Positions 1-64,000 of a stretch of DNA of 64,000 nucleotides are shown here, piece after piece. How positions within the stretch are numbered: the first letter of the stretch is position 1; every line of letters starts with the position of its first letter. The stretch comes from Streptomyces dengpaensis (GTDB lineage Bacteria > Actinomycetota > Actinomycetes > Streptomycetales > Streptomycetaceae): NCBI RefSeq assembly GCF_002946835.1, contig NZ_CP026652.1, positions 2,666,001 to 2,730,000 of the forward strand, given 5' to 3'. A program made the position numbers and the translations under genes. The notes beneath the pieces are model-generated. The model had not been told where the DNA came from. It was given only the letters and a program-made list of their open reading frames with translations, and made no database searches.

Positions 1-259
1 CCTTGAGGGCGCCGCTGGTCTTCACGTCGCCGGTGCCGTCCTTGGGGGCGATGGTCACGACGGCCTGCGAGGCCTTCGTGTCCGCCGTGGCGGAGCCCTT
101 GCCCTTGCCGTCACCCGAACCGGACCCGGAGTCCGAGTCCCCTCCCCCGCCGCAGGCGGTCACGGCGAGCAGCAGGGCGGCAAGGAGCAGTGCCAGAGCT
201 CCCCGCTTCCCGCGTGTCCGCGCGCCAACCGACGCCCCCGATATCGGTCGCCCGTTCAA
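1..259 (-). CDS. N-terminus of an L,D-transpeptidase-type lipoprotein (cut by window edge)
   Basis: The last 86 codons read leftwards give a lipoprotein signal: a basic n-region, a Leu/Ala-rich core (ALALLLAALLLAV) and a lipobox-like TACGGGG, so the mature protein would be lipid-anchored at a Cys. A Gly/Ser/Asp/Lys linker follows, then VVTIAPKDGTGDVKTSGALK, which resembles the beginning of the Ig-like domain in the neighbour at 553-1785 (VIRVSPDDNSKDVS). This suggests a second peptidoglycan L,D-transpeptidase. The catalytic domain lies outside the window, so the assignment rests on this resemblance. The start chosen is TTG at 259, preceded by GAGGGGAG seven bases upstream. Confidence 0.6.
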   Translation of the reverse strand, partial: MNGRPISGASVGARTRGKRGALALLLAALLLAVTACGGGGDSDSGSGSGDGKGKGSATADTKASQAVVTIAPKDGTGDVKTSGALK

Positions 260-552
260 GTTCGTTCTCCCCTCGCACGGCCTGATCAGGCCCGCACTCC
301 CCATCAATTGTCCGCCGCCGGGGCACCCGAGCCAGTGGCGAGAGCCCGACCGTGCTCGGCCCTGCGGGCCTCCGCGCGCTCGGCGTCCCGCCACTGGCAC
401 CCCTGCTGCTCACGGCGTGTCCCACGCGCGTATCGCGCTAATCAATCACACGACCTGGGGAAATGGCTCCCCCAAGATTGTCACCGTTCCGTTCCAACTT
501 CGGTCGTGCGGGGCGCCGCTGGAGTGCACTGTGTGCGTACCCCTATGTCCGG

Positions 553-1785
553 CTAGTACACCGCCCCACCCGCTTTCCACTCCTTCCAGGTCATATTCCA
601 CCCTCCGAGCCCGTTGTCGGGAGCCACCGTTTTGTCTTTGCTGTTGACGACCTCGATGACGTCGCCGACGAGGCTCCGGTCGAAGAACCAAGCGGCCTGG
701 GTGTCCTCCTTGCCGCCCTTCACATCGCGCAGCCCGATGCACCCGTGCGTGACGTTCGAGGCGCCGAAGGCCTTGGAAATCCAGTAGTTGCCGTGCAGGA
801 AGGTGCCGGAGGTGGTGAGCCGCATGGCGTGCGGGACGTCCGGGACGTCGTACTCGCTCTTGCCGTCGGACTTCTTGAAGCCGACCGTGGCGCCGTTCAT
901 CCGGGTCATCTCAAGCATCTCGCTGACCACCATCTTCCCGTTGTACGTGGGGGTCTTGGCGGCGCCCGCGGTGATCGGAAGGCTGGCGAAGAGGTCACCG
1001 TCGCGGTGTACCTCCATGGTGTGCGCGGCGACGTCGACGGTGGAGACCTGGCTGCGGCCGACGGTGAACGAGTAGGTCTTGTGCTGGAGTCCGTACACGT
1101 CAGGTGCCGCCTCGACGTCCCGCAGCCGCAGCGAGACCGTGATCTTCGTGCCCGGCTTCCAGTACTTCCGGGGGCGGAAGTCGACACGGCCGTTGCCGAA
1201 CCAGTGCGGGCGGACCTCGACGGGGGGCTGGGACGTCACCTGGATGGCCCGCTCGACGGCGGCCCGGTTCTCGATCTCCCGGTTGAACTCGAGCGAAACG
1301 ATCATTCCGGTGCCGACGGTGGACCGGTTCTCCGGGGCGACGTAGGCGATGAACCGCTCCTCGGGGACCGACGTCGTGAACGTCGTGTGCCGCGCCGAGC
1401 GGCGCCCGCGTCCGTCGAGGGCCACCGCGTCGACGGTGTACTTGGCTGCATGGGCGAGCCGCTTGGCGTCGGGCGTCCACCGCAGGCCGTCGGCGCTGAT
1501 GCGCCCGGGCACGTCGAACTCCTCGGCGTCCTGGGATCTGACAACCCTCACGGACTCCAGGCGCCCGCTGGGCACCCGTACTTCGAGTCTCTTCTGGGGG
1601 CTTACGTCCTTGCTGTTGTCGTCCGGCGAGACGCGGATGACGTCCTCGGCCGACGGTGGTTTGCCGAATACGTCGTCGAATCCGCCCGCGGTGCAGCCGG
1701 AGGCTCCGGCCAGCAGGCCGGTCCAGGTCAGTACGGCGGCCAACGCGGCCCCTGCGCGCCGCGCGCGCGTCTGTGCGTGCTTCAC
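553..1785 (-). CDS. L,D-transpeptidase lipoprotein (YkuD domain)
   Basis: About 410 aa. A basic n-region and hydrophobic stretch end in a lipobox-like GASGC, so it is probably a lipoprotein facing the wall. Two Ig-like segments follow (about residues 50-250), then a YkuD catalytic domain with the hallmark Ser-x-x-His-Gly-Cys signature (SNVTHGCIGL, the Cys being the acyl-enzyme nucleophile) and HGNYW upstream. The family makes 3-3 cross-links in peptidoglycan using tetrapeptide donors. GTG at 1785 is the chosen start because it sits just before the signal peptide; no strong Shine-Dalgarno is visible. It is divergent from glgX and in tandem with the truncated paralog at 1-259. Confidence 0.88.
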   Translation of the reverse strand: MKHAQTRARRAGAALAAVLTWTGLLAGASGCTAGGFDDVFGKPPSAEDVIRVSPDDNSKDVSPQKRLEVRVPSGRLESVRVVRSQDAEEFDVPGRISADGLRWTPDAKRLAHAAKYTVDAVALDGRGRRSARHTTFTTSVPEERFIAYVAPENRSTVGTGMIVSLEFNREIENRAAVERAIQVTSQPPVEVRPHWFGNGRVDFRPRKYWKPGTKITVSLRLRDVEAAPDVYGLQHKTYSFTVGRSQVSTVDVAAHTMEVHRDGDLFASLPITAGAAKTPTYNGKMVVSEMLEMTRMNGATVGFKKSDGKSEYDVPDVPHAMRLTTSGTFLHGNYWISKAFGASNVTHGCIGLRDVKGGKEDTQAAWFFDRSLVGDVIEVVNSKDKTVAPDNGLGGWNMTWKEWKAGGAVY

Positions 1786-1936
1786 ACCACGCCCAACGAC
1801 TGTGCCCCGCTGGGGAAACGTGAGTGCGAGCCACCCTCTGGGCAGAACAGTGGGGAGGACGACGTGACGGGGAGCCGTGGCCGGGACGCTCTGGGCCCCC
1901 TTGCGCGTGGTTCCACGAGCCGCGGGAGGCTGACCG

Positions 1937-4336
1937 GTGTCGAGCGCACCCGAGCAGGAGGCAGTCGAGGCAGCCCAGGAGGGACGGGCCGCGGGCCGCG
2001 GGCTGCCCGGGCAACAGGCGGCCCCGGCCGCGGACGGCGGGCCGGCCGAGCAGGACACGATCCTCGCCACGGGGGGCGGCCTGCCCGAGCAGGAGACCAT
2101 CCCCGCCGCGGGCGACGCGCTGCCCGCGCAGCCGGGCTCCGCGCTGAACGGCGCCCAGCGGAGCGCGGCGCCCGCCGTGTCCGTGTGGCCGGGCGCCCCC
2201 ACCCCGCTCGGGGCGCGCTTCCGCGTCGGCCCCGACGGCGCCGCGGGTACCAACTTCGCCCTCTGGGCGGGCGGCGCGGAAGCCGTGGACCTGTGCCTCT
2301 TCGACGAGCGGGGCGCCGAGACCCGTGTCCCGCTCGCCGAACTCACCCATGAGATCTGGCACGGCTTCGTCCCCGGCGTGCTGCCGGGCCGCCGCTACGG
2401 CTACCGCGTGCACGGTCGCTGGGACCCGTGGACCGGCGCCCGCTGGAACCCGGCGAAGCTGCTCCTCGACCCGTACGCCCGTGCCGTCGACGGCGCCATA
2501 AAAATCAAACACAGCAGCCTGCCGCCCGAGGTGTACGGGCACGTCCGGGACTGGCCCCAGCAGCAGGTCGCCGACACCGTGCGCGACGACCGGGACTCGG
2601 CGCCGTACGTTCCGAAGGGTGTCGTCGTCCACGATGACGACGACTGGTCGGACGACCACCGCCCGAAGACCCCGTGGGCGGACTCGGTGATCTACGAGCT
2701 GCATGTACGGGGGTTCACGCGCCTGCACCCCGGGATTCCGGAGGAGCTGCGGGGCACGTACGCGGGGCTCGCCCACCCGGCCGCGATCGAGCACCTGGTC
2801 CGGCTCGGCGTGACGGCCGTGGAGCTGCTGCCGGTGCACCAGTTCGCGCACGAGGACCATCTGCTGAGCAAGGGCCTGCGGAACTACTGGGGCTACAACT
2901 CGATCGGCTATTTCGCGCCGCACGCCGGCTACGCCGCCTCCGGTACGACCGGGCAGCAGGTCGGCGAGTTCAAGCGGATGGTGCGCGCGCTGCACGCGGC
3001 CGGCATCGAGGTCATCCTCGACGTCGTCTACAACCACACGGCGGAGGCGAGCGAGCTGGGCCCGATGCTGTCGCTGCGCGGCATCGACAACCGTGGCTAC
3101 TACCGGCTCCAGTCGGACGCCCGCCGGTACGCGGACTACACGGGGTGCGGGAACACGCTGCACGTGGTGCAGCCGCATGTGCTGCGGCTGATCACCGATT
3201 CGCTGCGGTACTGGGTGACGGAGATGGGGGTGGACGGCTTCCGTTTCGATCTGGCCGCCGCGCTGGCCCGCTCCATGCACGACGTCGACATGCTCTCGCC
3301 GTTCCTCGCGGTCATCGCCCAGGATCCGGTGCTGCGGCGGGTGAAGCTGATCGCGGAACCCTGGGACGTCGGGTCCGGCGGGTACCAGGTGGGGTCCTTC
3401 CCGCCCCTGTGGACGGAGTGGAACGACCGGTACCGCAACGCCGTACGGGACTTCTGGCGCGGGGCACTGCCCGACGTACGGGATCTGGGGTACCGGCTTT
3501 CGGGGTCGAGTGACCTGTACGCCTGGGGTGGGCGGCGGCCGTACGCCTCGGTGAATTTCGTGACCGCCCATGACGGGTTCACGCTGCGGGACCTCGTGTC
3601 GTACGAGCGCAAGCACAACGAGGCGAACGGGGAAGGGAACCGGGACGGTTCCGACGACAACCGGGCATGGAACTGCGGGGCGGAGGGAGAGACGACCGAC
3701 GAGCGCGTACGGGCCCTGAGGCGGCGTCAGTTGAGGAATCTCCTGACCACGCTGCTGCTGTCCACCGGGGTGCCGATGCTGGTCGCCGGGGACGAGTTCG
3801 GGCGGACCCAGCGCGGGAACAACAACGCGTACTGCCAGGACAACGAGATCAGTTGGGTCGACTGGTCGTATCTCGACGACCCCGGGTGCCGGGCGCTGTT
3901 CGAGCTGACGTCCCGGCTGATCGCCCTGCGGCACGAGCATCCCGTCCTGCGGCGGCGGGCGTTCTTCTCCGGGCGGGCCCATTCGGCCGACGGACTGCGG
4001 GACCTGGCGTGGTTCACCGCGCGGGGCACCGAGATGACGGAGCGGGACTGGTACGCGCCCGCCGCGACGCTGGGGATGTATCTGTCCGGGCGGGACATTC
4101 CCGGGCGCGACGCGCGAGGGGTGCCCGTCGTGGACGACAGCTTCCTCGCCGTGCTGCACGCCGGGGACCGGCCGGTGAGTTTCGTACTGCCCGGGTCGCC
4201 GTGGGCCGAGCGGTACGAGGTGGTCGTCGACACCTCGCGGGAGGAGCAGGGGGAGGCGCCGGGCGTGGTGCACCGGGCGGGGGTGGCGGTCACGGTGCCG
4301 GGTCGGGCTGTTCTGCTGCTGCGGGTGGTGGGGTGA
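1937..4336 (+). CDS. glgX: Glycogen debranching enzyme GlgX
   Basis: 799 aa, GH13 family, hydrolysing alpha-1,6 branches left after phosphorylase action. After a CBM48-like N-terminal domain (from SVWPGAPTPLGARF, about residue 80) comes the catalytic barrel: VILDVVYNHTAE, VDGFRFDLAAAL (nucleophile Asp), LIAEPWDVG (acid/base Glu) and VTAHDGFTLRDLVSY. The GTG start at 1937 follows GGGAGG by seven bases. Oddly, about 70 residues of low-complexity Ala/Glu/Gly/Pro sequence with an imperfect internal repeat (LATGGGLPEQETI, IPAAGDALPAQ) precede the CBM48 region. It is probably expressed alone, since a repeat element separates it from the exporter genes downstream. Works with glgP (26874-29495) in glucan breakdown. 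Confidence 0.93.
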   Translation: MSSAPEQEAVEAAQEGRAAGRGLPGQQAAPAADGGPAEQDTILATGGGLPEQETIPAAGDALPAQPGSALNGAQRSAAPAVSVWPGAPTPLGARFRVGPDGAAGTNFALWAGGAEAVDLCLFDERGAETRVPLAELTHEIWHGFVPGVLPGRRYGYRVHGRWDPWTGARWNPAKLLLDPYARAVDGAIKIKHSSLPPEVYGHVRDWPQQQVADTVRDDRDSAPYVPKGVVVHDDDDWSDDHRPKTPWADSVIYELHVRGFTRLHPGIPEELRGTYAGLAHPAAIEHLVRLGVTAVELLPVHQFAHEDHLLSKGLRNYWGYNSIGYFAPHAGYAASGTTGQQVGEFKRMVRALHAAGIEVILDVVYNHTAEASELGPMLSLRGIDNRGYYRLQSDARRYADYTGCGNTLHVVQPHVLRLITDSLRYWVTEMGVDGFRFDLAAALARSMHDVDMLSPFLAVIAQDPVLRRVKLIAEPWDVGSGGYQVGSFPPLWTEWNDRYRNAVRDFWRGALPDVRDLGYRLSGSSDLYAWGGRRPYASVNFVTAHDGFTLRDLVSYERKHNEANGEGNRDGSDDNRAWNCGAEGETTDERVRALRRRQLRNLLTTLLLSTGVPMLVAGDEFGRTQRGNNNAYCQDNEISWVDWSYLDDPGCRALFELTSRLIALRHEHPVLRRRAFFSGRAHSADGLRDLAWFTARGTEMTERDWYAPAATLGMYLSGRDIPGRDARGVPVVDDSFLAVLHAGDRPVSFVLPGSPWAERYEVVVDTSREEQGEAPGVVHRAGVAVTVPGRAVLLLRVVG

Positions 4337-4339
4337 TTC

Positions 4340-4515
4340 TCAGCCCGTCCGGCGTTTGAGGACGAGGCCGTTCAGGCCGATGCGGGGTCTGGGGGCGGCA
4401 GCCCCCAGGGACGATGGGGTCCCCCCGCTCTGGGGGTACCTCCCAGGCCCTTGAGGCACTGGGGGGAGAAGCCGAGAGTGGGGGAGGGTAGGGGCGGAGG
4501 GGGCGAAAACCATCC
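4340..4515. repeat. Intergenic repeat element, copy 1 (GCGTTTGAGGA ... GTAGGGGCGGAGGGGGCGAAAAC)
   Basis: The gap after glgX contains CCGTCCGGCGTTTGAGGACG, GGGGTCTGGGGGCGGCAGCC and, at its right end, GGGTAGGGGCGGAGGGGGCG followed by AAAAC. The same blocks recur at 39261-39335 after glgB. The segment has hairpin potential (GGGGGCGGCAGCCCCC) and is GC-rich. Elements of this type are common between genes in streptomycete chromosomes and may act as terminators. No ORF here looks coding. Confidence 0.7.
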
Positions 4516-4597
4516 GCAGGCCCAGGGCCATCGAACGATTCACGTCCGGCCAAAACTCGGTGGGCGCTGTCAGTGGCGAACCGTAGGCTCGCCGGTG

Positions 4598-6454
4598 ATG
4601 TCCACTACAGACGCGGTGACCAAGAACCGGGCCGGGAACGAGAAGTGCACTGACAGCGAGAGCCGTGCCACTGTCGAAGGCCGTGGCGGGCATGCGACCG
4701 TACGGAGCCTGCTGCGGCTGTGGCCGTACGTGCGGCCGGTACGGGTGCGGCTGTTCACCGCCGCCGGCATCGCGATCATCGCGTCATGCGTGGGGCTGGT
4801 GATTCCGCTCGTCCTGAAGTGGATGGTCGACGGGCCGGTCGCCGGCCGGGATCCGGCCGGGGTGTGGCTCGGGGCGCTGTATCTGCTGTTGCTCGGGTTC
4901 GCCGAGGCGTTGCTGTTCGGGCTGCGGCGGTGGCTGGTGGCGCGGCCGCTGTCGCATGTCGAGGCGGAGATGCGGGCGGATCTGTACCGGCATCTGCAGC
5001 GGCTGCCGGTCGCCTTCCACGACCGGTGGGCCTCGGGGCAGTTGCTGTCCCGGGCCACGACGGACCTGATGCTCTTGCGCATGTTCCTCGCGTTTCCGCT
5101 GACATTCCTGCTGGTCAACGGGGTGGCGATCCTCGTCGGCATGGCCATCATGCTGATGCAGGACTGGACGCTCGGGCTGGTGATCCTGGGGCCCGCCGTG
5201 CCCGTGATGATCACCTGCGTGATTTTCGAGCGGCGGTACTCCGAGGTCGCGCGGCGGGCGCAGGACCAGGTCGGGGATCTGACGACCGTCGTCGAGGAGA
5301 GCGTGCTCGGCATCCGGATCATCAAGGGGTTCGGGCGGCACCGGAGTCAGGCACGGGCGTTCCGTGAGCTGTCGCGCACGCTGCGGGGAACGGAGCTGCG
5401 GAAGGCACGGCTGCTGGCGACGATCTGGGGCGTCATCGTGACGTTGCCGGAGGTGGCGATCGGGGCGGCGCTGGTGCTGGGGACCGTGCGGGTGGCTGAC
5501 GGGGAGTTGTCGGCGGGGACGTTGGTGGCGTTTCTGTCGACGGCACTCGCGCTGCGGTGGCCCGTCGACTCCATCGGCTTCCTGCTGGCGATGAGTCAGG
5601 AGGCGGCGACGGCGACGGAGCGGTACTTCGAGGTGATGGACGCGGAGCCGGAGGACGCGTCCCCGGACCGCGCGGTGACGACGGCTGCCGCGGCCGGCGT
5701 CAAGGACAGCGGGCTTCGGTTCGACGCCGTCACCTTCCGGTACCCCGACGCCCCGTCCGGCTCCCCTCCCACCCTCGACCGCGTGGACCTCCACATTCGC
5801 CCCGGCGAGTCCATGGCCCTCGTCGGTGCCACCGGAAGCGGGAAGACCACCCTCACCGCGCTCATCCCCCGCCTCCACGAGGTGACTTCGGGGCGGATCA
5901 CCCTCGACGGCCAGGACGTCGCGGCGCTGCCCAGAGAAACGCTGCGCACCCTCGTCGCCGTCGCCTTCGAGGAGCCGACCCTCTTCTCGGCGAGCGTCGG
6001 CGACAACGTGCTCATGGGCGCCGGCGACGACGCCCGGGCCGATGAGCTCGAGCGGGCGCTCGCCGTCGCCCAGGCCGGGTTCGCGCACGCGCTTCCGCAG
6101 GCCACGGACACCCAGGTCGGCGAGCAAGGACTCAGCCTCTCCGGTGGCCAGCGGCAGCGGCTCGCCCTGGCGCGGGCCGTCGTCGGCCGGCCCCGCTTCC
6201 TGGTGCTCGACGATCCCCTGTCCGCCCTCGACGTCCACACGGAGGCCGCCGTCGAGGCCGCCCTGCGGCACGTGCTCGCGGACACCACCGCCCTGATCGT
6301 CGCCCACCGACCGTCCACGGTCCTGCTCGCCGACCGTGTCGCCCTGCTCTCCGGCGGCCGTATCACCGCCGTGGGCACCCACCACGAACTCCTGCGCACC
6401 AACGCCGAGTACGCCCACCTGATGTCCGGAGAAGAAGGGGAGAACCCGCGATGA
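4598..6454 (+). CDS. ABC exporter half-transporter, subunit 1 (degenerate Walker B Glu)
   Basis: About 618 aa: an ABC transmembrane domain (about residues 50-330, six helices) and an ATPase domain. Visible motifs are Walker A VGATGSGKTTL, a canonical signature LSLSGGQ and Walker B FLVLDDPLSALD. The residue after the Walker B Asp, normally the catalytic Glu, is Asp. That pattern marks the subunit carrying the non-catalytic ATP site in heterodimeric exporters such as TM287/288. ATG at 4598 was chosen because upstream in-frame sequence lies in the repeat element; the ribosome site is weak. The stop overlaps the ATG of the next gene (ATGA). Substrate unknown. Confidence 0.87.
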   Translation: MSTTDAVTKNRAGNEKCTDSESRATVEGRGGHATVRSLLRLWPYVRPVRVRLFTAAGIAIIASCVGLVIPLVLKWMVDGPVAGRDPAGVWLGALYLLLLGFAEALLFGLRRWLVARPLSHVEAEMRADLYRHLQRLPVAFHDRWASGQLLSRATTDLMLLRMFLAFPLTFLLVNGVAILVGMAIMLMQDWTLGLVILGPAVPVMITCVIFERRYSEVARRAQDQVGDLTTVVEESVLGIRIIKGFGRHRSQARAFRELSRTLRGTELRKARLLATIWGVIVTLPEVAIGAALVLGTVRVADGELSAGTLVAFLSTALALRWPVDSIGFLLAMSQEAATATERYFEVMDAEPEDASPDRAVTTAAAAGVKDSGLRFDAVTFRYPDAPSGSPPTLDRVDLHIRPGESMALVGATGSGKTTLTALIPRLHEVTSGRITLDGQDVAALPRETLRTLVAVAFEEPTLFSASVGDNVLMGAGDDARADELERALAVAQAGFAHALPQATDTQVGEQGLSLSGGQRQRLALARAVVGRPRFLVLDDPLSALDVHTEAAVEAALRHVLADTTALIVAHRPSTVLLADRVALLSGGRITAVGTHHELLRTNAEYAHLMSGEEGENPR

Positions 6455-8310
6455 CGGCGCCCACCACATCCGTGCCCGGCGCCGACGACCAGCAGGAGCC
6501 CTCCCAGCCCAGCGGCCCGGGTGACCCGTTCGACCGCGATGTCCTGCCCACTCCCCCGGGTGCGACGACCACCCTGCTGCGCTCCCTGCTCGCCCCGATG
6601 AAATCCCGGGTCGCCTTCACCACGCTCCTGCTGCTGCTCCAGCAGGCGGCCGTGCAGGCGGGCCCGCTGCTGGTGGCGTACGCCATCGACGGCGCCGTAC
6701 CCGCGTTCCGCCGCGACGACCTCGGTCCGCTCATCGCCGTGGGCGTCGCCTACCTGGTGTGCGCGCTCGCCTCGGGCGGACTCCAGTACGCGTTCGTCAT
6801 CGCCGCCGCCCGCGTCAACCAGGACGTGCTGCTCGATCTGCGCGGGCGGATCTTCCGGCACGCGCAGGCGCTGAGCATCGACTTCCACGAGCGCTACACC
6901 TCGGGCCGGCTCATCTCCCGCTCCACGACGGATGTCGAGTCGCTGCGCGAGCTGCTCAACGAAGGCCTGCAGGAGCTGGTGACCGTCGTCCTGTCCTTCG
7001 TGTACATCTCGGCGATGCTGCTCTGGCTGGACCTGGGACTCGGCGCGCTCGCGGTGGCGTCGTTCGTGCCGCTCTATCTGCTCGTACGGATCTACCAGCG
7101 GCGCGCGGGGCGGGTGTACCGGATCCGGTCGACCGCCATCGCCGCCGTGATCGTCAAGTTCGTCGAGACCATGAACGGCATCCGCCCGGTGCGCGCCTTC
7201 CGCCGCGAGGCCGCCAACGACGCCGCCTTCCGGGTGCTCAACGAGCGACACGAGCGGACGAACGGCGACGCCCTGCTGGAGATGGCCCGCTATGTCGTCA
7301 GCTCCCGGATCGTCGCCAACACGGCGGTCGCGGGAATCGTCCTGTGGGGCGCCTACCGGGTGGCCTCGGGCTCGCTGGCGCTGGGTGTCCTGGCGGCGGC
7401 GGTGCTCTATCTGCGCCGCCTGTACGACCCGATCGACCGCCTCGGCATGTTCCTCAACTCGTACCAGTCCGCGGCGGCTTCGCTGGAGAAGATCGCCGGC
7501 CTGCTGGCCCAGACGCCGTCCGTGCCGGAGCCGTCAGCCCCCCAGCGGTTTCCGGACCTCCGGTCGGAACACCCGGGCCGCGAGGTCGTCTTCGACGGCG
7601 TGCGGTTCGCCTACCGCACCGGCGGCGAAGTGCTGCCCCGCTTCGACCTCACGCTCCCGGCCGGACAGACGGTGGCCGTCGTCGGCTCGACGGGAGCGGG
7701 CAAGTCGACCCTGGCCAAGCTCCTGGCCCGTTTCTACGACCCCTCGGACGGCCGGGTCCTGCTCGACGGCGTCGATCTGCGCGACCTCTCCGTGCCCGAA
7801 CTGCGGCGCGGTGTGGTGATGGTGACCCAGGAGGCCTTCCTGTTCTCCGGCACGGTCGCCGAGAACATCGCGATCGGCCGCCCCGACGCCTCCCGCGAGG
7901 AGATCGAGCGGGCCGCGAAGGCGATCGGCGCCCACGACTTCATCAGCGCCCTGCCCGACGGCTACGACACGGACGTACGCAAACGGGGCGGCCGCATCTC
8001 GGCAGGCCAGCGCCAACTGGTTGCTTTCGCACGGGCGTTGCTCGCCGATCCGGCGGTCCTCGTCCTCGACGAGGCGACCAGCTCCCTGGACATCCCCGGC
8101 GAACGGGCCGTCCAGCGCGCCATGTCGACGGTTCTGCGCGGCCGTACGGCGGTGGTCATCGCACACCGGCTGTCGACGGTGGAGATCGCCGACCGCGTCC
8201 TGGTGATGGAGCACGGACGGATCGTCGAGGACGGCACACCGGCCGAACTCGTCGCGGGCACCGGCAGATTCGCGGACCTGCACCGGGCGTGGCGCGACAG
8301 CCTCGTTTAG
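6451..8310 (+). CDS. ABC exporter half-transporter, subunit 2 (degenerate signature motif)
   Basis: 619 aa with the same architecture as its partner and overlapping it by four bases (ATGA), so translation is probably coupled; GGAGAAGAAGGGGAG lies before the ATG. Walker A is VGSTGAGKSTL and Walker B VLVLDEATSSLD keeps the catalytic Glu, but the signature is ISAGQ rather than LSGGQ. Together the two subunits form one complete ATP site (this Walker A/B with the partner's LSGGQ) and one degenerate site. This is the classic heterodimeric multidrug or lipid exporter arrangement. No substrate can be inferred from neighbours. Confidence 0.88.
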   Translation: MTAPTTSVPGADDQQEPSQPSGPGDPFDRDVLPTPPGATTTLLRSLLAPMKSRVAFTTLLLLLQQAAVQAGPLLVAYAIDGAVPAFRRDDLGPLIAVGVAYLVCALASGGLQYAFVIAAARVNQDVLLDLRGRIFRHAQALSIDFHERYTSGRLISRSTTDVESLRELLNEGLQELVTVVLSFVYISAMLLWLDLGLGALAVASFVPLYLLVRIYQRRAGRVYRIRSTAIAAVIVKFVETMNGIRPVRAFRREAANDAAFRVLNERHERTNGDALLEMARYVVSSRIVANTAVAGIVLWGAYRVASGSLALGVLAAAVLYLRRLYDPIDRLGMFLNSYQSAAASLEKIAGLLAQTPSVPEPSAPQRFPDLRSEHPGREVVFDGVRFAYRTGGEVLPRFDLTLPAGQTVAVVGSTGAGKSTLAKLLARFYDPSDGRVLLDGVDLRDLSVPELRRGVVMVTQEAFLFSGTVAENIAIGRPDASREEIERAAKAIGAHDFISALPDGYDTDVRKRGGRISAGQRQLVAFARALLADPAVLVLDEATSSLDIPGERAVQRAMSTVLRGRTAVVIAHRLSTVEIADRVLVMEHGRIVEDGTPAELVAGTGRFADLHRAWRDSLV

Positions 8311-8637
8311 CGGCGGACGGCGGGCAAGTGGCAGAGGACGTGACCGGCGCCCCGACGATCTCCGTGTACGGCCGCCGAACGATCCGTATACCGAACATGA
8401 CCGTCCGGACAACGGACCATTTCCAGCCAAGTTGTTGATGCGCTCCTGACAGAGAGCCAGATCACCTGCGACTCTTCCCACGGCTGCATCACAGCAACCC
8501 CACAGCACCATCGCTGTGTTCGCCGTGCTCCCCCCATGCACCTGGTTCCGCGTTCACCCCGTTCTGCCCGGACAGGGAACCCACCGTCCGGATCCCCACT
8601 GGCCGCGCGACCCGTGGCCACGCAGAAGGAGTCAGTG
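8311..8637. other. Intergenic region upstream of the M4 protease
   Basis: 327 bp with no convincing gene. In-frame sequence upstream of the protease start lacks a hydrophobic signal until after 8638, so the region is read as leader and promoter. No palindrome stood out. Confidence 0.5.
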
Positions 8638-10698
8638 TTGAACAGCAGTTCCTCCGACAGACGCACCTCCCACAGACCCACGTCTGCCATCACCAAGCGC
8701 CGTATCGCGGGCGTCGCCCTCGTCGGCGTGTCCGCCCTGCTGGCCGCGGCCGTCCAGTCGGGCGCCGCTGCCGCCGCACCGGAGAAGGCACCGTCGGCGG
8801 CGGGCAAGGCCAACCCGGGCGCTGTGCCCGTCAAGCTCTCCCCCGCCCAGCGCGCCGAGCTGATACGCCAGGCCGAGGCCACCAAGGCGGAGACCGCCAG
8901 GGACCTGGGCCTCGGCGCCAAGGAGAAGCTCGTCGTCCGTGACGTCGTCAAGGACGCCGACGGCACCCTCCACACCCGCTACGAGCGCACCTACGACGGA
9001 CTCCCGGTCCTCGGCGGCGACTTGGTGGTCGAGACGGCCAAGTCGGGTGCGACCGAGGCCATCACCAAGGCCGGCAAGTCCACCATCAAGGTGGCGTCGC
9101 TGAAGCCGGCGGTCGCCGCCGCGAAGGCCGAACAGCAGGCCCTGGGCGCCGCGAAGGCCGAGGAGGCCGAGAGCCCCGGCGTCAACCGCGCGCCCCGCAA
9201 GGTCGTCTGGGCGGCGAGCGGCACGCCCGTGCTCGCGTACGAGACGGTCGTCGGCGGCTTCCAGCACGACGGCACCCCGCAGGAGCTGCACGTCATCACG
9301 GACGCCACCACCGGCAAGAAGCTGTACGAGTGGGAGGCGATCGAGACCGGCACCGGCAACACGGTGTACAGCGGCACGGTCACGCTCGGCACCACGCAGT
9401 CCGGGTCGACGTACAACCTCACCGACGGCGCGCGCGGCGGTCACAAGACGTACAACCTGAACCGCGGCACCTCCGGCACCGGCACGCTCTTCTCGGGCCC
9501 CGATGACGTGTGGGGCAACGGCAGCCCCTCCAACCTGGAGTCGGCCGCCGCCGACGCGCACTACGGCGCGGCGCTGACCTGGGACTACTACAAGAACGTG
9601 CACGGCCGCAGCGGCATCCGCGGCGACGGCGTGGGCGCGTACTCGCGCGTCCACTACGGCAACAACTACGTCAACGCCTTCTGGTCGGACAGCTGCTTCT
9701 GCATGACGTACGGCGACGGCTCGGGCAACGCCAACCCGCTCACGTCGATCGACGTGGCCGCCCACGAGATGACGCACGGCCTCACCTCGGTCACCGCGGG
9801 CCTCAACTACAGCGGCGAGTCCGGTGGCCTGAACGAGGCGACGTCCGACATCTTCGGCTCGACGGTCGAGTTCTACGCGGCGAACTCCTCCGACGTCGGT
9901 GACTACCTCATCGGCGAGGAGATCGACATCAACGGTGACGGCACGCCGCTGCGCTACATGGACAAGCCGAGCAAGGACGGCGCGTCCAAGGACAGCTGGT
10001 ACTCGGGCATCGGCTCGATCGACGTGCACTACTCGTCGGGTCCCGCGAACCACTTCTTCTACCTGCTGAGCGAGGGCAGTGGCACCAAGACCATCAACGG
10101 TGTCACCTACGACTCGCCCACCTCGGACGGCCTTCCGGTCACCGGGATCGGCCGCGCCAAGGCAGAGCAGATCTGGTTCAAGGCGCTCACCACGAAGTTC
10201 ACCTCGACCACCAACTACGCGGGCGCCCGCACCGGCACCCTCGCGGTGGCCGGTGAGCTGTACGGCACGACGAGCGCCGAGTACAAGGCGGTGCAGGACG
10301 CGTGGGCGGCCGTCGCCGTCGGTTCGCGCTCCGGGGGCGGCGGTGGCGGTACGTCCTTCGAGAACACGGCCGACGTGGCGATTCCGGACAACGGAGCGGC
10401 GGTGACCTCGTCGATCAACGTCACCGGCCGCACCGGCAACGCCCCGTCGAACCTCGCGGTCGCCGTGGACATCACCCACACCTGGCGCGGCGACCTCGTC
10501 ATCGACCTGCTGGCCCCGGACGGGACGGCGTACCGCCTGAAGAACTTCAGCTCCTCCGACTCGGCGGACAACGTCAACGAGACCTACACGGTCAACGCGT
10601 CCTCCGAAGTCGCCAACGGAACCTGGAAGTTGAGGGTCCAGGACCAGGCGGCGCAGGACGTCGGCACCATCAACAGCTGGAAGCTGACGTTCCCGTAG
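8638..10698 (+). CDS. Secreted neutral zinc metalloprotease, M4 (thermolysin) family with C-terminal P-domain
   Basis: About 686 aa, exported. A basic n-region and hydrophobic segment (IAGVALVGVSALLAAAVQSG) lead to an FTP/PepSY-type propeptide (about residues 60-230). The catalytic domain has HEMTH (two zinc His and the general-base Glu) and, about 20 residues on, GGLNEATSD (third zinc ligand Glu). A Gly linker (SGGGGGG) connects to a C-terminal P/homB-type beta-domain (FENTADVAIPDN ... WKLTFP). TTG at 8638 is preferred because AAGGAG lies six bases upstream; GTG at 8635 would leave only three. A hairpin terminator follows. Likely role: extracellular protein digestion. Confidence 0.9.
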   Translation: MNSSSSDRRTSHRPTSAITKRRIAGVALVGVSALLAAAVQSGAAAAAPEKAPSAAGKANPGAVPVKLSPAQRAELIRQAEATKAETARDLGLGAKEKLVVRDVVKDADGTLHTRYERTYDGLPVLGGDLVVETAKSGATEAITKAGKSTIKVASLKPAVAAAKAEQQALGAAKAEEAESPGVNRAPRKVVWAASGTPVLAYETVVGGFQHDGTPQELHVITDATTGKKLYEWEAIETGTGNTVYSGTVTLGTTQSGSTYNLTDGARGGHKTYNLNRGTSGTGTLFSGPDDVWGNGSPSNLESAAADAHYGAALTWDYYKNVHGRSGIRGDGVGAYSRVHYGNNYVNAFWSDSCFCMTYGDGSGNANPLTSIDVAAHEMTHGLTSVTAGLNYSGESGGLNEATSDIFGSTVEFYAANSSDVGDYLIGEEIDINGDGTPLRYMDKPSKDGASKDSWYSGIGSIDVHYSSGPANHFFYLLSEGSGTKTINGVTYDSPTSDGLPVTGIGRAKAEQIWFKALTTKFTSTTNYAGARTGTLAVAGELYGTTSAEYKAVQDAWAAVAVGSRSGGGGGGTSFENTADVAIPDNGAAVTSSINVTGRTGNAPSNLAVAVDITHTWRGDLVIDLLAPDGTAYRLKNFSSSDSADNVNETYTVNASSEVANGTWKLRVQDQAAQDVGTINSWKLTFP

Positions 10699-10748
10699 AC
10701 CGTCTGCCGGCCCGAGCTCAAGGGCTGACGTCCCGGTAGACGAACGAA

Positions 10749-10784
10749 GGCGGCACCCGGAAAGAGGCAGCTCCGGGTGCCGCC
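10749..10784. terminator. Hairpin terminator after the M4 protease
   Basis: Perfect 13-bp stem (GGCGGCACCCGGA / TCCGGGTGCCGCC) with a 10-nt loop, 50 bp after the protease stop. It also lies just before the DUF1990 start, so that gene either has its own promoter inside the stem or is partly read through. Confidence 0.75.
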
Positions 10785-10797
10785 CTACTCTTGCCCC

Positions 10798-11301
10798 ATG
10801 CCCTACACGTACGAGGACGTGGGCGCGACCCGCGAGGACCGCTGCCCGCCGGGCTTCCACCGACTGCACGTCCGCACCCGCATAGGCGAGGGCGAGGCCG
10901 TCTTCCGCCGCGCCTCCGAGGCCCTGATGACCTGGGAGCTGCACCGGGCCATGGGCGTCGGCATCTCCGCGACCGCGGACAAGGCGGCCCCCGGAGTCGA
11001 CGTCACCGTAACCCTCGGCCCCATCAAGGCCCCCTGCCGCGTGGTCTGGACAGCCGAGGAATACCGCCGCACGGCCTGGGCCTACGGCACCCTTTCCGGC
11101 CATCCCGAGTCCGGCGAGGAGGCCTTCATCATCACCCGCACCGGCGACGGCACCGTCTGGCTCACCATCACCGCCTTCAGCCGCCCGGCCAAGTGGTACG
11201 CCCGCGCGGGCGGCGCCGCGACGAGGGGGCTGCAGCACGCGTACGCCCAACGGTGCGGGAAGGTGCTGCGGCGGTTGTGCGCGGGGCTGGACCCGATGTG
11301 A
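10798..11301 (+). CDS. DUF1990 family protein
   Basis: 167 aa, cytoplasmic, no signal peptide. It begins MPYTYEDVGATR and contains GFHRLHVRTRIGEGEAVFRR, the Y..VG and G...F.. pattern of DUF1990 proteins, whose biochemical function is unknown. The family often sits in stress-related contexts, but nothing adjacent specifies a role. ATG at 10798 is the first plausible start after the terminator stem. Confidence 0.75.
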   Translation: MPYTYEDVGATREDRCPPGFHRLHVRTRIGEGEAVFRRASEALMTWELHRAMGVGISATADKAAPGVDVTVTLGPIKAPCRVVWTAEEYRRTAWAYGTLSGHPESGEEAFIITRTGDGTVWLTITAFSRPAKWYARAGGAATRGLQHAYAQRCGKVLRRLCAGLDPM

Positions 11302-11430
11302 CGTGAACGGCAGGGGCCTGACGTCCCCTACCGGCCGCCGGACGTGAGCGACGAGCGCCTCCCAAGTTGCCGCCGGGCCTGTCACAGGCTGCCGCCCCGT
11401 GTCCTTCGCACCGCGGATTCCGTGCGAGCG

Positions 11431-11467
11431 CAGAGGTCCTCCCGTCCGCTGGACGGGAGGACCTCTG
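11431..11467. terminator. Bidirectional hairpin terminator
   Basis: Perfect 17-bp stem (CAGAGGTCCTCCCGTCC and its complement) with a 3-nt loop. It lies between the DUF1990 gene and the convergent secreted-protein gene ending at 11486, and can serve both. Confidence 0.85.
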
Positions 11468-11485
11468 ATCTGGTGTTTCCAGCCG

Positions 11486-12409
11486 TTACTTCTTGTCGAT
11501 TTGGAGCAAGCCGCTGTAGTCAGCCGTGATCGTGTGGCCGTAGAACGGGTCCGTACCGGTGGTGCGGGCGAGCACGCTGGCCTCGCCGCGCTGGAAGGGC
11601 ACGCTGCCCGTGGGCGTGGCCTGCGCGGTCCACGGCGTGGGTTCGCCCGGCACACATGCCACCGGTGTGCTGTACGAGCCGCGGACGGTGGCGCCCTCGA
11701 CGGTCTGGCTCACGGTGCCGTACGACTGGACCGTGACAGGCGCATTGCAGGTGACCGTGCCGTGGACGACGGCCTTCCCGGTGTCCCTGTCGGCGACGGC
11801 ATCGGCGGCGACCTGCAGCCCCACCGCGGTCTCGGCGGGCGGCTCCGGATTGGTCAGGCGGACTTCGCCGCGCACCGATTCCGTGGCTCCCGGACACCGC
11901 TGTTCGAAGGAAGCGTCGAGAGCCTTCACATAACCGCGGGTCGCGAACTCCACGGAGCGGATGGTGAAGGAGCCCTCGGCAAGACAGTCCCGGCCGTTGC
12001 CCCGGAGCTCGATCCGGGGCTCACCGGGGGCCGGATTGGCCTTGGCTCCGGTGTAGGTGCCGGGCACCAGCGGCTGGGACGGGCCCCACGGCGCCTCGAG
12101 ATGCAAGGACCACGTGTCGCCGTTGGCACTGTCGACAAACACACCGACGCCGGTTCCGACACCGTCGCTGGTGGTGAAGCCCTGGACGGTCATTCCGTCC
12201 TGGGAGCCATCGCCATCGGTGTACGAGTACGACTGTCCGGCGCTGATGTATTCGCCCGCATCCCCGCTGAAGGCGAAGGTTCCGGACTCGACCTCATACG
12301 CCTGTGCCGTGCCGCCCAGCAGGCCCGACACAACCGCCGTAAGGGCCAGCGTCGCAGCGACGCCGGGGGTGATGCGCGTGTACGTGCTTTTGCGTGCAAG
12401 GAATCTCAA
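11486..12409 (-). CDS. Secreted protein of unknown function, tandem paralog A
   Basis: 307 aa with a Sec signal peptide (basic start, hydrophobic core, cleavage near AQA-YE). The mature part is beta-rich and divides into an N-terminal half (EVESGTFAFSGDAGEYISAG) and a C-terminal half with paired Cys residues. It is clearly homologous along its length to the next gene: both share VESGT, SYSYTDGD or SYAYSDGE, LVPGTYTGA, GSFTI, the Y-V-(K/E)-(A/S)-LDASFEQ motif, VHGTVTC and DP-(F/V)-YGHT. No known domain recognised. Its own gap and the paralog 45 bp upstream suggest an operon from the paralog. Confidence 0.75.
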   Translation of the reverse strand: MRFLARKSTYTRITPGVAATLALTAVVSGLLGGTAQAYEVESGTFAFSGDAGEYISAGQSYSYTDGDGSQDGMTVQGFTTSDGVGTGVGVFVDSANGDTWSLHLEAPWGPSQPLVPGTYTGAKANPAPGEPRIELRGNGRDCLAEGSFTIRSVEFATRGYVKALDASFEQRCPGATESVRGEVRLTNPEPPAETAVGLQVAADAVADRDTGKAVVHGTVTCNAPVTVQSYGTVSQTVEGATVRGSYSTPVACVPGEPTPWTAQATPTGSVPFQRGEASVLARTTGTDPFYGHTITADYSGLLQIDKK

Positions 12410-12453
12410 GAAAACTCCAAATGTGAAGAGGGGTGGTGAAGTACGGCGGCCGT

Positions 12454-13365
12454 TCAGCTCTTACTGAGGGACACGCTGGCTGTCCCGAGGTCGGTGACGA
12501 CTGTGTGCCCGTACACCGGGTCAGTTGCCTGTGCCTTGAACTCGACCGCGGCATCGCCCTTTTCGAAGGGAACGCCGCCGGTGACGGTCCCGTCCGCCGC
12601 CCAGGCGGCGGGCGTGCCCGGTGTGCAGTCGACCCGGGTGTGGTACGAGGCAGTCGCAAGGCTGCCCTTGGCCACTACTTGACTGAGGCTGCCGTTCACC
12701 AGCACGTTGACCGGCTCGGTGCAGGTCACGGTGCCGTGCACGGCGGGTTTCCCGTCCGCTCCGACGGTGCCGGACGCGGCGATGTCGACGCCGAGCGTCA
12801 GCTCCGCGGGGGGCGGCGGGTTGGTGAGGTGGACCTGGCCGGTGAGCCCGGGGGCCACGCCCACGCAGTTCTGCTCGAAGCTCGCGTCCAGCGACTCCAC
12901 ATAGCCGCGCGGTCCGAGCACCATGCGGTCGATGGTGAAGGATCCCTCGGACTCACAGCCGTAGAACGTGCCGCTGACGGAGAGCCTCGGCGCACCGAGC
13001 GCCGGCGTGTCGGAGGCGCCGGTGTAAGTACCCGGGACCAACTGCTCCCCGTACTCGGCTCCCATGACGACACTCCAGCGATCGCCGTTGGCGCCTTGGA
13101 CGATGACGGTGACCTTGTTCCCGTCGTTGTCCCAGCCTGCGTACATGGCGTCGGCCGAACTTTCACCGTCGCTGTACGCATACGAGTATCCACCGCCGAC
13201 GGGGTCCCCGACTTCGCTGACGACATCGAGCGTCCCGGATTCCACTTCGACGGCATTCGCCGGCGAACTCACCAGCAATCCCATGGCCGCCGCCCCGACG
13301 ACCAGGGATGCCCCGATGGTTCTGGGCAGCCGGGTGAATGCGCCTAACCGCACGCGCAAATTCAT
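12454..13365 (-). CDS. Secreted protein of unknown function, tandem paralog B
   Basis: About 303 aa. Signal peptide (IGASLVVGAAAMGLLVSSPANA), then a mature domain homologous to paralog A, with conserved Cys residues in GCESEGSFTI, FEQNC, GTVTC and VDC. Two adjacent ATGs (13368, 13365) follow GGGGGA; the second gives slightly better spacing. Tandem duplication is the simplest origin. Four conserved Cys suggest disulfides in an extracellular beta-sandwich; the function is unknown. Confidence 0.75.
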   Translation of the reverse strand: MNLRVRLGAFTRLPRTIGASLVVGAAAMGLLVSSPANAVEVESGTLDVVSEVGDPVGGGYSYAYSDGESSADAMYAGWDNDGNKVTVIVQGANGDRWSVVMGAEYGEQLVPGTYTGASDTPALGAPRLSVSGTFYGCESEGSFTIDRMVLGPRGYVESLDASFEQNCVGVAPGLTGQVHLTNPPPPAELTLGVDIAASGTVGADGKPAVHGTVTCTEPVNVLVNGSLSQVVAKGSLATASYHTRVDCTPGTPAAWAADGTVTGGVPFEKGDAAVEFKAQATDPVYGHTVVTDLGTASVSLSKS

Positions 13366-13878
13366 CATTCCCCCAAAGGTAGGTTGACGAGCCGGGAATT
13401 CCCGACCGAGCACTGCCGCGACCCGTGCCACGCGCAGGCACGCCGACCAGGCGCCTTCGCCCCGTCCTCGCCGTGATCTGCCTGTGTGGCGTGCGGATTT
13501 CTAGTCAGGGCCATCACGGCGTGTCAACTGGTCACGCAAAAGGGAAGCTTGCGTACGGAGGTGATCGAAACCGGGATTTTTCGGCGGGGATTTCACCATG
13601 GGCGCGGCCTGACCCTGGTCGCGGCGCTCGCGGCGAACCGGGGAACCATTCCCGCCACTGACCGAAGAGGCAAGACAGCATGGGCCCAACTGATCAGCAA
13701 GGTTGGGCCAGTTACACGCTGACGACGACACCGATCGGTGGCTCCAGGCTCAGAGCAGGTTCACTTCGGTGTCACGGCTGGTGACTCGTCCATAGGCAGT
13801 CAGACAACCCGGAACGGGGAGTGCACCAAAAAATCACGAACCACCACGACACGTTACGGAGAAGGGTTCAATGGCAAC
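13366..13878. other. Gene-poor stretch, left edge of the RHS island
   Basis: About 510 bp. Short ORFs on both strands show no recognisable protein or good ribosome site. An imperfect inverted repeat GGCCCAAC ... GTTGGGCC occurs near 13683-13708. From about 13780 the sequence becomes more AT-rich, matching the immunity gene downstream. Probably the promoter of the secreted-protein pair plus recombined debris. Confidence 0.45.
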
Positions 13879-14247
13879 TCATTCAGGACCCAGGTAACGG
13901 AGTTCTTCACCGATGGGCACGATATGGACACCACCATCGCGAATCTGCCACTCGACTGCACCTTTAACTTCAGACGTTGCAACAAATAGGCCCTGAATGC
14001 CGGGGCCATCTACATCCGAGACAGAAAGGCGAGCAATCTCTTTCAATTGATCATACAGCCAAGGAACATCGCCCTCTTGAATATCGCCACCATAAAAGAC
14101 AAATGACGTCCAGTTAAACGGGCGATCAGGGAATCCCCACCCACCAGAGTAGTGACCGTCAACATTCTTCGAGATCACGCTCTCAATATGAGTCAATTGC
14201 TCTCGGTCGCACTCGATCCATCCCCTGATAGACACATACACGGCCAC
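13879..14247 (-). CDS. Candidate immunity protein for the RHS nuclease toxin
   Basis: About 122 aa, noticeably more AT-rich than neighbours, directly downstream of the RHS toxin tip ending at 14352. It has GWIECDREQL, a Trp-rich centre (YSGGWGFPDRPFNW), FYGGDIQEGDVPWL and EWQIRDGGVHI. The position and the early RGW motif are reminiscent of Imm7-type immunity proteins, but this is a weak, memory-based match. GTG at 14247 is preferred over TTG at 14313 because the family-like region begins there and GGAA lies about seven bases upstream. Expected role: binding and blocking the toxin in the producing cell. Confidence 0.6.
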   Translation of the reverse strand: MAVYVSIRGWIECDREQLTHIESVISKNVDGHYSGGWGFPDRPFNWTSFVFYGGDIQEGDVPWLYDQLKEIARLSVSDVDGPGIQGLFVATSEVKGAVEWQIRDGGVHIVPIGEELRYLGPE

Positions 14248-14351
14248 AGCATCATTCCGATCCGCTAAGGAACAATATTGCCCCGGCACCCCAATGGGTA
14301 CCGGGGCAAACAACCATACAGTACCCCCTACTGGTCCCTGTCCGTGAGGCC

Positions 14352-16544
14352 TTAAGGCAGGATAATCGGTTCCGTGTCGATTACCGCTGGCAAGCGATAG
14401 CGCTGAGAGTATCTCCTGATCGCATCGACCACCCCGGGCCCCGGGGCACCGTCGAACTGGAAGTAAGGAACTCGGCCAGTGGCCCCAGCCATCTTGAAGG
14501 TTGCCTGGGCCTGCCGCCGGAACGCCTTCCCGAGTTGAAAATTCGCGGGTTTCGCCTGCGCGACGTACGTATCACTGACGGCGTCGAACTCCCGCCCCGC
14601 AGGATCGTTTTCGAATTTGACCCGCGATTCGCCCCGGAGGCGCTCCGCCAAGGCATCTGCTGATGGGTCGGGTTTATTCACCTTTACCAAGGAACCCATA
14701 CCGGCATTGGCTGAACCGTCTCCGGCAGCCGCCCCGTCTGCCTCCCGAAAGGCCTGCCCCAGCTTGTCCGAACCTGATTGGATCCAAGGCACGCCGGCGG
14801 CGACGAGGCCCGCGCCGACTGCCATTGATGGTGCGCCCACAGGGCACAGGACCCCGGTCCCGCATTCGACGGCTCCGGAGCCGACGAGGACAAGCCCTGC
14901 GCCTCCGCTGAAGGCACCCCCGATCGTCTCAATAAGCCCCGACCAGAAGTCTCCGTTCGACAACAAGCTGCCGAGATAGTTGCCAGCGTTGGTGTTCGAA
15001 TCTCCGGGGCCAGTGATCGGCCTGCAGATCTCGGCTGGGCCCGTGCCAGAGCATGAGTAGTAGGGGCCACTGCTCGTATTCGAGGTGCCGCAGTTGCTGT
15101 TGCAGGGATGATCCGGAGCCGGTTTGGAATCGTCGACGGCTTCGTTGGGTCGCCCATTGCCTGGTTGTCCGTCCGGGCGTGTCGGACAGCCTTCCTGGGA
15201 ACCGCCGGCTCCTCCGCACGCGAGCCCCATACCGGTGGGGTCGGAGTAGGTGAGGGGGTTTTGGGCGGCGTAGCTGTAGCCATTGAGGGTTTGGTGCTTG
15301 TCGACTTCCAGCAGCGGGTCGACGCTGATGAACTGACCGATTCCGGGGTCGTATTCGCGGGCTCCGATGTGGGTCAGTCCTGTTGCTTCGTCGGCGGGCT
15401 TGCCCAGGAAGGCTTTGTCGTCGGGCCAGTTGGTGGCCTTCGGGCCGCGTGAGGCGCCGAACGGTGTCGTGTAGCGCTTCGTGACCGCGTACGTCGTGGC
15501 GTCCAGGGCGATGCTGGAAGTGCCGTGGTGGTCGGCGGCCAGGAAGTTCAGCTTGGTGCCCGAGGTGCCCGACACGGCGGTGCGGACGGCCATGGTCTGG
15601 CCCGCGGCCGTGTAGTAGCGAGTGCCGGACAGGGTCTTGGCGGTGCCCCTGACCGTCAGACGGACTTCCGTACCGCCGAGGTACAGGACCGTGTCGCCGT
15701 CGCCCTTCGCGCGGCGGATGAGGAGTTCACCCCCGGCGTCATAGAGATAGCCCGCCTCCTTCGCACCCTCGGTGGTTGCGGCGAGCTTGCCCTCGCTGTT
15801 CCAGTTCAGGGTCTGCTGAGCCGCCGTACCCGGGCGCCCGGTGGTGTTGCCGGTCGGGTCGTATGTGTACGTTCCCGCCGTGGCGCCGGTGGTCCTGGCC
15901 AGCGGGTGCGGCTGCCCCGCGGTTGTGCCGTACTCGTACGTCGTGGTGCTGTCGCCTGAGCCTGCGTGCTGGGTCTCGGTCTTGCGCTGTCCCGCGTTGT
16001 TGTACGTGTACGAGGTCCAGTACGGGGCCTGGCCGTCGATGTTCCCCACGGTGCGGCCCGAGGCCCCGCAGTCCGCCGTCTTCGGGGTCCAGGACTCCGT
16101 CAGGCGCCGGTACCCGTCGTAGGTGAAGCACTGGTAGTCGGCCTTGGTCGTGCCGCCCTGGGTCGTGCCGTCGAAGACCGACGTCACGTTGCCCGCGTCG
16201 TTCTGGGTGAAGTTCAGGTCCTGCGGCATGTAGGCGTGGACGTCGTCGGTGACGTACGCGCGGGTCAGGCGACGGAAGCCGGGCTCGTACGTGTAGTTGA
16301 CGTACGCCTTCTTCGCCGAGCTGGTCGGGTCGGTGCCCAGGATGAGCTGGGTCAGGTCGCCCTGCGGTGAATAGGCCACGTCCTGCCGGTAGTTGGTGGT
16401 GCCCTGGGAGCTCAGCACCTGCCCGGTGGCGTTGTACTTGTAGCTGACCGTCTCGGTTGCCAGGCCGCCGACGGCTGGCTCGGTGGCCCCCTTCAGAGTG
16501 CCGTCCAGGTTGTAGTTGCCGCTGAAGGACAGCGTCTTGGCCAC
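14352..16544 (-). CDS. Orphan RHS core plus C-terminal toxin tip (restriction-endonuclease-fold candidate)
   Basis: Open for 730 codons from a GTG (16544) that is probably not a true start. Residues 1 to about 435 are YD-repeat RHS core ending in the conserved GAREYDPGIGQF ... DPTG boundary, almost identical to the intact RHS protein at 20010. After DPTG a different tip follows: a Gly/Pro/Asn linker, a hydrophobic Gly-rich segment (about residues 530-590), and a terminal domain with REFDAVSDTYVAQAKPANFQ and GRVPYFQF. The E/D...D...QxK pattern fits a PD-(D/E)xK nuclease (Tox-REase type). It lacks export sequence and an authentic 5' end, so it is likely silent unless recombined. Confidence 0.72.
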   Translation of the reverse strand: MAKTLSFSGNYNLDGTLKGATEPAVGGLATETVSYKYNATGQVLSSQGTTNYRQDVAYSPQGDLTQLILGTDPTSSAKKAYVNYTYEPGFRRLTRAYVTDDVHAYMPQDLNFTQNDAGNVTSVFDGTTQGGTTKADYQCFTYDGYRRLTESWTPKTADCGASGRTVGNIDGQAPYWTSYTYNNAGQRKTETQHAGSGDSTTTYEYGTTAGQPHPLARTTGATAGTYTYDPTGNTTGRPGTAAQQTLNWNSEGKLAATTEGAKEAGYLYDAGGELLIRRAKGDGDTVLYLGGTEVRLTVRGTAKTLSGTRYYTAAGQTMAVRTAVSGTSGTKLNFLAADHHGTSSIALDATTYAVTKRYTTPFGASRGPKATNWPDDKAFLGKPADEATGLTHIGAREYDPGIGQFISVDPLLEVDKHQTLNGYSYAAQNPLTYSDPTGMGLACGGAGGSQEGCPTRPDGQPGNGRPNEAVDDSKPAPDHPCNSNCGTSNTSSGPYYSCSGTGPAEICRPITGPGDSNTNAGNYLGSLLSNGDFWSGLIETIGGAFSGGAGLVLVGSGAVECGTGVLCPVGAPSMAVGAGLVAAGVPWIQSGSDKLGQAFREADGAAAGDGSANAGMGSLVKVNKPDPSADALAERLRGESRVKFENDPAGREFDAVSDTYVAQAKPANFQLGKAFRRQAQATFKMAGATGRVPYFQFDGAPGPGVVDAIRRYSQRYRLPAVIDTEPIILP
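15330..16544 (-). repeat. RHS core direct repeat, copy A
   Basis: 1,215 bp that matches 21021-22235 in the same orientation at a constant offset of 5,691 bp, meaning no net indel. Only scattered substitutions were seen (for example TTCCGGGG/TTCCCGGG near the left end). It encodes the last part of the RHS core up to the toxin boundary. Long enough for homologous recombination between the two copies. Confidence 0.88.
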
Positions 16545-16905
16545 GCCTGCTGGCCGTCTGGCCGTCGCTGGTGCCGGAGTCGTACGAGATCGTCAGGTCG
16601 GGCCAGGGACCCGCAGCCGACGGCGGCACCCGCAGCGGGTACCACCAGGTGAAGTTGCCTGACGAGCCACCGACATCCCAGGTCGCTGACGACGACAGCG
16701 GAGTCGCCTTGTAGTCGCCGCCACCCGACTTGGTGCCCGCGGCCACCGCAAGAACGGTCGGCGCGCCACCGGCCGGAGAAGGTGACGGGCGCCGAAAGCT
16801 CGTGCGCGGAACGGTCGTTGGTGAAGTCGAGGGGCTCGCAGGTACGGCACATCGAGGCGGACTGGTTGGTGAGGACGCAGCCGGGCAGTTGCAGGTCAGC
16901 ACCAT
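16545..16905 (-). pseudogene. Remnant of the RHS N-terminal region, frameshifted
   Basis: Reading leftwards, two frames together give pieces typical of actinobacterial RHS proteins upstream of the YD repeats: QLPGCVLTNQSASMCRTC and DFTNDRSAHELSAPVTFSG in one frame, then GGGDYKATPLSSSATW, NFTWWYPLRVPPSA and ISYDSGTSDGQTA in another. The last piece runs directly, out of frame, into the core at 16544, so everything between this domain and the last third of the core has been deleted. At least one further frameshift lies inside the remnant. Confidence 0.7.
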
Positions 16906-16980
16906 GCCCTCACCGGCTGGAAGCGTGCCAAGCCCCCAGCGGCGAGTCCGTGCCGGGGCAGACGTGCGGTGCTGCTGGTA

Positions 16981-17286
16981 TCAGGTTGCGCCGTGTGCTG
17001 CTGCGGCAGCTTCGATGCGCCGGGCCAATTCGATGTCGTGCTCGGCTACGTACCCGCCAAGGTCGCTTGAGCTAATGGAGACGCGCACGGTCTTGTACCC
17101 GAGAGTCGCGTCCGAGTGGTGCCCGAGGTCATCCTGAATGGCCGCGATGTGAACGATGAACGCCGCGCCCTGGATGTGCGGGATCGAGTACGAGCGCACA
17201 ATCTTGCGGCCGTCTGTAGACCAACCGTTCAGGTTACTGATGCGCTCTTCGATCTGTTCCGTCGACAGAGCCTCAGCCACGGTCAA
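16981..17286 (-). CDS. Pterin-4a-carbinolamine dehydratase-like protein (PCD/DCoH family)
   Basis: 101 aa, about the usual family length. WSTDGRKIVRSYSIPHIQGAAF resembles the family's W...F.F.dF..A..F start, and LGHHSDATLGYKTVRVSI carries the HH-x-D...Y..V core that binds the pterin. A final D-x-x-LA helix (EHDIELARRIE) matches too. The family dehydrates 4a-hydroxytetrahydrobiopterin or, in animals, acts as a transcription cofactor. It starts at TTG 17286, overlapping the regulator's stop (TTGA), with AAGGGGG as ribosome site, so it is translationally coupled to the XRE gene. No aromatic amino acid hydroxylase is nearby. Confidence 0.8.
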   Translation of the reverse strand: MTVAEALSTEQIEERISNLNGWSTDGRKIVRSYSIPHIQGAAFIVHIAAIQDDLGHHSDATLGYKTVRVSISSSDLGGYVAEHDIELARRIEAAAAAHGAT

Positions 17287-18536
17287 ACCCCCTTTCCGAT
17301 GGGCGCCAGCACCTCCGCCAGGTCCTGGCCGATCCGCTCAGCTTGCCACGGCGCCATGGCCACCTCCAGCGCCGCCAACTCCCGCCGGGCCCGTTCCGAA
17401 CCCGTTTCCACCACGATTCCGGCCGCGTGCCGCGCAAGCTCTACCGCGCGCTCCGGCTCCCGCATCGCAGCGGCAGCCATAGCCTGTCGCCCCGTCCATA
17501 CGCCGACATCCCGCCGGGACGTCGGCGGAGCTGACGGGATGACCTGTTGCCACACATGCTCAGCTTCGTGGGCCAGGCCAAGCCGTCCGTAGCACGTAGC
17601 GCGCTGCACCTCGACGTAGTGCGGAGTACGCAGGCAAGCTGTACCCCACACCTCGACGTCGACCCTGCCGAGCAGCCGCGCGGCCTTGTCGAGCAGCTCG
17701 TCGACCTGGCGCCGGTCGTTGATGAGGGAGGCACCGTGCGCCTGCTGCTGTAGCGCGAACACCTGCACTTCCGGCGACAGGTTCCGGGCGTCCATCAGCG
17801 CGCTCTCACAGAGATCCATCACGGCCGTGCCCATGCCCTGATCGGTGCGCGCCATGGCACGGTCCACCAGGGCACAGGCGACCGCTTCCCGGTCGCGGGA
17901 TCTGTGCGCGAGTTCCTGTGCGACGTCGTGCCAGCGCAGCGCCGTTACCGGATCGCCTGCGTCGAGATGGAGCCAAGCGGCGAACGTTGCGTACGCCACC
18001 CCGACGCGCGCCATTCGCTGACGAGTCGGCCACTCCGCCGTGTTGACGAGCTGGCAGATCAGGTCGCACTGAGCGACGATCGTGCCGATAAGAGCACGTG
18101 GTCCGAGCAGCATGTCCGCGCGGTAGTGGCCATCCAGTTGCTGTTCGAAGTACGGGATCAACGCAGGGTCGACGTGCCGGGGAGCGATCACTCTCGTGGT
18201 CAGCACCATGGCTGCAGCGGTGCCGACGAACATCCGGCGGTCCACGTCGGCCACCTCCTCGCGGGGTGACCTGCTCACTTCGGCATGCGCTTCCCGCCGT
18301 GTCTGCCGGGCGACTGCCGCCGCTCGATCCAGCATCGCCAGCGGGACACCGAACACGATCGCAAGATGTCTGCGGGTTTCCGGGGTCGGGATGCGCCTGT
18401 CGCGCTCCCAGCGTCCGACCTCGCGTGCGTCCTTCGTGACCGTACCGGACACCCGGCAATAATCATCAGCGGTCTGCTGCTGCGTCCAACCGCGCTCGTT
18501 GCGTAGCCGCTTGAGCAGTTGGCCAATGGTCTCCAT
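17283..18536 (-). CDS. XRE-family transcriptional regulator with TPR-like C-terminus
   Basis: About 417 aa. Residues 1-60 form a Cro/C1 helix-turn-helix (IGQLLKRLRNERGWTQQQTA ... EVGRWERDRRIPTPETRR). The rest is helical, with Ala/Leu-rich repeats suggestive of TPRs, as in streptomycete regulators that sense peptides or partner proteins. A stretch AAAMVLTTRVIAP near residue 110 is mildly hydrophobic. ATG at 18536 follows two in-frame GTGs and is the start of the domain. It is divergent from three small genes beginning at 18712 and coupled to the PCD-like gene downstream. The 175-bp divergent gap is the likely operator region. Confidence 0.82.
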   Translation of the reverse strand: METIGQLLKRLRNERGWTQQQTADDYCRVSGTVTKDAREVGRWERDRRIPTPETRRHLAIVFGVPLAMLDRAAAVARQTRREAHAEVSRSPREEVADVDRRMFVGTAAAMVLTTRVIAPRHVDPALIPYFEQQLDGHYRADMLLGPRALIGTIVAQCDLICQLVNTAEWPTRQRMARVGVAYATFAAWLHLDAGDPVTALRWHDVAQELAHRSRDREAVACALVDRAMARTDQGMGTAVMDLCESALMDARNLSPEVQVFALQQQAHGASLINDRRQVDELLDKAARLLGRVDVEVWGTACLRTPHYVEVQRATCYGRLGLAHEAEHVWQQVIPSAPPTSRRDVGVWTGRQAMAAAAMREPERAVELARHAAGIVVETGSERARRELAALEVAMAPWQAERIGQDLAEVLAPIGKGV

Positions 18537-18711
18537 CACCACGGTGCCTCCGTCCTGGCCCCCATTCTGGCCCCCCAATTGGCCCGTAGACAGGCTCCTC
18601 CCCAAAACCAACTGCCCGGCTTTCCTGGACAGAGGGCTAAACCCACAAGACCCCCGCGACCGTGCGACCGGTCCGTGGGCGTGGCCACCAGCTATCGAGG
18701 AGCTGACGACA

Positions 18712-19050
18712 GTGAGCATTATCCACACGTACGTGCGGTGGGTGCTGGGCGTGTTCGCGACTGGCAGGGGCAAGCGCCGGGCCGACTCCCGCCCCGCCGC
18801 ATCCGCCCCCGCCACCCGCCCAGAGGCACCCCGTATCCCGACTTCCCGATTTCGCGACTTCCCACCCCGCGTTTCTCCGTCCGGGGAGGATGCGCCGCTC
18901 GACGGCCGTGCTGCGGCCCTGCGGCCGTATGTGCTTGAGGTCGAGCGGGAGCCGGCGCGGCAGCACCGGCGCCGTGTTGCCTTGGTCCTCGCAGCGGACT
19001 TCGGCGTGGACCTTGACCAGCATGTGGTCGGCGCTGAAGGAGTGGCGTGA
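18712..19050 (+). CDS. Small conserved streptomycete protein of unknown function (first of three overlapping genes)
   Basis: 112 aa. GTG at 18712 follows GAGGAG by nine bases. It begins VSIIHTYVRWVLGVFATGRG, a possible membrane-associated helix, continues through a Pro/Arg-rich linker, and ends RRRVALVLAADFGVDLDQHV. This two-block shape is familiar from small genes beside XRE regulators in other Streptomyces (recalled, not checked). The stop overlaps the next start (TGATG). Function unknown. Confidence 0.68.
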   Translation: MSIIHTYVRWVLGVFATGRGKRRADSRPAASAPATRPEAPRIPTSRFRDFPPRVSPSGEDAPLDGRAAALRPYVLEVEREPARQHRRRVALVLAADFGVDLDQHVVGAEGVA

Positions 19051-19265
19051 TGGGGTCGACGGGAATGCGGCCACAGCGGACCGGGGGCCAGGTCGAGGAG
19101 CCGGGGTGGCGGTCGGCGGAATGCACGGTGGCCACGCGGCCGGGCTATGAAGATCTACACGAAGAGTGCCGCCGGACGGCGGATGTGCCGTTGCCCCACA
19201 CGGTCGGCGTGCTGCTGGTGCGGCGCTGTCCGTGCTCCTGCCACACACCGGGAGACGGCCGGTGA
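19050..19265 (+). CDS. Small Cys-containing protein of unknown function
   Basis: 71 aa, ATG at 19050 (TGATG overlap with the preceding stop), GAAGGAG seven bases upstream. The C-terminus has VLLVRRCPCSCHTPGD, a C-x-C-x-C-H cluster that could bind a metal ion, with a further Cys at HEECRRT. The stop overlaps the next GTG. Coupled translation with both neighbours suggests the three products work together. Confidence 0.62.
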   Translation: MGSTGMRPQRTGGQVEEPGWRSAECTVATRPGYEDLHEECRRTADVPLPHTVGVLLVRRCPCSCHTPGDGR

Positions 19266-19468
19266 ACGCGGGGAAGCGGCCCGAGCCGGGTGCCTCACGC
19301 ATGACCATCGTCACGTACCGGATCGGCCCCGATGGGGAACACACCATGCCGTCGAAGCGGATCACGGTCACGGCCGACCCAGACCCGGAACGGCTCGCCA
19401 CCCCTCTCACATGGCCTGCGTGCCAGTGCCCGCGCTGCCGCACCGGGAACGGGCCCCGCGCCCGGTAA
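19262..19468 (+). CDS. Small protein with C-x-C-x-x-C cluster
   Basis: 68 aa from GTG 19262 (GTGA overlap). It contains MTIVTYRIGPDGEHTMPSKR, a short beta-like segment, and PACQCPRC, a C-x-C-x-x-C cluster likely to bind zinc. An alternative start is the internal ATG at 19301, which would give about 55 aa. No family assigned. Third member of the operon divergent from the XRE regulator. Confidence 0.55.
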   Translation: MNAGKRPEPGASRMTIVTYRIGPDGEHTMPSKRITVTADPDPERLATPLTWPACQCPRCRTGNGPRAR

Positions 19469-19536
19469 CCGCCCTGATCGGCCGTCCGCCCCGCGTCCTG
19501 CTGCCAGGCGGGAGCGCGATCTACGATAGACAGAAC

Positions 19537-19574
19537 ACATGAGGTCCCAGGAGCGGGCTCCTGGGACCTCATGT
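19537..19574. terminator. Bidirectional hairpin terminator between the small operon and the immunity gene
   Basis: Perfect 17-bp stem (ACATGAGGTCCCAGGAG and complement) with a CGGG loop, between convergent genes ending at 19468 and 19591. Confidence 0.85.
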
Positions 19575-19590
19575 TGGCCATTTCCAATTC

Positions 19591-20013
19591 TCAAATATGC
19601 AGTTCCGCCGGAAACTTATCCGGGTTTCCGTAAGTTAGCACTCTGCGCAGCCCATCGCGGAGGTTCTGTACATCAGAACCGGGTGCGATATCGAGAGTCA
19701 TTTCCTGGTCCGGAAGGGAGAGTGCGCCAACTGCCTCAGAGGTGAAGCGGAAGGAGATTTGATCTGCCGACAGGGCGACACTTTCGATTCCTCCGTAGTG
19801 GACTCCCCCTGTCTCGTTGACGACGCAGTAGCTGTCCAGGCCTAGCCTTCGCTCCTGCTCGCCAGGTTCTTCCAAGCCGCTCTGGAGGGTGAGATAGCGC
19901 CCCTCGCCGTATTCATCCTCGGCGATTCCTACAATAAAGCAGGAATCCGGCACATTCTCCTGTACGGCCACGACTCTGACGAGCCACTCAGGACGGTTCA
20001 CCGCGTTGCTCAC
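19591..20013 (-). CDS. Imm10-like immunity protein
   Basis: 140 aa. GTG at 20013 shares GTGA with the stop of the RHS toxin gene, so toxin and immunity are translationally coupled. The sequence follows the Imm10 pattern as remembered: early FIVGIAEDEYGEGRYLTLQ, then DSYCVVNETGGVHYGGIESV, a Phe/Leu-rich strand pair and a C-terminal helix (LRDGLRRVLTYG). Imm10 proteins are predicted antidotes in polymorphic toxin systems. Expected role: neutralising the deaminase tip encoded immediately upstream. Confidence 0.78.
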   Translation of the reverse strand: MSNAVNRPEWLVRVVAVQENVPDSCFIVGIAEDEYGEGRYLTLQSGLEEPGEQERRLGLDSYCVVNETGGVHYGGIESVALSADQISFRFTSEAVGALSLPDQEMTLDIAPGSDVQNLRDGLRRVLTYGNPDKFPAELHI

Positions 20014-23000
20014 CCCGCACTGCTCCAGGTTTCTTGCTCCCAAACGTACACGAACGTTGCTCCTGTTTCGGCGGCCGCGCGCCTCATGGAGCCTTGGCAC
20101 TGCGTGCATGGCGGATTGGTGCCCGCGATCGTCACGATGTCACCAGGTTTCACCGGGGCCAGGTTCGCGTAGCGATCTCCCGAGATCTTGACGTGTGGAC
20201 TTGCACCCGACATGCGCGTCACACGACTCTCGGTATGACTGGCTTGTGAATTGTTGGGGAACCCGAGGGCCTTCTCCTCTGGCGTCTGGGTCCCGCTCCG
20301 AAGGGAGTATGAGTTCGTCAACTTGCCCTCCGCGCTTCGGACCTCCACCCCTGCCCAGTGAGTGGTCTTCGATGTCGGCCCGACGATACTGCCAGCGTAA
20401 GGCTTGTTTGGGCGCCCATAACTGGGCCTGTGCCCGAAGATCGCTGCGAGCGCGCTGGGGACTCGATAGTAATCACTGTTGAGGTCATATCCGGCCTCGC
20501 TCGCTACCCAGTTGTCGAACTGGTTTCCGTAATCGCAGCCGGGCATTCCTGGGCCGCCGTATCCGCGGCAGTCACTGTCGAAAATCCATCCGGCGTATTC
20601 CGCCATATGCGGAACGTTGCTGACCGCGCCGTAAAACAGCTCGCCGGTACCTGAGCAAAAGCTGGCGAGAAATCCCCAGGATCCACACCCTTTTGAATCC
20701 CCAGGCCCCTTTTTGAGCCCGCCGCCACCACTGCTGGTGTTTCCTGAACTGCTGGTGGAAGCTGTGCCGCTGCTATCAGGGTCTGCGTAGACAGTCGAGC
20801 ATGAGCCGTGGTGGCAGCTGCCGCCGCCCGGGTTGTTCGGGTCGATGGGGCCGTCCGTGATGATCTCGCCTGATCCGTCGCCCTTGGGGGTGCCGACTCC
20901 GCAGACGTCTGCGAAGCACAGACCGGTGGGGTCGGACTGGGTGATAGGCGAGTTGCCGGCATAGCTGTAGCCGTTGAGCGACTGGTGCTGGTCGACCGAC
21001 AGGACCGGGTCGACGTTGATGAACTGGCCGATTCCCGGGTCGTATTCGCGGGCTCCGATGTGGGTCAGTCCTGTTGCTTCGTCGGCGGGCTTGCCCAGGA
21101 AGGCTTTGTCGTCGGGCCAGTTGGTGGCCTTCGGGCCGCGTGAGGCGCCGAACGGTGTCGTGTAGCGCTTCGTGACCGCGTACGTCGTGGCGTCCAGGGC
21201 GATGCTGGAGGTGCCGTGGTGGTCGGCGGCCAGGAAGTTCAGCTTGGTGCCCGGAGTGCCCGACACGGCGGTGCGGACGGCGATGGTCTGGCCCGCGGCC
21301 GTGTAGTAGCGGGTGCCGGACAGGGTCTTGGCGGTGCCCTTGACCGTCAGGCGGACTTCCGTGCCGCCGAGGTAGAGGATCGTGTCGCCGTCGCCCTTCG
21401 CGCGGCGGATGAGGAGTTCACCGCCGGCGTCGTAGAGGTAGCCCGCCTCCTTCGCGCCCTCGGTGGTTGTGGCGAGCTTGCCCTCGCTGTTCCAGTTCAG
21501 GGTCTGCTGAGCCGCCGTACCCGGGCGCCCGGTGGTGTTGCCGGTCGGGTCGTATGTGTACGTTCCCGCCGTGGCGCCGGTGGTCCTGGCCAGCGGGTGC
21601 GGCTGCCCCGCGGTTGTGCCGTACTCGTATGTCGTGGTGCTGTCGCCCGAGGCGGCGTGCTTGGTCTCGGTCTTGCGCTGTCCCGCGTCGTTGTACGTGT
21701 ACGAAGTCCAGTACGGAGCCTGACCGTCAATGTTCCCCACGGCGCGGCCCGAGGCCGCGCAGTCCGCCGTCTTCGGGGTCCAGGACTCCGTCAGGCGCCG
21801 GTACCCGTCGTAGGTGAAGCACTGGTAGTCGGCCTTGGTCGTGCCGCCCTGGGTCGTGCCGTCGAAGACCGACGTCACATTGCCCGCGTCGTCCTGGGTG
21901 AAGTTCAGGTCCTGGGGCATGTAGGCGTGGACGTCGTCGGTGACGTACGCGCGGGTCAGGCGACGGAAGCCGGGCTCGTACGTGTAGTTGACGTACGCCT
22001 TCTTCGCCGAGCTGGTCGGGTCGGTGCCGAGGATGAGCTGGGTCAGGTCGCCCTGCGGTGAATAGGCCACGTCCTGCCGGTAGTTGGTGGTGCCCTGGGA
22101 GCTCAGCACCTGCCCGGTGGCGTTGTACTTGTAGCTGACCGTCTCGGTTGCCAGGCCGCCGACGGCTGGCTCGGTGGCCCCCTTCAGAGTGCCGTCCAGG
22201 TTGTAGTTGCCGCTGAAGGACAGCATCTTGGCCACGCCCGCCGCGACCAGCGGTTCACTGTCGGGGAGCTGTAGTTCACTGGCGGTGGCGCGGTAGAGGC
22301 TGTCGAAGGTCTTGACCTTCTGGGTGTACGCCTTGGTGAGGCTGCCGTCGTAGCGTACGGCCGTGTCCTGCTGGCCCTTGGCCACGGCGTCGTAGCCCCA
22401 GAACGCCAGCTTGTTGGCGTCCGTCCGCTCGGTCTGCCACTTGGCAGTCTTGCGACTGAGTTCGTCGTAGCCGTAGAGCAGCTTCTTGCCCGCCGCGTCC
22501 GTCGTCCAGTCGACCCGGTCGAGACTGTCGTACGCCGTGTGCGACGCACCCTTGTCTGGGTCAACGGCATCCACCTGGCGACCGAAAAGGTCATACGCGT
22601 ATGACCACTGGGCGTCGTCCGGACCCGTGATGGTCTTCTGCTGACCGGCCGGGGTGTATGTGTAGTCAGTCGCGGTGTACGAGGTGCCCGTGGGCTGCGG
22701 GCCGGCGTACTCACGGCGCTGCGTGGTCTGGCCGAGCGCGTTGGTGATGACCGAGGTGGCCTGGCCGCCTGTGGCGGCCGAGGTGGACACTATGTCACCG
22801 GTGTACGTGTTGTTGATCGTCACCCGGCGCACGAGCGGGTCGCCGTTGGTGGAGAGGTCCCGACCGCTGGTGACCGTCTGGCTGACACGGCCCGCCGCGT
22901 CGTACGTGGTGTTGGTCTCGATCGGCGCCTGGCCCCCGTCGGTCTCCACGAACTGGCCGTTGGGCGCCGTGGTCGAGTCCCAGATGTCGCTGCGGGTGCC

Positions 23001-24413
23001 GACGACGAGGCCGCGCGAGTCGTAGAGCGTCAGGGAGACGAGCCGTCCGCCACGTGGTGTGGGGGTCTGGACCTGTCGGGGTCGCAGCAGGGAGTCGTAG
23101 AGCTCGTAGGTCGTGTTGTAGCCCGACCCGTCACCCTTGATGGCACCCGTCGACACCCAGGAGATGTCAGTGGCGTTGCTCGTGACGTGGTAGCCGTAGA
23201 CGTAGTTGGGCGTGGCGTTCAGGACGCGCAGCCGATTGGGCAGCCAGACCTGGGTGGTGCGCCCGAGGCTGTCGTACGTGGTCTCGGTGACCTTGTTGTT
23301 GGGGTCGGTGACCTTGGTCGGAGAGCCGGTCGCGAAGTCCACCAGCGTTGTCGTCTGGTAGGTCTTGGCGTCGGTGACGGTCGTGGAGGTCAGTGGGCCG
23401 ACAGCCGCCGGGGTGTAGGCGGTGGTGGCCACCGTCAGGTCGTTGGTGTCCTTGACCACCGTGGGACGGCCCAGGGTGTCGTAGTCGGTGGTGGCAATCC
23501 TCTGCCAGCTCGGGGTGCCATCGGCCGCGTAGGACTTCACCCGGCCCGCCCACTGGGCCTCGCCCTTGGTCGGGGTCTGGGTGGTCGTATAGGTCTTGGA
23601 GTCGTAGGCGGTCGCCGTGTCCGAGATGACGTCGCCGGCGCGAGTGGAGTCGGTCGGCAGATCCAGGTCCGCGTTCAGCGTCGCGCAGGGCTTGGCCACC
23701 ACGCGGACACGGGAGATCAGCCCGTTGATGCCGACCGTGTCGTTGCGGGCGTAGGTGTTACGGGTGCACTTCTCGTCCCCGTCGACAGCGTCGTCGCCGC
23801 TGTCATCGACCCTGGACGCCATCCCGTAGCTGTCATACGTGGTCACGATGGTGCGGACGCGATCCCGCGGAGTGATGCCGCTCGTGATGTTGGTACGCGT
23901 GTGGGTGGCGCCCGTGCGCACGTAGTACGCCTCGGTATCCGCGTACGACTTGTGCTGGGTGGCCGTTTTCTGTGACCAGGGGTCGTTGACCGTGCCGGAG
24001 ACTTCGTCCGCGCCGTTGTAGGTGACGGACTCCCGGGTGAAACCGGCGTACTGGTCGGAGTCGGTGATCTCGCCGGCCTTGATACCGGTCACGGTGGCGG
24101 TTTTGCGCTGGTCCTTGTCCGGGGTCTTGCCGTCCGGCCCCAGGACGCGGTCGCCGTTCATACCGCGCAGGTAGACGGTGACGGCCTTGGACTGTGTGCC
24201 GTTCGGTGCGCCGGTGATGTGGGTGACCTCGCCGAAGCCTCGCCATACCGACCAGGTGCGCTCCTTCTCCGGAGTGAGCGGGTCCTCGTTGTAGTGCCAG
24301 GCTCCACCGCCGGAGTACAGGTAGGTGTGCTGCACCGCTTCCCCGTCGAACAGGACCCGGAAGCCGTCCGCGTCTGGTGTGAGGAGACTTGGCCGACGAT
24401 CTGGCCAGGGCAA
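20010..24413 (-). CDS. RHS-repeat protein with C-terminal deaminase-type toxin, 5' truncated
   Basis: 1,467 codons from a TTG at 24413. About 1,130 residues of YD-repeat RHS shell end in GAREYDPGIGQF ... SDPTG. The variable tip (about 290 aa) has a Cys-rich linker, a Gly-Tyr region, then a deaminase-like end: SHTESRV (H-x-E, zinc ligand and catalytic Glu) and about 35 residues on TNPPCTQCQG (PCxxC zinc ligands), finishing near WEQETW. These are the zinc motifs of nucleic-acid deaminase toxins (Pput_2613-like, from memory). No signal peptide or usual N-terminal domains: the 5' end abuts an inverted RHS scrap, so the gene appears truncated. Confidence 0.82.
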   Translation of the reverse strand: MPWPDRRPSLLTPDADGFRVLFDGEAVQHTYLYSGGGAWHYNEDPLTPEKERTWSVWRGFGEVTHITGAPNGTQSKAVTVYLRGMNGDRVLGPDGKTPDKDQRKTATVTGIKAGEITDSDQYAGFTRESVTYNGADEVSGTVNDPWSQKTATQHKSYADTEAYYVRTGATHTRTNITSGITPRDRVRTIVTTYDSYGMASRVDDSGDDAVDGDEKCTRNTYARNDTVGINGLISRVRVVAKPCATLNADLDLPTDSTRAGDVISDTATAYDSKTYTTTQTPTKGEAQWAGRVKSYAADGTPSWQRIATTDYDTLGRPTVVKDTNDLTVATTAYTPAAVGPLTSTTVTDAKTYQTTTLVDFATGSPTKVTDPNNKVTETTYDSLGRTTQVWLPNRLRVLNATPNYVYGYHVTSNATDISWVSTGAIKGDGSGYNTTYELYDSLLRPRQVQTPTPRGGRLVSLTLYDSRGLVVGTRSDIWDSTTAPNGQFVETDGGQAPIETNTTYDAAGRVSQTVTSGRDLSTNGDPLVRRVTINNTYTGDIVSTSAATGGQATSVITNALGQTTQRREYAGPQPTGTSYTATDYTYTPAGQQKTITGPDDAQWSYAYDLFGRQVDAVDPDKGASHTAYDSLDRVDWTTDAAGKKLLYGYDELSRKTAKWQTERTDANKLAFWGYDAVAKGQQDTAVRYDGSLTKAYTQKVKTFDSLYRATASELQLPDSEPLVAAGVAKMLSFSGNYNLDGTLKGATEPAVGGLATETVSYKYNATGQVLSSQGTTNYRQDVAYSPQGDLTQLILGTDPTSSAKKAYVNYTYEPGFRRLTRAYVTDDVHAYMPQDLNFTQDDAGNVTSVFDGTTQGGTTKADYQCFTYDGYRRLTESWTPKTADCAASGRAVGNIDGQAPYWTSYTYNDAGQRKTETKHAASGDSTTTYEYGTTAGQPHPLARTTGATAGTYTYDPTGNTTGRPGTAAQQTLNWNSEGKLATTTEGAKEAGYLYDAGGELLIRRAKGDGDTILYLGGTEVRLTVKGTAKTLSGTRYYTAAGQTIAVRTAVSGTPGTKLNFLAADHHGTSSIALDATTYAVTKRYTTPFGASRGPKATNWPDDKAFLGKPADEATGLTHIGAREYDPGIGQFINVDPVLSVDQHQSLNGYSYAGNSPITQSDPTGLCFADVCGVGTPKGDGSGEIITDGPIDPNNPGGGSCHHGSCSTVYADPDSSGTASTSSSGNTSSGGGGLKKGPGDSKGCGSWGFLASFCSGTGELFYGAVSNVPHMAEYAGWIFDSDCRGYGGPGMPGCDYGNQFDNWVASEAGYDLNSDYYRVPSALAAIFGHRPSYGRPNKPYAGSIVGPTSKTTHWAGVEVRSAEGKLTNSYSLRSGTQTPEEKALGFPNNSQASHTESRVTRMSGASPHVKISGDRYANLAPVKPGDIVTIAGTNPPCTQCQGSMRRAAAETGATFVYVWEQETWSSAG
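21021..22235 (-). repeat. RHS core direct repeat, copy B
   Basis: Partner of copy A at 15330-16544, same strand, same length. Here the repeat lies inside the long RHS frame and continues upstream into unrepeated core, so B is the parental-type context and A the partial copy. Confidence 0.88.
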
Positions 24414-24451
24414 AGGCGGAGAACGCCGAAGTCCTGTTCGCCGACCGAGCG

Positions 24452-24594
24452 ACTACAACCTGGACGGCACCCTCGGCGGGGCCACTGAGCCCGCCGTCGG
24501 CGGGCTGGCCACCGAGATGGTCAGCTACAAGTACAACGCCACCGGGCAGCTGCTGAGCTCCCAGGGCACCACCAACTACCTGCAGGACGTGGCC
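24452..24594 (+). repeat. Inverted fragment of RHS core
   Basis: On the + strand this encodes NLDGTLGGATEPAVGGLA and SYKYNATGQLLSSQGTTNY, the counterpart of minus-strand sequence near 22068-22207 and 16377-16516 with some substitutions. It is an inverted third copy sitting directly at the truncated 5' end of the long RHS gene. It points to an inversion or template-switch event that removed the N-terminal part of the gene. Confidence 0.8.
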
Positions 24595-24677
24595 TCTTCG
24601 CGCCCGGCCGCAGTGTCCACGCGGTGGGTCGCCGGGACGGGGATCGCGGAAGGTGACACGAACCGGATCACGAGACA

Positions 24678-25265
24678 CTAGTCGCGAGGGAACTCGTCCG
24701 TCTTGAGGGTGAGGCCGACCACCTGGTCAGTGAGGTCCACCGGGTCGCCGAACGCGATCTTCGTCTCGGTGGTGTAGTCGCCGTCCTTGGGCTGAGTGAA
24801 AAGGCGGCACCGGGCCTGGTAGGGATCGACGATGAGGTAGACGGGGACTTCAGCGAGCGCGTACGTGAGTTTCTTGGTGCCGTAGTCATTGGCGGCGGTG
24901 TCCTTGGAGATGACCTCGGCCACGAACTCGACATCCTGGTAGCGCCAGCGGCCCTTGCTGTCCTTCACCGACTGATCGGCCATCGCCGCCACGTCGCAGG
25001 CGAAACCGTTCAGGTGCCCGGGAAAGTCGATCCGCACGTCCGACGCCAGCCGCTTGCGGTCGTACCTGCCGCGGAGTTGCTCCGCGATGCCGAGGATGAT
25101 CTCCCAGTGCGTTTGCCGCTGTGGTGACATGAAGATGTTCCCCCCGACGATCTCGACCTTCGTTCCCTCGGGGACGGGCATCTTCTCGAGCCACTCGAAC
25201 ATGACGTCCAGAGTCAGCTCGCCGCTTTCCTCGGCCATCTCGATCCTGTCTTCAAGGACGGTCAT
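24678..25265 (-). CDS. Uma2 family (DUF820) endonuclease-like protein
   Basis: 195 aa, typical length. It has VEIVGGNIFMSPQRQTHWEI, DVRIDFPGHLNGFACDVAAM and FVAEVISKDTAANDYGTKKL: the D...E-V-x-S...D...K arrangement of the Uma2 restriction-endonuclease-like fold. ATG at 25265 follows GGGGAGGAG by six bases, so it is probably expressed. Biological role of the family is unclear; they are abundant in actinobacteria and cyanobacteria. Stands alone between the RHS scrap and gene remnants. Confidence 0.85.
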   Translation of the reverse strand: MTVLEDRIEMAEESGELTLDVMFEWLEKMPVPEGTKVEIVGGNIFMSPQRQTHWEIILGIAEQLRGRYDRKRLASDVRIDFPGHLNGFACDVAAMADQSVKDSKGRWRYQDVEFVAEVISKDTAANDYGTKKLTYALAEVPVYLIVDPYQARCRLFTQPKDGDYTTETKIAFGDPVDLTDQVVGLTLKTDEFPRD

Positions 25266-25353
25266 CGTGGCGCTCCTCCCCGGCCGCGACTCGGTCGAGT
25301 GCAGCCGCGCAGTTCAACGATACGTATGGTGACCGGGGTACGCCCAGATTCGG

Positions 25354-25466
25354 TCAGGCGGTTCCGGCCGGGTACGGCTCGCCCAGGTGCCACGCCTGGT
25401 ACATCGCCTCCGCGAAGCCTTCCGCGATCTTGTGTTCGCCGCTCGCGTTCGGGTGCGTGCCGTCAC
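25354..25466 (-). pseudogene. C-terminal remnant of an SGNH/GDSL hydrolase
   Basis: The reverse strand reads DGTHPNASGEHKIAEGFAEA followed by MYQAWHLGEPYPAGTA and a TGA at 25356-25354. DGxHPN is block V of SGNH hydrolases, with the catalytic Asp and His. The frame breaks where IS4-type transposase sequence begins at about 25461, so only the last 37 codons survive. Confidence 0.75.
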
Positions 25467-25815
25467 GACCCGGCCGGCGTCGAGCAGGAGATGTGGTCCC
25501 TGCTCACCCTCTACCAGCTCCTGCGCCGCACGATAGTAGAGGCAGCGGAGTCCCGGCCGGGCACCAACCCCGATCGCTGCGGCTTCACCATCGCCTTCCA
25601 GAGCGCCCGTGACCTGCTCATTCGTGCGGAAGGAATCACCGAGCAGCGGCTCGGGGAGATCGGCCACCGACTCCTGTCGGCCCTGCTGCCCGGGCGCCGC
25701 CTCCGCGTCAGCACCCGCAAGGTTAGGTCCCCCATCTCGCGCTACGCGGAACGCAAGATGGACGGCCGCCCCGATGACAGCCGGGCCGTGACCTCGATGC
25801 CCATCACGACCCTTG
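25461..25815 (+). pseudogene. C-terminal remnant of an IS4-family transposase
   Basis: Encodes HDPAGVEQEMWSLLTLYQLL, RTIVEAAESRPGTNPDRCGF, TIAFQSARDLL, and SPISRYAERK. This is the C-terminal block of streptomycete IS4-family transposases, including the Q-E-x-W and ARDLL motifs. There is no start, no N-terminal DDE core and no inverted repeats, so it is a dead fragment whose left edge interrupts the SGNH gene. Confidence 0.75.
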
Positions 25816-25939
25816 CGCCATCACCACCCGAGCCGCCCTTGCCCGCGACGACCATCCCGCAGTACGCCGGGCCCGGCAGCGCGTCCTCGGCATCCCTGAT
25901 CGTGTGGGCCGCCGTCGCCGTCCGGTGCTGCGTACTCAA
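25742..25939 (-). CDS. Doubtful small ORF, unknown function
   Basis: 65 codons from TTG 25939, with GGAGG seven bases upstream. MSTQHRTATAAHTIRDAEDA and a Gly-rich centre (GMVVAGKGGSGGDG) match nothing recognised. It overlaps the antisense end of the transposase remnant, which argues against it. The rest of 25816-26164 shows no other gene. Confidence 0.2.
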   Translation of the reverse strand: MSTQHRTATAAHTIRDAEDALPGPAYCGMVVAGKGGSGGDGARVVMGIEVTARLSSGRPSILRSA

Positions 25940-26164
25940 GGCTCCGCCTCCGTCCCCGTCCGCAGAACCCCTGCTCGTACGGCGAGGGTTGGACTACTCT
26001 GCGTGTTCTGACCATTACGAGAATGGCCCCGGACTTGAGGGCGAACACGGCAGGCGAGCCGACGTTCTCGGCAACGCGACGCACATTCCACACCTTCCAC
26101 GCCTCAGGGGCTTCACGGCCTTCACGGCTCTCATGCCCCCTCACAACCCTCGCGGAGGAGCGCG

Positions 26165-26829
26165 ATGCCGCCGAGACGCGTGATCACGGGACGCAGCCAG
26201 GAACCGCGCCGGCGGTTCGCGGAGGAGCTGCGGTTACTACGTACCGCGCGGGGGTGTGAGCCTGCGGGAGCTCGCGAAGGTGGTGGGGTGGGACCCGTCC
26301 CAGTTCGGCAAATTGGAGAGCGGGCAGACGCTGGGCGGCCCGGAGGTCGTACAGGCGCTGGACACGTACTACGGGACGCCGGGACTGCTGCTGGCACTCT
26401 GGGAGTTGGCCGTCAGCGATCCGGCGCAGTTCCGCGAACAGTACCGGCGGTACATGATGCTGGAGGCCGAGGCGGTGAGCCTGTGGCACTACGCCGTGAG
26501 CGCGCCGCCGGGCCTGCTCCAGACGGCCGGGTACGCGCACGAGGCGCTCGCGGCGGGCGGCCTCAGAGGTGAGGAGCGGGACCAGCAGGTCGAAGCACGC
26601 CTGGGGCGGCGCAAACTGCTGGAGGGGAACGACCCGCCGCCGTTCCGCGTCATCCTCTCCGAGGCCGTCCTGCGTACGCGGCTGCGCGACCCGCAGGAGT
26701 GGCGGGGCAGCTGGGAGTATCTGGCGGAGGCGGCGGAGCGACCGAACATCACGCTCCACGTGCTGCCGTCCAGCGCGGGCCCTCATGGCCTGATGAACAC
26801 CGCCACGATGTTCCTCCGGCTGAGACTTC
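26165..26829 (+). pseudogene. Scr1-type XRE regulator, frameshifted and 3'-truncated
   Basis: ATG at 26165 follows GGAGGAG and gives MPPRRVITGRSQEPRRRFAE through RTARG. The reading frame then shifts by +1 around 26252-26256 (a G run) into SLRELAKVVGWDPSQFGKLE, followed by ALDTYYGTPGLLLALWELAV, FREQYRRYMMLEAEAVSLWH and NITLHVLPSSAGPHGLMNTA. The pieces form the usual HTH plus DUF5753-type domain, but the last 60-80 residues are missing where the sequence runs into the 3' end of glgP. A TTA codon (bldA-type) occurs at 26234. The G-run shift could be a sequencing error; the truncation could not. Confidence 0.75.
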
Positions 26830-26873
26830 ACTGCCGGGCGCCCCCGCCGAATCCCACCCCACCTCACCCCACC

Positions 26874-29495
26874 TCACCGCAGCAAAACCCCCGCCCCCTC
26901 CCGCCCATCCTCCGAAGGCACCGCCACCACCCCCACCTCCGCGCTGGACGCCAGCAGCCGATGCGTGGGCAGAATCCGCACCGTGTAGCCGAACGGGCCC
27001 GTGCGGTCCAGGGACAGGGGGCCCTCGTACACCCACTGCCCCTCCACGTCCGGGCCCCCCGCCGGTTTCAGCGGGACGCACGTCGCGTCCTCGATGCGGT
27101 CGTCGGAGTCGACGCGGCCGGCGACGGCCTGGACCTCGACGTCGTCGGGGGCGAGGGCGCCGAGGCCGACGCGGACGCGGAGGGACAGGGTGGTGCCGAG
27201 TTCGGCGGTGGTCGTGGCGGAGGAGGCCTCGACGTGGTCGACGGTGACCTGGGGCCAGGCGGCGCGGACGCGGGACTTCCAGGCGGCCAGTTCGCGGGCC
27301 GCGTCCGCGGTGAGGGAGCGGTGGGCGTGCGCCGCGGGCGTGTACAGGCGCTCCACGTACTCGCGGACCATCCGGCCGGCCAGCACCTTCGGGCCCAGAT
27401 GCGTCAGCGTCTGGCGGACCATCTCGATCCAGCGGTCGGGCAGGCCGTCCTGGCCGCGCTCGTAGAAGCGGGGGGTCACGCGCTGCTCCAGCAGGTCGTA
27501 CAGCGCCGCCGCCTCCAGGTCGTCACGGCGGTCGTCGTCGGTCGCCGTGCCGTCCGCCGTCGGGATCGCCCAGCCGAAGTCCGGCTGGAACCACTCGTCC
27601 CACCAGCCGTCCAGGACCGACAAATTCAAACAGCCGTTGAGCGCCGCCTTCATGCCACTCGTCCCGCACGCCTCCAGCGGGCGCAGCGGGTTGTTGAGCC
27701 AGATGTCGCAGCCGGGGTACAGCTTCTGCGCCATCGCCATGCCGTAGTCGGGGAGGAAGACGATGCGGTGGCGGACGCGGGGGTCGTCCGCGAAGCGGAC
27801 CAGTTCCTGGACCAGGCGTTTGCCGCCGTCGTCCGCCGGGTGCGCCTTACCCGCGAGCACGATCTGGATCGGGCGCTCGGGGTGCAGGAGCAGATCCATC
27901 AGCCGGTCCCGGTCGCGCAGCATCAGGGTCAGGCGTTTGTACGAGGGGACGCGGCGCGCGAAGCCGATGGTCAGGACGTCCGGGTCCAGGACGCCGTCGA
28001 TCCAGCCCAGTTCCGCCGTGCCGGCGCCGCGCTGACGCCAGGACGCGTACAGCCGCGACCGTACCTCCAGGACCAGCTGCTCCCTGAGCACCCGGCGCAG
28101 ATCCCAGATCTCCTGGTCCGCGATCTCGGCCACGCCGTCCCAGCGCTCCGTGCCGCCGACCGCGAGCGCGTCCTCGGTGCGCTGCGGGCCGAGCTGGCGG
28201 GACCCGAGCCGGATGACCTCCGGTGCCACCCAGGTCGGCGCGTGCACGCCGTTGGTCACCGAGGTGATCGGGACCTCTTCGGGGTCGAAGCCCGGCCAGA
28301 GTCCTGAGAACATCTCCCGGCTGACCTGGCCGTGCAGCAGCGAGACGCCGTTGGCCCGCTGGCCCAGCCTGAGGCCCATCACGGCCATGTTGAAGAGGTT
28401 CGGTTCGCCGCCCGGGTAGGTCTCCATGCCGAGGCCGAGGATGCGTTCCACGTCGATGCGCGGGAGTTCGGCGTCCGGCCCGAAGTGGCGGGCGACCAGC
28501 TCACGGTCGAAGCGGTCGATTCCGGCGGGCACGGGCGTGTGGGTCGTGAAGACCGTGCCGGCCCTGACCGTCTCCAGCGCCGCCGCGAAGTCCAGTCCCT
28601 CGTCACCGAGTTCGGCGATCCGCTCCAGGCCGAGAAAGCCCGCGTGTCCCTCGTTCGTGTGGAACACCTCGGGCTGTGCGTGGCCGGTGAGACGGCAGTA
28701 CGTCCGTGCCGCGCGCACCCCTCCTATGCCCAGCAGCATCTCCTGCAGCAGCCGGTGCTCGCTGCCTCCGCCGTACAGCCGGTCGGTCACCCCGCGTTCG
28801 CCGAGGTCGTTCTCCTCGACGTCGGAGTCGAGCAGGAGCAGCGGGACCCGGCCCACCTGGGCCAGCCAGATCCGGGCCCGCAGCGCCCGCCCGCCGGGGA
28901 GGGCCAGCGAGACCTGGGCGGGGGTGCCGTCGTCCTCGCGCAGGGGCACCAGCGGGAGTTCGTGCGGGTCCAGGACCGGATAGTGCTCCTGCTGCCAGCC
29001 GTCGCGGGACAGGGTCTGGCGGAAGTAGCCGTGCCGGTAGAGCAGGCCCACGCCGATCAGCGGGACGCCCAGGTCGCTGGCGGCCTTCAGATGGTCGCCG
29101 GCGAGGATGCCGAGGCCTCCGGAGTACTGCGGCAGCGCGGCCGTGATGCCGAACTCGGGCGAGAAGTAGGCGATGGCGGCGGGCGGTTCGGAGGCCGTCT
29201 GGGCCTGGTACCAGCGGTCGCCGGTCACGTAGTCGCGCAGATCGTCGGTGACCGCGGCGAGGCGGCGCAGGAAGCGGCGGTCCTCGCCGAGTTCCGCGAG
29301 GCGTTCGGCCGACACGCTGCCGAGCAGGCGTACGGGGTCACCGTCCGAGGCGGCCCAGCGCTCGGGGTCGACGGACTGGAAGAGGTCGCGGGTCTCGGCG
29401 TGCCAGGACCAGCGGAGGTTGCGCGCCAGTTCGCTGAGCGGGTGAAGGGCTTCGGGGAGGACGGGTCGTACGGTGAATCGGCGGATGGCCTTCAC
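26874..29495 (-). CDS. glgP: Alpha-glucan phosphorylase GlgP
   Basis: 873 aa from GTG 29495 (GAGG about eight bases upstream). The N-terminal DUF3417 region (ALHPLSELARNLRWSWHAET) marks the shorter actinobacterial-type GT35 phosphorylases. The PLP-binding region has LRPLEACGTSGMKAALNGC with the Lys of GTSGMK as Schiff-base residue; FHTNEGHAGFLGLERI and FTTHTPVPAGIDRF are also family motifs. It releases glucose-1-phosphate from alpha-glucan ends. Divergent from the S8 protease and on the opposite strand to the glgE operon, so it can be controlled separately from synthesis. Confidence 0.93.
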   Translation of the reverse strand: MKAIRRFTVRPVLPEALHPLSELARNLRWSWHAETRDLFQSVDPERWAASDGDPVRLLGSVSAERLAELGEDRRFLRRLAAVTDDLRDYVTGDRWYQAQTASEPPAAIAYFSPEFGITAALPQYSGGLGILAGDHLKAASDLGVPLIGVGLLYRHGYFRQTLSRDGWQQEHYPVLDPHELPLVPLREDDGTPAQVSLALPGGRALRARIWLAQVGRVPLLLLDSDVEENDLGERGVTDRLYGGGSEHRLLQEMLLGIGGVRAARTYCRLTGHAQPEVFHTNEGHAGFLGLERIAELGDEGLDFAAALETVRAGTVFTTHTPVPAGIDRFDRELVARHFGPDAELPRIDVERILGLGMETYPGGEPNLFNMAVMGLRLGQRANGVSLLHGQVSREMFSGLWPGFDPEEVPITSVTNGVHAPTWVAPEVIRLGSRQLGPQRTEDALAVGGTERWDGVAEIADQEIWDLRRVLREQLVLEVRSRLYASWRQRGAGTAELGWIDGVLDPDVLTIGFARRVPSYKRLTLMLRDRDRLMDLLLHPERPIQIVLAGKAHPADDGGKRLVQELVRFADDPRVRHRIVFLPDYGMAMAQKLYPGCDIWLNNPLRPLEACGTSGMKAALNGCLNLSVLDGWWDEWFQPDFGWAIPTADGTATDDDRRDDLEAAALYDLLEQRVTPRFYERGQDGLPDRWIEMVRQTLTHLGPKVLAGRMVREYVERLYTPAAHAHRSLTADAARELAAWKSRVRAAWPQVTVDHVEASSATTTAELGTTLSLRVRVGLGALAPDDVEVQAVAGRVDSDDRIEDATCVPLKPAGGPDVEGQWVYEGPLSLDRTGPFGYTVRILPTHRLLASSAEVGVVAVPSEDGREGAGVLLR

Positions 29496-29903
29496 GGTGC
29501 ACACCTCTTTGCGCCTGAGCCGGCGCCGCTCTCGCGGACCTGGCTGATCGCCGTCGGGGTACCTCAATGGGTGGTTGCGCCGAGTGGTCCTTCAACGACC
29601 ACTCGCCCTCGACGGTAGCGGCACGAGCGCCTCGGGAACTACAGGGCATCGCGGCCCGCCGAACGATCGGGCCGCCCACGTGACGTAGGCGGAAAATCGC
29701 CGCAACCTTCACGTGTACCCCACGGACGATATGGCCGATTCCGCCCTCCTGGGCGGCCTTGTGGTGCTTCACACCACACGAGAGGCTCACCCACGTGGCG
29801 TACCGCCGGTCCCGGCATCTCGCCATGTGGCGTACGGCCGGTCCCGGCCCGCGTCGGCCGGCTCCGGCCTCCGTACGCCGTGTTGAGGAGGGGAACTCAG
29901 GTC
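29496..29903. promoter_or_regulatory. Divergent region between glgP and the S8 protease, with direct repeat
   Basis: 408 bp without a gene. It holds two 22-bp near-identical direct repeats, GTGGCGTACCGCCGGTCCCG(GC) at 29795-29816 and 29827-29848 (one mismatch, 32 bp apart), closer to the protease; a small hairpin GAGTGGTC-CTTCAAC-GACCACTC near 29580; and TGTGGTG-CTTC-ACACCACA near 29760. The direct repeats are candidate regulator sites for the protease promoter. Confidence 0.5.
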
Positions 29904-31100
29904 ATGGCACAGACGAGAGAGAGGCGTCTGCGCTGGGCGGGGGGTCTCGCCGCGGTCACGACGGCCGCGGTGCTTTCGGCCACCGCCCTGCCCGCGCACG
30001 CCGCCCCGGAGGGGCAGATACTCGGCGCCGGCGACCCCGGCTCCGTCAGCGGAAGTTACATCGTGACACTCAAGGGGGGCACCAAGGCTCCGTCCTCGGC
30101 CGGAAAGAGCATCGCCGAGAAGTACGGGGCGAAAATCAGCCACACCTACGGCACGGCCCTCAACGGCTACGCCGTGAAGGTCAACGAGAAGCAGGCCCGG
30201 CGGCTCGCGGCGGACTCCCGCGTGGCCTCGGTCGTACAGGACACCCGGATGACGGCCGGCCACTACCAGAAGAACCCGCCGTCCTGGGGTCTGGACCGGA
30301 TCGACCAGCCGGACCTGCCGCTCGACAAGGGCTACACCTGGCCCGAGTCGGCGGGCGCCGGCGTGACCACGTACGTCATCGACACCGGCATCCGCATCTC
30401 GCACAAGGACTTCGGCGGCCGGGCGAGCTACGGCTGGGACTTCGTCGGCAACGACAAGACCGCGGGGGACGGCAACGGTCACGGCACGCACGTCGCCGGA
30501 ACCATCGTGGGCACGCAGTACGGCGTCGCCAAGCAGGCCAAGGTCGTCGCCGTCCGCGTTCTCGACAACGCCGGCTCCGGCACCACCGCGCAGGTCATCG
30601 CGGGCATCGACTGGGTGACCAAGCACGCACAGAAACCGGCCGTGGCGAACATGAGTCTGGGGGGTTACGCGAACGCCCAACTGGACGCCGCCGTACGCAA
30701 CTCCATCGCCTCCGGCGTGACCTACGCGGTGGCGGCGGGCAATGACGGACTTCCGGCAGGGCTGTACTCTCCGGCCCGGGTCCGCCCGGCCCTCACGGTC
30801 GGCGCGAGCGACAGGACGGACCGGCGGGCGAGCTTCTCGAACTTCGGTTTCTCGCTCGACCTGTTCGCGCCCGGCGTGGCGATCACCTCGGCGTCGTACG
30901 TGAGTGACACCGGGAAGGCGACCTTCTCCGGTACGTCGATGGCGGGCCCGCATGTCGCGGGCGCGGCCGCGCTCTATCTGGCCGACCACCGCAACGCGAC
31001 GCCCGCCGAAGTGGGCAATGCACTGGTGAACCAGGCGGTGAGCGGCAGGATTTCGGGCGCGGGACTGGGCTCGCCGAACAAACTCCTGCAAGTCGGCTGA
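29904..31100 (+). CDS. Secreted subtilisin-like serine protease (S8, proteinase K/aqualysin type)
   Basis: 398 aa. Signal peptide (LAAVTTAAVLSATALPAHA), an I9 inhibitor propeptide (SYIVTLKGGTKAP ... RVASVVQDTRM), then the catalytic domain with Asp in TYVIDTGIRI, His in GNGHGTHVAGT, Asn in AVAAGND and Ser in FSGTSMAGPHVAG. No C-terminal accessory domain follows. ATG at 29904 comes after GAGGAGGGG. It lies between glgP and glgE but is functionally unrelated to them and has its own terminator. Confidence 0.92.
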   Translation: MAQTRERRLRWAGGLAAVTTAAVLSATALPAHAAPEGQILGAGDPGSVSGSYIVTLKGGTKAPSSAGKSIAEKYGAKISHTYGTALNGYAVKVNEKQARRLAADSRVASVVQDTRMTAGHYQKNPPSWGLDRIDQPDLPLDKGYTWPESAGAGVTTYVIDTGIRISHKDFGGRASYGWDFVGNDKTAGDGNGHGTHVAGTIVGTQYGVAKQAKVVAVRVLDNAGSGTTAQVIAGIDWVTKHAQKPAVANMSLGGYANAQLDAAVRNSIASGVTYAVAAGNDGLPAGLYSPARVRPALTVGASDRTDRRASFSNFGFSLDLFAPGVAITSASYVSDTGKATFSGTSMAGPHVAGAAALYLADHRNATPAEVGNALVNQAVSGRISGAGLGSPNKLLQVG

Positions 31101-31116
31101 CTCGGCCGAACGGGCC

Positions 31117-31162
31117 ACACGGGACCGGCCTCGACCTCACGGACGAGGCCGGTCTTCCGTGT
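31117..31162. terminator. Hairpin terminator after the S8 protease
   Basis: Core 11-bp stem GACCGGCCTCG / CGAGGCCGGTC with 10-nt loop, extended outwards by ACACGG/CCGTGT with one bulge. A second small stem (CCCACCC-GCATA-GGGTGGG, 31200-31218) lies in the glgE leader. Confidence 0.75.
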
Positions 31163-31298
31163 AGACATACGCGTGAGTAGTTAACAAAGTACCGGAATGC
31201 CCACCCGCATAGGGTGGGAAGGCTCCCCCGGTACGCCCCGCAGGCCCTGCCTCCCACACCCTCATCCGCCCACCGAGTTGACGCGGACAGGAGCGGCC

Positions 31299-33436
31299 AT
31301 GCCCGCCACGCACCACACGTCGCCACCCCCGACGACCACCTCCGAAGCGGCCCCCTTCCCCAGGACCGACACCGGTTCCCGCACCCAGGAGAAACCCTCC
31401 GCCACGACCGGCACCAGCACCGACGCGGCTTACCCGGCCGTCACGGCCATCGGCCGCATTCCCGTCCTCGACGTCCGCCCGGTCGTCGATCACGGGCGAC
31501 GGCCCGCGAAGGCGGTGGTCGGTGAGTCCTTCGAGGTCTCGGCCACGGTCTTCCGTGAGGGTCATGACGCGGTCGCCGCCAACGTCGTCCTGCGCGATCC
31601 CGAAGGCCGCACCGGCCCCTGGACCCCCATGCGCGAACTCGCCCCCGGCACCGACCGCTGGGGCGCCACGGTCTCCGCCGGGCGGGAGGGCCGCTGGACG
31701 TACACGGTGGAGGCGTGGGGCGATCCGATCCGCACCTGGCGGCACCACGCGGGGATCAAGATCCCGGCCGGTATCGACACGGAACTCGTCCTGGAGGAGG
31801 GCGCGCGCCTCTACGAGCGGGCGGCCTCCGGGGTGCCGAGGAGCAAGGGGCGCCGGGACACAATGCTCGCCGCCGCCGACGCGCTGCGCGACGCCGCCCG
31901 GCCCGCCGCGGCCCGCCTCGCCGCCGCCCTCACCCCCGAGGTGGACAAGATCCTCGCGCGGCATCCGCTGCGCGAACTCGTGTCGTCCTCCGAGCCGTTG
32001 ACGCTCCTGGTCGAGCGCGAGCGGGCGCTGTACGGCTCCTGGTACGAGTTCTTCCCACGCTCGGAGGGAACCCGGGAGCGGCCTCATGGCACGTTCCGTA
32101 CGGCCGCCGAACGCCTGCCCGCCATCGCGGAGATGGGCTTCGACGTCGTCTACCTCCCGCCGGTCCACCCCATCGGCAGCACGTTCCGCAAGGGCCCCGA
32201 CAACACGCTCTCCGCGGGCCCGGACGACGTCGGCGTGCCGTGGGCGATCGGCTCCCCGGAGGGCGGGCACGACGCGGTCCATCCGGACCTGGGCACGATC
32301 GACGACTTCGACGCGTTCGTACGCCGGGCCGCGCGCGAAGGCCTGGAGGTGGCCCTCGACTTCGCCCTCCAGTGCTCCCCGGACCACCCGTGGGTGGACA
32401 AACACCCCGAGTGGTTCCATCACCGTCCCGACGGCACGATCGCGTACGCCGAGAACCCGCCGAAGAAGTACCAGGACATCTACCCGATCGCCTTCGACAG
32501 GGACATGCCGGGCCTGGTCCAGGAGACGCTGCGCGTGCTGCGGTACTGGATGGACCACGGCGTACGGATCTTCCGCGTCGACAATCCGCATACGAAACCG
32601 GTGGTGTTCTGGGAACAGGTCATCGCGGACATCAACCGCACCGACCCCGACGTGATCTTCCTGGCGGAGGCGTTCACCCGCCCGGCGATGATGCACACGC
32701 TCGCGAAGATCGGCTTCCAGCAGTCGTACACCTATTTCACCTGGCGCAACACCAAGGCGGAGCTCACCGAGTACCTGACCGAGCTGTCGGGCGAGGCCGC
32801 CTCGTACATGCGGCCGAACTTCTTCGCCAACACCCCCGACATCCTGCACGAGTTCCTCCAGCACGGCGGCCGTCCGGCCTTCGAACTGCGGGCGGTGCTC
32901 GCCGCGACGCTGTCTCCGACATGGGGGATCTACAGCGGGTACGAACTCTGCGAGAACACCCCGCTGCGCGCGGGAAGCGAGGAGTATCTGAACTCCGAGA
33001 AGTACCAACTGCGGCCGCGCGACTGGGAGTCGGCCGAGCGCGACGGACGGAGCATCGCGCCCTTGGTGGGTGCGCTCAACGCGATCAGGCGGCGCAGTCC
33101 CGCGCTGCGCCAGTTGCGCAACCTCCATTTCCATCACGCGGACAAGGAGGCGGTGATCGCCTACTCGAAAACGGTCACCGACGCACGCGGTTCGAACACG
33201 GTTGTGGTGGTGGCGAACCTCGATCCTCACCACACCCAGGAGGCCACGGTCTCGTTGGACATGCCGCAACTCGGCCTGGACTGGCACGAGTCCGTGCCGG
33301 TGCGCGACGAGCTCACCGGCGAGACCTACAACTGGGGCAGGGCCAACTATGTGCGTCTCGAGCCTGGGTATAGTCCCGCGCACATCCTCACCGTCCTGCG
33401 ACCGTCCTCACCGCAGATCGGAGGGTCACCCACAAC

Positions 33437-33440
<4 letters not shown>
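31299..33440 (+). CDS. glgE: Alpha-1,4-glucan:maltose-1-phosphate maltosyltransferase GlgE
   Basis: 713 aa. GH13_3 enzyme that transfers maltosyl units from maltose-1-phosphate to alpha-glucan. Markers: [20 protein letters not shown] (start of domain N), [46 protein letters not shown] (nucleophile Asp), [18 protein letters not shown] (acid/base Glu) and [14 protein letters not shown]. About 45 residues of Ser/Thr/Pro-rich sequence extend the N-terminus beyond the usual start. ATG at 31299 follows AGGAG by five bases. First gene of glgE-treS-pep2-glgB; overlaps treS by ATGA. Confidence 0.94.
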
Positions 33441-35137
<1,697 letters not shown>

Positions 35138-35153
35138 AACCGCGGAGAACTCC

Positions 35154-35179
35154 GGCGGGGCGGTTTCTCCCGCCCCGCC
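35154..35179. terminator. Small hairpin between treS and pep2
   Basis: 9-bp stem GGCGGGGCG / CGCCCCGCC with 8-nt loop in a 110-bp gap. It lacks a T run and may reduce, rather than stop, transcription into pep2-glgB. Confidence 0.45.
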
Positions 35180-35247
35180 CTGGGCACGCATCAGTAACAC
35201 CCCGATCTGCCCGGTCTTCCGGGTCTCTGGGGAAAGGACGCGACGCC

Positions 35248-36648
35248 ATGTCGGAAGCCGCAACGCACTCTTCCACGGCCCACGTCGCACGCCCCGAACT
35301 GCTCGCGTCGCTCGATCCACTGCTGCGGGAATGGCTGCCCCGGCAGCGCTGGTTCGCGGGCAAAGGGCGTCCGGTGGCGGGCTTCTCGCTGGTCGGGGCG
35401 GTGGAACTACTGCCGCTCACGGCTCACTTGGGCCTGCTCCATCTCCTCGTACGCGCTCATCAGCCGCTCACCCCGGCCCAGGGTGCCACCGCACACCCCG
35501 GGGACTGCTACCAGCTGCTGATCGGCGTACGCGAGGCGCTGCCGCCACGGCTCGCGCCCGCGCTCATCGGGCATCTGGAGGAGGGGCCACTCGCCGGTCG
35601 TACGGTGTATGAGGCGCTGTACGACCCGCGCCCCGCGGGCGTACTCCTCGAAGCCCTGCGTACGCGGGCCCGCATCGGCGAGCTGCGCTTCGAGCGCGAC
35701 CGGCGGCACGCGATCCGGGACGATCTCGTGCCACGCCTGGTGACGTCGGAACAGTCCAACTCGTCGATCGTGTACGGAGATACGTTCATTCTCAAGCTGT
35801 TGCGCCGGATCGTGCCGGGGATCAACCCGGACCTGGAGCTTCCGCTGATGCTGTCCCGGGAGAGCTGCCCGCGCGTCCCGGCTCCGGCTGCGTGGATGAT
35901 GGCGGACCTCGGCGACGAGTCGTACGTACTCGGTGTGCTGCAGCCCTTCGTGCGGGGCGCCGCGGACGGCTGGGAGCTGGCGCTGCGCGCGCCGGCCAAG
36001 GGTGAGGGCTTCGACGGCGAGGCGCGGGCGCTGGGCCGGGCCACCGCCGAGGTGCACACGGTGCTCGCCCGCGCGCTGCCCACGGTCACGCTTGGGCACG
36101 CCCAGATGGAGCTGCTCGTCGACGGCATGACCGAGCGTCTGGAGGCGGCCGCGCAGGCGGTGCCCGCGCTGCGCCCGTACGCTCCCGGGCTGCGTACCGC
36201 CTTCGGGGCGCTGGCCGATCTGGCTGCCTCGGGCCACACCTGGACCGCGCAGCGCATCCACGGCGATCTGCATCTCGGCCAGTGCCTGCGCTCCCCGTCC
36301 GGGGAGTGGTCCCTCATCGACTTCGAGGGCGAGCCCTCGAAACCGCTCACCGAACGCCGCCTGCCGCAGCCTCCGGCACGGGACATCGCGGGCATGTTCC
36401 GGTCCTTCGACTACGCGGCCCACTCGCACAGCCCGCCCACACCCGGCTGGGCCGACGCCTGCCGGGCCGCGTACTGCGCCGGGTACGCCGAGGTCGTGGG
36501 CCGCGATCCGCGCGCCGACCCCGTACTGCTGCGTGCCTACGAGACGGACAAGGCGGTCTACGAAGTCCTGTACGAGGCCCGGCACCGGCCCGACTGGCTG
36601 TCGGTACCGCTGGCGGCGACACGTCGACTCGCCGCCGCATCCGCCTGA
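35248..36648 (+). CDS. pep2: Maltokinase (Pep2/Mak)
   Basis: 466 aa. It phosphorylates maltose at the anomeric position to give the GlgE donor. Markers: the N-terminal cap region [34 protein letters not shown] (ATP-binding), [14 protein letters not shown] (catalytic loop of the aminoglycoside-phosphotransferase fold) and LIDFEGEP (metal-binding DFE). ATG at 35248 follows AAGGAC. Placement between treS and glgB is standard for the GlgE pathway. Confidence 0.92.
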
Positions 36649-36683
36649 CGTTCCCGACCTCACCCCCCGAGGAGGCCCCGCCC

Positions 36684-39161
<2,478 letters not shown>

Positions 39162-39202
39162 GACGTTCTCGCCCCCGCCGCCCCTACCCATTCCCGTCAC
39201 TT

Positions 39203-39297
39203 GGGGGCTCCGCCCCCAAACCCCCGCTCCTCAAACGCCGGAGAGGCTGGAATTAGCCTCTCCGGCGTTTGAGGAGCGGGGTCTGGGGCGGAGCCCC
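39203..39297. terminator. Strong bidirectional terminator between glgB and helD
   Basis: Nested perfect inverted repeats. The inner stem runs 39222-39248 with 39255-39281 (27 bp, loop GGAATT), containing CTCAAACGCCGGAGAGGC; an outer stem GGGGCTCCGCCCC pairs with GGGGCGGAGCCCC (39285-39297). The arms contain the same GCGTTTGAGGA block as the repeat after glgX. Confidence 0.9.
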
Positions 39298-39335
39298 AGG
39301 TCGGGACGGGTAGGGGCGGAGGGGGCGAAAACCCG
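39261..39335. repeat. Intergenic repeat element, copy 2
   Basis: TCCGGCGTTTGAGGAGCGGG, GTCTGGGGCGGAGCCCCAGG and GGGTAGGGGCGGAGGGGGCG plus AAAACC match copy 1 at 4340-4515 block by block. In this copy the left block is duplicated in inverted orientation to make the terminator. Confidence 0.75.
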
Positions 39336-39337
39336 CC

Positions 39338-41593
39338 TTATGCCAGCCCGGCCCCCCGCAACGACTCCGGCAACTCCCCTGTGCGCAGGATCCCGAGCAC
39401 CTGCGTGGCCCGGGTCAGGGCGACATACAGGTCGCTCGTGCCGTAGCCGCCCGGTTCCACCACCAGTACGGAGTCGAACTCCAGCCCCTTCGCCTGGCGC
39501 GGAGCGAGCAGGACGACGGTCCGCGTCAGGTCGGGTTCGGCCCCGGCCGTGACGCCGTCCAGCCGCGCCGCCAGCCTGCGGTGTAGCTCGCGCGGGGCGA
39601 TCACGGCCAACCGGCCCTCCGCAGGGGTCAGCTCCTCCACCGCCTTAGCCACGGCACCGGGCAGATCGTCGGTGGCGCGCGCCCAGGGCCGTACACCCGT
39701 CGACCGCACCGAACTCGGCGGCTCGAAGTCCGGATGCTCCGCGCGGACGACGGCGGCCGCCACGTCCATGATCTCGGACGGGGTGCGGTAGTTCACGCCC
39801 AGACGCGTGTGCTCCCAGCGGTCCTCGACGTAGGGGGAAAGGATCTCCGACCACGATCCCACCCCCGCCGCCTCGGCGGTCTGCGCCGGGTCTCCGACGA
39901 GCGTCATCGAGCGCGTGGGACTGCGCCGCATGAGCAGTCGCCACGCCATCGGCGACAGCTCCTGCGCCTCGTCGACGATGATGTGGCCGAAGGCCCAGGT
40001 CCGGTCGGCCGCGGCCCGCTCGGCGGCGCTGCGGTGGTCCTCCTCCTTGTGCCGTTCGGCCATCCGCTCGGCATCGATGATGTCGTGGGCGGAGAGGACC
40101 TCGGAGTCCTCCTCGTCCTTGTCCTCGAACTCGTACGTCCGGGAGGCGTACGAGACGTCCAGTACGCCCTGCGCGTACGCGACTTGGGTGCGGCGCTCCT
40201 GGTCCGCCAGCACCCTGACCACCCGGTCGTCCTCGCCGAGCAGTTCGGCGGCCTCGTCGAGGAGGGGCACGTCCGCCGTGGTCCACTCGCGCGTGAGGGG
40301 ACGACGGATCGCGTCCGCGTCCTCGTCGGACACATAGCCTTCCGGATCGGCGAGGAAGTCCGCGACCAGGCGCTGTGGGGTCAGCCGGGGCCACAGCTGG
40401 TCGATCGCGTCCCACACCTCGGGGTTGTCGGCCAGCTCGTCCCGCATCTGCGTGATGTCGCTCGCGTCGAGGAGGTTCGAGCCGTCGAAGGGGTCGGTGC
40501 CGATGCGTTCGGCGAGCATGTCGGTGAGGGTGTTGAGGATGTGGCCCTCGAAGTGCTCGCGGGCCACGTTGTGCGGGAGCCTGGCCTCGCGGGTGCGTTG
40601 GCGGGCGACCTGGACGAGCCCGGCGTCGAGCATCAGGATGTCCCGGTCGTGCGCGATCGCGATCACCGGGTCGGGCAGGGCCTGGCGGTCACGGATCACG
40701 GCGGCGAGCACCTCCGCCATGTCGGCGCGGCCCTTCACGGCGGCCGCCTCGGGGGTGTCGCTCGCCGTCGCCTTCACTCCGGGGAACAGTTCGCCGACCG
40801 TCGCGAGCAGGACGCCCGTCTCGCCGAGGGAGGGCAGCACCTCGCCGATGTAGCCGAGGAAGGCGGGGTTCGGGCCGACGATCAGCACGGCGCGCTTGGC
40901 CAGCAGCTCGCGGTGCTCGTAGAGCAGATACGCGGCGCGGTGCAGGGCGACGGCCGTCTTGCCGGTGCCGGGGCCGCCCTCCACCACCAGCACTCCCCGG
41001 TGCGGGGCCCGGATGATGCGGTCCTGTTCGGCCTGGATGGTCTGCACGATGTCGCCCATGCGGCCGGTGCGCGCGGAGTTGAGCGCGGCGAGCAGCACGG
41101 CGTCGCCGGTCGGGTCCTCGTGACCGGTGCGTTCGTGGTCGCCGAGGTCGAGGATCTCGTCGTGCAGGGCGGTGACCCGGCGCCCGTCGGTGGTGATGTG
41201 CCGGCGCCTGCGCAGTCCCATCGGGGTGTGGCCGGTGGCCAGGTAGAAGGGGCGGGCGACGTCGGCCCGCCAGTCGATCAGGATCGGAGTGCGGTCGGCG
41301 TCGCCGGCACGGATGCCGATGCGGCCGATGTGGTGGCGGGCGCCCGAGGTCGGGTCGATCCGGCCGAAGCACAGCGAGCCGTCCACGGCGTTCAGCGCGG
41401 CGAGCAGACCCGAGCGCTCGGCGACGAGGATGTCCCGCTCCAGCCTGGCCTGCATGGGCGTGTTGCCCTGCGCGAGCGCGTCGGTCACGGAGGTCTCGGT
41501 GTCGCCGCGCAGGGCGTCCACGCGCGCATACAGTCCGTCGATGAATTCCTGCTCCTGGCGCAATTCATCGTCCGGAAAATCGATGTTTGACAA
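39338..41593 (-). CDS. helD: HelD-like RNA polymerase-associated ATPase (UvrD/Rep superfamily 1)
   Basis: 751 aa. N-terminal coiled-coil (RQEQEFIDGLYARVDALRGD), Walker A GVLVVEGGPGTGKTAVALHR, Walker B/DEXQ IIVDEAQELSPMAWRLLMRR, VGDPAQTAEAAG, and C-terminal motifs VVLLAPRQAKGLEFDSVLVV and YVALTRA. The architecture fits actinobacterial class II HelD/HelR proteins, which pull stalled or rifamycin-bound RNA polymerase off DNA; UvrD-like repair helicase is the alternative. The start is TTG 41593, five bases after GGGAG. An inverted repeat GTGAA-CTTT-TTCAC at 41624-41637 lies in the promoter region. Confidence 0.85.
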   Translation of the reverse strand: MSNIDFPDDELRQEQEFIDGLYARVDALRGDTETSVTDALAQGNTPMQARLERDILVAERSGLLAALNAVDGSLCFGRIDPTSGARHHIGRIGIRAGDADRTPILIDWRADVARPFYLATGHTPMGLRRRRHITTDGRRVTALHDEILDLGDHERTGHEDPTGDAVLLAALNSARTGRMGDIVQTIQAEQDRIIRAPHRGVLVVEGGPGTGKTAVALHRAAYLLYEHRELLAKRAVLIVGPNPAFLGYIGEVLPSLGETGVLLATVGELFPGVKATASDTPEAAAVKGRADMAEVLAAVIRDRQALPDPVIAIAHDRDILMLDAGLVQVARQRTREARLPHNVAREHFEGHILNTLTDMLAERIGTDPFDGSNLLDASDITQMRDELADNPEVWDAIDQLWPRLTPQRLVADFLADPEGYVSDEDADAIRRPLTREWTTADVPLLDEAAELLGEDDRVVRVLADQERRTQVAYAQGVLDVSYASRTYEFEDKDEEDSEVLSAHDIIDAERMAERHKEEDHRSAAERAAADRTWAFGHIIVDEAQELSPMAWRLLMRRSPTRSMTLVGDPAQTAEAAGVGSWSEILSPYVEDRWEHTRLGVNYRTPSEIMDVAAAVVRAEHPDFEPPSSVRSTGVRPWARATDDLPGAVAKAVEELTPAEGRLAVIAPRELHRRLAARLDGVTAGAEPDLTRTVVLLAPRQAKGLEFDSVLVVEPGGYGTSDLYVALTRATQVLGILRTGELPESLRGAGLA

Positions 41594-41679
41594 TTCCGCT
41601 CCCGCCCGGATATGCTTTGCTCAGTGAACTTTTTCACGACCCAATCCTCTTGAAGTCGCGAATCATCGAATATACGCAA

Positions 41680-41715
41680 AGAAATCCCCCGAGCGCAATT
41701 GCTCGGGGGATTTCT
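41680..41715. terminator. Hairpin terminator between helD promoter region and the trx remnant
   Basis: Perfect 15-bp stem AGAAATCCCCCGAGC / GCTCGGGGGATTTCT, loop GCAATT. In the leftward direction the stem ends in TTTCTTTG, close to a classical terminator. It would end transcription coming from the thioredoxin remnant. Confidence 0.8.
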
Positions 41716-41730
41716 TCGGTCTACGGCGGC

Positions 41731-41915
41731 TCACAGCACGTCGGACAGCTCCTCCAGCAGCCGCCGCTTGGGCCGGGCGCCCACCATCGACTTCACGGGC
41801 TCGCCGCCCTGGAACACCATGAGCGTGGGCGTCGAGAGCACGCCGTACGCGACGGTGGTCCCCGGATTCCTGTCCACGTCCAGCTGCACGATCTTGAGCC
41901 GGTCGCCCTTAGACG
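41731..41915 (-). pseudogene. C-terminal half of a thioredoxin
   Basis: GDRLKIVQLDVDRNPGTTVA and YGVLSTPTLMVFQGGEPVKS are the second half of the thioredoxin fold, including the cis-Pro motif (STPT). The N-terminal half with the CGPC active site is missing: the homology stops at about 41915, where + strand aldo/keto reductase sequence begins. Cannot be a working thioredoxin. Confidence 0.8.
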
Positions 41916-41920
41916 GTCCC

Positions 41921-42079
41921 GCCAAAGCCCCCGTCGTCATCCCGATCCCGGGCGCCAGCCGTCCGGAGACGATCCGTGACTCGGCGAGGGCGGCGGATCT
42001 GGTGCTGGACGGGGAGGAACTGACGCGGTTGGACGCGGCTGCCGCAGGTCGCTGGCCGCTCGCCGACGGCGGCTGGTAG
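41921..42079 (+). pseudogene. C-terminal end of an aldo/keto reductase
   Basis: VVIPIPGASRPETIRDSARA followed by ADLVLDGEELTRLDAA is the NADPH-binding C-terminal end of AKRs (IPGAS-R..). No upstream in-frame AKR sequence exists; the frame runs antisense through the thioredoxin remnant. The catalytic Asp-Tyr-Lys-His residues are lost. Confidence 0.78.
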
Positions 42080-42111
42080 CGCCACAAGGTCACTGGGTTC
42101 GGCGAGCGCGG

Positions 42112-42136
42112 GGCGGGCCCGTTGACCGGGCCCGCC
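42112..42136. terminator. Hairpin after the aldo/keto reductase remnant
   Basis: 10-bp stem GGCGGGCCCG / CGGGCCCGCC, loop TTGAC, between convergent ends at 42079 and 42200. Confidence 0.65.
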
Positions 42137-42199
42137 GCCTCGCTCCCCCGTGGCGCCTCCCCCAGGCGCCGCTGGGCCCGCCGAAGCGGGCACTGACGC

Positions 42200-42844
42200 C
42201 TACTCGTCCCTGGCCAGGGCTCCGTTGAGCCGGGGAAGCGCCGCCGCCGTACGTCCCGTCAGCAGGAGCAGCAGCGCGAAAATCGGGCCGCTGATCTCCT
42301 CCCCCTCACCCCGCGTCCACTCCACGTCCGTGGCGACGAGCCGATGGCGCGGGAGCGGCCAGGGCCGGGGCGGGAAGCGCATGGTCCACACCCGGTCGGC
42401 GGCGTCGCGGGCCGCCTCGGCGGGCATGGTGCGCTCCCGGCCGAGCGCGAGGGCGATGTCCTGGCCGTGGACGAGGATGTCCAGGAGGGGTTCGCGGCGG
42501 GTGGTGCCCGGGGCGAGGCGGCGGGAGCCGATGACCGAGCGGAGGTTCGACACGATCTCCGCGACGGGGCGCTCGGCCGCGCGGACGGCGGTGTCGTGGA
42601 TCATCCCGTCCAGGTTGCCGCGGGCGCGGACGAATTCCCGTACGGCGGTCCCGTAGGTGATGCGCGGGGCGATCGTCAGATGCGCGGCGACGTCCCGGAC
42701 GCGCCAGTCGCCGCACTGCGTCGGCAGCTCCCACTCGTCGGGGCCGAGACTCGCCAGGAGTTCGGCGAGACCGGCGCGCTCACGGTCGATGATCTGCCAG
42801 CGCTCGTCCACGCCCAGCACAACACCGCTCACAGGGATCACCAC
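42200..42844 (-). CDS. Maleylpyruvate isomerase N-terminal (MDMPI/DinB-like) family protein
   Basis: About 210 aa. ERAGLAELLASLGPDEWELP, TQCGDWRVRDVAAHL and ILVHGQDIALALGRE match the TIGR03083-type fold: the PT.C..W.V.D...H motif and a later HGQDI His, metal ligands in family members using mycothiol. GTG at 42844 opens the frame, but GTG 42832 has AGGTGGTG at proper spacing and may be the real start. Divergent from marR across an unusual repeat array, so possibly a MarR target. Enzymatic substrate unknown. Confidence 0.75.
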   Translation of the reverse strand: MVIPVSGVVLGVDERWQIIDRERAGLAELLASLGPDEWELPTQCGDWRVRDVAAHLTIAPRITYGTAVREFVRARGNLDGMIHDTAVRAAERPVAEIVSNLRSVIGSRRLAPGTTRREPLLDILVHGQDIALALGRERTMPAEAARDAADRVWTMRFPPRPWPLPRHRLVATDVEWTRGEGEEISGPIFALLLLLTGRTAAALPRLNGALARDE

Positions 42845-42874
42845 CTACTCAAAGTGGTAAGCTTCCCTGACAAA

Positions 42875-42897
42875 AGTAGTCAGAGACTCTGACTACT
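42875..42897. promoter_or_regulatory. Perfect palindrome, likely MarR operator
   Basis: 11-bp arms AGTAGTCAGAG and CTCTGACTACT around a central A, without mismatch. It lies 31 bp upstream of the MDMPI frame and 237 bp before marR. Symmetry and size fit a MarR dimer site; no other regulator is adjacent. Confidence 0.7.
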
Positions 42898-42902
42898 GTC
42901 AA

Positions 42903-43109
42903 GGACTGACCGTCAAGGACTGACCGTCGGGGACTGACCGTCAGGGACTGACCGTCAGGGACTGACCGTCAGGGACTGACCGTCAGGGACTGACCGTCAG
43001 GGACTGACCGTCAGGGACTGACCGTCAGGGACTGACCGTCAGGGACTGACCGTCAGGGACTGCCGTCAAGGACTGCCGTCAAGGACTGCCGTCAGGACTG
43101 ACCGTCAAA
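42903..43109. repeat. Tandem array of 15 units, consensus GGACTGACCGTCAG
   Basis: Eleven consecutive 14-bp units (42903-43056, nine of them identical), then two 13-bp and one 12-bp units lacking an A (GGACTGCCGTCAA), then a final 15-bp unit. Each full unit contains the palindrome CTGAC-C-GTCAG, whose half-sites echo the TCAG/CTGA of the adjacent operator. The array fills the whole gap up to the marR ribosome site. Confidence 0.93.
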
Positions 43110-43133
43110 GGAATGGCTCAAGAGGTGGCGACC

Positions 43134-43574
43134 ATGGTGGCGGAGAGCGAGCTCAACACGGGGCTGCTCCTGTTCATCCCGTACCGGGCCCTGGAGAACC
43201 GTGTCTTCGCCGCGCTCGCCGCAGCGGGCTTCGACGACTTCACGCCCGCCCAGGCCCGGGTCCTGCAGCGCATCGGCCCGTACGGCACGCGCCTGACCGA
43301 CCTCGCCGAACAGGCCCAGGTCACCAAGCAGACCGCGGGCTTCCTGGTCGACCAGCTGGAGAAGGCGGGCTATGTACGACGCGTGCCGGACCCGACGGAC
43401 AAGCGGGCCCGGCTGGTGTGCCTCGCCGAACGGGCGCTGGCGGCACAGCCCGTCGCCGCCGCGGTGGTCGCCGAGGTCGAGAGGGAGTGGGAAGCCCACC
43501 TCGGCAAGCGGCGGATGACGCAGATGCGGCAGGCGCTGACGATGTTGCGGGAGATTACGGATCCGTACGCGTAG
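43134..43574 (+). CDS. MarR-family transcriptional regulator
   Basis: About 146 aa. Winged helix: FDDFTPAQARVLQRIGPYGT, LTDLAEQAQVTKQTAGFLVD (recognition helix) and YVRRVPDPTDKRARLVCLAE (wing with the D..D.R motif). ATG at 43134 is chosen over 43113 because AAGAGG lies eight bases upstream, while the first ATG directly abuts the last repeat. Ends 27 bp before the stop of the convergent MFS gene. Probable repressor of the divergent MDMPI gene and itself. Confidence 0.85.
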   Translation: MVAESELNTGLLLFIPYRALENRVFAALAAAGFDDFTPAQARVLQRIGPYGTRLTDLAEQAQVTKQTAGFLVDQLEKAGYVRRVPDPTDKRARLVCLAERALAAQPVAAAVVAEVEREWEAHLGKRRMTQMRQALTMLREITDPYA

Positions 43575-43600
43575 GCCAGGGGCAGGGCCCGGGTCGGGCG

Positions 43601-45283
43601 CTACGCGTGGGACGACTGGAGTTCCGCCGGTTCCTCCACCGGCGCCTCGGCGGCCCCCGAGGACGTACGCTCCTTCCACGGCAGCAGCACAGCCACCAGC
43701 ACCGTGCCGACGCCCAGGATCACCGCGCCGATGAGGCTCGTGTGCGCCACCGCGTCGGCGAAGGACGAACCGACCGCGTCCGCCATCTGCCCGGCACCGT
43801 GGGCTAATTGGCCGGCCTGGGCCTTCAGCTGGGCCGCCTGCTCGCCGCTCCCCGCCTGCGCGGCCTGCTCGCCGAGCCGCCGGGCCTTGTCGCCGATGCC
43901 CTGGGCGACGGCATATCCGGCGCCGACCGAGTCCTGGGCCGTGGAGAGGGCGCCGGCGGGGAGCTTGCTGCCCGCTGTCGCGTCCGCGAGGTGGGAGGAG
44001 TACGAACTCGCGAGCACCGAGCCGAGGATCGCGATGCCGAGCGAGCCGCCGAGTTCGATCGAGGTGTCGTTCACCGCGCCGCCGACGCCCAGTTCGGGCT
44101 CGGGGAACGCGCCCATGATCGCGTCCGTGCAGGGCGACAGCGCGAGCCCGATCGCGAGGCCCAGGATGACGAGGGGCAGGACGAAGTCGCCGTACGAGGA
44201 CGAATGGTCCACCTGGGTCAGGAGCGCCAGCGCGGCCGTGCCGCCGGCCATCCCCGCGGTGACCGTGATCTTCATGCCGATGCGCGGGGTGAGGTAGCCG
44301 GTGAGCGCCGAGCCGGCGAAGACCGCCCCGGCGATCGGCAGCATGCGCACCCCGGTGTCCAGCGCGTCGTATCCGAGGACGAACTGCAGGTGCTGGGTGA
44401 GGTAGTAGAAGGCACCGAAGACGGCCAGAAAGAAGAGCGCGACGGCGAGGTTCGAGCCGGCGAAGCGGCGGTTCGCGAAGCGGCGTACGTCGACGACCGG
44501 GCGCGGGTGGCGCAGCTCCCAGACCACGAAGAGCGCGAGACCGACGCCCGCGACGACCGCGGCGGTCACCGCCTTCACGCCCCAGCCGAAGTGCGGGCCC
44601 TCGATGATCATGTAGACCAGCGAACCGATCCAGGCGACGGACAGCAGGCCGCCCACGTAATCGATGCGGTGGTGGTGCGCGGCCCTGGACGGCGGCACGA
44701 GGACGAAGGCACCGATGACGGCCACGAAGGCGATCGGCACGTTGATCAGGAATGTGGACGACCAGCCGTGGTGCTCCAGGAGCGCGCCCGCGACCAGCGG
44801 CCCCGCCGCGATCGCGAGTCCGGCGGTGGCGGTCCACAGGGTGATCGCCTTCGCCCGCTCCGCGCGCGGAAAGGTCGCGGCGAGCAGGGAGAGCGTCGCG
44901 GGCATGATCAGGGCGGCGCCGACGCCCATCACCGCGCGGGCCGCGATCACCCCCGTGGAACTGTCGACGAGCGAGCCCGCGACCGCACCGCCGCCGAAGA
45001 CGACGAGCCCGAGCACGAGCGCGCCACGGCGGCTGTATGTGTCGCCGACCGCGCCGAGCAGCAGCATGAGCGCGGCGTACGGGACGGTGTAGCCGTCGAT
45101 GACCCATTGCAGGTCGGCGCTGGACAGGCCCAGGTCCTGGGTCATGTCGGGGGCCGCGACCGTGAGGGCGGTGTTCGCCATCACGATGATCAGCAGGCTC
45201 AGGCACAGCACCAGCAGCGCCCACCAGCGCCGGGCGTAGGGCCGGTCCATCCTCTCGACCGGTTCGTTCATGACGAGACGCAT
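43601..45283 (-). CDS. MFS drug exporter, DHA2 (14-TM, EmrB/QacA) family
   Basis: About 560 aa with 14 predicted membrane segments. Motifs: LQWVIDGYTVPYAALMLLLG (TM1-2), GDTYSRRGAL (motif A), RAVMGVGAALIMPATLSLLA (motif B region), WTATAGLAIAAGPLVAGALL (motif C, exporter signature). A long Gln/Ala/Gly-rich loop (about residues 440-510) precedes the last helix, usual in streptomycete members. ATG at 45283 follows GAGGAGAGGG. Divergent from a TetR gene with three matching operators between them, so a TetR-repressed efflux system; substrate unknown. Confidence 0.88.
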   Translation of the reverse strand: MRLVMNEPVERMDRPYARRWWALLVLCLSLLIIVMANTALTVAAPDMTQDLGLSSADLQWVIDGYTVPYAALMLLLGAVGDTYSRRGALVLGLVVFGGGAVAGSLVDSSTGVIAARAVMGVGAALIMPATLSLLAATFPRAERAKAITLWTATAGLAIAAGPLVAGALLEHHGWSSTFLINVPIAFVAVIGAFVLVPPSRAAHHHRIDYVGGLLSVAWIGSLVYMIIEGPHFGWGVKAVTAAVVAGVGLALFVVWELRHPRPVVDVRRFANRRFAGSNLAVALFFLAVFGAFYYLTQHLQFVLGYDALDTGVRMLPIAGAVFAGSALTGYLTPRIGMKITVTAGMAGGTAALALLTQVDHSSSYGDFVLPLVILGLAIGLALSPCTDAIMGAFPEPELGVGGAVNDTSIELGGSLGIAILGSVLASSYSSHLADATAGSKLPAGALSTAQDSVGAGYAVAQGIGDKARRLGEQAAQAGSGEQAAQLKAQAGQLAHGAGQMADAVGSSFADAVAHTSLIGAVILGVGTVLVAVLLPWKERTSSGAAEAPVEEPAELQSSHA

Positions 45284-45312
45284 GGGTACGGTCGCCCTCT
45301 CCTCGCTCGATT

Positions 45313-45330
45313 TGCACAGCGGCGTGCAAT
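45313..45330. promoter_or_regulatory. TetR operator O1
   Basis: TTGCACAGCGGCGTGCAA, an 18-bp imperfect palindrome of the form TTGCAC-N6-GTGCAA, 30 bp upstream of the exporter start. Confidence 0.75.
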
Positions 45331-45348
45331 TGCACAACCATGTGCAAT
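45331..45348. promoter_or_regulatory. TetR operator O2
   Basis: TTGCACAACCATGTGCAA, same outer half-sites, directly abutting O1. Confidence 0.75.
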
Positions 45349-45357
45349 GTACGTGGT

Positions 45358-45375
45358 TGCACAGCGCTGTGCAAA
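45358..45375. promoter_or_regulatory. TetR operator O3
   Basis: TTGCACAGCGCTGTGCAA, a perfect 18-bp palindrome, 27 bp after the start of O2 and 85 bp before the tetR start. Being perfect, it is probably the tightest site. Confidence 0.78.
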
Positions 45376-45459
45376 TGAAGGAGATGGTGGCGGTGAGGAC
45401 ACTCGGGCGCCCGGTGCGCCATGCGGTCGCGCCCCGGCCGTCGGCGAAGGGCGTGCACA

Positions 45460-46077
45460 ATGGCAGCCATGACCACGGGTAACCCCAGCCGCGCGGATGT
45501 GAACCGCCGCCGCATACTCGACGTCGCGCTCGCCGAGCTGCTGCGCGACCCCGACGCGTCGATGGACCAGATCGCGCGGGCCGCGGGCGTCGTACGGCGC
45601 ACGGTGTACGGGCACTTCCAGAACCGTGACGCCCTGATCAGCGTTCTGGTCGACGAGGCGGTGGCGACGGTGGCGGCGGCGCACGCGGAGGGCCGCGAAG
45701 GCGTCGAGGACCCGGCCGAGTCCGTCGTCCGCTCGGTGCTGTCCGTATGGGAGATCGCCGACCGCTACCGGCTGCTGGTCGGGCTCGCCCAGCGCAGCGT
45801 CACGGTCCAGGGCATCCGTGAACGGCTCACTCCCGTGCGCGAGGCCTGCGTGGAGCTGCTCCAACGCGGTCTGGACCAGGGCGTGTTCGAGTCCCCGCTG
45901 CCGGCGCCGGCACTGGCGTACGTACACGAGCAGATGCTGTTCGCCCTGATGGAGGCGGTGAACGACGGCCTGCTGGCAGCGGAAGAGGCGGGCCGCTCCG
46001 CCGCGGTCACCATGCTGACCGCGGCGGGCGTACCCGCCTCTCGTGCCACCGAACTGGTGGCGAAGCTGAGCGATTGA
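45460..46077 (+). CDS. TetR-family transcriptional regulator
   Basis: 205 aa. DNA-binding domain: DVNRRRILDVALAELLRDPD, ASMDQIARAAGVVRRTVYGH, FQNRDALISVLV, the standard TetR helix-turn-helix. The C-terminal ligand domain is helical with no specific match. ATG at 45460 follows GAAGGG by nine bases; ATG 45469 is an alternative. Adjacent operators TTGCAC-N6-GTGCAA imply control of itself and the divergent exporter. Confidence 0.88.
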   Translation: MAAMTTGNPSRADVNRRRILDVALAELLRDPDASMDQIARAAGVVRRTVYGHFQNRDALISVLVDEAVATVAAAHAEGREGVEDPAESVVRSVLSVWEIADRYRLLVGLAQRSVTVQGIRERLTPVREACVELLQRGLDQGVFESPLPAPALAYVHEQMLFALMEAVNDGLLAAEEAGRSAAVTMLTAAGVPASRATELVAKLSD

Positions 46078-46108
46078 GGGAGAAAGCCCGAGTGACCGGG
46101 CGGCGAGG

Positions 46109-46147
46109 CTGGGGCCTGTCCGGCGGATCATGCCGGACAGGCCCCAG
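46109..46147. terminator. Bidirectional terminator between tetR and dctA
   Basis: Perfect 16-bp stem CTGGGGCCTGTCCGGC / GCCGGACAGGCCCCAG, loop GGATCAT, ending two bases before the dctA stop codon. Confidence 0.88.
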
Positions 46148-46149
46148 GT

Positions 46150-47532
46150 CTAGGCCTTCGCCAGCTCCTTCTCGCCGCCCTGTTCCGGCACCTCCGCGGG
46201 GACGCCGTCCTGGTGGTCGTCCAGCAGGGTCTTCTCGTCGAACGGCAGCTGACCCGCGAGTACCTGCGCGACCCGGTCCTTGTCGATCTCCTTCGTCCAC
46301 GTACCGATCAGGACCGTCGCCACGGCGTTGCCCGCGAAGTTCGTCAGGGCGCGCGCCTCGCTCATGAAGCGGTCGATGCCGACGATGAGGCCGACGCCGT
46401 CCACCAGGGCGGGCTTGTGCGACTGCAGACCACCGGCCAGGGTGGCGAGACCCGCCCCGCTGACGCCCGCCGCGCCCTTCGACGCGATGAGGAGGAAGAG
46501 CAGCAGCGGGATCTGCTCCCCGATCGACATCGGCGTGCCCATCGCGTCGGCGATGTAGAGCGAGGCCATGGTCATGTAGATCATGGTGCCGTCGAGGTTG
46601 AAGGAGTAGCCGGTCGGGACGGTGATGCCGACGACCGGCTTGCCGACGCCCAGGTGCTCCATCTTCGCGATGAGCCGCGGCAGGGCGGACTCGGAGGACG
46701 AGGTCGACAGGATCAGCAGGAACTCACGGCCCAGGTACTTGAAGAACGTGAAGATGTTCAGGCCCGTGACCGCGCGCAGCAGCGCGCCGAGCACGATGAA
46801 GACGAACAGGAAGCAGGTGATGTAGAAACCCAGCATCAGAACGGCGAGGCTCTTGAGCGCGTCCAGACCGGCCGAACCGGTGACCGCGGCGATGGCGCCG
46901 AAGGCACCGATCGGGGCCGCCCACATCACCATGGCGAGGATGCGGAAGACGAGCCGCTGGATGTGATCGATGCCACGGAGGATGGGCTGCCCCGCCGATC
47001 CCATGGCCTGGAGCGCGAAGCCGGCGAGGAGGGCGACGAGCAGGGTCTGCAGGACCTCGCCCTCGGTGAAGGCGGAGACCATCGTGGTCGGGATGATCGA
47101 GAGCACGAACTCGACCGGCGGCAGCGCCTCCGCCGCGACCTGCCCCTGTCCGGCCTCCTTGACCGCGTCGGTCACGGCCAGGCCGCTGCCCGGGTCCAGG
47201 ACGTTGCCGACGACCAGACCGATGGCGAGCGCGACCAGCGACATGACCAGGAAGTAGCCGAGCGCGATACCGCCGACGGCTCCGACCTTGGCTGCCTTCC
47301 GCACCGAGCCGATGCCCAGGACGATCGTGCAGAAGATGATCGGCGAGATCATCATCTTGATCAGGTTGACGAACCCCGTGCCGATCGGCTTGAGCTCGAC
47401 CGCGAAGTCGGGGGCGATCAGGCCCACGGCGATGCCGAGGATCACCGCCCCGATCACGGCGATGTACAGATAGTGCGTGCGGTCCCGCTTCACTGCGGGC
47501 GCGGCAGGTGCCATGTCGGGTGTGCTGGCCAC
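46150..47532 (-). CDS. dctA: C4-dicarboxylate:cation symporter, DctA type
   Basis: 460 aa, DAACS family. Markers: IKMMISPIIFCTIVLGIGSV, STSSSESALPRLIAKMEHLG (re-entrant Ser-rich hairpin HP1), GYSFNLDGTMIYMTMASLYI (TM7 with the N-x-D cation site), SKGAAGVSGAGLATLAGGL (HP2) and VGIDRFMSEARALTNFAGNA (TM8 substrate-binding Arg/Asn). It imports succinate, fumarate or malate with protons or sodium. GTG at 47532 follows AAGGAGG by six bases. Divergent from a CitA/DcuS-type sensor kinase, which is the expected regulator. Confidence 0.92.
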   Translation of the reverse strand: MASTPDMAPAAPAVKRDRTHYLYIAVIGAVILGIAVGLIAPDFAVELKPIGTGFVNLIKMMISPIIFCTIVLGIGSVRKAAKVGAVGGIALGYFLVMSLVALAIGLVVGNVLDPGSGLAVTDAVKEAGQGQVAAEALPPVEFVLSIIPTTMVSAFTEGEVLQTLLVALLAGFALQAMGSAGQPILRGIDHIQRLVFRILAMVMWAAPIGAFGAIAAVTGSAGLDALKSLAVLMLGFYITCFLFVFIVLGALLRAVTGLNIFTFFKYLGREFLLILSTSSSESALPRLIAKMEHLGVGKPVVGITVPTGYSFNLDGTMIYMTMASLYIADAMGTPMSIGEQIPLLLFLLIASKGAAGVSGAGLATLAGGLQSHKPALVDGVGLIVGIDRFMSEARALTNFAGNAVATVLIGTWTKEIDKDRVAQVLAGQLPFDEKTLLDDHQDGVPAEVPEQGGEKELAKA

Positions 47533-47567
47533 GGCTGCCCTCCTTGACGACGTCATCGGCATCATCC

Positions 47568-47706
47568 GGCGTGCGGCTCACGTCCGGTGGCCCAGGCGTG
47601 CGGCACGCACCCGGTGGAACCAGGCGTGTGACGCACGTCCGGCGGCACCCGGCGTGCGGCTCACGTCCGGTGGACCCAGGTGTGCGGCTCACGCCCGGGG
47701 AGATCC
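47568..47706. repeat. Five 27-28-bp tandem repeats upstream of dctA
   Basis: Units start at 47568, 47595, 47623, 47651 and 47679; consensus begins GGCGTGCGGCTCACGTCCGG and continues TGGACCCA. Units 1 and 4 are nearly identical, 2, 3 and 5 diverged. They fill the dctA-proximal half of the gap shared with the kinase gene. Confidence 0.82.
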
Positions 47707-47815
47707 GGGAGCCTTGGGCGCTCCCGGGGGATGGGGTGACTATCTCCCGGCCTGTGAGGGCGGTCACCCTTCCGTTCATTTAGTTCACACTTACAAGCAC
47801 ACTGGCCTGAAAGAG

Positions 47816-47838
47816 CTGATCAGAAGGAGCCTGATCAG
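47816..47838. promoter_or_regulatory. Paired CTGATCAG palindromes before the kinase gene
   Basis: CTGATCAG at 47816-47823 and 47831-47838, 15 bp apart, just upstream of the kinase start. They could be a response-regulator or other dimer site. Confidence 0.4.
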
Positions 47839-47856
47839 GAGAGGCAGACTGACGAC

Positions 47857-49614
47857 ATGCGCTTCCCCCGCGTCCCGCGACCCCGCAGCCTGGCCGGCCA
47901 CCTGTTCGCCATGCAGGCCGTGCTGATCGCGGTGCTCGTCGCCGGGTACGCGCTGTTCTCCTACGCCGGCGACCGCAGCCAGGCCGAGCAGGCGGCGGGC
48001 CGCCAGGCGATGTCGGTCGCCCGTACGATCGCGGACGCGCCCTCGGTGCGGCAGGCGATCCGCACCGCCGACCCCACGAAGACCCTTCAGCCGTACGCCC
48101 TCCAGGTGGAGCGCGACACCGACGTGGACTTTGTGACGATCATGAACCCGCGGGGCATCCGCTGGACCCACCCCGACAAGACCCAGATCGGCAAGCACTT
48201 CATCGGCCACATCGGTCCCGCCCAGAACGGCAGGCCCTTCACGGAGACGTACACGGGCACCCTCGGCCCGTCCGTACGCGCCGTCGCCCCGATCCGGGAC
48301 AACGGCGAGATCGTCGGCCTGGTCAGCTCCGGCATCAAGGTCGAGGCGATCACCAAGCGCGCCCAGGAGCAGGTCACGACCCTCATCGGGGTGGCGGGCG
48401 GCGCCCTGGTCATCGGCGGCATCGGCACGTACGTCATCAACGCCCGGCTGCGCCGCTCCACCCACGGCATGAACGCGACCGAGCTCAGCCGGATGCACGA
48501 CTACCACCAGGCCGCTCTGCACGCCGTACGCGAGGGGCTGCTGATGCTCGACGGGCAGTTCCGGGTGGCGCTGATCAACGACGGCGGGCGGGAGCTGCTG
48601 GACGTGACGGACGACGTGGTCGGCCGTTCCGTCGCCGAACTCGGGCTGCCCGCGCCGCTGACGGGCGCGCTGGTGTCGGCGGAGCCGAGGGTGGACGAGG
48701 TGCACCTGACGGCGTCACGCGTCCTGGTCGTGAACACGTCCCCGGTCTCGGGCGGCGAACACCGCGGCACGGTGGTGACGTTGCGCGACGTGACCCAACT
48801 CCAGGCTCTGATGGGCGAGTTGGACTCGGAGCGCGGCTTCACCCAGGCGCTGCGCTCGCAGGCGCACGAGGCCGCGAACCGGCTGCACACCGTGGTCTCC
48901 CTCATCGAGCTGGGCCGCGCCGAGGAGGCCGTCGACTTCGCCACGGCGGAACTGGAACTGGCCCAGGCGCTCACCGACCAGGTGATCGCGGCGGTCAGCG
49001 AGCCGGTCCTCGCCGCGCTGCTCCTCGGCAAGACGGCGCAGGCGAACGAGCGGGGCGTGGAGCTGGTGGTGTCCGACGACAGCGCCATCGACGATGGCCT
49101 GCTTCCGGCTTCCGTCTCCGCCCGCGACCTGGTCACCGTCCTGGGCAACCTGATCGACAACGCGGTGGACGCGGCGGTCGGCACGGTCGGGGCGCGGGTG
49201 ACGGTGACGGCGTATACGGACGAGGGCGTACGGACGGACGAGGACGTACCGAGAGACGAGGACGTACGGAGGGAGGCGCCCGTCCTCGTGCTGCGCGTCG
49301 CCGACACCGGCGCCGGGGTGGACCCGGCCCACGCCGAGCGCGTCTTCCAGCGCGGCTGGTCCACCAAACCGGCGGGACCCGGCGGCCGGGGCCTCGGCCT
49401 GGCCCTCGTACGGCAGACCGTGAGCCGTCACGGCGGCACCCTGACGGTACGGGAAGCGGCCTCCGGCGGGGCGGAGTTCGAGGTGCGGCTGCCGTTGCCT
49501 ACGGTGTCCTCGGCCACGGCAGCCGGCGGGGACGCCGATCACGACCCCGCGGAGTCCCCCTCGCGCAGGGACGCCGAGCCGGCCCACCCCGCCGTGCCTG
49601 GAGGCGACGTATGA
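47857..49614 (+). CDS. Sensor histidine kinase, CitA/DcuS family
   Basis: 585 aa. TM1 (LFAMQAVLIAVLVAGYALFS), an extracellular PAS/PDC sensor (FVTIMNPRGIRWTHPDKTQI, GTLGPSVRAVAPIRDNGEIV), TM2 near residues 170-195, a cytoplasmic PAS (ALHAVREGLLMLDGQFRVAL), an unusual-H-box QAHEAANRLHTVVSLIELG, and HATPase motifs NLIDNAVDAA, VADTGAGV, GGRGLGLALVRQ. An acidic repetitive insert (TDEGVRTDEDVPRDEDVRRE) interrupts the ATPase domain. ATGA overlap with the response regulator. Context with dctA suggests sensing of C4-dicarboxylates or citrate. Confidence 0.88.
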   Translation: MRFPRVPRPRSLAGHLFAMQAVLIAVLVAGYALFSYAGDRSQAEQAAGRQAMSVARTIADAPSVRQAIRTADPTKTLQPYALQVERDTDVDFVTIMNPRGIRWTHPDKTQIGKHFIGHIGPAQNGRPFTETYTGTLGPSVRAVAPIRDNGEIVGLVSSGIKVEAITKRAQEQVTTLIGVAGGALVIGGIGTYVINARLRRSTHGMNATELSRMHDYHQAALHAVREGLLMLDGQFRVALINDGGRELLDVTDDVVGRSVAELGLPAPLTGALVSAEPRVDEVHLTASRVLVVNTSPVSGGEHRGTVVTLRDVTQLQALMGELDSERGFTQALRSQAHEAANRLHTVVSLIELGRAEEAVDFATAELELAQALTDQVIAAVSEPVLAALLLGKTAQANERGVELVVSDDSAIDDGLLPASVSARDLVTVLGNLIDNAVDAAVGTVGARVTVTAYTDEGVRTDEDVPRDEDVRREAPVLVLRVADTGAGVDPAHAERVFQRGWSTKPAGPGGRGLGLALVRQTVSRHGGTLTVREAASGGAEFEVRLPLPTVSSATAAGGDADHDPAESPSRRDAEPAHPAVPGGDV

Positions 49615-50309
49615 CCGACCGCGAGCCCATCCGCGTACTCGTCGTCGAGGACGACCCGGTCGCCGCCGACGCGCACGTCATGTACGTCGGCCGGGTGCCC
49701 GGCTTCACGGCGGTCGGCAAGGCCCATACGGGCGCCGAGGCGCGCCGCGCGCTGGACCGTACGCCCGTGGACCTGCTGCTGCTCGACCTGCACCTGCCGG
49801 ACGTGCACGGACTGCAGCTCGCCCGCTCCCTGCGCGCTGCCGGCTACCACGCGGACGTGATAGCGGTGACGTCCGCGCGGGATCTGGCGGTCGTACGGGA
49901 AGGGGTCTCGCTCGGGGTCGTCCAGTACGTCCTGAAGCCGTTCACCTTCGCGACGTTGAGGGACCGGCTCATCCGGTACGCCGAGTTCCACGCGGCGGCG
50001 GGCGAGGCCAGCGGCCAGGACGAGGTGGACCGCGCCCTGGCCACCCTCCGCGCCCCGGGCCCGGCCGCCCTGCCCAAGGGCCTGAGCGCCCCGACCCTGG
50101 AGCGGGTGACCCGGGCACTGCGGGAGACCGCGGAGGGGCTCACGGCCGCGGAGGCCGCAGAGGGCGTGGGCATCTCGCGGATCACCGCCCGGCGGTATCT
50201 GGAACACCTGGTGGACGCGGGGCGCGCGGAACGGAGCCCGCAGTACGGGCAGGTGGGGAGGCCGGAGTTGGTTTATCGGTGGGTGCGGGGGGTTGGGCGG
50301 GGGCGTTAG
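49611..50309 (+). CDS. Response regulator, CitB/DctR family
   Basis: 232 aa. Receiver domain: VLVVEDDPVAADAHVMYVGR (acidic pair), LLLLDLHLPDVHGLQLARSL (phospho-acceptor Asp), VTSARDL and LKPFTFATLRDRL (conserved Lys). The C-terminal winged-helix region has AAEAAEGVGISRITARRYLE, the DctR-type HTH. Translationally coupled to the kinase. Predicted to activate dctA, perhaps through sites in the shared intergenic region. Confidence 0.9.
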   Translation: MTDREPIRVLVVEDDPVAADAHVMYVGRVPGFTAVGKAHTGAEARRALDRTPVDLLLLDLHLPDVHGLQLARSLRAAGYHADVIAVTSARDLAVVREGVSLGVVQYVLKPFTFATLRDRLIRYAEFHAAAGEASGQDEVDRALATLRAPGPAALPKGLSAPTLERVTRALRETAEGLTAAEAAEGVGISRITARRYLEHLVDAGRAERSPQYGQVGRPELVYRWVRGVGRGR

Positions 50310-50767
50310 TGCGTTGTGGCAAGCCGAGGGGTCTTCGAGGCAACCGCCGTGGGTGATCATTCGGCCACGGGTGCCATGTGCGGTGCGGTGGGGCTGGTGT
50401 GACAGCTGGGGGTGGAGGCCTTGGCTCCCCCGGCCGGATTCCGCGTCCACCCAGTAGCCCCACCCCGCCTCCACCCGGCCGCCCCCTGCCCACCGGCCCC
50501 AAGTCGCCAAACTCACCCGGCGTGCCACCGCACCGTTTCACTCTAGTGCCGTACCGGCGATGCGAACCCGCCAAGTTCCGTAGCGAGCAAGGCATCCGAT
50601 GGGGAGGTCGACCGCCCGCAGATGACTTCACGCGAGCCGATGCCACAAAGGAAGCCGCCCAAGCCCTGGCCGCTGCAAGGTCATTGACCTGACATACGAA
50701 CACCTCTTACGTTCACCGGCAGACAATCTCGGCCACCGACGACGTCGGCCAGTAGGAGGTCGTGCCC
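50310..50767. other. Intergenic region before the sugar ABC operon
   Basis: About 460 bp. A + strand frame ending at 50692 (FRSEQGIRWGGRPPADDFTR ... ALAAARSLT) and minus-strand frames match nothing recognised and lack good starts. The last 75 bp up to the ribosome site AGGAGG (50754-50759) presumably hold the promoter of the transport operon. Confidence 0.45.
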
Positions 50768-52129
50768 GTGCGCTCCACCGCTCCACTGCTCCTCGCAACG
50801 CTGCTCGCCGCGACAACGCTCACCGCATGCGGATCCGGATCCGGGGATGATCCGGACACCCTCAAGGTCTCCTTCAAGCAGTCGACGGACAACTCGATCA
50901 GGGTGATGGACACCTTCCTGGGCGAGATGAAGAAGGAGTTCGAGAAGGCCAACCCGGGAAAGAAGGTCGAACTCGTCCCGATCAAGGCCCCGGACTCCGA
51001 GTACTACACGAAGCTCCAGCAGATGCTGAGGTCGCCCAAGACGGCCCCCGATCTGGTCTACGAGGACACCTTTCTCATCAACTCGGACATCACGAGCGGG
51101 TACTTGAAGCCCCTCGACCCGTATCTCGACAAGTGGTCGGACTGGGACCAGTTCATCGACACGGCGAAGGCGGCGGCCAAGGGCCAGGACGGGAAGACGT
51201 ACGGCGTTCCGGACGGGACGGACACCCGGGGGCTCTGGTTCGACAAGGGCATATTCGAGAAGGCGGGGCTGCCCGGTGACTGGCAGCCGAAGACGTGGGA
51301 CGACGTGCTCGCCGCCGCGCGGACCATCAAGAAGAAGGTCCCGGGCGTCACCCCGCTGAACGTCTACACGGGCAAGCCCGCCGGCGAGGCGGCCACCATG
51401 CAGGGCTTCGAGATGCTGCTGTACGGGACGGGCGACGGGAAGACGGACCCCCTGTACGACACGGCCTCCAAGAAGTGGATCGCCGGGAGCCGGGAATTCA
51501 AGGACGCCCTCACCTTCGTGGAGACGGTCTACAAGGAGAAGCTCGGCCCCGATGTCTCCGACGCCCTCGACCCGAACTTCGGGACCACCGTCCGCGGTGA
51601 GCTGCTGCCCAAGGGCAAGCTCGGCATCGACCTCGACGGCAGCTGGCTCCCGCAGGACTGGCTGAAGGGTGCCGGCCACGAATGGCCCGAGTGGTCCGAG
51701 AAGCTCGGCCTCGCCCCTATGCCCACCCAGAACGGGCAGGCCCCCGGCAAGGTGAGCATGTCCGGCGGCTGGACCTGGGCGATCCCGTCCAAGGCGGCCA
51801 ACCCCGACCTGGCCTTCGAGTTCATCAAGACCATGCAGACCAAGGCCAACGCCCAGAAGTGGTACATCGCCAACTCAGGCATCGCGGTACGCAAGGACGT
51901 CGCGGAGGACCCCGCGTACGCGCAGGCGCAGCCCGGCATCAAGTTCTTCACGGATCTGGTGGCGAGCACGCACTACCGGCCGGCGTACCCGGCGTATCCG
52001 AAGGTCTCGACCGCGATCCAGGAGGCCATGGAGGGCGTGACGACGGGTGACAGTTCGGTCGAGGAGGCGGCGAGCGGCTACGACCAGGAGTTGAAGACGG
52101 CGACCGACAACCAAGTGATCACGAAGTGA
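50768..52129 (+). CDS. Sugar ABC transporter solute-binding lipoprotein
   Basis: 453 aa. Lipoprotein signal LLLATLLAATTLTAC with lipobox LTAC. The mature protein resembles carbohydrate-binding family 1 proteins: DTLKVSFKQSTDNSIRVMDT, KLQQMLRSPKTAPDLVYEDT, a GVPDGTDTRGLWFDKGIFEK hinge region and MSGGWTWAIPSKAANPDLAF. GTG at 50768 has AGGAGG eight bases upstream; GTG 50762 is too close. Stop overlaps the next gene's GTG. Substrate probably an oligosaccharide; cannot be specified. Confidence 0.9.
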   Translation: MRSTAPLLLATLLAATTLTACGSGSGDDPDTLKVSFKQSTDNSIRVMDTFLGEMKKEFEKANPGKKVELVPIKAPDSEYYTKLQQMLRSPKTAPDLVYEDTFLINSDITSGYLKPLDPYLDKWSDWDQFIDTAKAAAKGQDGKTYGVPDGTDTRGLWFDKGIFEKAGLPGDWQPKTWDDVLAAARTIKKKVPGVTPLNVYTGKPAGEAATMQGFEMLLYGTGDGKTDPLYDTASKKWIAGSREFKDALTFVETVYKEKLGPDVSDALDPNFGTTVRGELLPKGKLGIDLDGSWLPQDWLKGAGHEWPEWSEKLGLAPMPTQNGQAPGKVSMSGGWTWAIPSKAANPDLAFEFIKTMQTKANAQKWYIANSGIAVRKDVAEDPAYAQAQPGIKFFTDLVASTHYRPAYPAYPKVSTAIQEAMEGVTTGDSSVEEAASGYDQELKTATDNQVITK

Positions 52130-53067
52130 GTGTCGGCACGCGGGCCGGGGCCGCGCCCCCGGCCCACCCGTCGGTGGGTACGAAGGTCGCCGCCCCGCGC
52201 CGGGGAAGCCTCCTCCGCTCCCTCGTAAGGGCTCTTCCGGTCTCGCCCGCCGTCGTCCTCATGGGTCTCTTCCTCGCGGGCCCGATCGGCTACTGCGCCT
52301 ATATCGCCTTCACGGACCTGCAGTTGACGGGCCAGGCGCAGTCGTCGTTCGTCGGGTTCGACAACTTCCGGACGGCGTTCGGGGACGAGGCGTTCCTGAA
52401 CGCGGTCTGGCTGACGCTGGTCTTCACGGTGCTGTCGTCCTTGGTCGGCCAGAACACGCTGGGGCTGGCGCTGGCTTCGCTGATGCAGCGGGCTTCGAAG
52501 CCGGTTCGCACGCTGGTGGGCGGAGTCGTGATCACGGCGTGGGTGCTGCCAGAGGTCGTCGCCGGGTTTCTGCTGTACGCCTTCTTCCGGCGGGAGGGGA
52601 CGCTGAACGCCATTCTGGACTGGCTTCATCTGCCGTCTCAGAACTGGCTGTTCACGCTGCCGATTCTGGCGGTGTCGTTCGCGAATGTGTGGCGGGGTAC
52701 CGCGTTCTCGATGCTCGTCTATTCGGCGGCGCTGAACGAAATCCCGAAGGAGATCACGGAGGCGGCTGAGGTGGACGGGGCGGGCGGCTGGCGCCGCATG
52801 TGGCACATCACGTTGCCGATGATTCGCCGTTCGATCGGTACGAATCTCATGCTCAATACGCTGCAGACGTTGTCGGTGTTCGGGCTGATCTGGGTGATGA
52901 CGAGGGGCGGTCCCGGCGGCCGGAGTCAGACGCTCCCCCTCTTCATGTACGAACAGGCCTTCCAGAAGAGCATGATCGGGTACGGAACGGCGGTGGCGTT
53001 GCTGCTTCTGGTGGTCGGCTCGCTGTTTTCGCTCGTGTATATGCGGCTGCTGCGGATGGAGGTCTGA
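52126..53067 (+). CDS. Sugar ABC transporter permease, MalF/UgpA type
   Basis: 313 aa, six membrane segments, with the EAA loop EITEAAEVDGAGGWRRMWHI followed by TLPMI that docks the ATPase. GTG start overlaps the binding-protein stop (GTGA). Second gene of a three-gene operon. Confidence 0.9.
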   Translation: MSVGTRAGAAPPAHPSVGTKVAAPRRGSLLRSLVRALPVSPAVVLMGLFLAGPIGYCAYIAFTDLQLTGQAQSSFVGFDNFRTAFGDEAFLNAVWLTLVFTVLSSLVGQNTLGLALASLMQRASKPVRTLVGGVVITAWVLPEVVAGFLLYAFFRREGTLNAILDWLHLPSQNWLFTLPILAVSFANVWRGTAFSMLVYSAALNEIPKEITEAAEVDGAGGWRRMWHITLPMIRRSIGTNLMLNTLQTLSVFGLIWVMTRGGPGGRSQTLPLFMYEQAFQKSMIGYGTAVALLLLVVGSLFSLVYMRLLRMEV

Positions 53068-53068
53068 G

Positions 53069-53986
53069 GTGGCACTTCACAGCGCTCGTACGCCCCTCAA
53101 GTCGCGCCCTACTGGCCTCAAGTCGATCCCCACTGGCCTCAAGTTCCCTTCCGCGTCCCCCAAGTCCCGCCGTACCAACCGGCGTCTGGCCGCGGACGCC
53201 GGCCTCCTCTTCGTCGCGGCCGCGTTCGCGCTGCCGCTGGCCTGGGTGGTCCTGTCCGCGCTCGACCCGCAGGCTAACCTCCAGGTGAAGGTGCCGGACG
53301 GCCTGACGCTGGACAACTTCGACGCGGTCCTGAAGCCGGACATCACGTTCACGCCGTTGCTCAACAGCCTCATCCTGTGCGGTGGCGCGACGCTGCTGAC
53401 GGTGGTGTGCGCGGCGCTCGCGGCGTATCCGCTGTCCCGGTTCCGGTCGCGTCTCAACCGGCCGTTCCTCCTGACGATCCTGTTCGCGACATGTCTGCCG
53501 ATCACGGCGATCATGGTTCCGGTGTACGCGCTCTTCGTCCAGGTGAATCTGATCGACACCATGCAGGGGACGATCTTCTTCTTCGCGGCCTCTCAACTCC
53601 CTTTCGCCATCTGGCTGATGAAGAACTTCATGGACGGGGTGCCGAAGGAGCTGGAGGAGGCCGCCTGGACGGACGGGGCTTCGCCGCTTCAGTCACTGGT
53701 GCGGATCGTGCTGCCGCTGATGGGGCCGGGCGTGGCAGTGGTGACGGTGTTCTCGTTCGTGATGATGTGGGGCAACTTCTTTGTGCCGTTCATGCTGCTG
53801 CTCACACCGGACCAGATGCCCGCGTCGGTGAGCATCAATGACTTCTTCGGGAATCGAGGGACCGTGGTTTATGGGCAGTTGGCCGCGTTCTCGATTATTT
53901 ACTCGACGCCGGTGATTTTGCTGTACGTGCTGGTCGCCCGGCGGCTGGGTGGGGGGTTTGCTTTGGGCGGGGCCGTCAAGGGCTGA
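53069..53986 (+). CDS. Sugar ABC transporter permease, MalG/UgpE type
   Basis: 305 aa, six membrane segments; EAA loop ELEEAAWTDGASPLQSLVRI followed by VLPLMG. The first 35 residues are a basic repetitive tail (LKSRPTGLKSIPTGLKFPSA). GTG at 53069 lies one base after the previous stop. No ATPase gene follows; streptomycete sugar importers commonly share the MsiK ATPase encoded elsewhere, so this one probably does too. Confidence 0.9.
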   Translation: MALHSARTPLKSRPTGLKSIPTGLKFPSASPKSRRTNRRLAADAGLLFVAAAFALPLAWVVLSALDPQANLQVKVPDGLTLDNFDAVLKPDITFTPLLNSLILCGGATLLTVVCAALAAYPLSRFRSRLNRPFLLTILFATCLPITAIMVPVYALFVQVNLIDTMQGTIFFFAASQLPFAIWLMKNFMDGVPKELEEAAWTDGASPLQSLVRIVLPLMGPGVAVVTVFSFVMMWGNFFVPFMLLLTPDQMPASVSINDFFGNRGTVVYGQLAAFSIIYSTPVILLYVLVARRLGGGFALGGAVKG

Positions 53987-54003
53987 AGGCGGTCACCTTC
54001 ACC

Positions 54004-54483
54004 TCAGGAAGAAGCCTCCGGCAACACCCCCGGCCGGAACGGCTCAACACCCACCACCCGCCGCACCGTCACCGGTTCGATCAGCAGCATCACGCGCCGC
54101 TCGCCCGGCAGGAGCCACGGATACCGTTCCTCCCCGATGTACTTCCGGGTGAGCCGGTCCATGGCCTGCCCGGCCTGCTCCCCCTCCACGAACCGCGCCA
54201 CCCGTCCCCGGATCTCCGCGCGGTCGTACGGGTTCCCGGGATCGTGATGGGAGAGCGAGACGTACGGGTTGTGCCGCAGGTTCTGCTCCTTGACTCGCCC
54301 GATGGACGTGTTGACCATGACGTACTCGCGGCCGGAGCCGTCGTCGTACTCGATGTCGGCCCACATCGGGGAGACTTGGGGCGCCCCGTCCGGTCCGACG
54401 GTGGCCAAGTGCCAGAAGTTCGGCGCCAGAAGACGCTCGCGGATGTGCTCGTCCAGCTTGCCCGTACGGTCCACCTGATACAT
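54004..54483 (-). CDS. PPOX-class, probably F420-dependent, flavin-like oxidoreductase
   Basis: 159 aa split-barrel protein. NFWHLATVGPDGAPQVSPMW is the FMN/F420-binding start of the PPOX fold; NTSIGRVKEQNLRHNPYVSL and IRGRVARFVEGEQA are typical of TIGR03618-like F420-dependent members. ATG at 54483. Its stop is 17 bp from the convergent permease gene. Substrate unknown. Confidence 0.83.
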   Translation of the reverse strand: MYQVDRTGKLDEHIRERLLAPNFWHLATVGPDGAPQVSPMWADIEYDDGSGREYVMVNTSIGRVKEQNLRHNPYVSLSHHDPGNPYDRAEIRGRVARFVEGEQAGQAMDRLTRKYIGEERYPWLLPGERRVMLLIEPVTVRRVVGVEPFRPGVLPEASS

Positions 54484-54536
54484 GCGCCCATCCTGGCGTC
54501 CCGTACCGCCTCCCACCAGAGGGACGCACCAGGTGG

Positions 54537-55562
54537 TCAGAAGACCGACTCCGCCTCGTCCATCCGGTCCTTCGGGACCGTCTTCAGCTCCGTGGTCGCC
54601 TCCGCGAGCGGCACCATCACGATGTCCGTGCCGCGCAGCGCCGTCATCTTGCCGAACTCGCCGCGGTGCGCGGCCTCGACGGCGTGCCAGCCGAAGCGGG
54701 TGGCGAGCACGCGGTCGTACGCCGTCGGCGTGCCGCCACGCTGGATGTGGCCGAGAATGACCGGCTTGGCCTCCTTGCCGAGGCGGCGCTCCAGTTCGTA
54801 CGCGAGGGCCGTGCCGATGCCCCGGAAGCGCTCGTGGCCGAACTGGTCGATCTCGCCGTGGCCGTAGTCCATGGTGCTCTCGACGGGGTGGGCGCCCTCG
54901 GCGACGCAGACGACCGCGAACTTCTTGCCGCGCGCGAAGCGGTCCTCGACCATCGCCACCAGGTCGGCCGGGTCGAAGGGGCGCTCGGGCAGGCAGATGC
55001 CGTGGGCACCGGCCGCCATGCCGGACTCCAGGGCGATCCAGCCGGCGTGCCGGCCCATGACCTCGACGACCATCACACGCTGGTGGGACTCGGCCGTCGT
55101 CTTCAGCCGGTCCATGGCCTCCGTGGCCACGCCCACCGCGGTGTCGAAGCCGAAGGTGCGGTCGGTCGAGGAGATGTCGTTGTCGATCGTCTTGGGGACG
55201 CCGACGACCGGCAGGCCCGCGTCCGAGAGCATGCTGGCGGCGGTCAGGGTGCCCTCGCCGCCGATCGGGATCAGCACGTCGATGCCGAATTCGCGCGCCA
55301 TGTCCTGCGCGTTCTCGCAGGCCTCGCGGAGCCGGTCGCGCTGCAGCCGCGAGGAGCCGAGGATGGTGCCGCCGTGGGCGAGGATGCCGCTGACAGCGTT
55401 CAGGTCGAGGTTGCGGAAGCGGCCGTCGAGCAGGCCGGCGTAGCCGTCCTCGAAGCCGATGACCTCGTCCCCGAAGTTGGTGACCGCTCGATGCACGATC
55501 GACCGGATCACTGCGTTCAGGCCCGGGCAGTCGCCGCCTGCGGTGAGAACTCCGATGCGCAT
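54537..55562 (-). CDS. pfkA: 6-phosphofructokinase PfkA
   Basis: 341 aa. GVLTAGGDCPGLNAVIRSIV (phosphate binding), LIPIGGEGTLTAASML, VPKTIDNDISSTDRTFGFDT (catalytic Asp in TIDND), VMGRHAGWIALESG and ILGHIQRGGTPTAYDR. At the two positions that separate ATP- from PPi-enzymes it has Gly (GGEGT) and Lys (PKTIDND). That mixture is typical of actinobacterial group III enzymes; the Gly favours ATP. ATG at 55562. Divergent from pta-ackA. Confidence 0.93.
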   Translation of the reverse strand: MRIGVLTAGGDCPGLNAVIRSIVHRAVTNFGDEVIGFEDGYAGLLDGRFRNLDLNAVSGILAHGGTILGSSRLQRDRLREACENAQDMAREFGIDVLIPIGGEGTLTAASMLSDAGLPVVGVPKTIDNDISSTDRTFGFDTAVGVATEAMDRLKTTAESHQRVMVVEVMGRHAGWIALESGMAAGAHGICLPERPFDPADLVAMVEDRFARGKKFAVVCVAEGAHPVESTMDYGHGEIDQFGHERFRGIGTALAYELERRLGKEAKPVILGHIQRGGTPTAYDRVLATRFGWHAVEAAHRGEFGKMTALRGTDIVMVPLAEATTELKTVPKDRMDEAESVF

Positions 55563-55656
55563 CGTGCTGTGTCTCCTGCTCGCTGTTGGTACCGGTGAGC
55601 CGATCCGATTGTTTCACGGCTCATCGGGAGCGTCGCTTCCGCACCGTCCGCCCCCT

Positions 55657-55817
55657 TCCGCCCGCGAGGACCGCCCCTGTCCGCCTGCGGGGACCGCCCC
55701 TGTCTGCCCGCGAGGACGCCCCGGCCGGCGCGCGAGGAATGCCCCGGTCTGCCCTCGACGCCCCGCCCGGCCCGCGCGCGGGGCCCGTCCCGGTCTGCCC
55801 TCGGAGCCCCGCCCCGG
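55657..55817. repeat. Seven degenerate 22-24-bp tandem repeats between pfkA and pta
   Basis: Units begin at 55657, 55680, 55703, 55725, 55748, 55771 and 55794; typical unit TCTGCCCGCGAGGACGCCCC plus GG. A partial eighth follows. The remaining part of the 400-bp gap (55818-55961) holds candidate promoter elements: TTGACA at 55833 and TATAAA at 55924. Confidence 0.75.
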
Positions 55818-55883
55818 TCTACGCTCGGGGCCTTGACACTGACGGGCGCCTTATCCACCCGCAGAGGTATTGTCAAGAGCGTT

Positions 55884-55908
55884 CCGCCCACCTAGGCGGG
55901 CTATTTTT
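55884..55908 (+). terminator. Hairpin with T-run upstream of pta
   Basis: CCGCC-CACCTA-GGCGG followed by GCTATTTTT. T runs are scarce in this genome, so this looks like an intrinsic terminator or attenuator. If transcription starts at the TATAAA box (55924) the hairpin only insulates; if it starts near TTGACA (55833) it would sit in the leader. Confidence 0.45.
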
Positions 55909-55961
55909 CCGCGCCCCAAAAAGTATAAAAGCCATCCAGAGCGAGGAAACGGAGAGCACGC

Positions 55962-58052
55962 GTGACCCGCAGCGTGTACGTGACCGGGATCGACCGCGGC
56001 GACGGCCGCCAGGTCGTCGAGCTGGGGGTCATGGAGCTTCTGACCCGACAGGTCGACCGGGTGGGGGTGTTCCGTCCGCTCGTGCACGACGGCCCGGACC
56101 GGCTGTTCGAGCTGCTCCGCTCCCGCTACCGGCTGGCGCAGGACCCGTCGACGGTATACGGCCTGGACTACCACGAGGCGTCCACGCTCCAGGCCGAGCA
56201 GGGCACGGACGAGCTGGTCTCCTCCCTGGTGAACCGCTTCCACGCGGTCGCGCGGGACTACGACGTCGTCCTCGTCCTCGGCACCGACTACGCCGACACC
56301 CAGTTCCCCGACGAGCTCGCGCTGAACGCCCGCCTCGCGAACGAGTTCGGCGCCTCGGTCATCCCGGTCGTCGGCGGCCGGGGCCAGACCGCCGAGTCCG
56401 TACGGGCCGAGACGCGCAACGCCTACCGCGCGTACGACGGCCTCGGCTGCGACGTCCTCGCCATGGTCGTGAACCGGGTGACACCGGCCGACCGGGCGGA
56501 GCTGCGCGAGCGGCTCGACGCGCGCCTGCCCGTGCCCTGCTACGTCCTGCCCGACGAGCCCGCGCTCTCCGCGCCCACGGTCGCGCAGATCACCCACGCC
56601 CTCGGCGGCAAGGTGCTCCTCGGCGACGACTCGGGGCTCGCCCGTGACGCGCTCGACTTCGTCTTCGGCGGCGCGATGCTGCCGAAACTCCTGAACGCGC
56701 TGACCCCCGGATGCCTGGTGGTCACCCCCGGCGACCGCGCCGACCTGGTCGTCGGCTCGCTCGCCGCGCACAGCGCCGGCACTCCCCCGATAGCCGGCGT
56801 GCTGCTCACCCTGAACGAGCGGCCCAGCGAGGAGATCCTCACCCTCGCGGCCCGCCTCGCGCCCGGCACCCCGGTCGTCTCGGTGGCCGGGAACTCCTTC
56901 CCGACCGCGGCCGAACTCTTCGGCCTGGAGGGAAAGTTGAACGCGGCCACGCCCCGCAAGGCGGAGACCGCGCTCGGCCTCTTCGAGCGGTACGTGGACA
57001 CCAGCGACCTCCTCGACCGGGTCTCGGCGCCGAGCAGCGACCGGCTCACCCCGATGATGTTCGAGCACAAGCTCCTGGAGCAGGCCCGCTCCGACAAGCG
57101 CCGCGTGGTGCTGCCCGAGGGCACCGAGGAGCGCGTCCTGCACGCCGCCGAGGTGCTGCTGCGCCGCGGTGTCTGTGACCTGACGCTGCTGGGGCCCGTC
57201 GAACAGATCCGCAAGAAGGCCGCCGACCTCGGCATCGACCTCGGCGACGCCCAGCTCATCGACCCGCAGACCTCCGAGCTGCGGGATTCCTTCGCCGAGA
57301 AGTACGCCCTGCTGCGCGCCCACAAGGGCGTCACCGAGGAGCTGGCGTACGACGTCGTCTCGGACGTGAACTACTTCGGGACGCTGATGGTCCAGGAGGG
57401 CCTCGCCGACGGCATGGTGTCTGGTTCGGTGCACTCCACGGCCGCGACCATCCGGCCCGCCTTCGAGATCATCAAGACCAAGCCGGACGCCAAGATCGTG
57501 TCGTCCGTCTTCTTCATGTGCCTGGCCGACAAGGTCCTCGTCTACGGCGACTGCGCCGTGAACCCCGACCCGAACGCCGAGCAGCTCGCCGACATCGCCA
57601 TCCAGTCGGCCGCCACCGCCGAGCAGTTCGGCGTCGAGCCGCGGATCGCGATGCTGTCGTACTCGACGGGTACGTCCGGTTCCGGCGCCGACGTCGACAA
57701 GGTGCGCGAAGCGACCGAATCGGTGCGGCAGCGCCGCGGCGACCTCAGGATCGAGGGGCCGATCCAGTACGACGCCGCCGTCGAGCCGACGGTCGCGGCG
57801 ACCAAGCTGCCGGGCTCCGAGGTCGCCGGGCAGGCGTCCGTGCTGATCTTCCCGGACCTCAACACCGGCAACAACACCTACAAGGCCGTGCAGCGCTCGG
57901 CCGGCGCGATCGCCGTCGGCCCGGTCCTGCAGGGCCTGCGCAAGCCCGTCAACGACCTGTCCCGCGGCGCGCTCGTCCAGGACATCGTCAACACCGTCGC
58001 CATCACGGCGATCCAGGCCCAGACCCACGAGCAGAAGGCTTCCCAGCAGTGA
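55962..58052 (+). CDS. pta: Phosphate acetyltransferase Pta (long form)
   Basis: 696 aa. N-terminal P-loop-like region (VYVTGIDRGDGRQVVELGVM), a DRTGG domain (about residues 210-320, LTPGCLVVTPGDRADLVVGS), and the C-terminal catalytic PTA_PTB domain from about 365: KRRVVLPEGTEERVLHAAEV, GMVSGSVHSTAATIRPAFEI, MLSYSTGTSGSGADVDKVRE and FPDLNTGNNTYKAVQRSAGA. It converts acetyl-CoA and phosphate to acetyl phosphate. GTG at 55962 follows GGAGAG by six bases. Overlaps ackA (GTGA). Confidence 0.93.
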   Translation: MTRSVYVTGIDRGDGRQVVELGVMELLTRQVDRVGVFRPLVHDGPDRLFELLRSRYRLAQDPSTVYGLDYHEASTLQAEQGTDELVSSLVNRFHAVARDYDVVLVLGTDYADTQFPDELALNARLANEFGASVIPVVGGRGQTAESVRAETRNAYRAYDGLGCDVLAMVVNRVTPADRAELRERLDARLPVPCYVLPDEPALSAPTVAQITHALGGKVLLGDDSGLARDALDFVFGGAMLPKLLNALTPGCLVVTPGDRADLVVGSLAAHSAGTPPIAGVLLTLNERPSEEILTLAARLAPGTPVVSVAGNSFPTAAELFGLEGKLNAATPRKAETALGLFERYVDTSDLLDRVSAPSSDRLTPMMFEHKLLEQARSDKRRVVLPEGTEERVLHAAEVLLRRGVCDLTLLGPVEQIRKKAADLGIDLGDAQLIDPQTSELRDSFAEKYALLRAHKGVTEELAYDVVSDVNYFGTLMVQEGLADGMVSGSVHSTAATIRPAFEIIKTKPDAKIVSSVFFMCLADKVLVYGDCAVNPDPNAEQLADIAIQSAATAEQFGVEPRIAMLSYSTGTSGSGADVDKVREATESVRQRRGDLRIEGPIQYDAAVEPTVAATKLPGSEVAGQASVLIFPDLNTGNNTYKAVQRSAGAIAVGPVLQGLRKPVNDLSRGALVQDIVNTVAITAIQAQTHEQKASQQ

Positions 58053-59344
58053 GCGCCCACCCGTCTCCCACCTCCGCCCTGCCCGACGATCCCTCAGAGC
58101 TGGACGCCTGGGGGGACCCCCATCGCTCGGCCCCCCTTGCCAGTCGCATCCTCGTCCTCAACTCCGGCTCCTCGTCGGTGAAGTACCAGCTGCTCGACAT
58201 GCGGGACAGCACTCGCCTCGCGGTCGGCCTGGTGGAGCGGATCGGCGAGGAGACCTCCCGGCTCAAGCACACGCCGCTGACCGGCGGGGAGTCCCGCGAG
58301 CAGATCGCCCCCATCGCCGACCACGACGCCGCCCTCAAGGCCGTCGCCGAGGAGCTGGCCCAGGACGGGCTCGGCCTGGACTCCCCCGAGCTGGCCGCGA
58401 TCGGCCACCGGGTGGTGCACGGCGGGATGCACTTCACCGACCCGATCGTCATCGACGACGCCGTCCTCGCGGAGATCAAGCGGCTCATCCCGGTCGCCCC
58501 GCTGCACAACCCGGCGAACCTCACCGGCATCCGCACCGCCATGGCGCTGCGCCCCGACCTCCCCCAGGTCGCCGTCTTCGACACCGCGTTCCACACGACG
58601 ATGCCGGAGTCGGCGGCGCGCTACGCGATCGACGTGAAGACCGCCGACGAGCACCGCATCCGCCGGTACGGCTTCCACGGCACCTCGCACGCGTACGTGT
58701 CCCGGGAGACCGCGAAGCTCCTCGGCAAGGCGCCGGAGGACGTCAACGTCATCGTGCTGCACCTCGGCAACGGCGCCTCCGCGTCCGCCGTACAGGGCGG
58801 CCGCTGCGTCGACACCTCCATGGGGCTCACGCCCTTGGAGGGGCTCGTGATGGGAACACGGTCCGGTGACATGGATCCCGCGGTCATTTTCCATTTGATG
58901 CGCGTCGGCGGGATGTCCACGGACGAGATCGACACTCTGCTCAACAAGAAGAGCGGCCTGATCGGTCTGTGCGGCGACAACGACATGCGGGAGATCCGCC
59001 GCCGTATCGACGAGGGTGACGAGCAGGCCCGGCTCGCCTTCGACATCTACATCCACCGGCTGAAGAAATACATCGGCGCCTACTACGCGGTCCTCGGCCG
59101 GGTGGACGCCATCGCCTTCACCGCCGGGGTCGGCGAGAACGCCGCCCCGGTGCGCGAGGCCGCGATCGCGGGCCTGGAGGGGCTGGGGCTCGCGGTCGAC
59201 AGCGACCTGAACGCCGTACGCGGTGACGAGTCGCGGCTCATCTCGCCGCGGTCCGCGCGGGTCGCGGTCGCCGTGGTGCCGACGGACGAGGAACTGGAGA
59301 TCGCCACACAGACGTATGCGCTGGTCGGAAAGAGCGACGACTGA
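58049..59344 (+). CDS. ackA: Acetate kinase AckA
   Basis: 431 aa. ILVLNSGSSSVKYQLLDM (phosphate 1), FDTAFHTTMPESAARYAI (catalytic Asp), RYGFHGTSHAYVSRE, VIVLHLGNGASASAVQGGRC (phosphate 2), MGTRSGDMDPAVI and AFTAGVGENAAPVREA (adenosine site). GTG at 58049 shares GTGA with the pta stop. About 33 residues precede the usual start; an internal start would lack the coupling. Makes ATP and acetate from acetyl phosphate, or runs in reverse for acetate uptake. Confidence 0.94.
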   Translation: MSAHPSPTSALPDDPSELDAWGDPHRSAPLASRILVLNSGSSSVKYQLLDMRDSTRLAVGLVERIGEETSRLKHTPLTGGESREQIAPIADHDAALKAVAEELAQDGLGLDSPELAAIGHRVVHGGMHFTDPIVIDDAVLAEIKRLIPVAPLHNPANLTGIRTAMALRPDLPQVAVFDTAFHTTMPESAARYAIDVKTADEHRIRRYGFHGTSHAYVSRETAKLLGKAPEDVNVIVLHLGNGASASAVQGGRCVDTSMGLTPLEGLVMGTRSGDMDPAVIFHLMRVGGMSTDEIDTLLNKKSGLIGLCGDNDMREIRRRIDEGDEQARLAFDIYIHRLKKYIGAYYAVLGRVDAIAFTAGVGENAAPVREAAIAGLEGLGLAVDSDLNAVRGDESRLISPRSARVAVAVVPTDEELEIATQTYALVGKSDD

Positions 59345-59376
59345 GCCCATGGGCGCTCATTCGTATCTTCCGCCAG

Positions 59377-59390
59377 ACGGAATATTCCGT
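59377..59390. promoter_or_regulatory. Palindrome ACGGAATATTCCGT in the pyk promoter
   Basis: Perfect 14-bp palindrome overlapping the expected -35 zone of the TAGGAT box at 59406. A candidate repressor site in the 73-bp ackA-pyk gap. Confidence 0.5.
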
Positions 59391-59405
59391 AGCGAAACAA
59401 ACCGA

Positions 59406-59411
59406 TAGGAT
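59406..59411 (+). promoter_or_regulatory. Candidate -10 box TAGGAT, implying leaderless pyk
   Basis: TAGGAT ends six bases before the pyk ATG, so transcription would start at or next to the A of ATG. Leaderless mRNAs with TANNNT boxes at this spacing are common in Streptomyces. The same bases could instead serve as a weak ribosome site (AGGA). Confidence 0.5.
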
Positions 59412-59417
59412 CGCCCC

Positions 59418-60848
59418 ATGCGCCGTTCGAAAATCGTCTGTACTCTCGGCCCCGCGGTCGACTCCCACGAGAAACTCGTCGCGCTGATCGAAGCCGGCAT
59501 GAATGTCGCCCGCTTCAACTTCAGCCACGGCACGCAAGCCGAGCACCAGGGGCGGTACGACCGCGTCCGGGCCGCCTCGGCCCAGACCGGCAAGGCCGTC
59601 GGTGTGCTCGCCGACCTCCAGGGCCCGAAGATCCGGCTGGAGACCTTCGCCGAGGGTCCCGTCGAGCTGGTGCGCGGTGACGAGTTCACCATCACCACCG
59701 AGGACGTACCCGGCGACAAGAGCATCTGCGGCACGACCTACAAGGGCCTGCCCGGTGACGTCTCCAAGGGCGACCAGGTCCTCATCAACGACGGCAACGT
59801 CGAGCTGCGGGTCGTCGAGGTCGACGGTCAGCGGGTCAAGACGGTCGTCATCGAGGGCGGCGTGATCTCCGACCACAAGGGCATCAACCTGCCCGGCGCG
59901 GCCGTGAACGTACCGGCGCTGTCCGAGAAGGACATCGAGGACCTGCGCTTCGCCCTGCGGATGGGCTGCGACATGGTCGCCCTCTCCTTCGTGCGCGACG
60001 CCAACGACGTGAAGGACGTCCACAAGGTGATGGACGAGGAGGGCCGCCGGGTCCCCGTCATCGCCAAGGTGGAGAAGCCGCAGGCGGTCGAGAACATGGA
60101 GGGCGTCGTCGCCGCGTTCGACGCCGTCATGGTGGCCCGTGGCGACCTGGCCGTCGAGTACCCGCTCGAGAAGGTCCCGATGGTGCAGAAGCGCCTCGTG
60201 GAGATGTGCCGCCGTAACGCCAAGCCGGTGATCGTCGCGACCCAGATGATGGAGTCGATGATCACCAACTCCCGCCCGACGCGCGCCGAGGCGTCCGACG
60301 TCGCCAACGCGATCCTGGACGGTGCGGACGCGGTCATGCTGTCGGCCGAGTCGAGCGTGGGCGCGTACCCGATCGAGACCGTGAAGACGATGTCGAAGAT
60401 CGTCGTCGCGGCCGAGCAGGAGCTTCTGTCGAAGGGCCTGCAGCCGCTGGTCCCCGGCAAGAAGCCGCGCACGCAGGGCGGTTCGGTCGCCCGCGCCGCC
60501 TGCGAGATCGCCGACTTCCTCGGCGGCAAGGGCCTGATCGCCTTCACCCAGTCCGGTGACACCGCCCGTCGGCTGTCCCGCTACCGCGCGTCCCAGCCGA
60601 TCCTCGCCTTCACCACGGACGAGGGCACCCGCAACCAGCTGACGCTGAGCTGGGGCGTGGAGTCGCACATCGTGCCGTTCGTGAACAGCACCGACGAGAT
60701 GGTCGACCTGGTCGACCAGGAGCTGGTCAAGCTCAAGCGGTTCAACGACGGCGACATCGTCATCATCACCGCCGGCTCGCCCCCCGGCGTCCCCGGCACC
60801 ACCAACATGGTCCGGGTGCACCACCTGGGCGGCGGAGAGCGCGACTGA
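59418..60848 (+). CDS. pyk: Pyruvate kinase
   Basis: 476 aa. RRSKIVCTLGPAVDSHEKLV, MNVARFNFSHGTQAEH (catalytic Arg, K+ and nucleotide site), GVLADLQGPKIRLETF, VIAKVEKPQAVENMEGVV (catalytic Lys and Mg ligand Glu), DAVMVARGDLAVEYPLEKVP and NSRPTRAEASDVANAI. C-terminal allosteric domain present. Converts PEP and ADP to pyruvate and ATP. Its separate promoter elements and a strong terminator suggest a monocistronic unit after pta-ackA. Confidence 0.95.
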   Translation: MRRSKIVCTLGPAVDSHEKLVALIEAGMNVARFNFSHGTQAEHQGRYDRVRAASAQTGKAVGVLADLQGPKIRLETFAEGPVELVRGDEFTITTEDVPGDKSICGTTYKGLPGDVSKGDQVLINDGNVELRVVEVDGQRVKTVVIEGGVISDHKGINLPGAAVNVPALSEKDIEDLRFALRMGCDMVALSFVRDANDVKDVHKVMDEEGRRVPVIAKVEKPQAVENMEGVVAAFDAVMVARGDLAVEYPLEKVPMVQKRLVEMCRRNAKPVIVATQMMESMITNSRPTRAEASDVANAILDGADAVMLSAESSVGAYPIETVKTMSKIVVAAEQELLSKGLQPLVPGKKPRTQGGSVARAACEIADFLGGKGLIAFTQSGDTARRLSRYRASQPILAFTTDEGTRNQLTLSWGVESHIVPFVNSTDEMVDLVDQELVKLKRFNDGDIVIITAGSPPGVPGTTNMVRVHHLGGGERD

Positions 60849-60872
60849 TACGCCAGGACGCCCTGATACGCC

Positions 60873-60910
60873 GCTGAGGGCGCCCCCTGTTCGCAGGGGG
60901 CGCCCTCAGC
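60873..60910. terminator. Bidirectional terminator after pyk
   Basis: Perfect 17-bp stem GCTGAGGGCGCCCCCTG / CAGGGGGCGCCCTCAGC with TTCG tetraloop, between the convergent pyk and Ser-rich protein genes. Confidence 0.93.
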
Positions 60911-60944
60911 TTGTTGCGGCTCCCGGACGGGCTCCGGTGGGCGC

Positions 60945-62279
60945 TCAGTCCGTCTGGTACGAGTGCAGCCCGGGTACGGTCAGCGTTCCGCCGAACTGGC
61001 CGGCCTGGACGACCTTCACCTTGGTGAAGTAGATCAGCGGGATGTTCAGCGGCGGAGGGTTTTCCGGGCTGAACGTGACCGGGACCAGACCGAGCAGGTT
61101 GCCCGAGATGCTCTCGGTGTACATGACCGTCTCGCCGTCGCGGATCGTCGACGTCGAGCCGCTCGCCGCCTGCACGTGGTACGTCTTGCCGGACTGCTTG
61201 TCCTTCACCGTCTGGTGCAGATCGCCGATGTCCGTGCCGTCGGATATCACGTACTTCAGGACGTCTTTGACCGTGCCGTTGGCGGTCTTCACCTTCACGA
61301 TGCCCTGGTAGTCGGCGCCCTTGAGGAGCAGGGAGCTGGCGTCCAGGTACCAGGGGTCGTCGGGCAGGGTCACCGGGTTGTCGATGCCGCCCTTTTCGTC
61401 GGTCGCGACAGGGCAGTCCGACGGGTCCACGGTGGAGCTCGCGGAGGGGCTGGGGGACGCGGTGGCCGCCTCCTCGGCCGCCTTCGTGACCGCGTCCTGG
61501 GCGTCCGAGGCTGCCTCGGACGCCGTGTCGGTGGCGTCCTTGACGGTGTCCTCGACCGTCTCGGTGACCTTGTCGGCCGTGTCCTCGACGGTGCCGGAGC
61601 CGCTGTCGGGCGTGTCCTTGCTCGCGCTCTCCGAGGGGGACGCGGACGCGGAAGCGGACGGCGTGGGGCTGGGACTCGCGGAGGACTCGCCGCCGGTGAG
61701 GACGTCGCCGATCGCGTTGCCGATGTCCTCCAGCACGTTGCCGTCGCTCGCGGACGCCGAGGGGGCCGGGGTGGCCGACGTACCGCTCGACGTACCGCCG
61801 CCCGACGGCTGGTTCGACGTACCCGCGGACGGCGCGGAGGACGAGGAGGACGCGGACGGCGCGGGCGTCGCCTCGTCGTCGGAACCTGAATCCGGCGAAG
61901 AGGACGCGCCCGAGGACGCCGAGGGGGCCGGCGTCGGCTGGTCCGCGGGCTCGCTCGCGTCGGCCGACGCGGAGGCGGAGGGCGACGCCGTGTCCGACGC
62001 GTCCTTGCCGTCCTCCGCACCCTCGATGGCCTCGACGCACGCCTGGTACTCGTCGGCCGTGAGGCTCTTCGAGGTCGGCTGGTCCTTGGCCTGCGCGAGC
62101 GTCGGTGTGAGCCCCATCCCCATGAGGACCGCTGTCGGCATCGCGGCCAGCGCGATCGCCTTGCCGGCCGGCACGTGGAACCTGGTGAACAGCGGCTTCC
62201 TGGGGGCCGCGTGGCGCGGCCCGGTTCTCACACGGGACTCATCCACTTCAGTCCCGTGGGTCACCTCGTCAGCCGGCAC
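60945..62279 (-). CDS. Exported Ser/Ala/Pro-rich protein of unknown function
   Basis: About 444 aa. A 40-residue basic leader, one hydrophobic segment (AIALAAMPTAVLMGMGLTPT), a roughly 240-residue low-complexity stalk (SPSASASADASEP, TPAPSASSS, and an amphipathic stretch TADKVTETVEDTVKDATDTA), then a C-terminal beta-rich domain with a single Cys (DPSDCPVATD) containing LPDDPWYLDASSLLLKGADY and GLVPVTFSPENPPPLNIPLI. GTG at 62279 (GGGAGG upstream) overlaps the DUF6114 stop by 11 bases. The stalk plus distal domain suggests display at the cell surface with its two neighbours. Confidence 0.72.
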   Translation of the reverse strand: MPADEVTHGTEVDESRVRTGPRHAAPRKPLFTRFHVPAGKAIALAAMPTAVLMGMGLTPTLAQAKDQPTSKSLTADEYQACVEAIEGAEDGKDASDTASPSASASADASEPADQPTPAPSASSGASSSPDSGSDDEATPAPSASSSSSAPSAGTSNQPSGGGTSSGTSATPAPSASASDGNVLEDIGNAIGDVLTGGESSASPSPTPSASASASPSESASKDTPDSGSGTVEDTADKVTETVEDTVKDATDTASEAASDAQDAVTKAAEEAATASPSPSASSTVDPSDCPVATDEKGGIDNPVTLPDDPWYLDASSLLLKGADYQGIVKVKTANGTVKDVLKYVISDGTDIGDLHQTVKDKQSGKTYHVQAASGSTSTIRDGETVMYTESISGNLLGLVPVTFSPENPPPLNIPLIYFTKVKVVQAGQFGGTLTVPGLHSYQTD

Positions 62280-62889
62280 TTTGCCTCCCGTTCGCCCCGT
62301 TGCTCGGGCTCGTTCCTGACAGATCGTTCGGCTCGCCCACACCGTTCGCCGCCGCGGGCCCGGCGGCCGCGCTCTCGGAGGCCTCACCCTTGCTGAGGGG
62401 ATCCGACGCATCGCCGTGGGGGGCCGGCACGTCGCTGACGGGCTCCGGCGCCTCGCTGCGGGGAGCCGGCGCGGGCCGCTGCTCCTCGGCGGGCTCTCCC
62501 GGAACCCAGGAGACCGCCATCGCGCCGCCGATCATGGCGAACAGGAAGCCGATGAGGAAGCCGCCCAGGTTGGACACCGGGATGGACACCAGCGCGAGGA
62601 GGATCGCCGCCACACCGGCGAACGTCCGCACGTGCTTCTGGAACCAGAGGCTGACGCCCAGCACGACGAGCAGGACGCCGATGATCAGGGAGCCCGCGCC
62701 CGCGGTGGTCGACATGGCCAGCGTCAGATGGCCGAGCTGGAGGTTCGCGTACGGGAAGTAGGCGATGGGGAATCCGCCGAGCAGGACGAACAGGCCGGCC
62801 CAGAACGGGCGATCACCCCTCCAGGTGCGGAAGTGCCGCCGGAAGACTGTGAGGTAGTGCTCGTTCTGCCCGGGTGATGCGGCGCTCAT
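62269..62889 (-). CDS. DUF6114 family membrane protein
   Basis: 206 aa. Four hydrophobic segments: FWAGLFVLLGGFPIAYFPYA, AGAGSLIIGVLLVVLGVSLW, VAAILLALVSIPVSNL and GGFLIGFLFAMIGGAMAV, then a cytoplasmic or exported Pro/Ala/Glu-rich tail of about 75 residues. RPFWAGLFVLLGGFPI is the hallmark of DUF6114. ATG at 62889 follows GGGAG. Function unknown; in this genus it is usually next to DUF6230 genes, as here. Confidence 0.82.
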   Translation of the reverse strand: MSAASPGQNEHYLTVFRRHFRTWRGDRPFWAGLFVLLGGFPIAYFPYANLQLGHLTLAMSTTAGAGSLIIGVLLVVLGVSLWFQKHVRTFAGVAAILLALVSIPVSNLGGFLIGFLFAMIGGAMAVSWVPGEPAEEQRPAPAPRSEAPEPVSDVPAPHGDASDPLSKGEASESAAAGPAAANGVGEPNDLSGTSPSNGANGRQSAG

Positions 62890-62930
62890 GGAAAAAGGCT
62901 CCCTGGAACGGCTTTGCTGTGAGAAGTACG

Positions 62931-63000
62931 CGTGACGCGAGCACGCGTCACAGGGGAAAGAGCGGGGCGGGCAAGGCAGCCGGGGCCTCCTCGCCCGCCC
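62931..63000. terminator. Two hairpins between the DUF6230 and DUF6114 genes
   Basis: GTGACGCG-AGCA-CGCGTCAC (62931-62950) and GGGGCGGGC ... GCCCGCCCC (62963-63000). On the minus strand they lie just after the DUF6230 stop and could lower expression of the downstream pair. Confidence 0.55.
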
Positions 63001-63009
63001 CTGGAGTGC

Positions 63010-63642
63010 CTAGTAGCACTCCTTGACGCCCTTGGACAGCGACATCTTCAGGCCGCTGAGCTTGAACGTGCCGGCGGTGGTCGCCCACGCCGTCTGCTTG
63101 ACGTCGGTCAGCGTGGCCGAGTCGGCCTGCTGCGCGAAGCCGTACGGGTTCGCCGTGTCGCCCTTGGCGATGCCCGGGCCCTTGCTGGCGTCCTTGGCGG
63201 CAACACCGATGTCGATGTTGCGGAACGTCGCGTCGGCCTCGAGCTCCTCGACGTCGATGTACAGGTTCTCGGCCTTGACCGGGGTGCTGCCACCGCCGGC
63301 CTTCAGCATCAGGCTGACGGACCCGATGAACGGGACGTCAGGGGTGACCACGGACTGGCACATGCCCTGGATACTGGCCGACTTGAACGCGGAGACGGCC
63401 ACCGGGTGCGCCGTCTTCTCGCCCTTGAGGGTGTAACCCGAGTCAATGGCTCCGTACTGAGAGAAGCCCGTACCGTCGAGCCGGTCCGCCGTCACCTTGA
63501 ACGACTGGCCGGAAACGCTGAACGACGCGGCGAGAGCGCCCTGCGCGAGGGCGACACCTATCGCTGCCGTGGCGGCCACGCTGGGCACCATCACGACCGC
63601 GAACCGCTTCCATCTGGTCCCGCCACGCACCTGGGACTCCAT
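63010..63642 (-). CDS. DUF6230 family exported protein
   Basis: 210 aa. A basic start then one hydrophobic segment (FAVVMVPSVAATAAIGVALA) that may be an uncleaved anchor, followed by a beta-rich domain: ASFSVSGQSFKVTADRLDGT, GFSQYGAIDSGY, ASIQGMCQSVVTPDVPFIGS and a C-terminal LSKGVKECY with a second Cys. This matches DUF6230, whose function is unknown. ATG at 63642 follows AAGGAGG by about five bases. First gene of the DUF6230-DUF6114-Ser-rich group. Confidence 0.85.
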   Translation of the reverse strand: MESQVRGGTRWKRFAVVMVPSVAATAAIGVALAQGALAASFSVSGQSFKVTADRLDGTGFSQYGAIDSGYTLKGEKTAHPVAVSAFKSASIQGMCQSVVTPDVPFIGSVSLMLKAGGGSTPVKAENLYIDVEELEADATFRNIDIGVAAKDASKGPGIAKGDTANPYGFAQQADSATLTDVKQTAWATTAGTFKLSGLKMSLSKGVKECY

Positions 63643-64000
63643 ATTTCCTCCTTCTCGGACGTACATCTCCTGGCCCTGACTGCCCCATGTCGACGGCTCA
63701 GCCGGGCAGGGATGGGAGAAGTGCTACGTCCTCGGGAAGGAGAGCGCCCGTACTCGGAGGCGCGAACAGCGCCCGAGTCACCGGCGATCACCCCCGAGCG
63801 ACAACCACTGGTCGCGCCTGACACACATCACGCACAACCTGCTGGACAGGCTCTGCCGAACGGCAAAGACCCCCCTGTCCAAGAGCCGCCGCCACTGCCG
63901 CCGGCTCTACTCGGTGGGGACCCTGAAAACCCGTTGGCCCAACTGGTTGTCGGGGGACGGGAATGGACCGAGCGTCGCCGATCGTGGTGCATTCTCGCCG
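63643..64000. other. Right-end intergenic sequence
   Basis: 358 bp containing the promoter of the DUF6230 gene. No complete gene seen. Near the edge, GGGGGACGGGA precedes an ATG at 63963 that stays open to the end, too short to judge. Confidence 0.4.

What the first reader, a model, noticed from the sequence alone, without database searches (positions are those of the whole stretch)
14352..22235. Direct RHS-core repeats set up a toxin-tip switching cassette
Copy A (15330-16544) and copy B (21021-22235) are the same length, same strand, at a constant offset of 5,691 bp. Each is followed by a different toxin tip and its own immunity gene: a nuclease-like tip with 13879-14247 for A, a deaminase-like tip with an Imm10-like gene for B. 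Recombination between the copies would join the long RHS shell to the nuclease tip and delete the deaminase, its immunity gene, the XRE regulator, the PCD-like gene and the three small genes. Orphan RHS/CDI tips used as a reserve are known in enterobacteria; a streptomycete version carrying a regulator block inside the switchable interval would be new to me.
Basis: partly seen in the sequence, partly recalled or inferred. Interest (0 to 1): 0.85.

Follow-up and report, generated by a model that had tools for sequence, protein, structure and literature searches.

The report
Two headless toxin genes with repeats
A Streptomyces genome carries two neighbouring toxin genes that have lost their front parts, with nearly identical middles and different toxic ends; the repeats could recombine, but no intact delivery part was found to switch, so it looks like a decayed member of a known kind of toxin reserve.

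Summary
The repeat is real: 15330-16544 and 21021-22235, same strand, offset 5,691, 97.2% identical (34 of 1215 differ), leading into different toxin tips with their own immunity genes. The switch interpretation is only partly supported. Intact relatives have frames of about 2,080-2,430 codons (26 of 34 loci); both copies here are headless. In B, Rhs DNA homology stops near 24342, so roughly 740-830 N-terminal residues are missing. A is a frame-broken head remnant joined out of frame to the core. A search with one relative's head found no intact head of this subfamily elsewhere in the genome, so an A x B crossover would give another headless gene. The regulator and PCD genes are a two-gene unit also seen on two plasmids without annotated rhs nearby. 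The block is a 15.6-kb insertion. Tandem same-strand cores occur in 6 of 42 other genomes, none with a repeat this alike; three fragmented genomes show 90-98% core-end repeats. A-B differences are patchy (P 0.0006-0.0056), fitting past recombination. Best reading: a decayed member of the known main-plus-orphan Rhs kind.

The parts
11293..26866 (.). 15.6-kb insertion holding the whole rhs block; its borders lie about 60 bp apart in the closest relative
   Evidence: window 11292 and 26867 map to 3752 and 3689 of L089; 11291 and 26874 map to 1691 and 1849 of L090
13879..14247 (-). probable immunity gene of tip A (family not in Pfam or NCBIfam)
   Evidence: no family for 13879-14313; 46 homologs, one of them the window's own; P0141 and P0163 share organism and listed contig length with Rhs/Tox-REase-3 proteins P0092 and P0178
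14352..16544 (-). copy A open frame (730 codons): Rhs core plus Tox-REase-3 tip, no head; the GTG at 16544 is only the first start codon of the frame
14415..14690 (-). tip A, Tox-REase-3; FD...QAK stretch conserved with relatives
15330..16544 (-). direct repeat, copy A
16548..16957 (-). remnant of the N-terminal part (about residues 190-330 of intact relatives), spread over two frames and joined out of frame to the core
16981..17286 (-). pterin-4a-carbinolamine dehydratase-like gene, part of a two-gene unit
17283..18536 (-). NsdA-family XRE regulator, other half of the two-gene unit
19537..19574 (-). 17-pair hairpin after Imm10, terminator-like
   Evidence: 6 terminator-like sites found in the region, 5.2 expected
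19591..20109 (-). Imm10-family gene, probable immunity gene of tip B (true start perhaps near 20013, at the toxin stop)
   Evidence: Imm10 is listed with the Pput_2613 deaminase in PMC3482391
20010..24335 (-). copy B open frame, 1441 aa as predicted in the database (1467 aa from the first TTG): Rhs body, core and deaminase tip, no head
20031..20372 (-). tip B, Pput_2613-like deaminase; HTE and PCxxC conserved with relatives
21021..22235 (-). direct repeat, copy B
24342..24343 (.). breakpoint where Rhs DNA homology of copy B ends
   Evidence: 9 of the 11 long genes used start to align at 24341-24342, the others at 24329 and 24348; tblastn runs on to 24425 in 7 of 7 queries, without residues I find alike
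24450..24610 (+). third, inverted piece of the Rhs core; over 24449-24610 it differs from A and from B at 19 of 162 positions, where A and B are identical

Best explanation
A 15.6-kb insertion between a DUF1990 gene and glgP carries the remains of at least two, probably three, copies of one subfamily of secreted Rhs (WapA/YD-repeat) polymorphic toxin. Two keep an open core, an intact-looking toxin tip and a probable immunity gene. Both have lost the N-terminal delivery part (signal peptide, SpvB-like region): B by a break near 24342, A by an internal deletion of roughly 1,120 codons plus frame breaks. The 1.2-kb repeat is a good substrate for homologous recombination, and its patchy differences suggest that recombination or conversion has acted there. 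But an A x B crossover would only hang tip A on a second headless body. The locus therefore works today, at most, as a silent store of two toxin/immunity pairs, giving immunity and donor DNA for recombination with an intact gene arriving from outside. Shown: repeat, tips, missing heads, insertion, the separate regulator unit, patchy divergence. Inferred: immunity function, past conversion, present silence.
For: Repeat and tips. Missing heads; full-length proteins with the same deaminase tip (P0004, 2173 aa) and the same nuclease tip (P0092, 2163 aa). Signal-peptide-like start in 94 of the 113 listed relatives that have more than 600 residues before the B start, not in A or B (a rough rule of mine). 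Frame breaks and deletion in A. No protein identical to copy A among the 120 listed of 350 hits, as if gene callers did not predict it. Insertion. Separate regulator unit. Patchy divergence: P 0.0056 uniform, 0.0006 outgroup-weighted. Related layouts in the genus.
Against: The core, tips and immunity genes are fully open, and A-B substitutions look constrained (29.5 synonymous, 26.5 nonsynonymous over 435 codons, dN/dS about 0.29), so either decay is recent or the headless genes still do something. Salmonella orphan tips are transcribed from inside the gene (PMC7043789, passages), so silence is not shown. The patchy divergence could also come from import of foreign Rhs DNA. Short Rhs proteins on long contigs exist in other Streptomyces (for example P0054, 1426 aa; P0185, 726 aa; upstream DNA not examined), which could mean that headless forms are kept.
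Confidence: 0.76

Rival explanations
1. Working main-plus-orphan switch: B is the main toxin, A the reserve tip, and a crossover in the repeat exchanges deaminase for nuclease.
For: Repeat longer and more alike than in Salmonella, and more alike than in any of the six other tandem pairs examined; tips and immunity genes look intact; patchy divergence.
Against: B has no head and no signal-peptide-like start, and its Rhs DNA homology ends near 24342; no intact head of the subfamily found in the genome.
Confidence: 0.1
2. The two headless genes act inside the cell as toxin-antitoxin modules, expressed from promoters inside the core.
For: Open frames, conserved motif residues and immunity genes; dN/dS below 1; precedent in Salmonella orphan rhs (PMC7043789, abstract and passages).
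Against: No expression data; the promoter-like scan finds 1 site against 1.1 expected by chance, and it does not cover other promoter types.
Confidence: 0.1
3. The arrangement is an assembly artefact around a long repeat.
For: Two near-identical 1.2-kb stretches are a classic trap.
Against: 34 differences between the copies and different flanks on both sides; an assembly of 3 contigs; the cluster of the 1441-aa protein, 100% identical over 98% of the query, has 4 members on 2 contigs, though both contigs may stem from one genome.
Confidence: 0.03

Closest known systems
Salmonella Typhimurium LT2 rhs-main / rhs-CT-orphan locus (PMC3967940; abstract and passages seen)
   Same: Direct repeat of the core end, different tips, each with its own immunity gene; a crossover would fuse the upstream body to the downstream tip.
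   Different: There the main gene is full length and the repeat is 522 bp at 95%; here the upstream gene is itself headless and the repeat is 1215 bp at 97.2%.
Streptomyces tandem Rhs tip arrays
   Same: Tandem same-strand repeats of the core end, 83-98% alike.
   Different: L076 has a 1608-codon frame in front of one orphan; L077 and L078 have six and five core-end segments. The core of our subfamily matches L077 and L078 only at 24-46% identity and L076 not at all, so they are another Rhs subfamily.
Secreted WapA/YD-repeat toxins of Streptomyces, about 2,170 aa (for example P0004, P0092)
   Same: Same subfamily (listed relatives are mostly 60-72% identical to B), with the same tip in P0004 (deaminase) and P0092 (Tox-REase-3).
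   Different: They keep the N-terminal part that both copies here lack.

Membership tests
Main-plus-orphan Rhs locus | Direct repeat of the core end shared by two tip-bearing genes in tandem | tested here: met
Main-plus-orphan Rhs locus | Different tips, each followed by its own immunity gene | tested here: met
   pairing inferred from families and co-occurrence, not assayed
Main-plus-orphan Rhs locus | Upstream gene is full length and can be exported | tested here: not met
   no intact head of the subfamily found elsewhere in the genome
Main-plus-orphan Rhs locus | Recombinants between the repeats arise | not testable with these tools
   one genome per species and no reads; patchy divergence is only indirect
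Rhs/WapA polymorphic toxin (sequence family) | Rhs_assc_core before the tip, RHS repeats in the body | tested here: met
   TIGR03696 E 2.1e-18 (A) and 1.9e-17 (B); PF05593 in B, not in A
Rhs/WapA polymorphic toxin (complete gene) | N-terminal export signal and SpvB-like part | tested here: not met
Type II toxin-antitoxin module | Both genes expressed in the same cell, toxin neutralised by the immunity protein | not testable with these tools
   no expression or activity data

The most novel reading that the evidence does not exclude
Two decapitated Rhs genes are kept by selection as a headless reserve: tips and immunity genes are maintained and the core is homogenised by recombination, either as intracellular toxin-antitoxin modules or as donor cassettes for Rhs genes arriving by transfer, so that a lineage without any deliverable gene of that subfamily still holds and exchanges its arsenal.
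Probability: 0.15. Interest if true: 0.5.

Novelty: new member of a known kind. Interest (0 to 1): 0.3.

Why it matters
It shows that a repeat with two tips is not enough to call a switch: the body in front must still be deliverable. It also shows that tandem Rhs cores are not rare in Streptomyces (6 of 42 other genomes) and points to better places (L076, L077, L078, core-end repeats of 90-98%) for testing tip switching in a Gram-positive genus.

Tried and rejected
Rejected: B as a full-length main gene; the XRE-PCD block as a dedicated regulator (the unit lies on two Streptomyces plasmids with no annotated rhs gene within 6 kb; PLSDB tables are incomplete; one search found a strong relative of the regulator in 5 of 60 other genomes, neighbourhoods not examined); 'three small genes'; a tRNA-linked island (no tRNA in the window). 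The longest identical tract alone (195 nt) is not unusual (P 0.077 uniform, 0.126 weighted). The sum of the four longest tracts is (0 of 5000 uniform; P 0.0014 weighted), but I had seen the tracts before choosing it; the fixed-window test is the fairer one. Structure prediction was not used. Strains of the same species were not available (search for related loci says that near records may be left out; the genome search holds one genome per species). Literature: judged by titles and abstract starts, searches listed no paper on tandem Rhs tips in Streptomyces; only open-licence papers are held, so this is weak.

Full report
OBSERVATION. The two copies are as described: 15330-16544 and 21021-22235, minus strand, offset 5,691, 34 differences in 1215 bases and no gap (97.2%). 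Identity drops to background right upstream of 16544/22235 and over about 140 bases downstream of 15345/21036. The tips are Tox-REase-3 (PF15647, 1.4e-21) for A and Pput_2613-like deaminase (PF14427, 6e-22) for B, with Imm10 behind B (1.1e-11). Imm10 is listed with the Pput_2613 deaminase in PMC3482391 (passages). The gene behind A matches no family, but two of the 46 proteins found with it, P0141 and P0163, carry the organism name and listed contig length (188127 and 6855) of the Rhs/Tox-REase-3 proteins P0092 and P0178, which supports the pairing. Motif residues of both tips agree with relatives (HTE and PCxxC in the deaminase; FD...QAK in the nuclease); that these are the catalytic ones is recalled.

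HEADS. Of the 34 loci, 26 have a stop-to-stop frame of 2079-2426 codons over the core; six have shorter frames inside their contig (L050, L056, L061, L064, L068, L071), so truncated forms are not unique to the window; L052 and L072 are cut by or lie near a contig end. Within the DNA held, each of the 34 shows one core match, except L054 (core partly duplicated inside one frame) and L051 (an extra inverted remnant). Of 119 listed protein relatives of B (the best 120 of 1977 hits, without P0003), 113 carry more than 600 residues before the point where B starts, and the median over the 119 is 750; the other six are shorter proteins, one of them (P0054, 1426 aa) starting like B. A rough signal-peptide rule of mine is met by 94 of these 113 and by neither copy here. 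With eleven of the 26 long genes as DNA queries, homology to B begins at 24341-24342 in 9 of 11 (24329 and 24348 in the others), at about codon 744-833 of those frames. At protein level tblastn runs on to 24425 in 7 of 7 queries, and three loci match from residue 1, but I see no convincing similarity there. Upstream lies the inverted piece of the core (24450-24610), different from A and from B at 19 of 162 positions where A and B are identical. In front of the core of A lies a remnant of about residues 190-330 (16957-16548), spread over two frames and joined out of frame to about residue 1438 of L039. A search of the whole genome with residues 1-719 of one relative found only this remnant and a 34-45% identical stretch in a 2309-codon frame at C1:3367482-3369830.

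CONSEQUENCE. The regulator and PCD genes match a 1.7-kb stretch at 79% DNA identity on two Streptomyces plasmids, with no annotated rhs gene within 6 kb on either side. The PLSDB gene tables are incomplete, which limits this.

ORIGIN. Searches covered 41 genomes (40 others) for glgP and the DUF1990 gene. In 15 of the 40 the matches lie on one contig 24 bp to 6.4 kb apart, in 9 of these 15 under 300 bp apart (read by eye); the other 25 are not comparable (one gene not found, other contigs, or far apart). In the window they are 15.6 kb apart. In the closest relative the borders fall at window 11292 and 26867, 62 bp between them there (L089). So the whole block is an insertion.

RECOMBINATION SIGNAL. 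A-B differences are clustered: over fixed 75-nt windows P = 0.0056 (uniform) and 0.0006 (weighted by divergence from six outgroups). The first 300 bases, where outgroups diverge strongly (0.24-0.32), hold 2 differences, while 450-600 (0.19) holds 11. This fits conversion between the copies or import of foreign Rhs DNA. Substitutions are constrained overall (29.5 synonymous, 26.5 nonsynonymous over 435 codons including the diverging end; 21 and 12 in the first 400).

HOW ORDINARY. Rhs core ends occur in 145 of 150 Streptomyces genomes, this one included. I then searched 43 of the 59 genomes with at most three contigs (23, 20; 16 were not searched again). Same-strand pairs within 15 kb occur in 7 of 43, this one included: G000, G009, G064, G081, G090, G107, G124 (read by eye; a pair in G005 whose second match is below the family cut-off was not counted). 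In the six others the DNA likeness of the core ends is 80% over 979 nt (G064), 73% over 588 (G090), 84% over 6.4 kb (G107) and 73% (G124); in G009 and G081 the repeats found (90% over 715 nt, 93% over 245 nt) lie outside the core ends. So none of the six approaches our 97.2% over 1.2 kb. Three fragmented genomes, picked from the best matches listed, do: L077 with six core-end segments (83-97%), L078 with five (91-98.5%, up to 582 nt), L076 with a 1608-codon frame and one orphan (90% over 376 nt). Four loci of our own subfamily in other species (L080-L083, 7-18 kb each) have one core. The layout is not new to the genus; the length of the repeat is at the strong end.

KNOWN KIND. Salmonella main/orphan rhs: 522 bp at 95%, recombination fuses main body and orphan tip (PMC3967940, abstract and passages). 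Main and orphan tips there are also transcribed from inside the gene and described as toxin-antitoxin modules (PMC7043789, abstract and passages). Replacement of tips by standalone cassettes is described for polymorphic toxins in general (PMC3482391, abstract and passages).

VERDICT. Observation confirmed; switching interpretation only partly supported; a decayed new member of a known kind.

Noticed in passing
L077 (1-16000) and L078 (1-16000): Streptomyces arrays of six and five tandem Rhs core-end segments, up to 98.5% alike: better candidates for tip switching than the window.
   Followed up: partly
L076: 7815-8186 and 9772-10143: A 1608-codon rhs frame followed about 2 kb downstream by an orphan core end (376 nt, 90%).
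   Followed up: partly
window 14278-14309: 14-pair hairpin between the stop of toxin A and its immunity gene, terminator-like.
   Followed up: no
window 12011-12360 and 12982-13316: Two neighbouring minus-strand ORFs (11486-12409, 12454-13431) share a weak DNA similarity (59%); neither has a Pfam match above the curated cut-off; a possible tandem pair within the insertion.
   Followed up: no
L054: 8281-9135 and 9379-9984: An Rhs frame of 2306 codons whose core is partly duplicated inside it.
   Followed up: no
L088: 2355-8753 and 9948-16319: Tandem duplication of almost a whole rhs gene, 84% over 6.4 kb.
   Followed up: no
window 16981-18687: NsdA-type XRE plus PCD-like gene as a 1.7-kb two-gene unit shared with two Streptomyces plasmids (L097, L098), with a GNAT gene next to it in both.
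   Followed up: partly
G007, G013, G014 between glgP and the DUF1990 gene: Gaps of 6.4, 5.0 and 2.4 kb at the same site suggest a recurrent insertion spot.
   Followed up: no
G073 and G090 chromosome ends: Rhs core ends with identical scores near opposite chromosome ends on opposite strands, perhaps within terminal inverted repeats.
   Followed up: no
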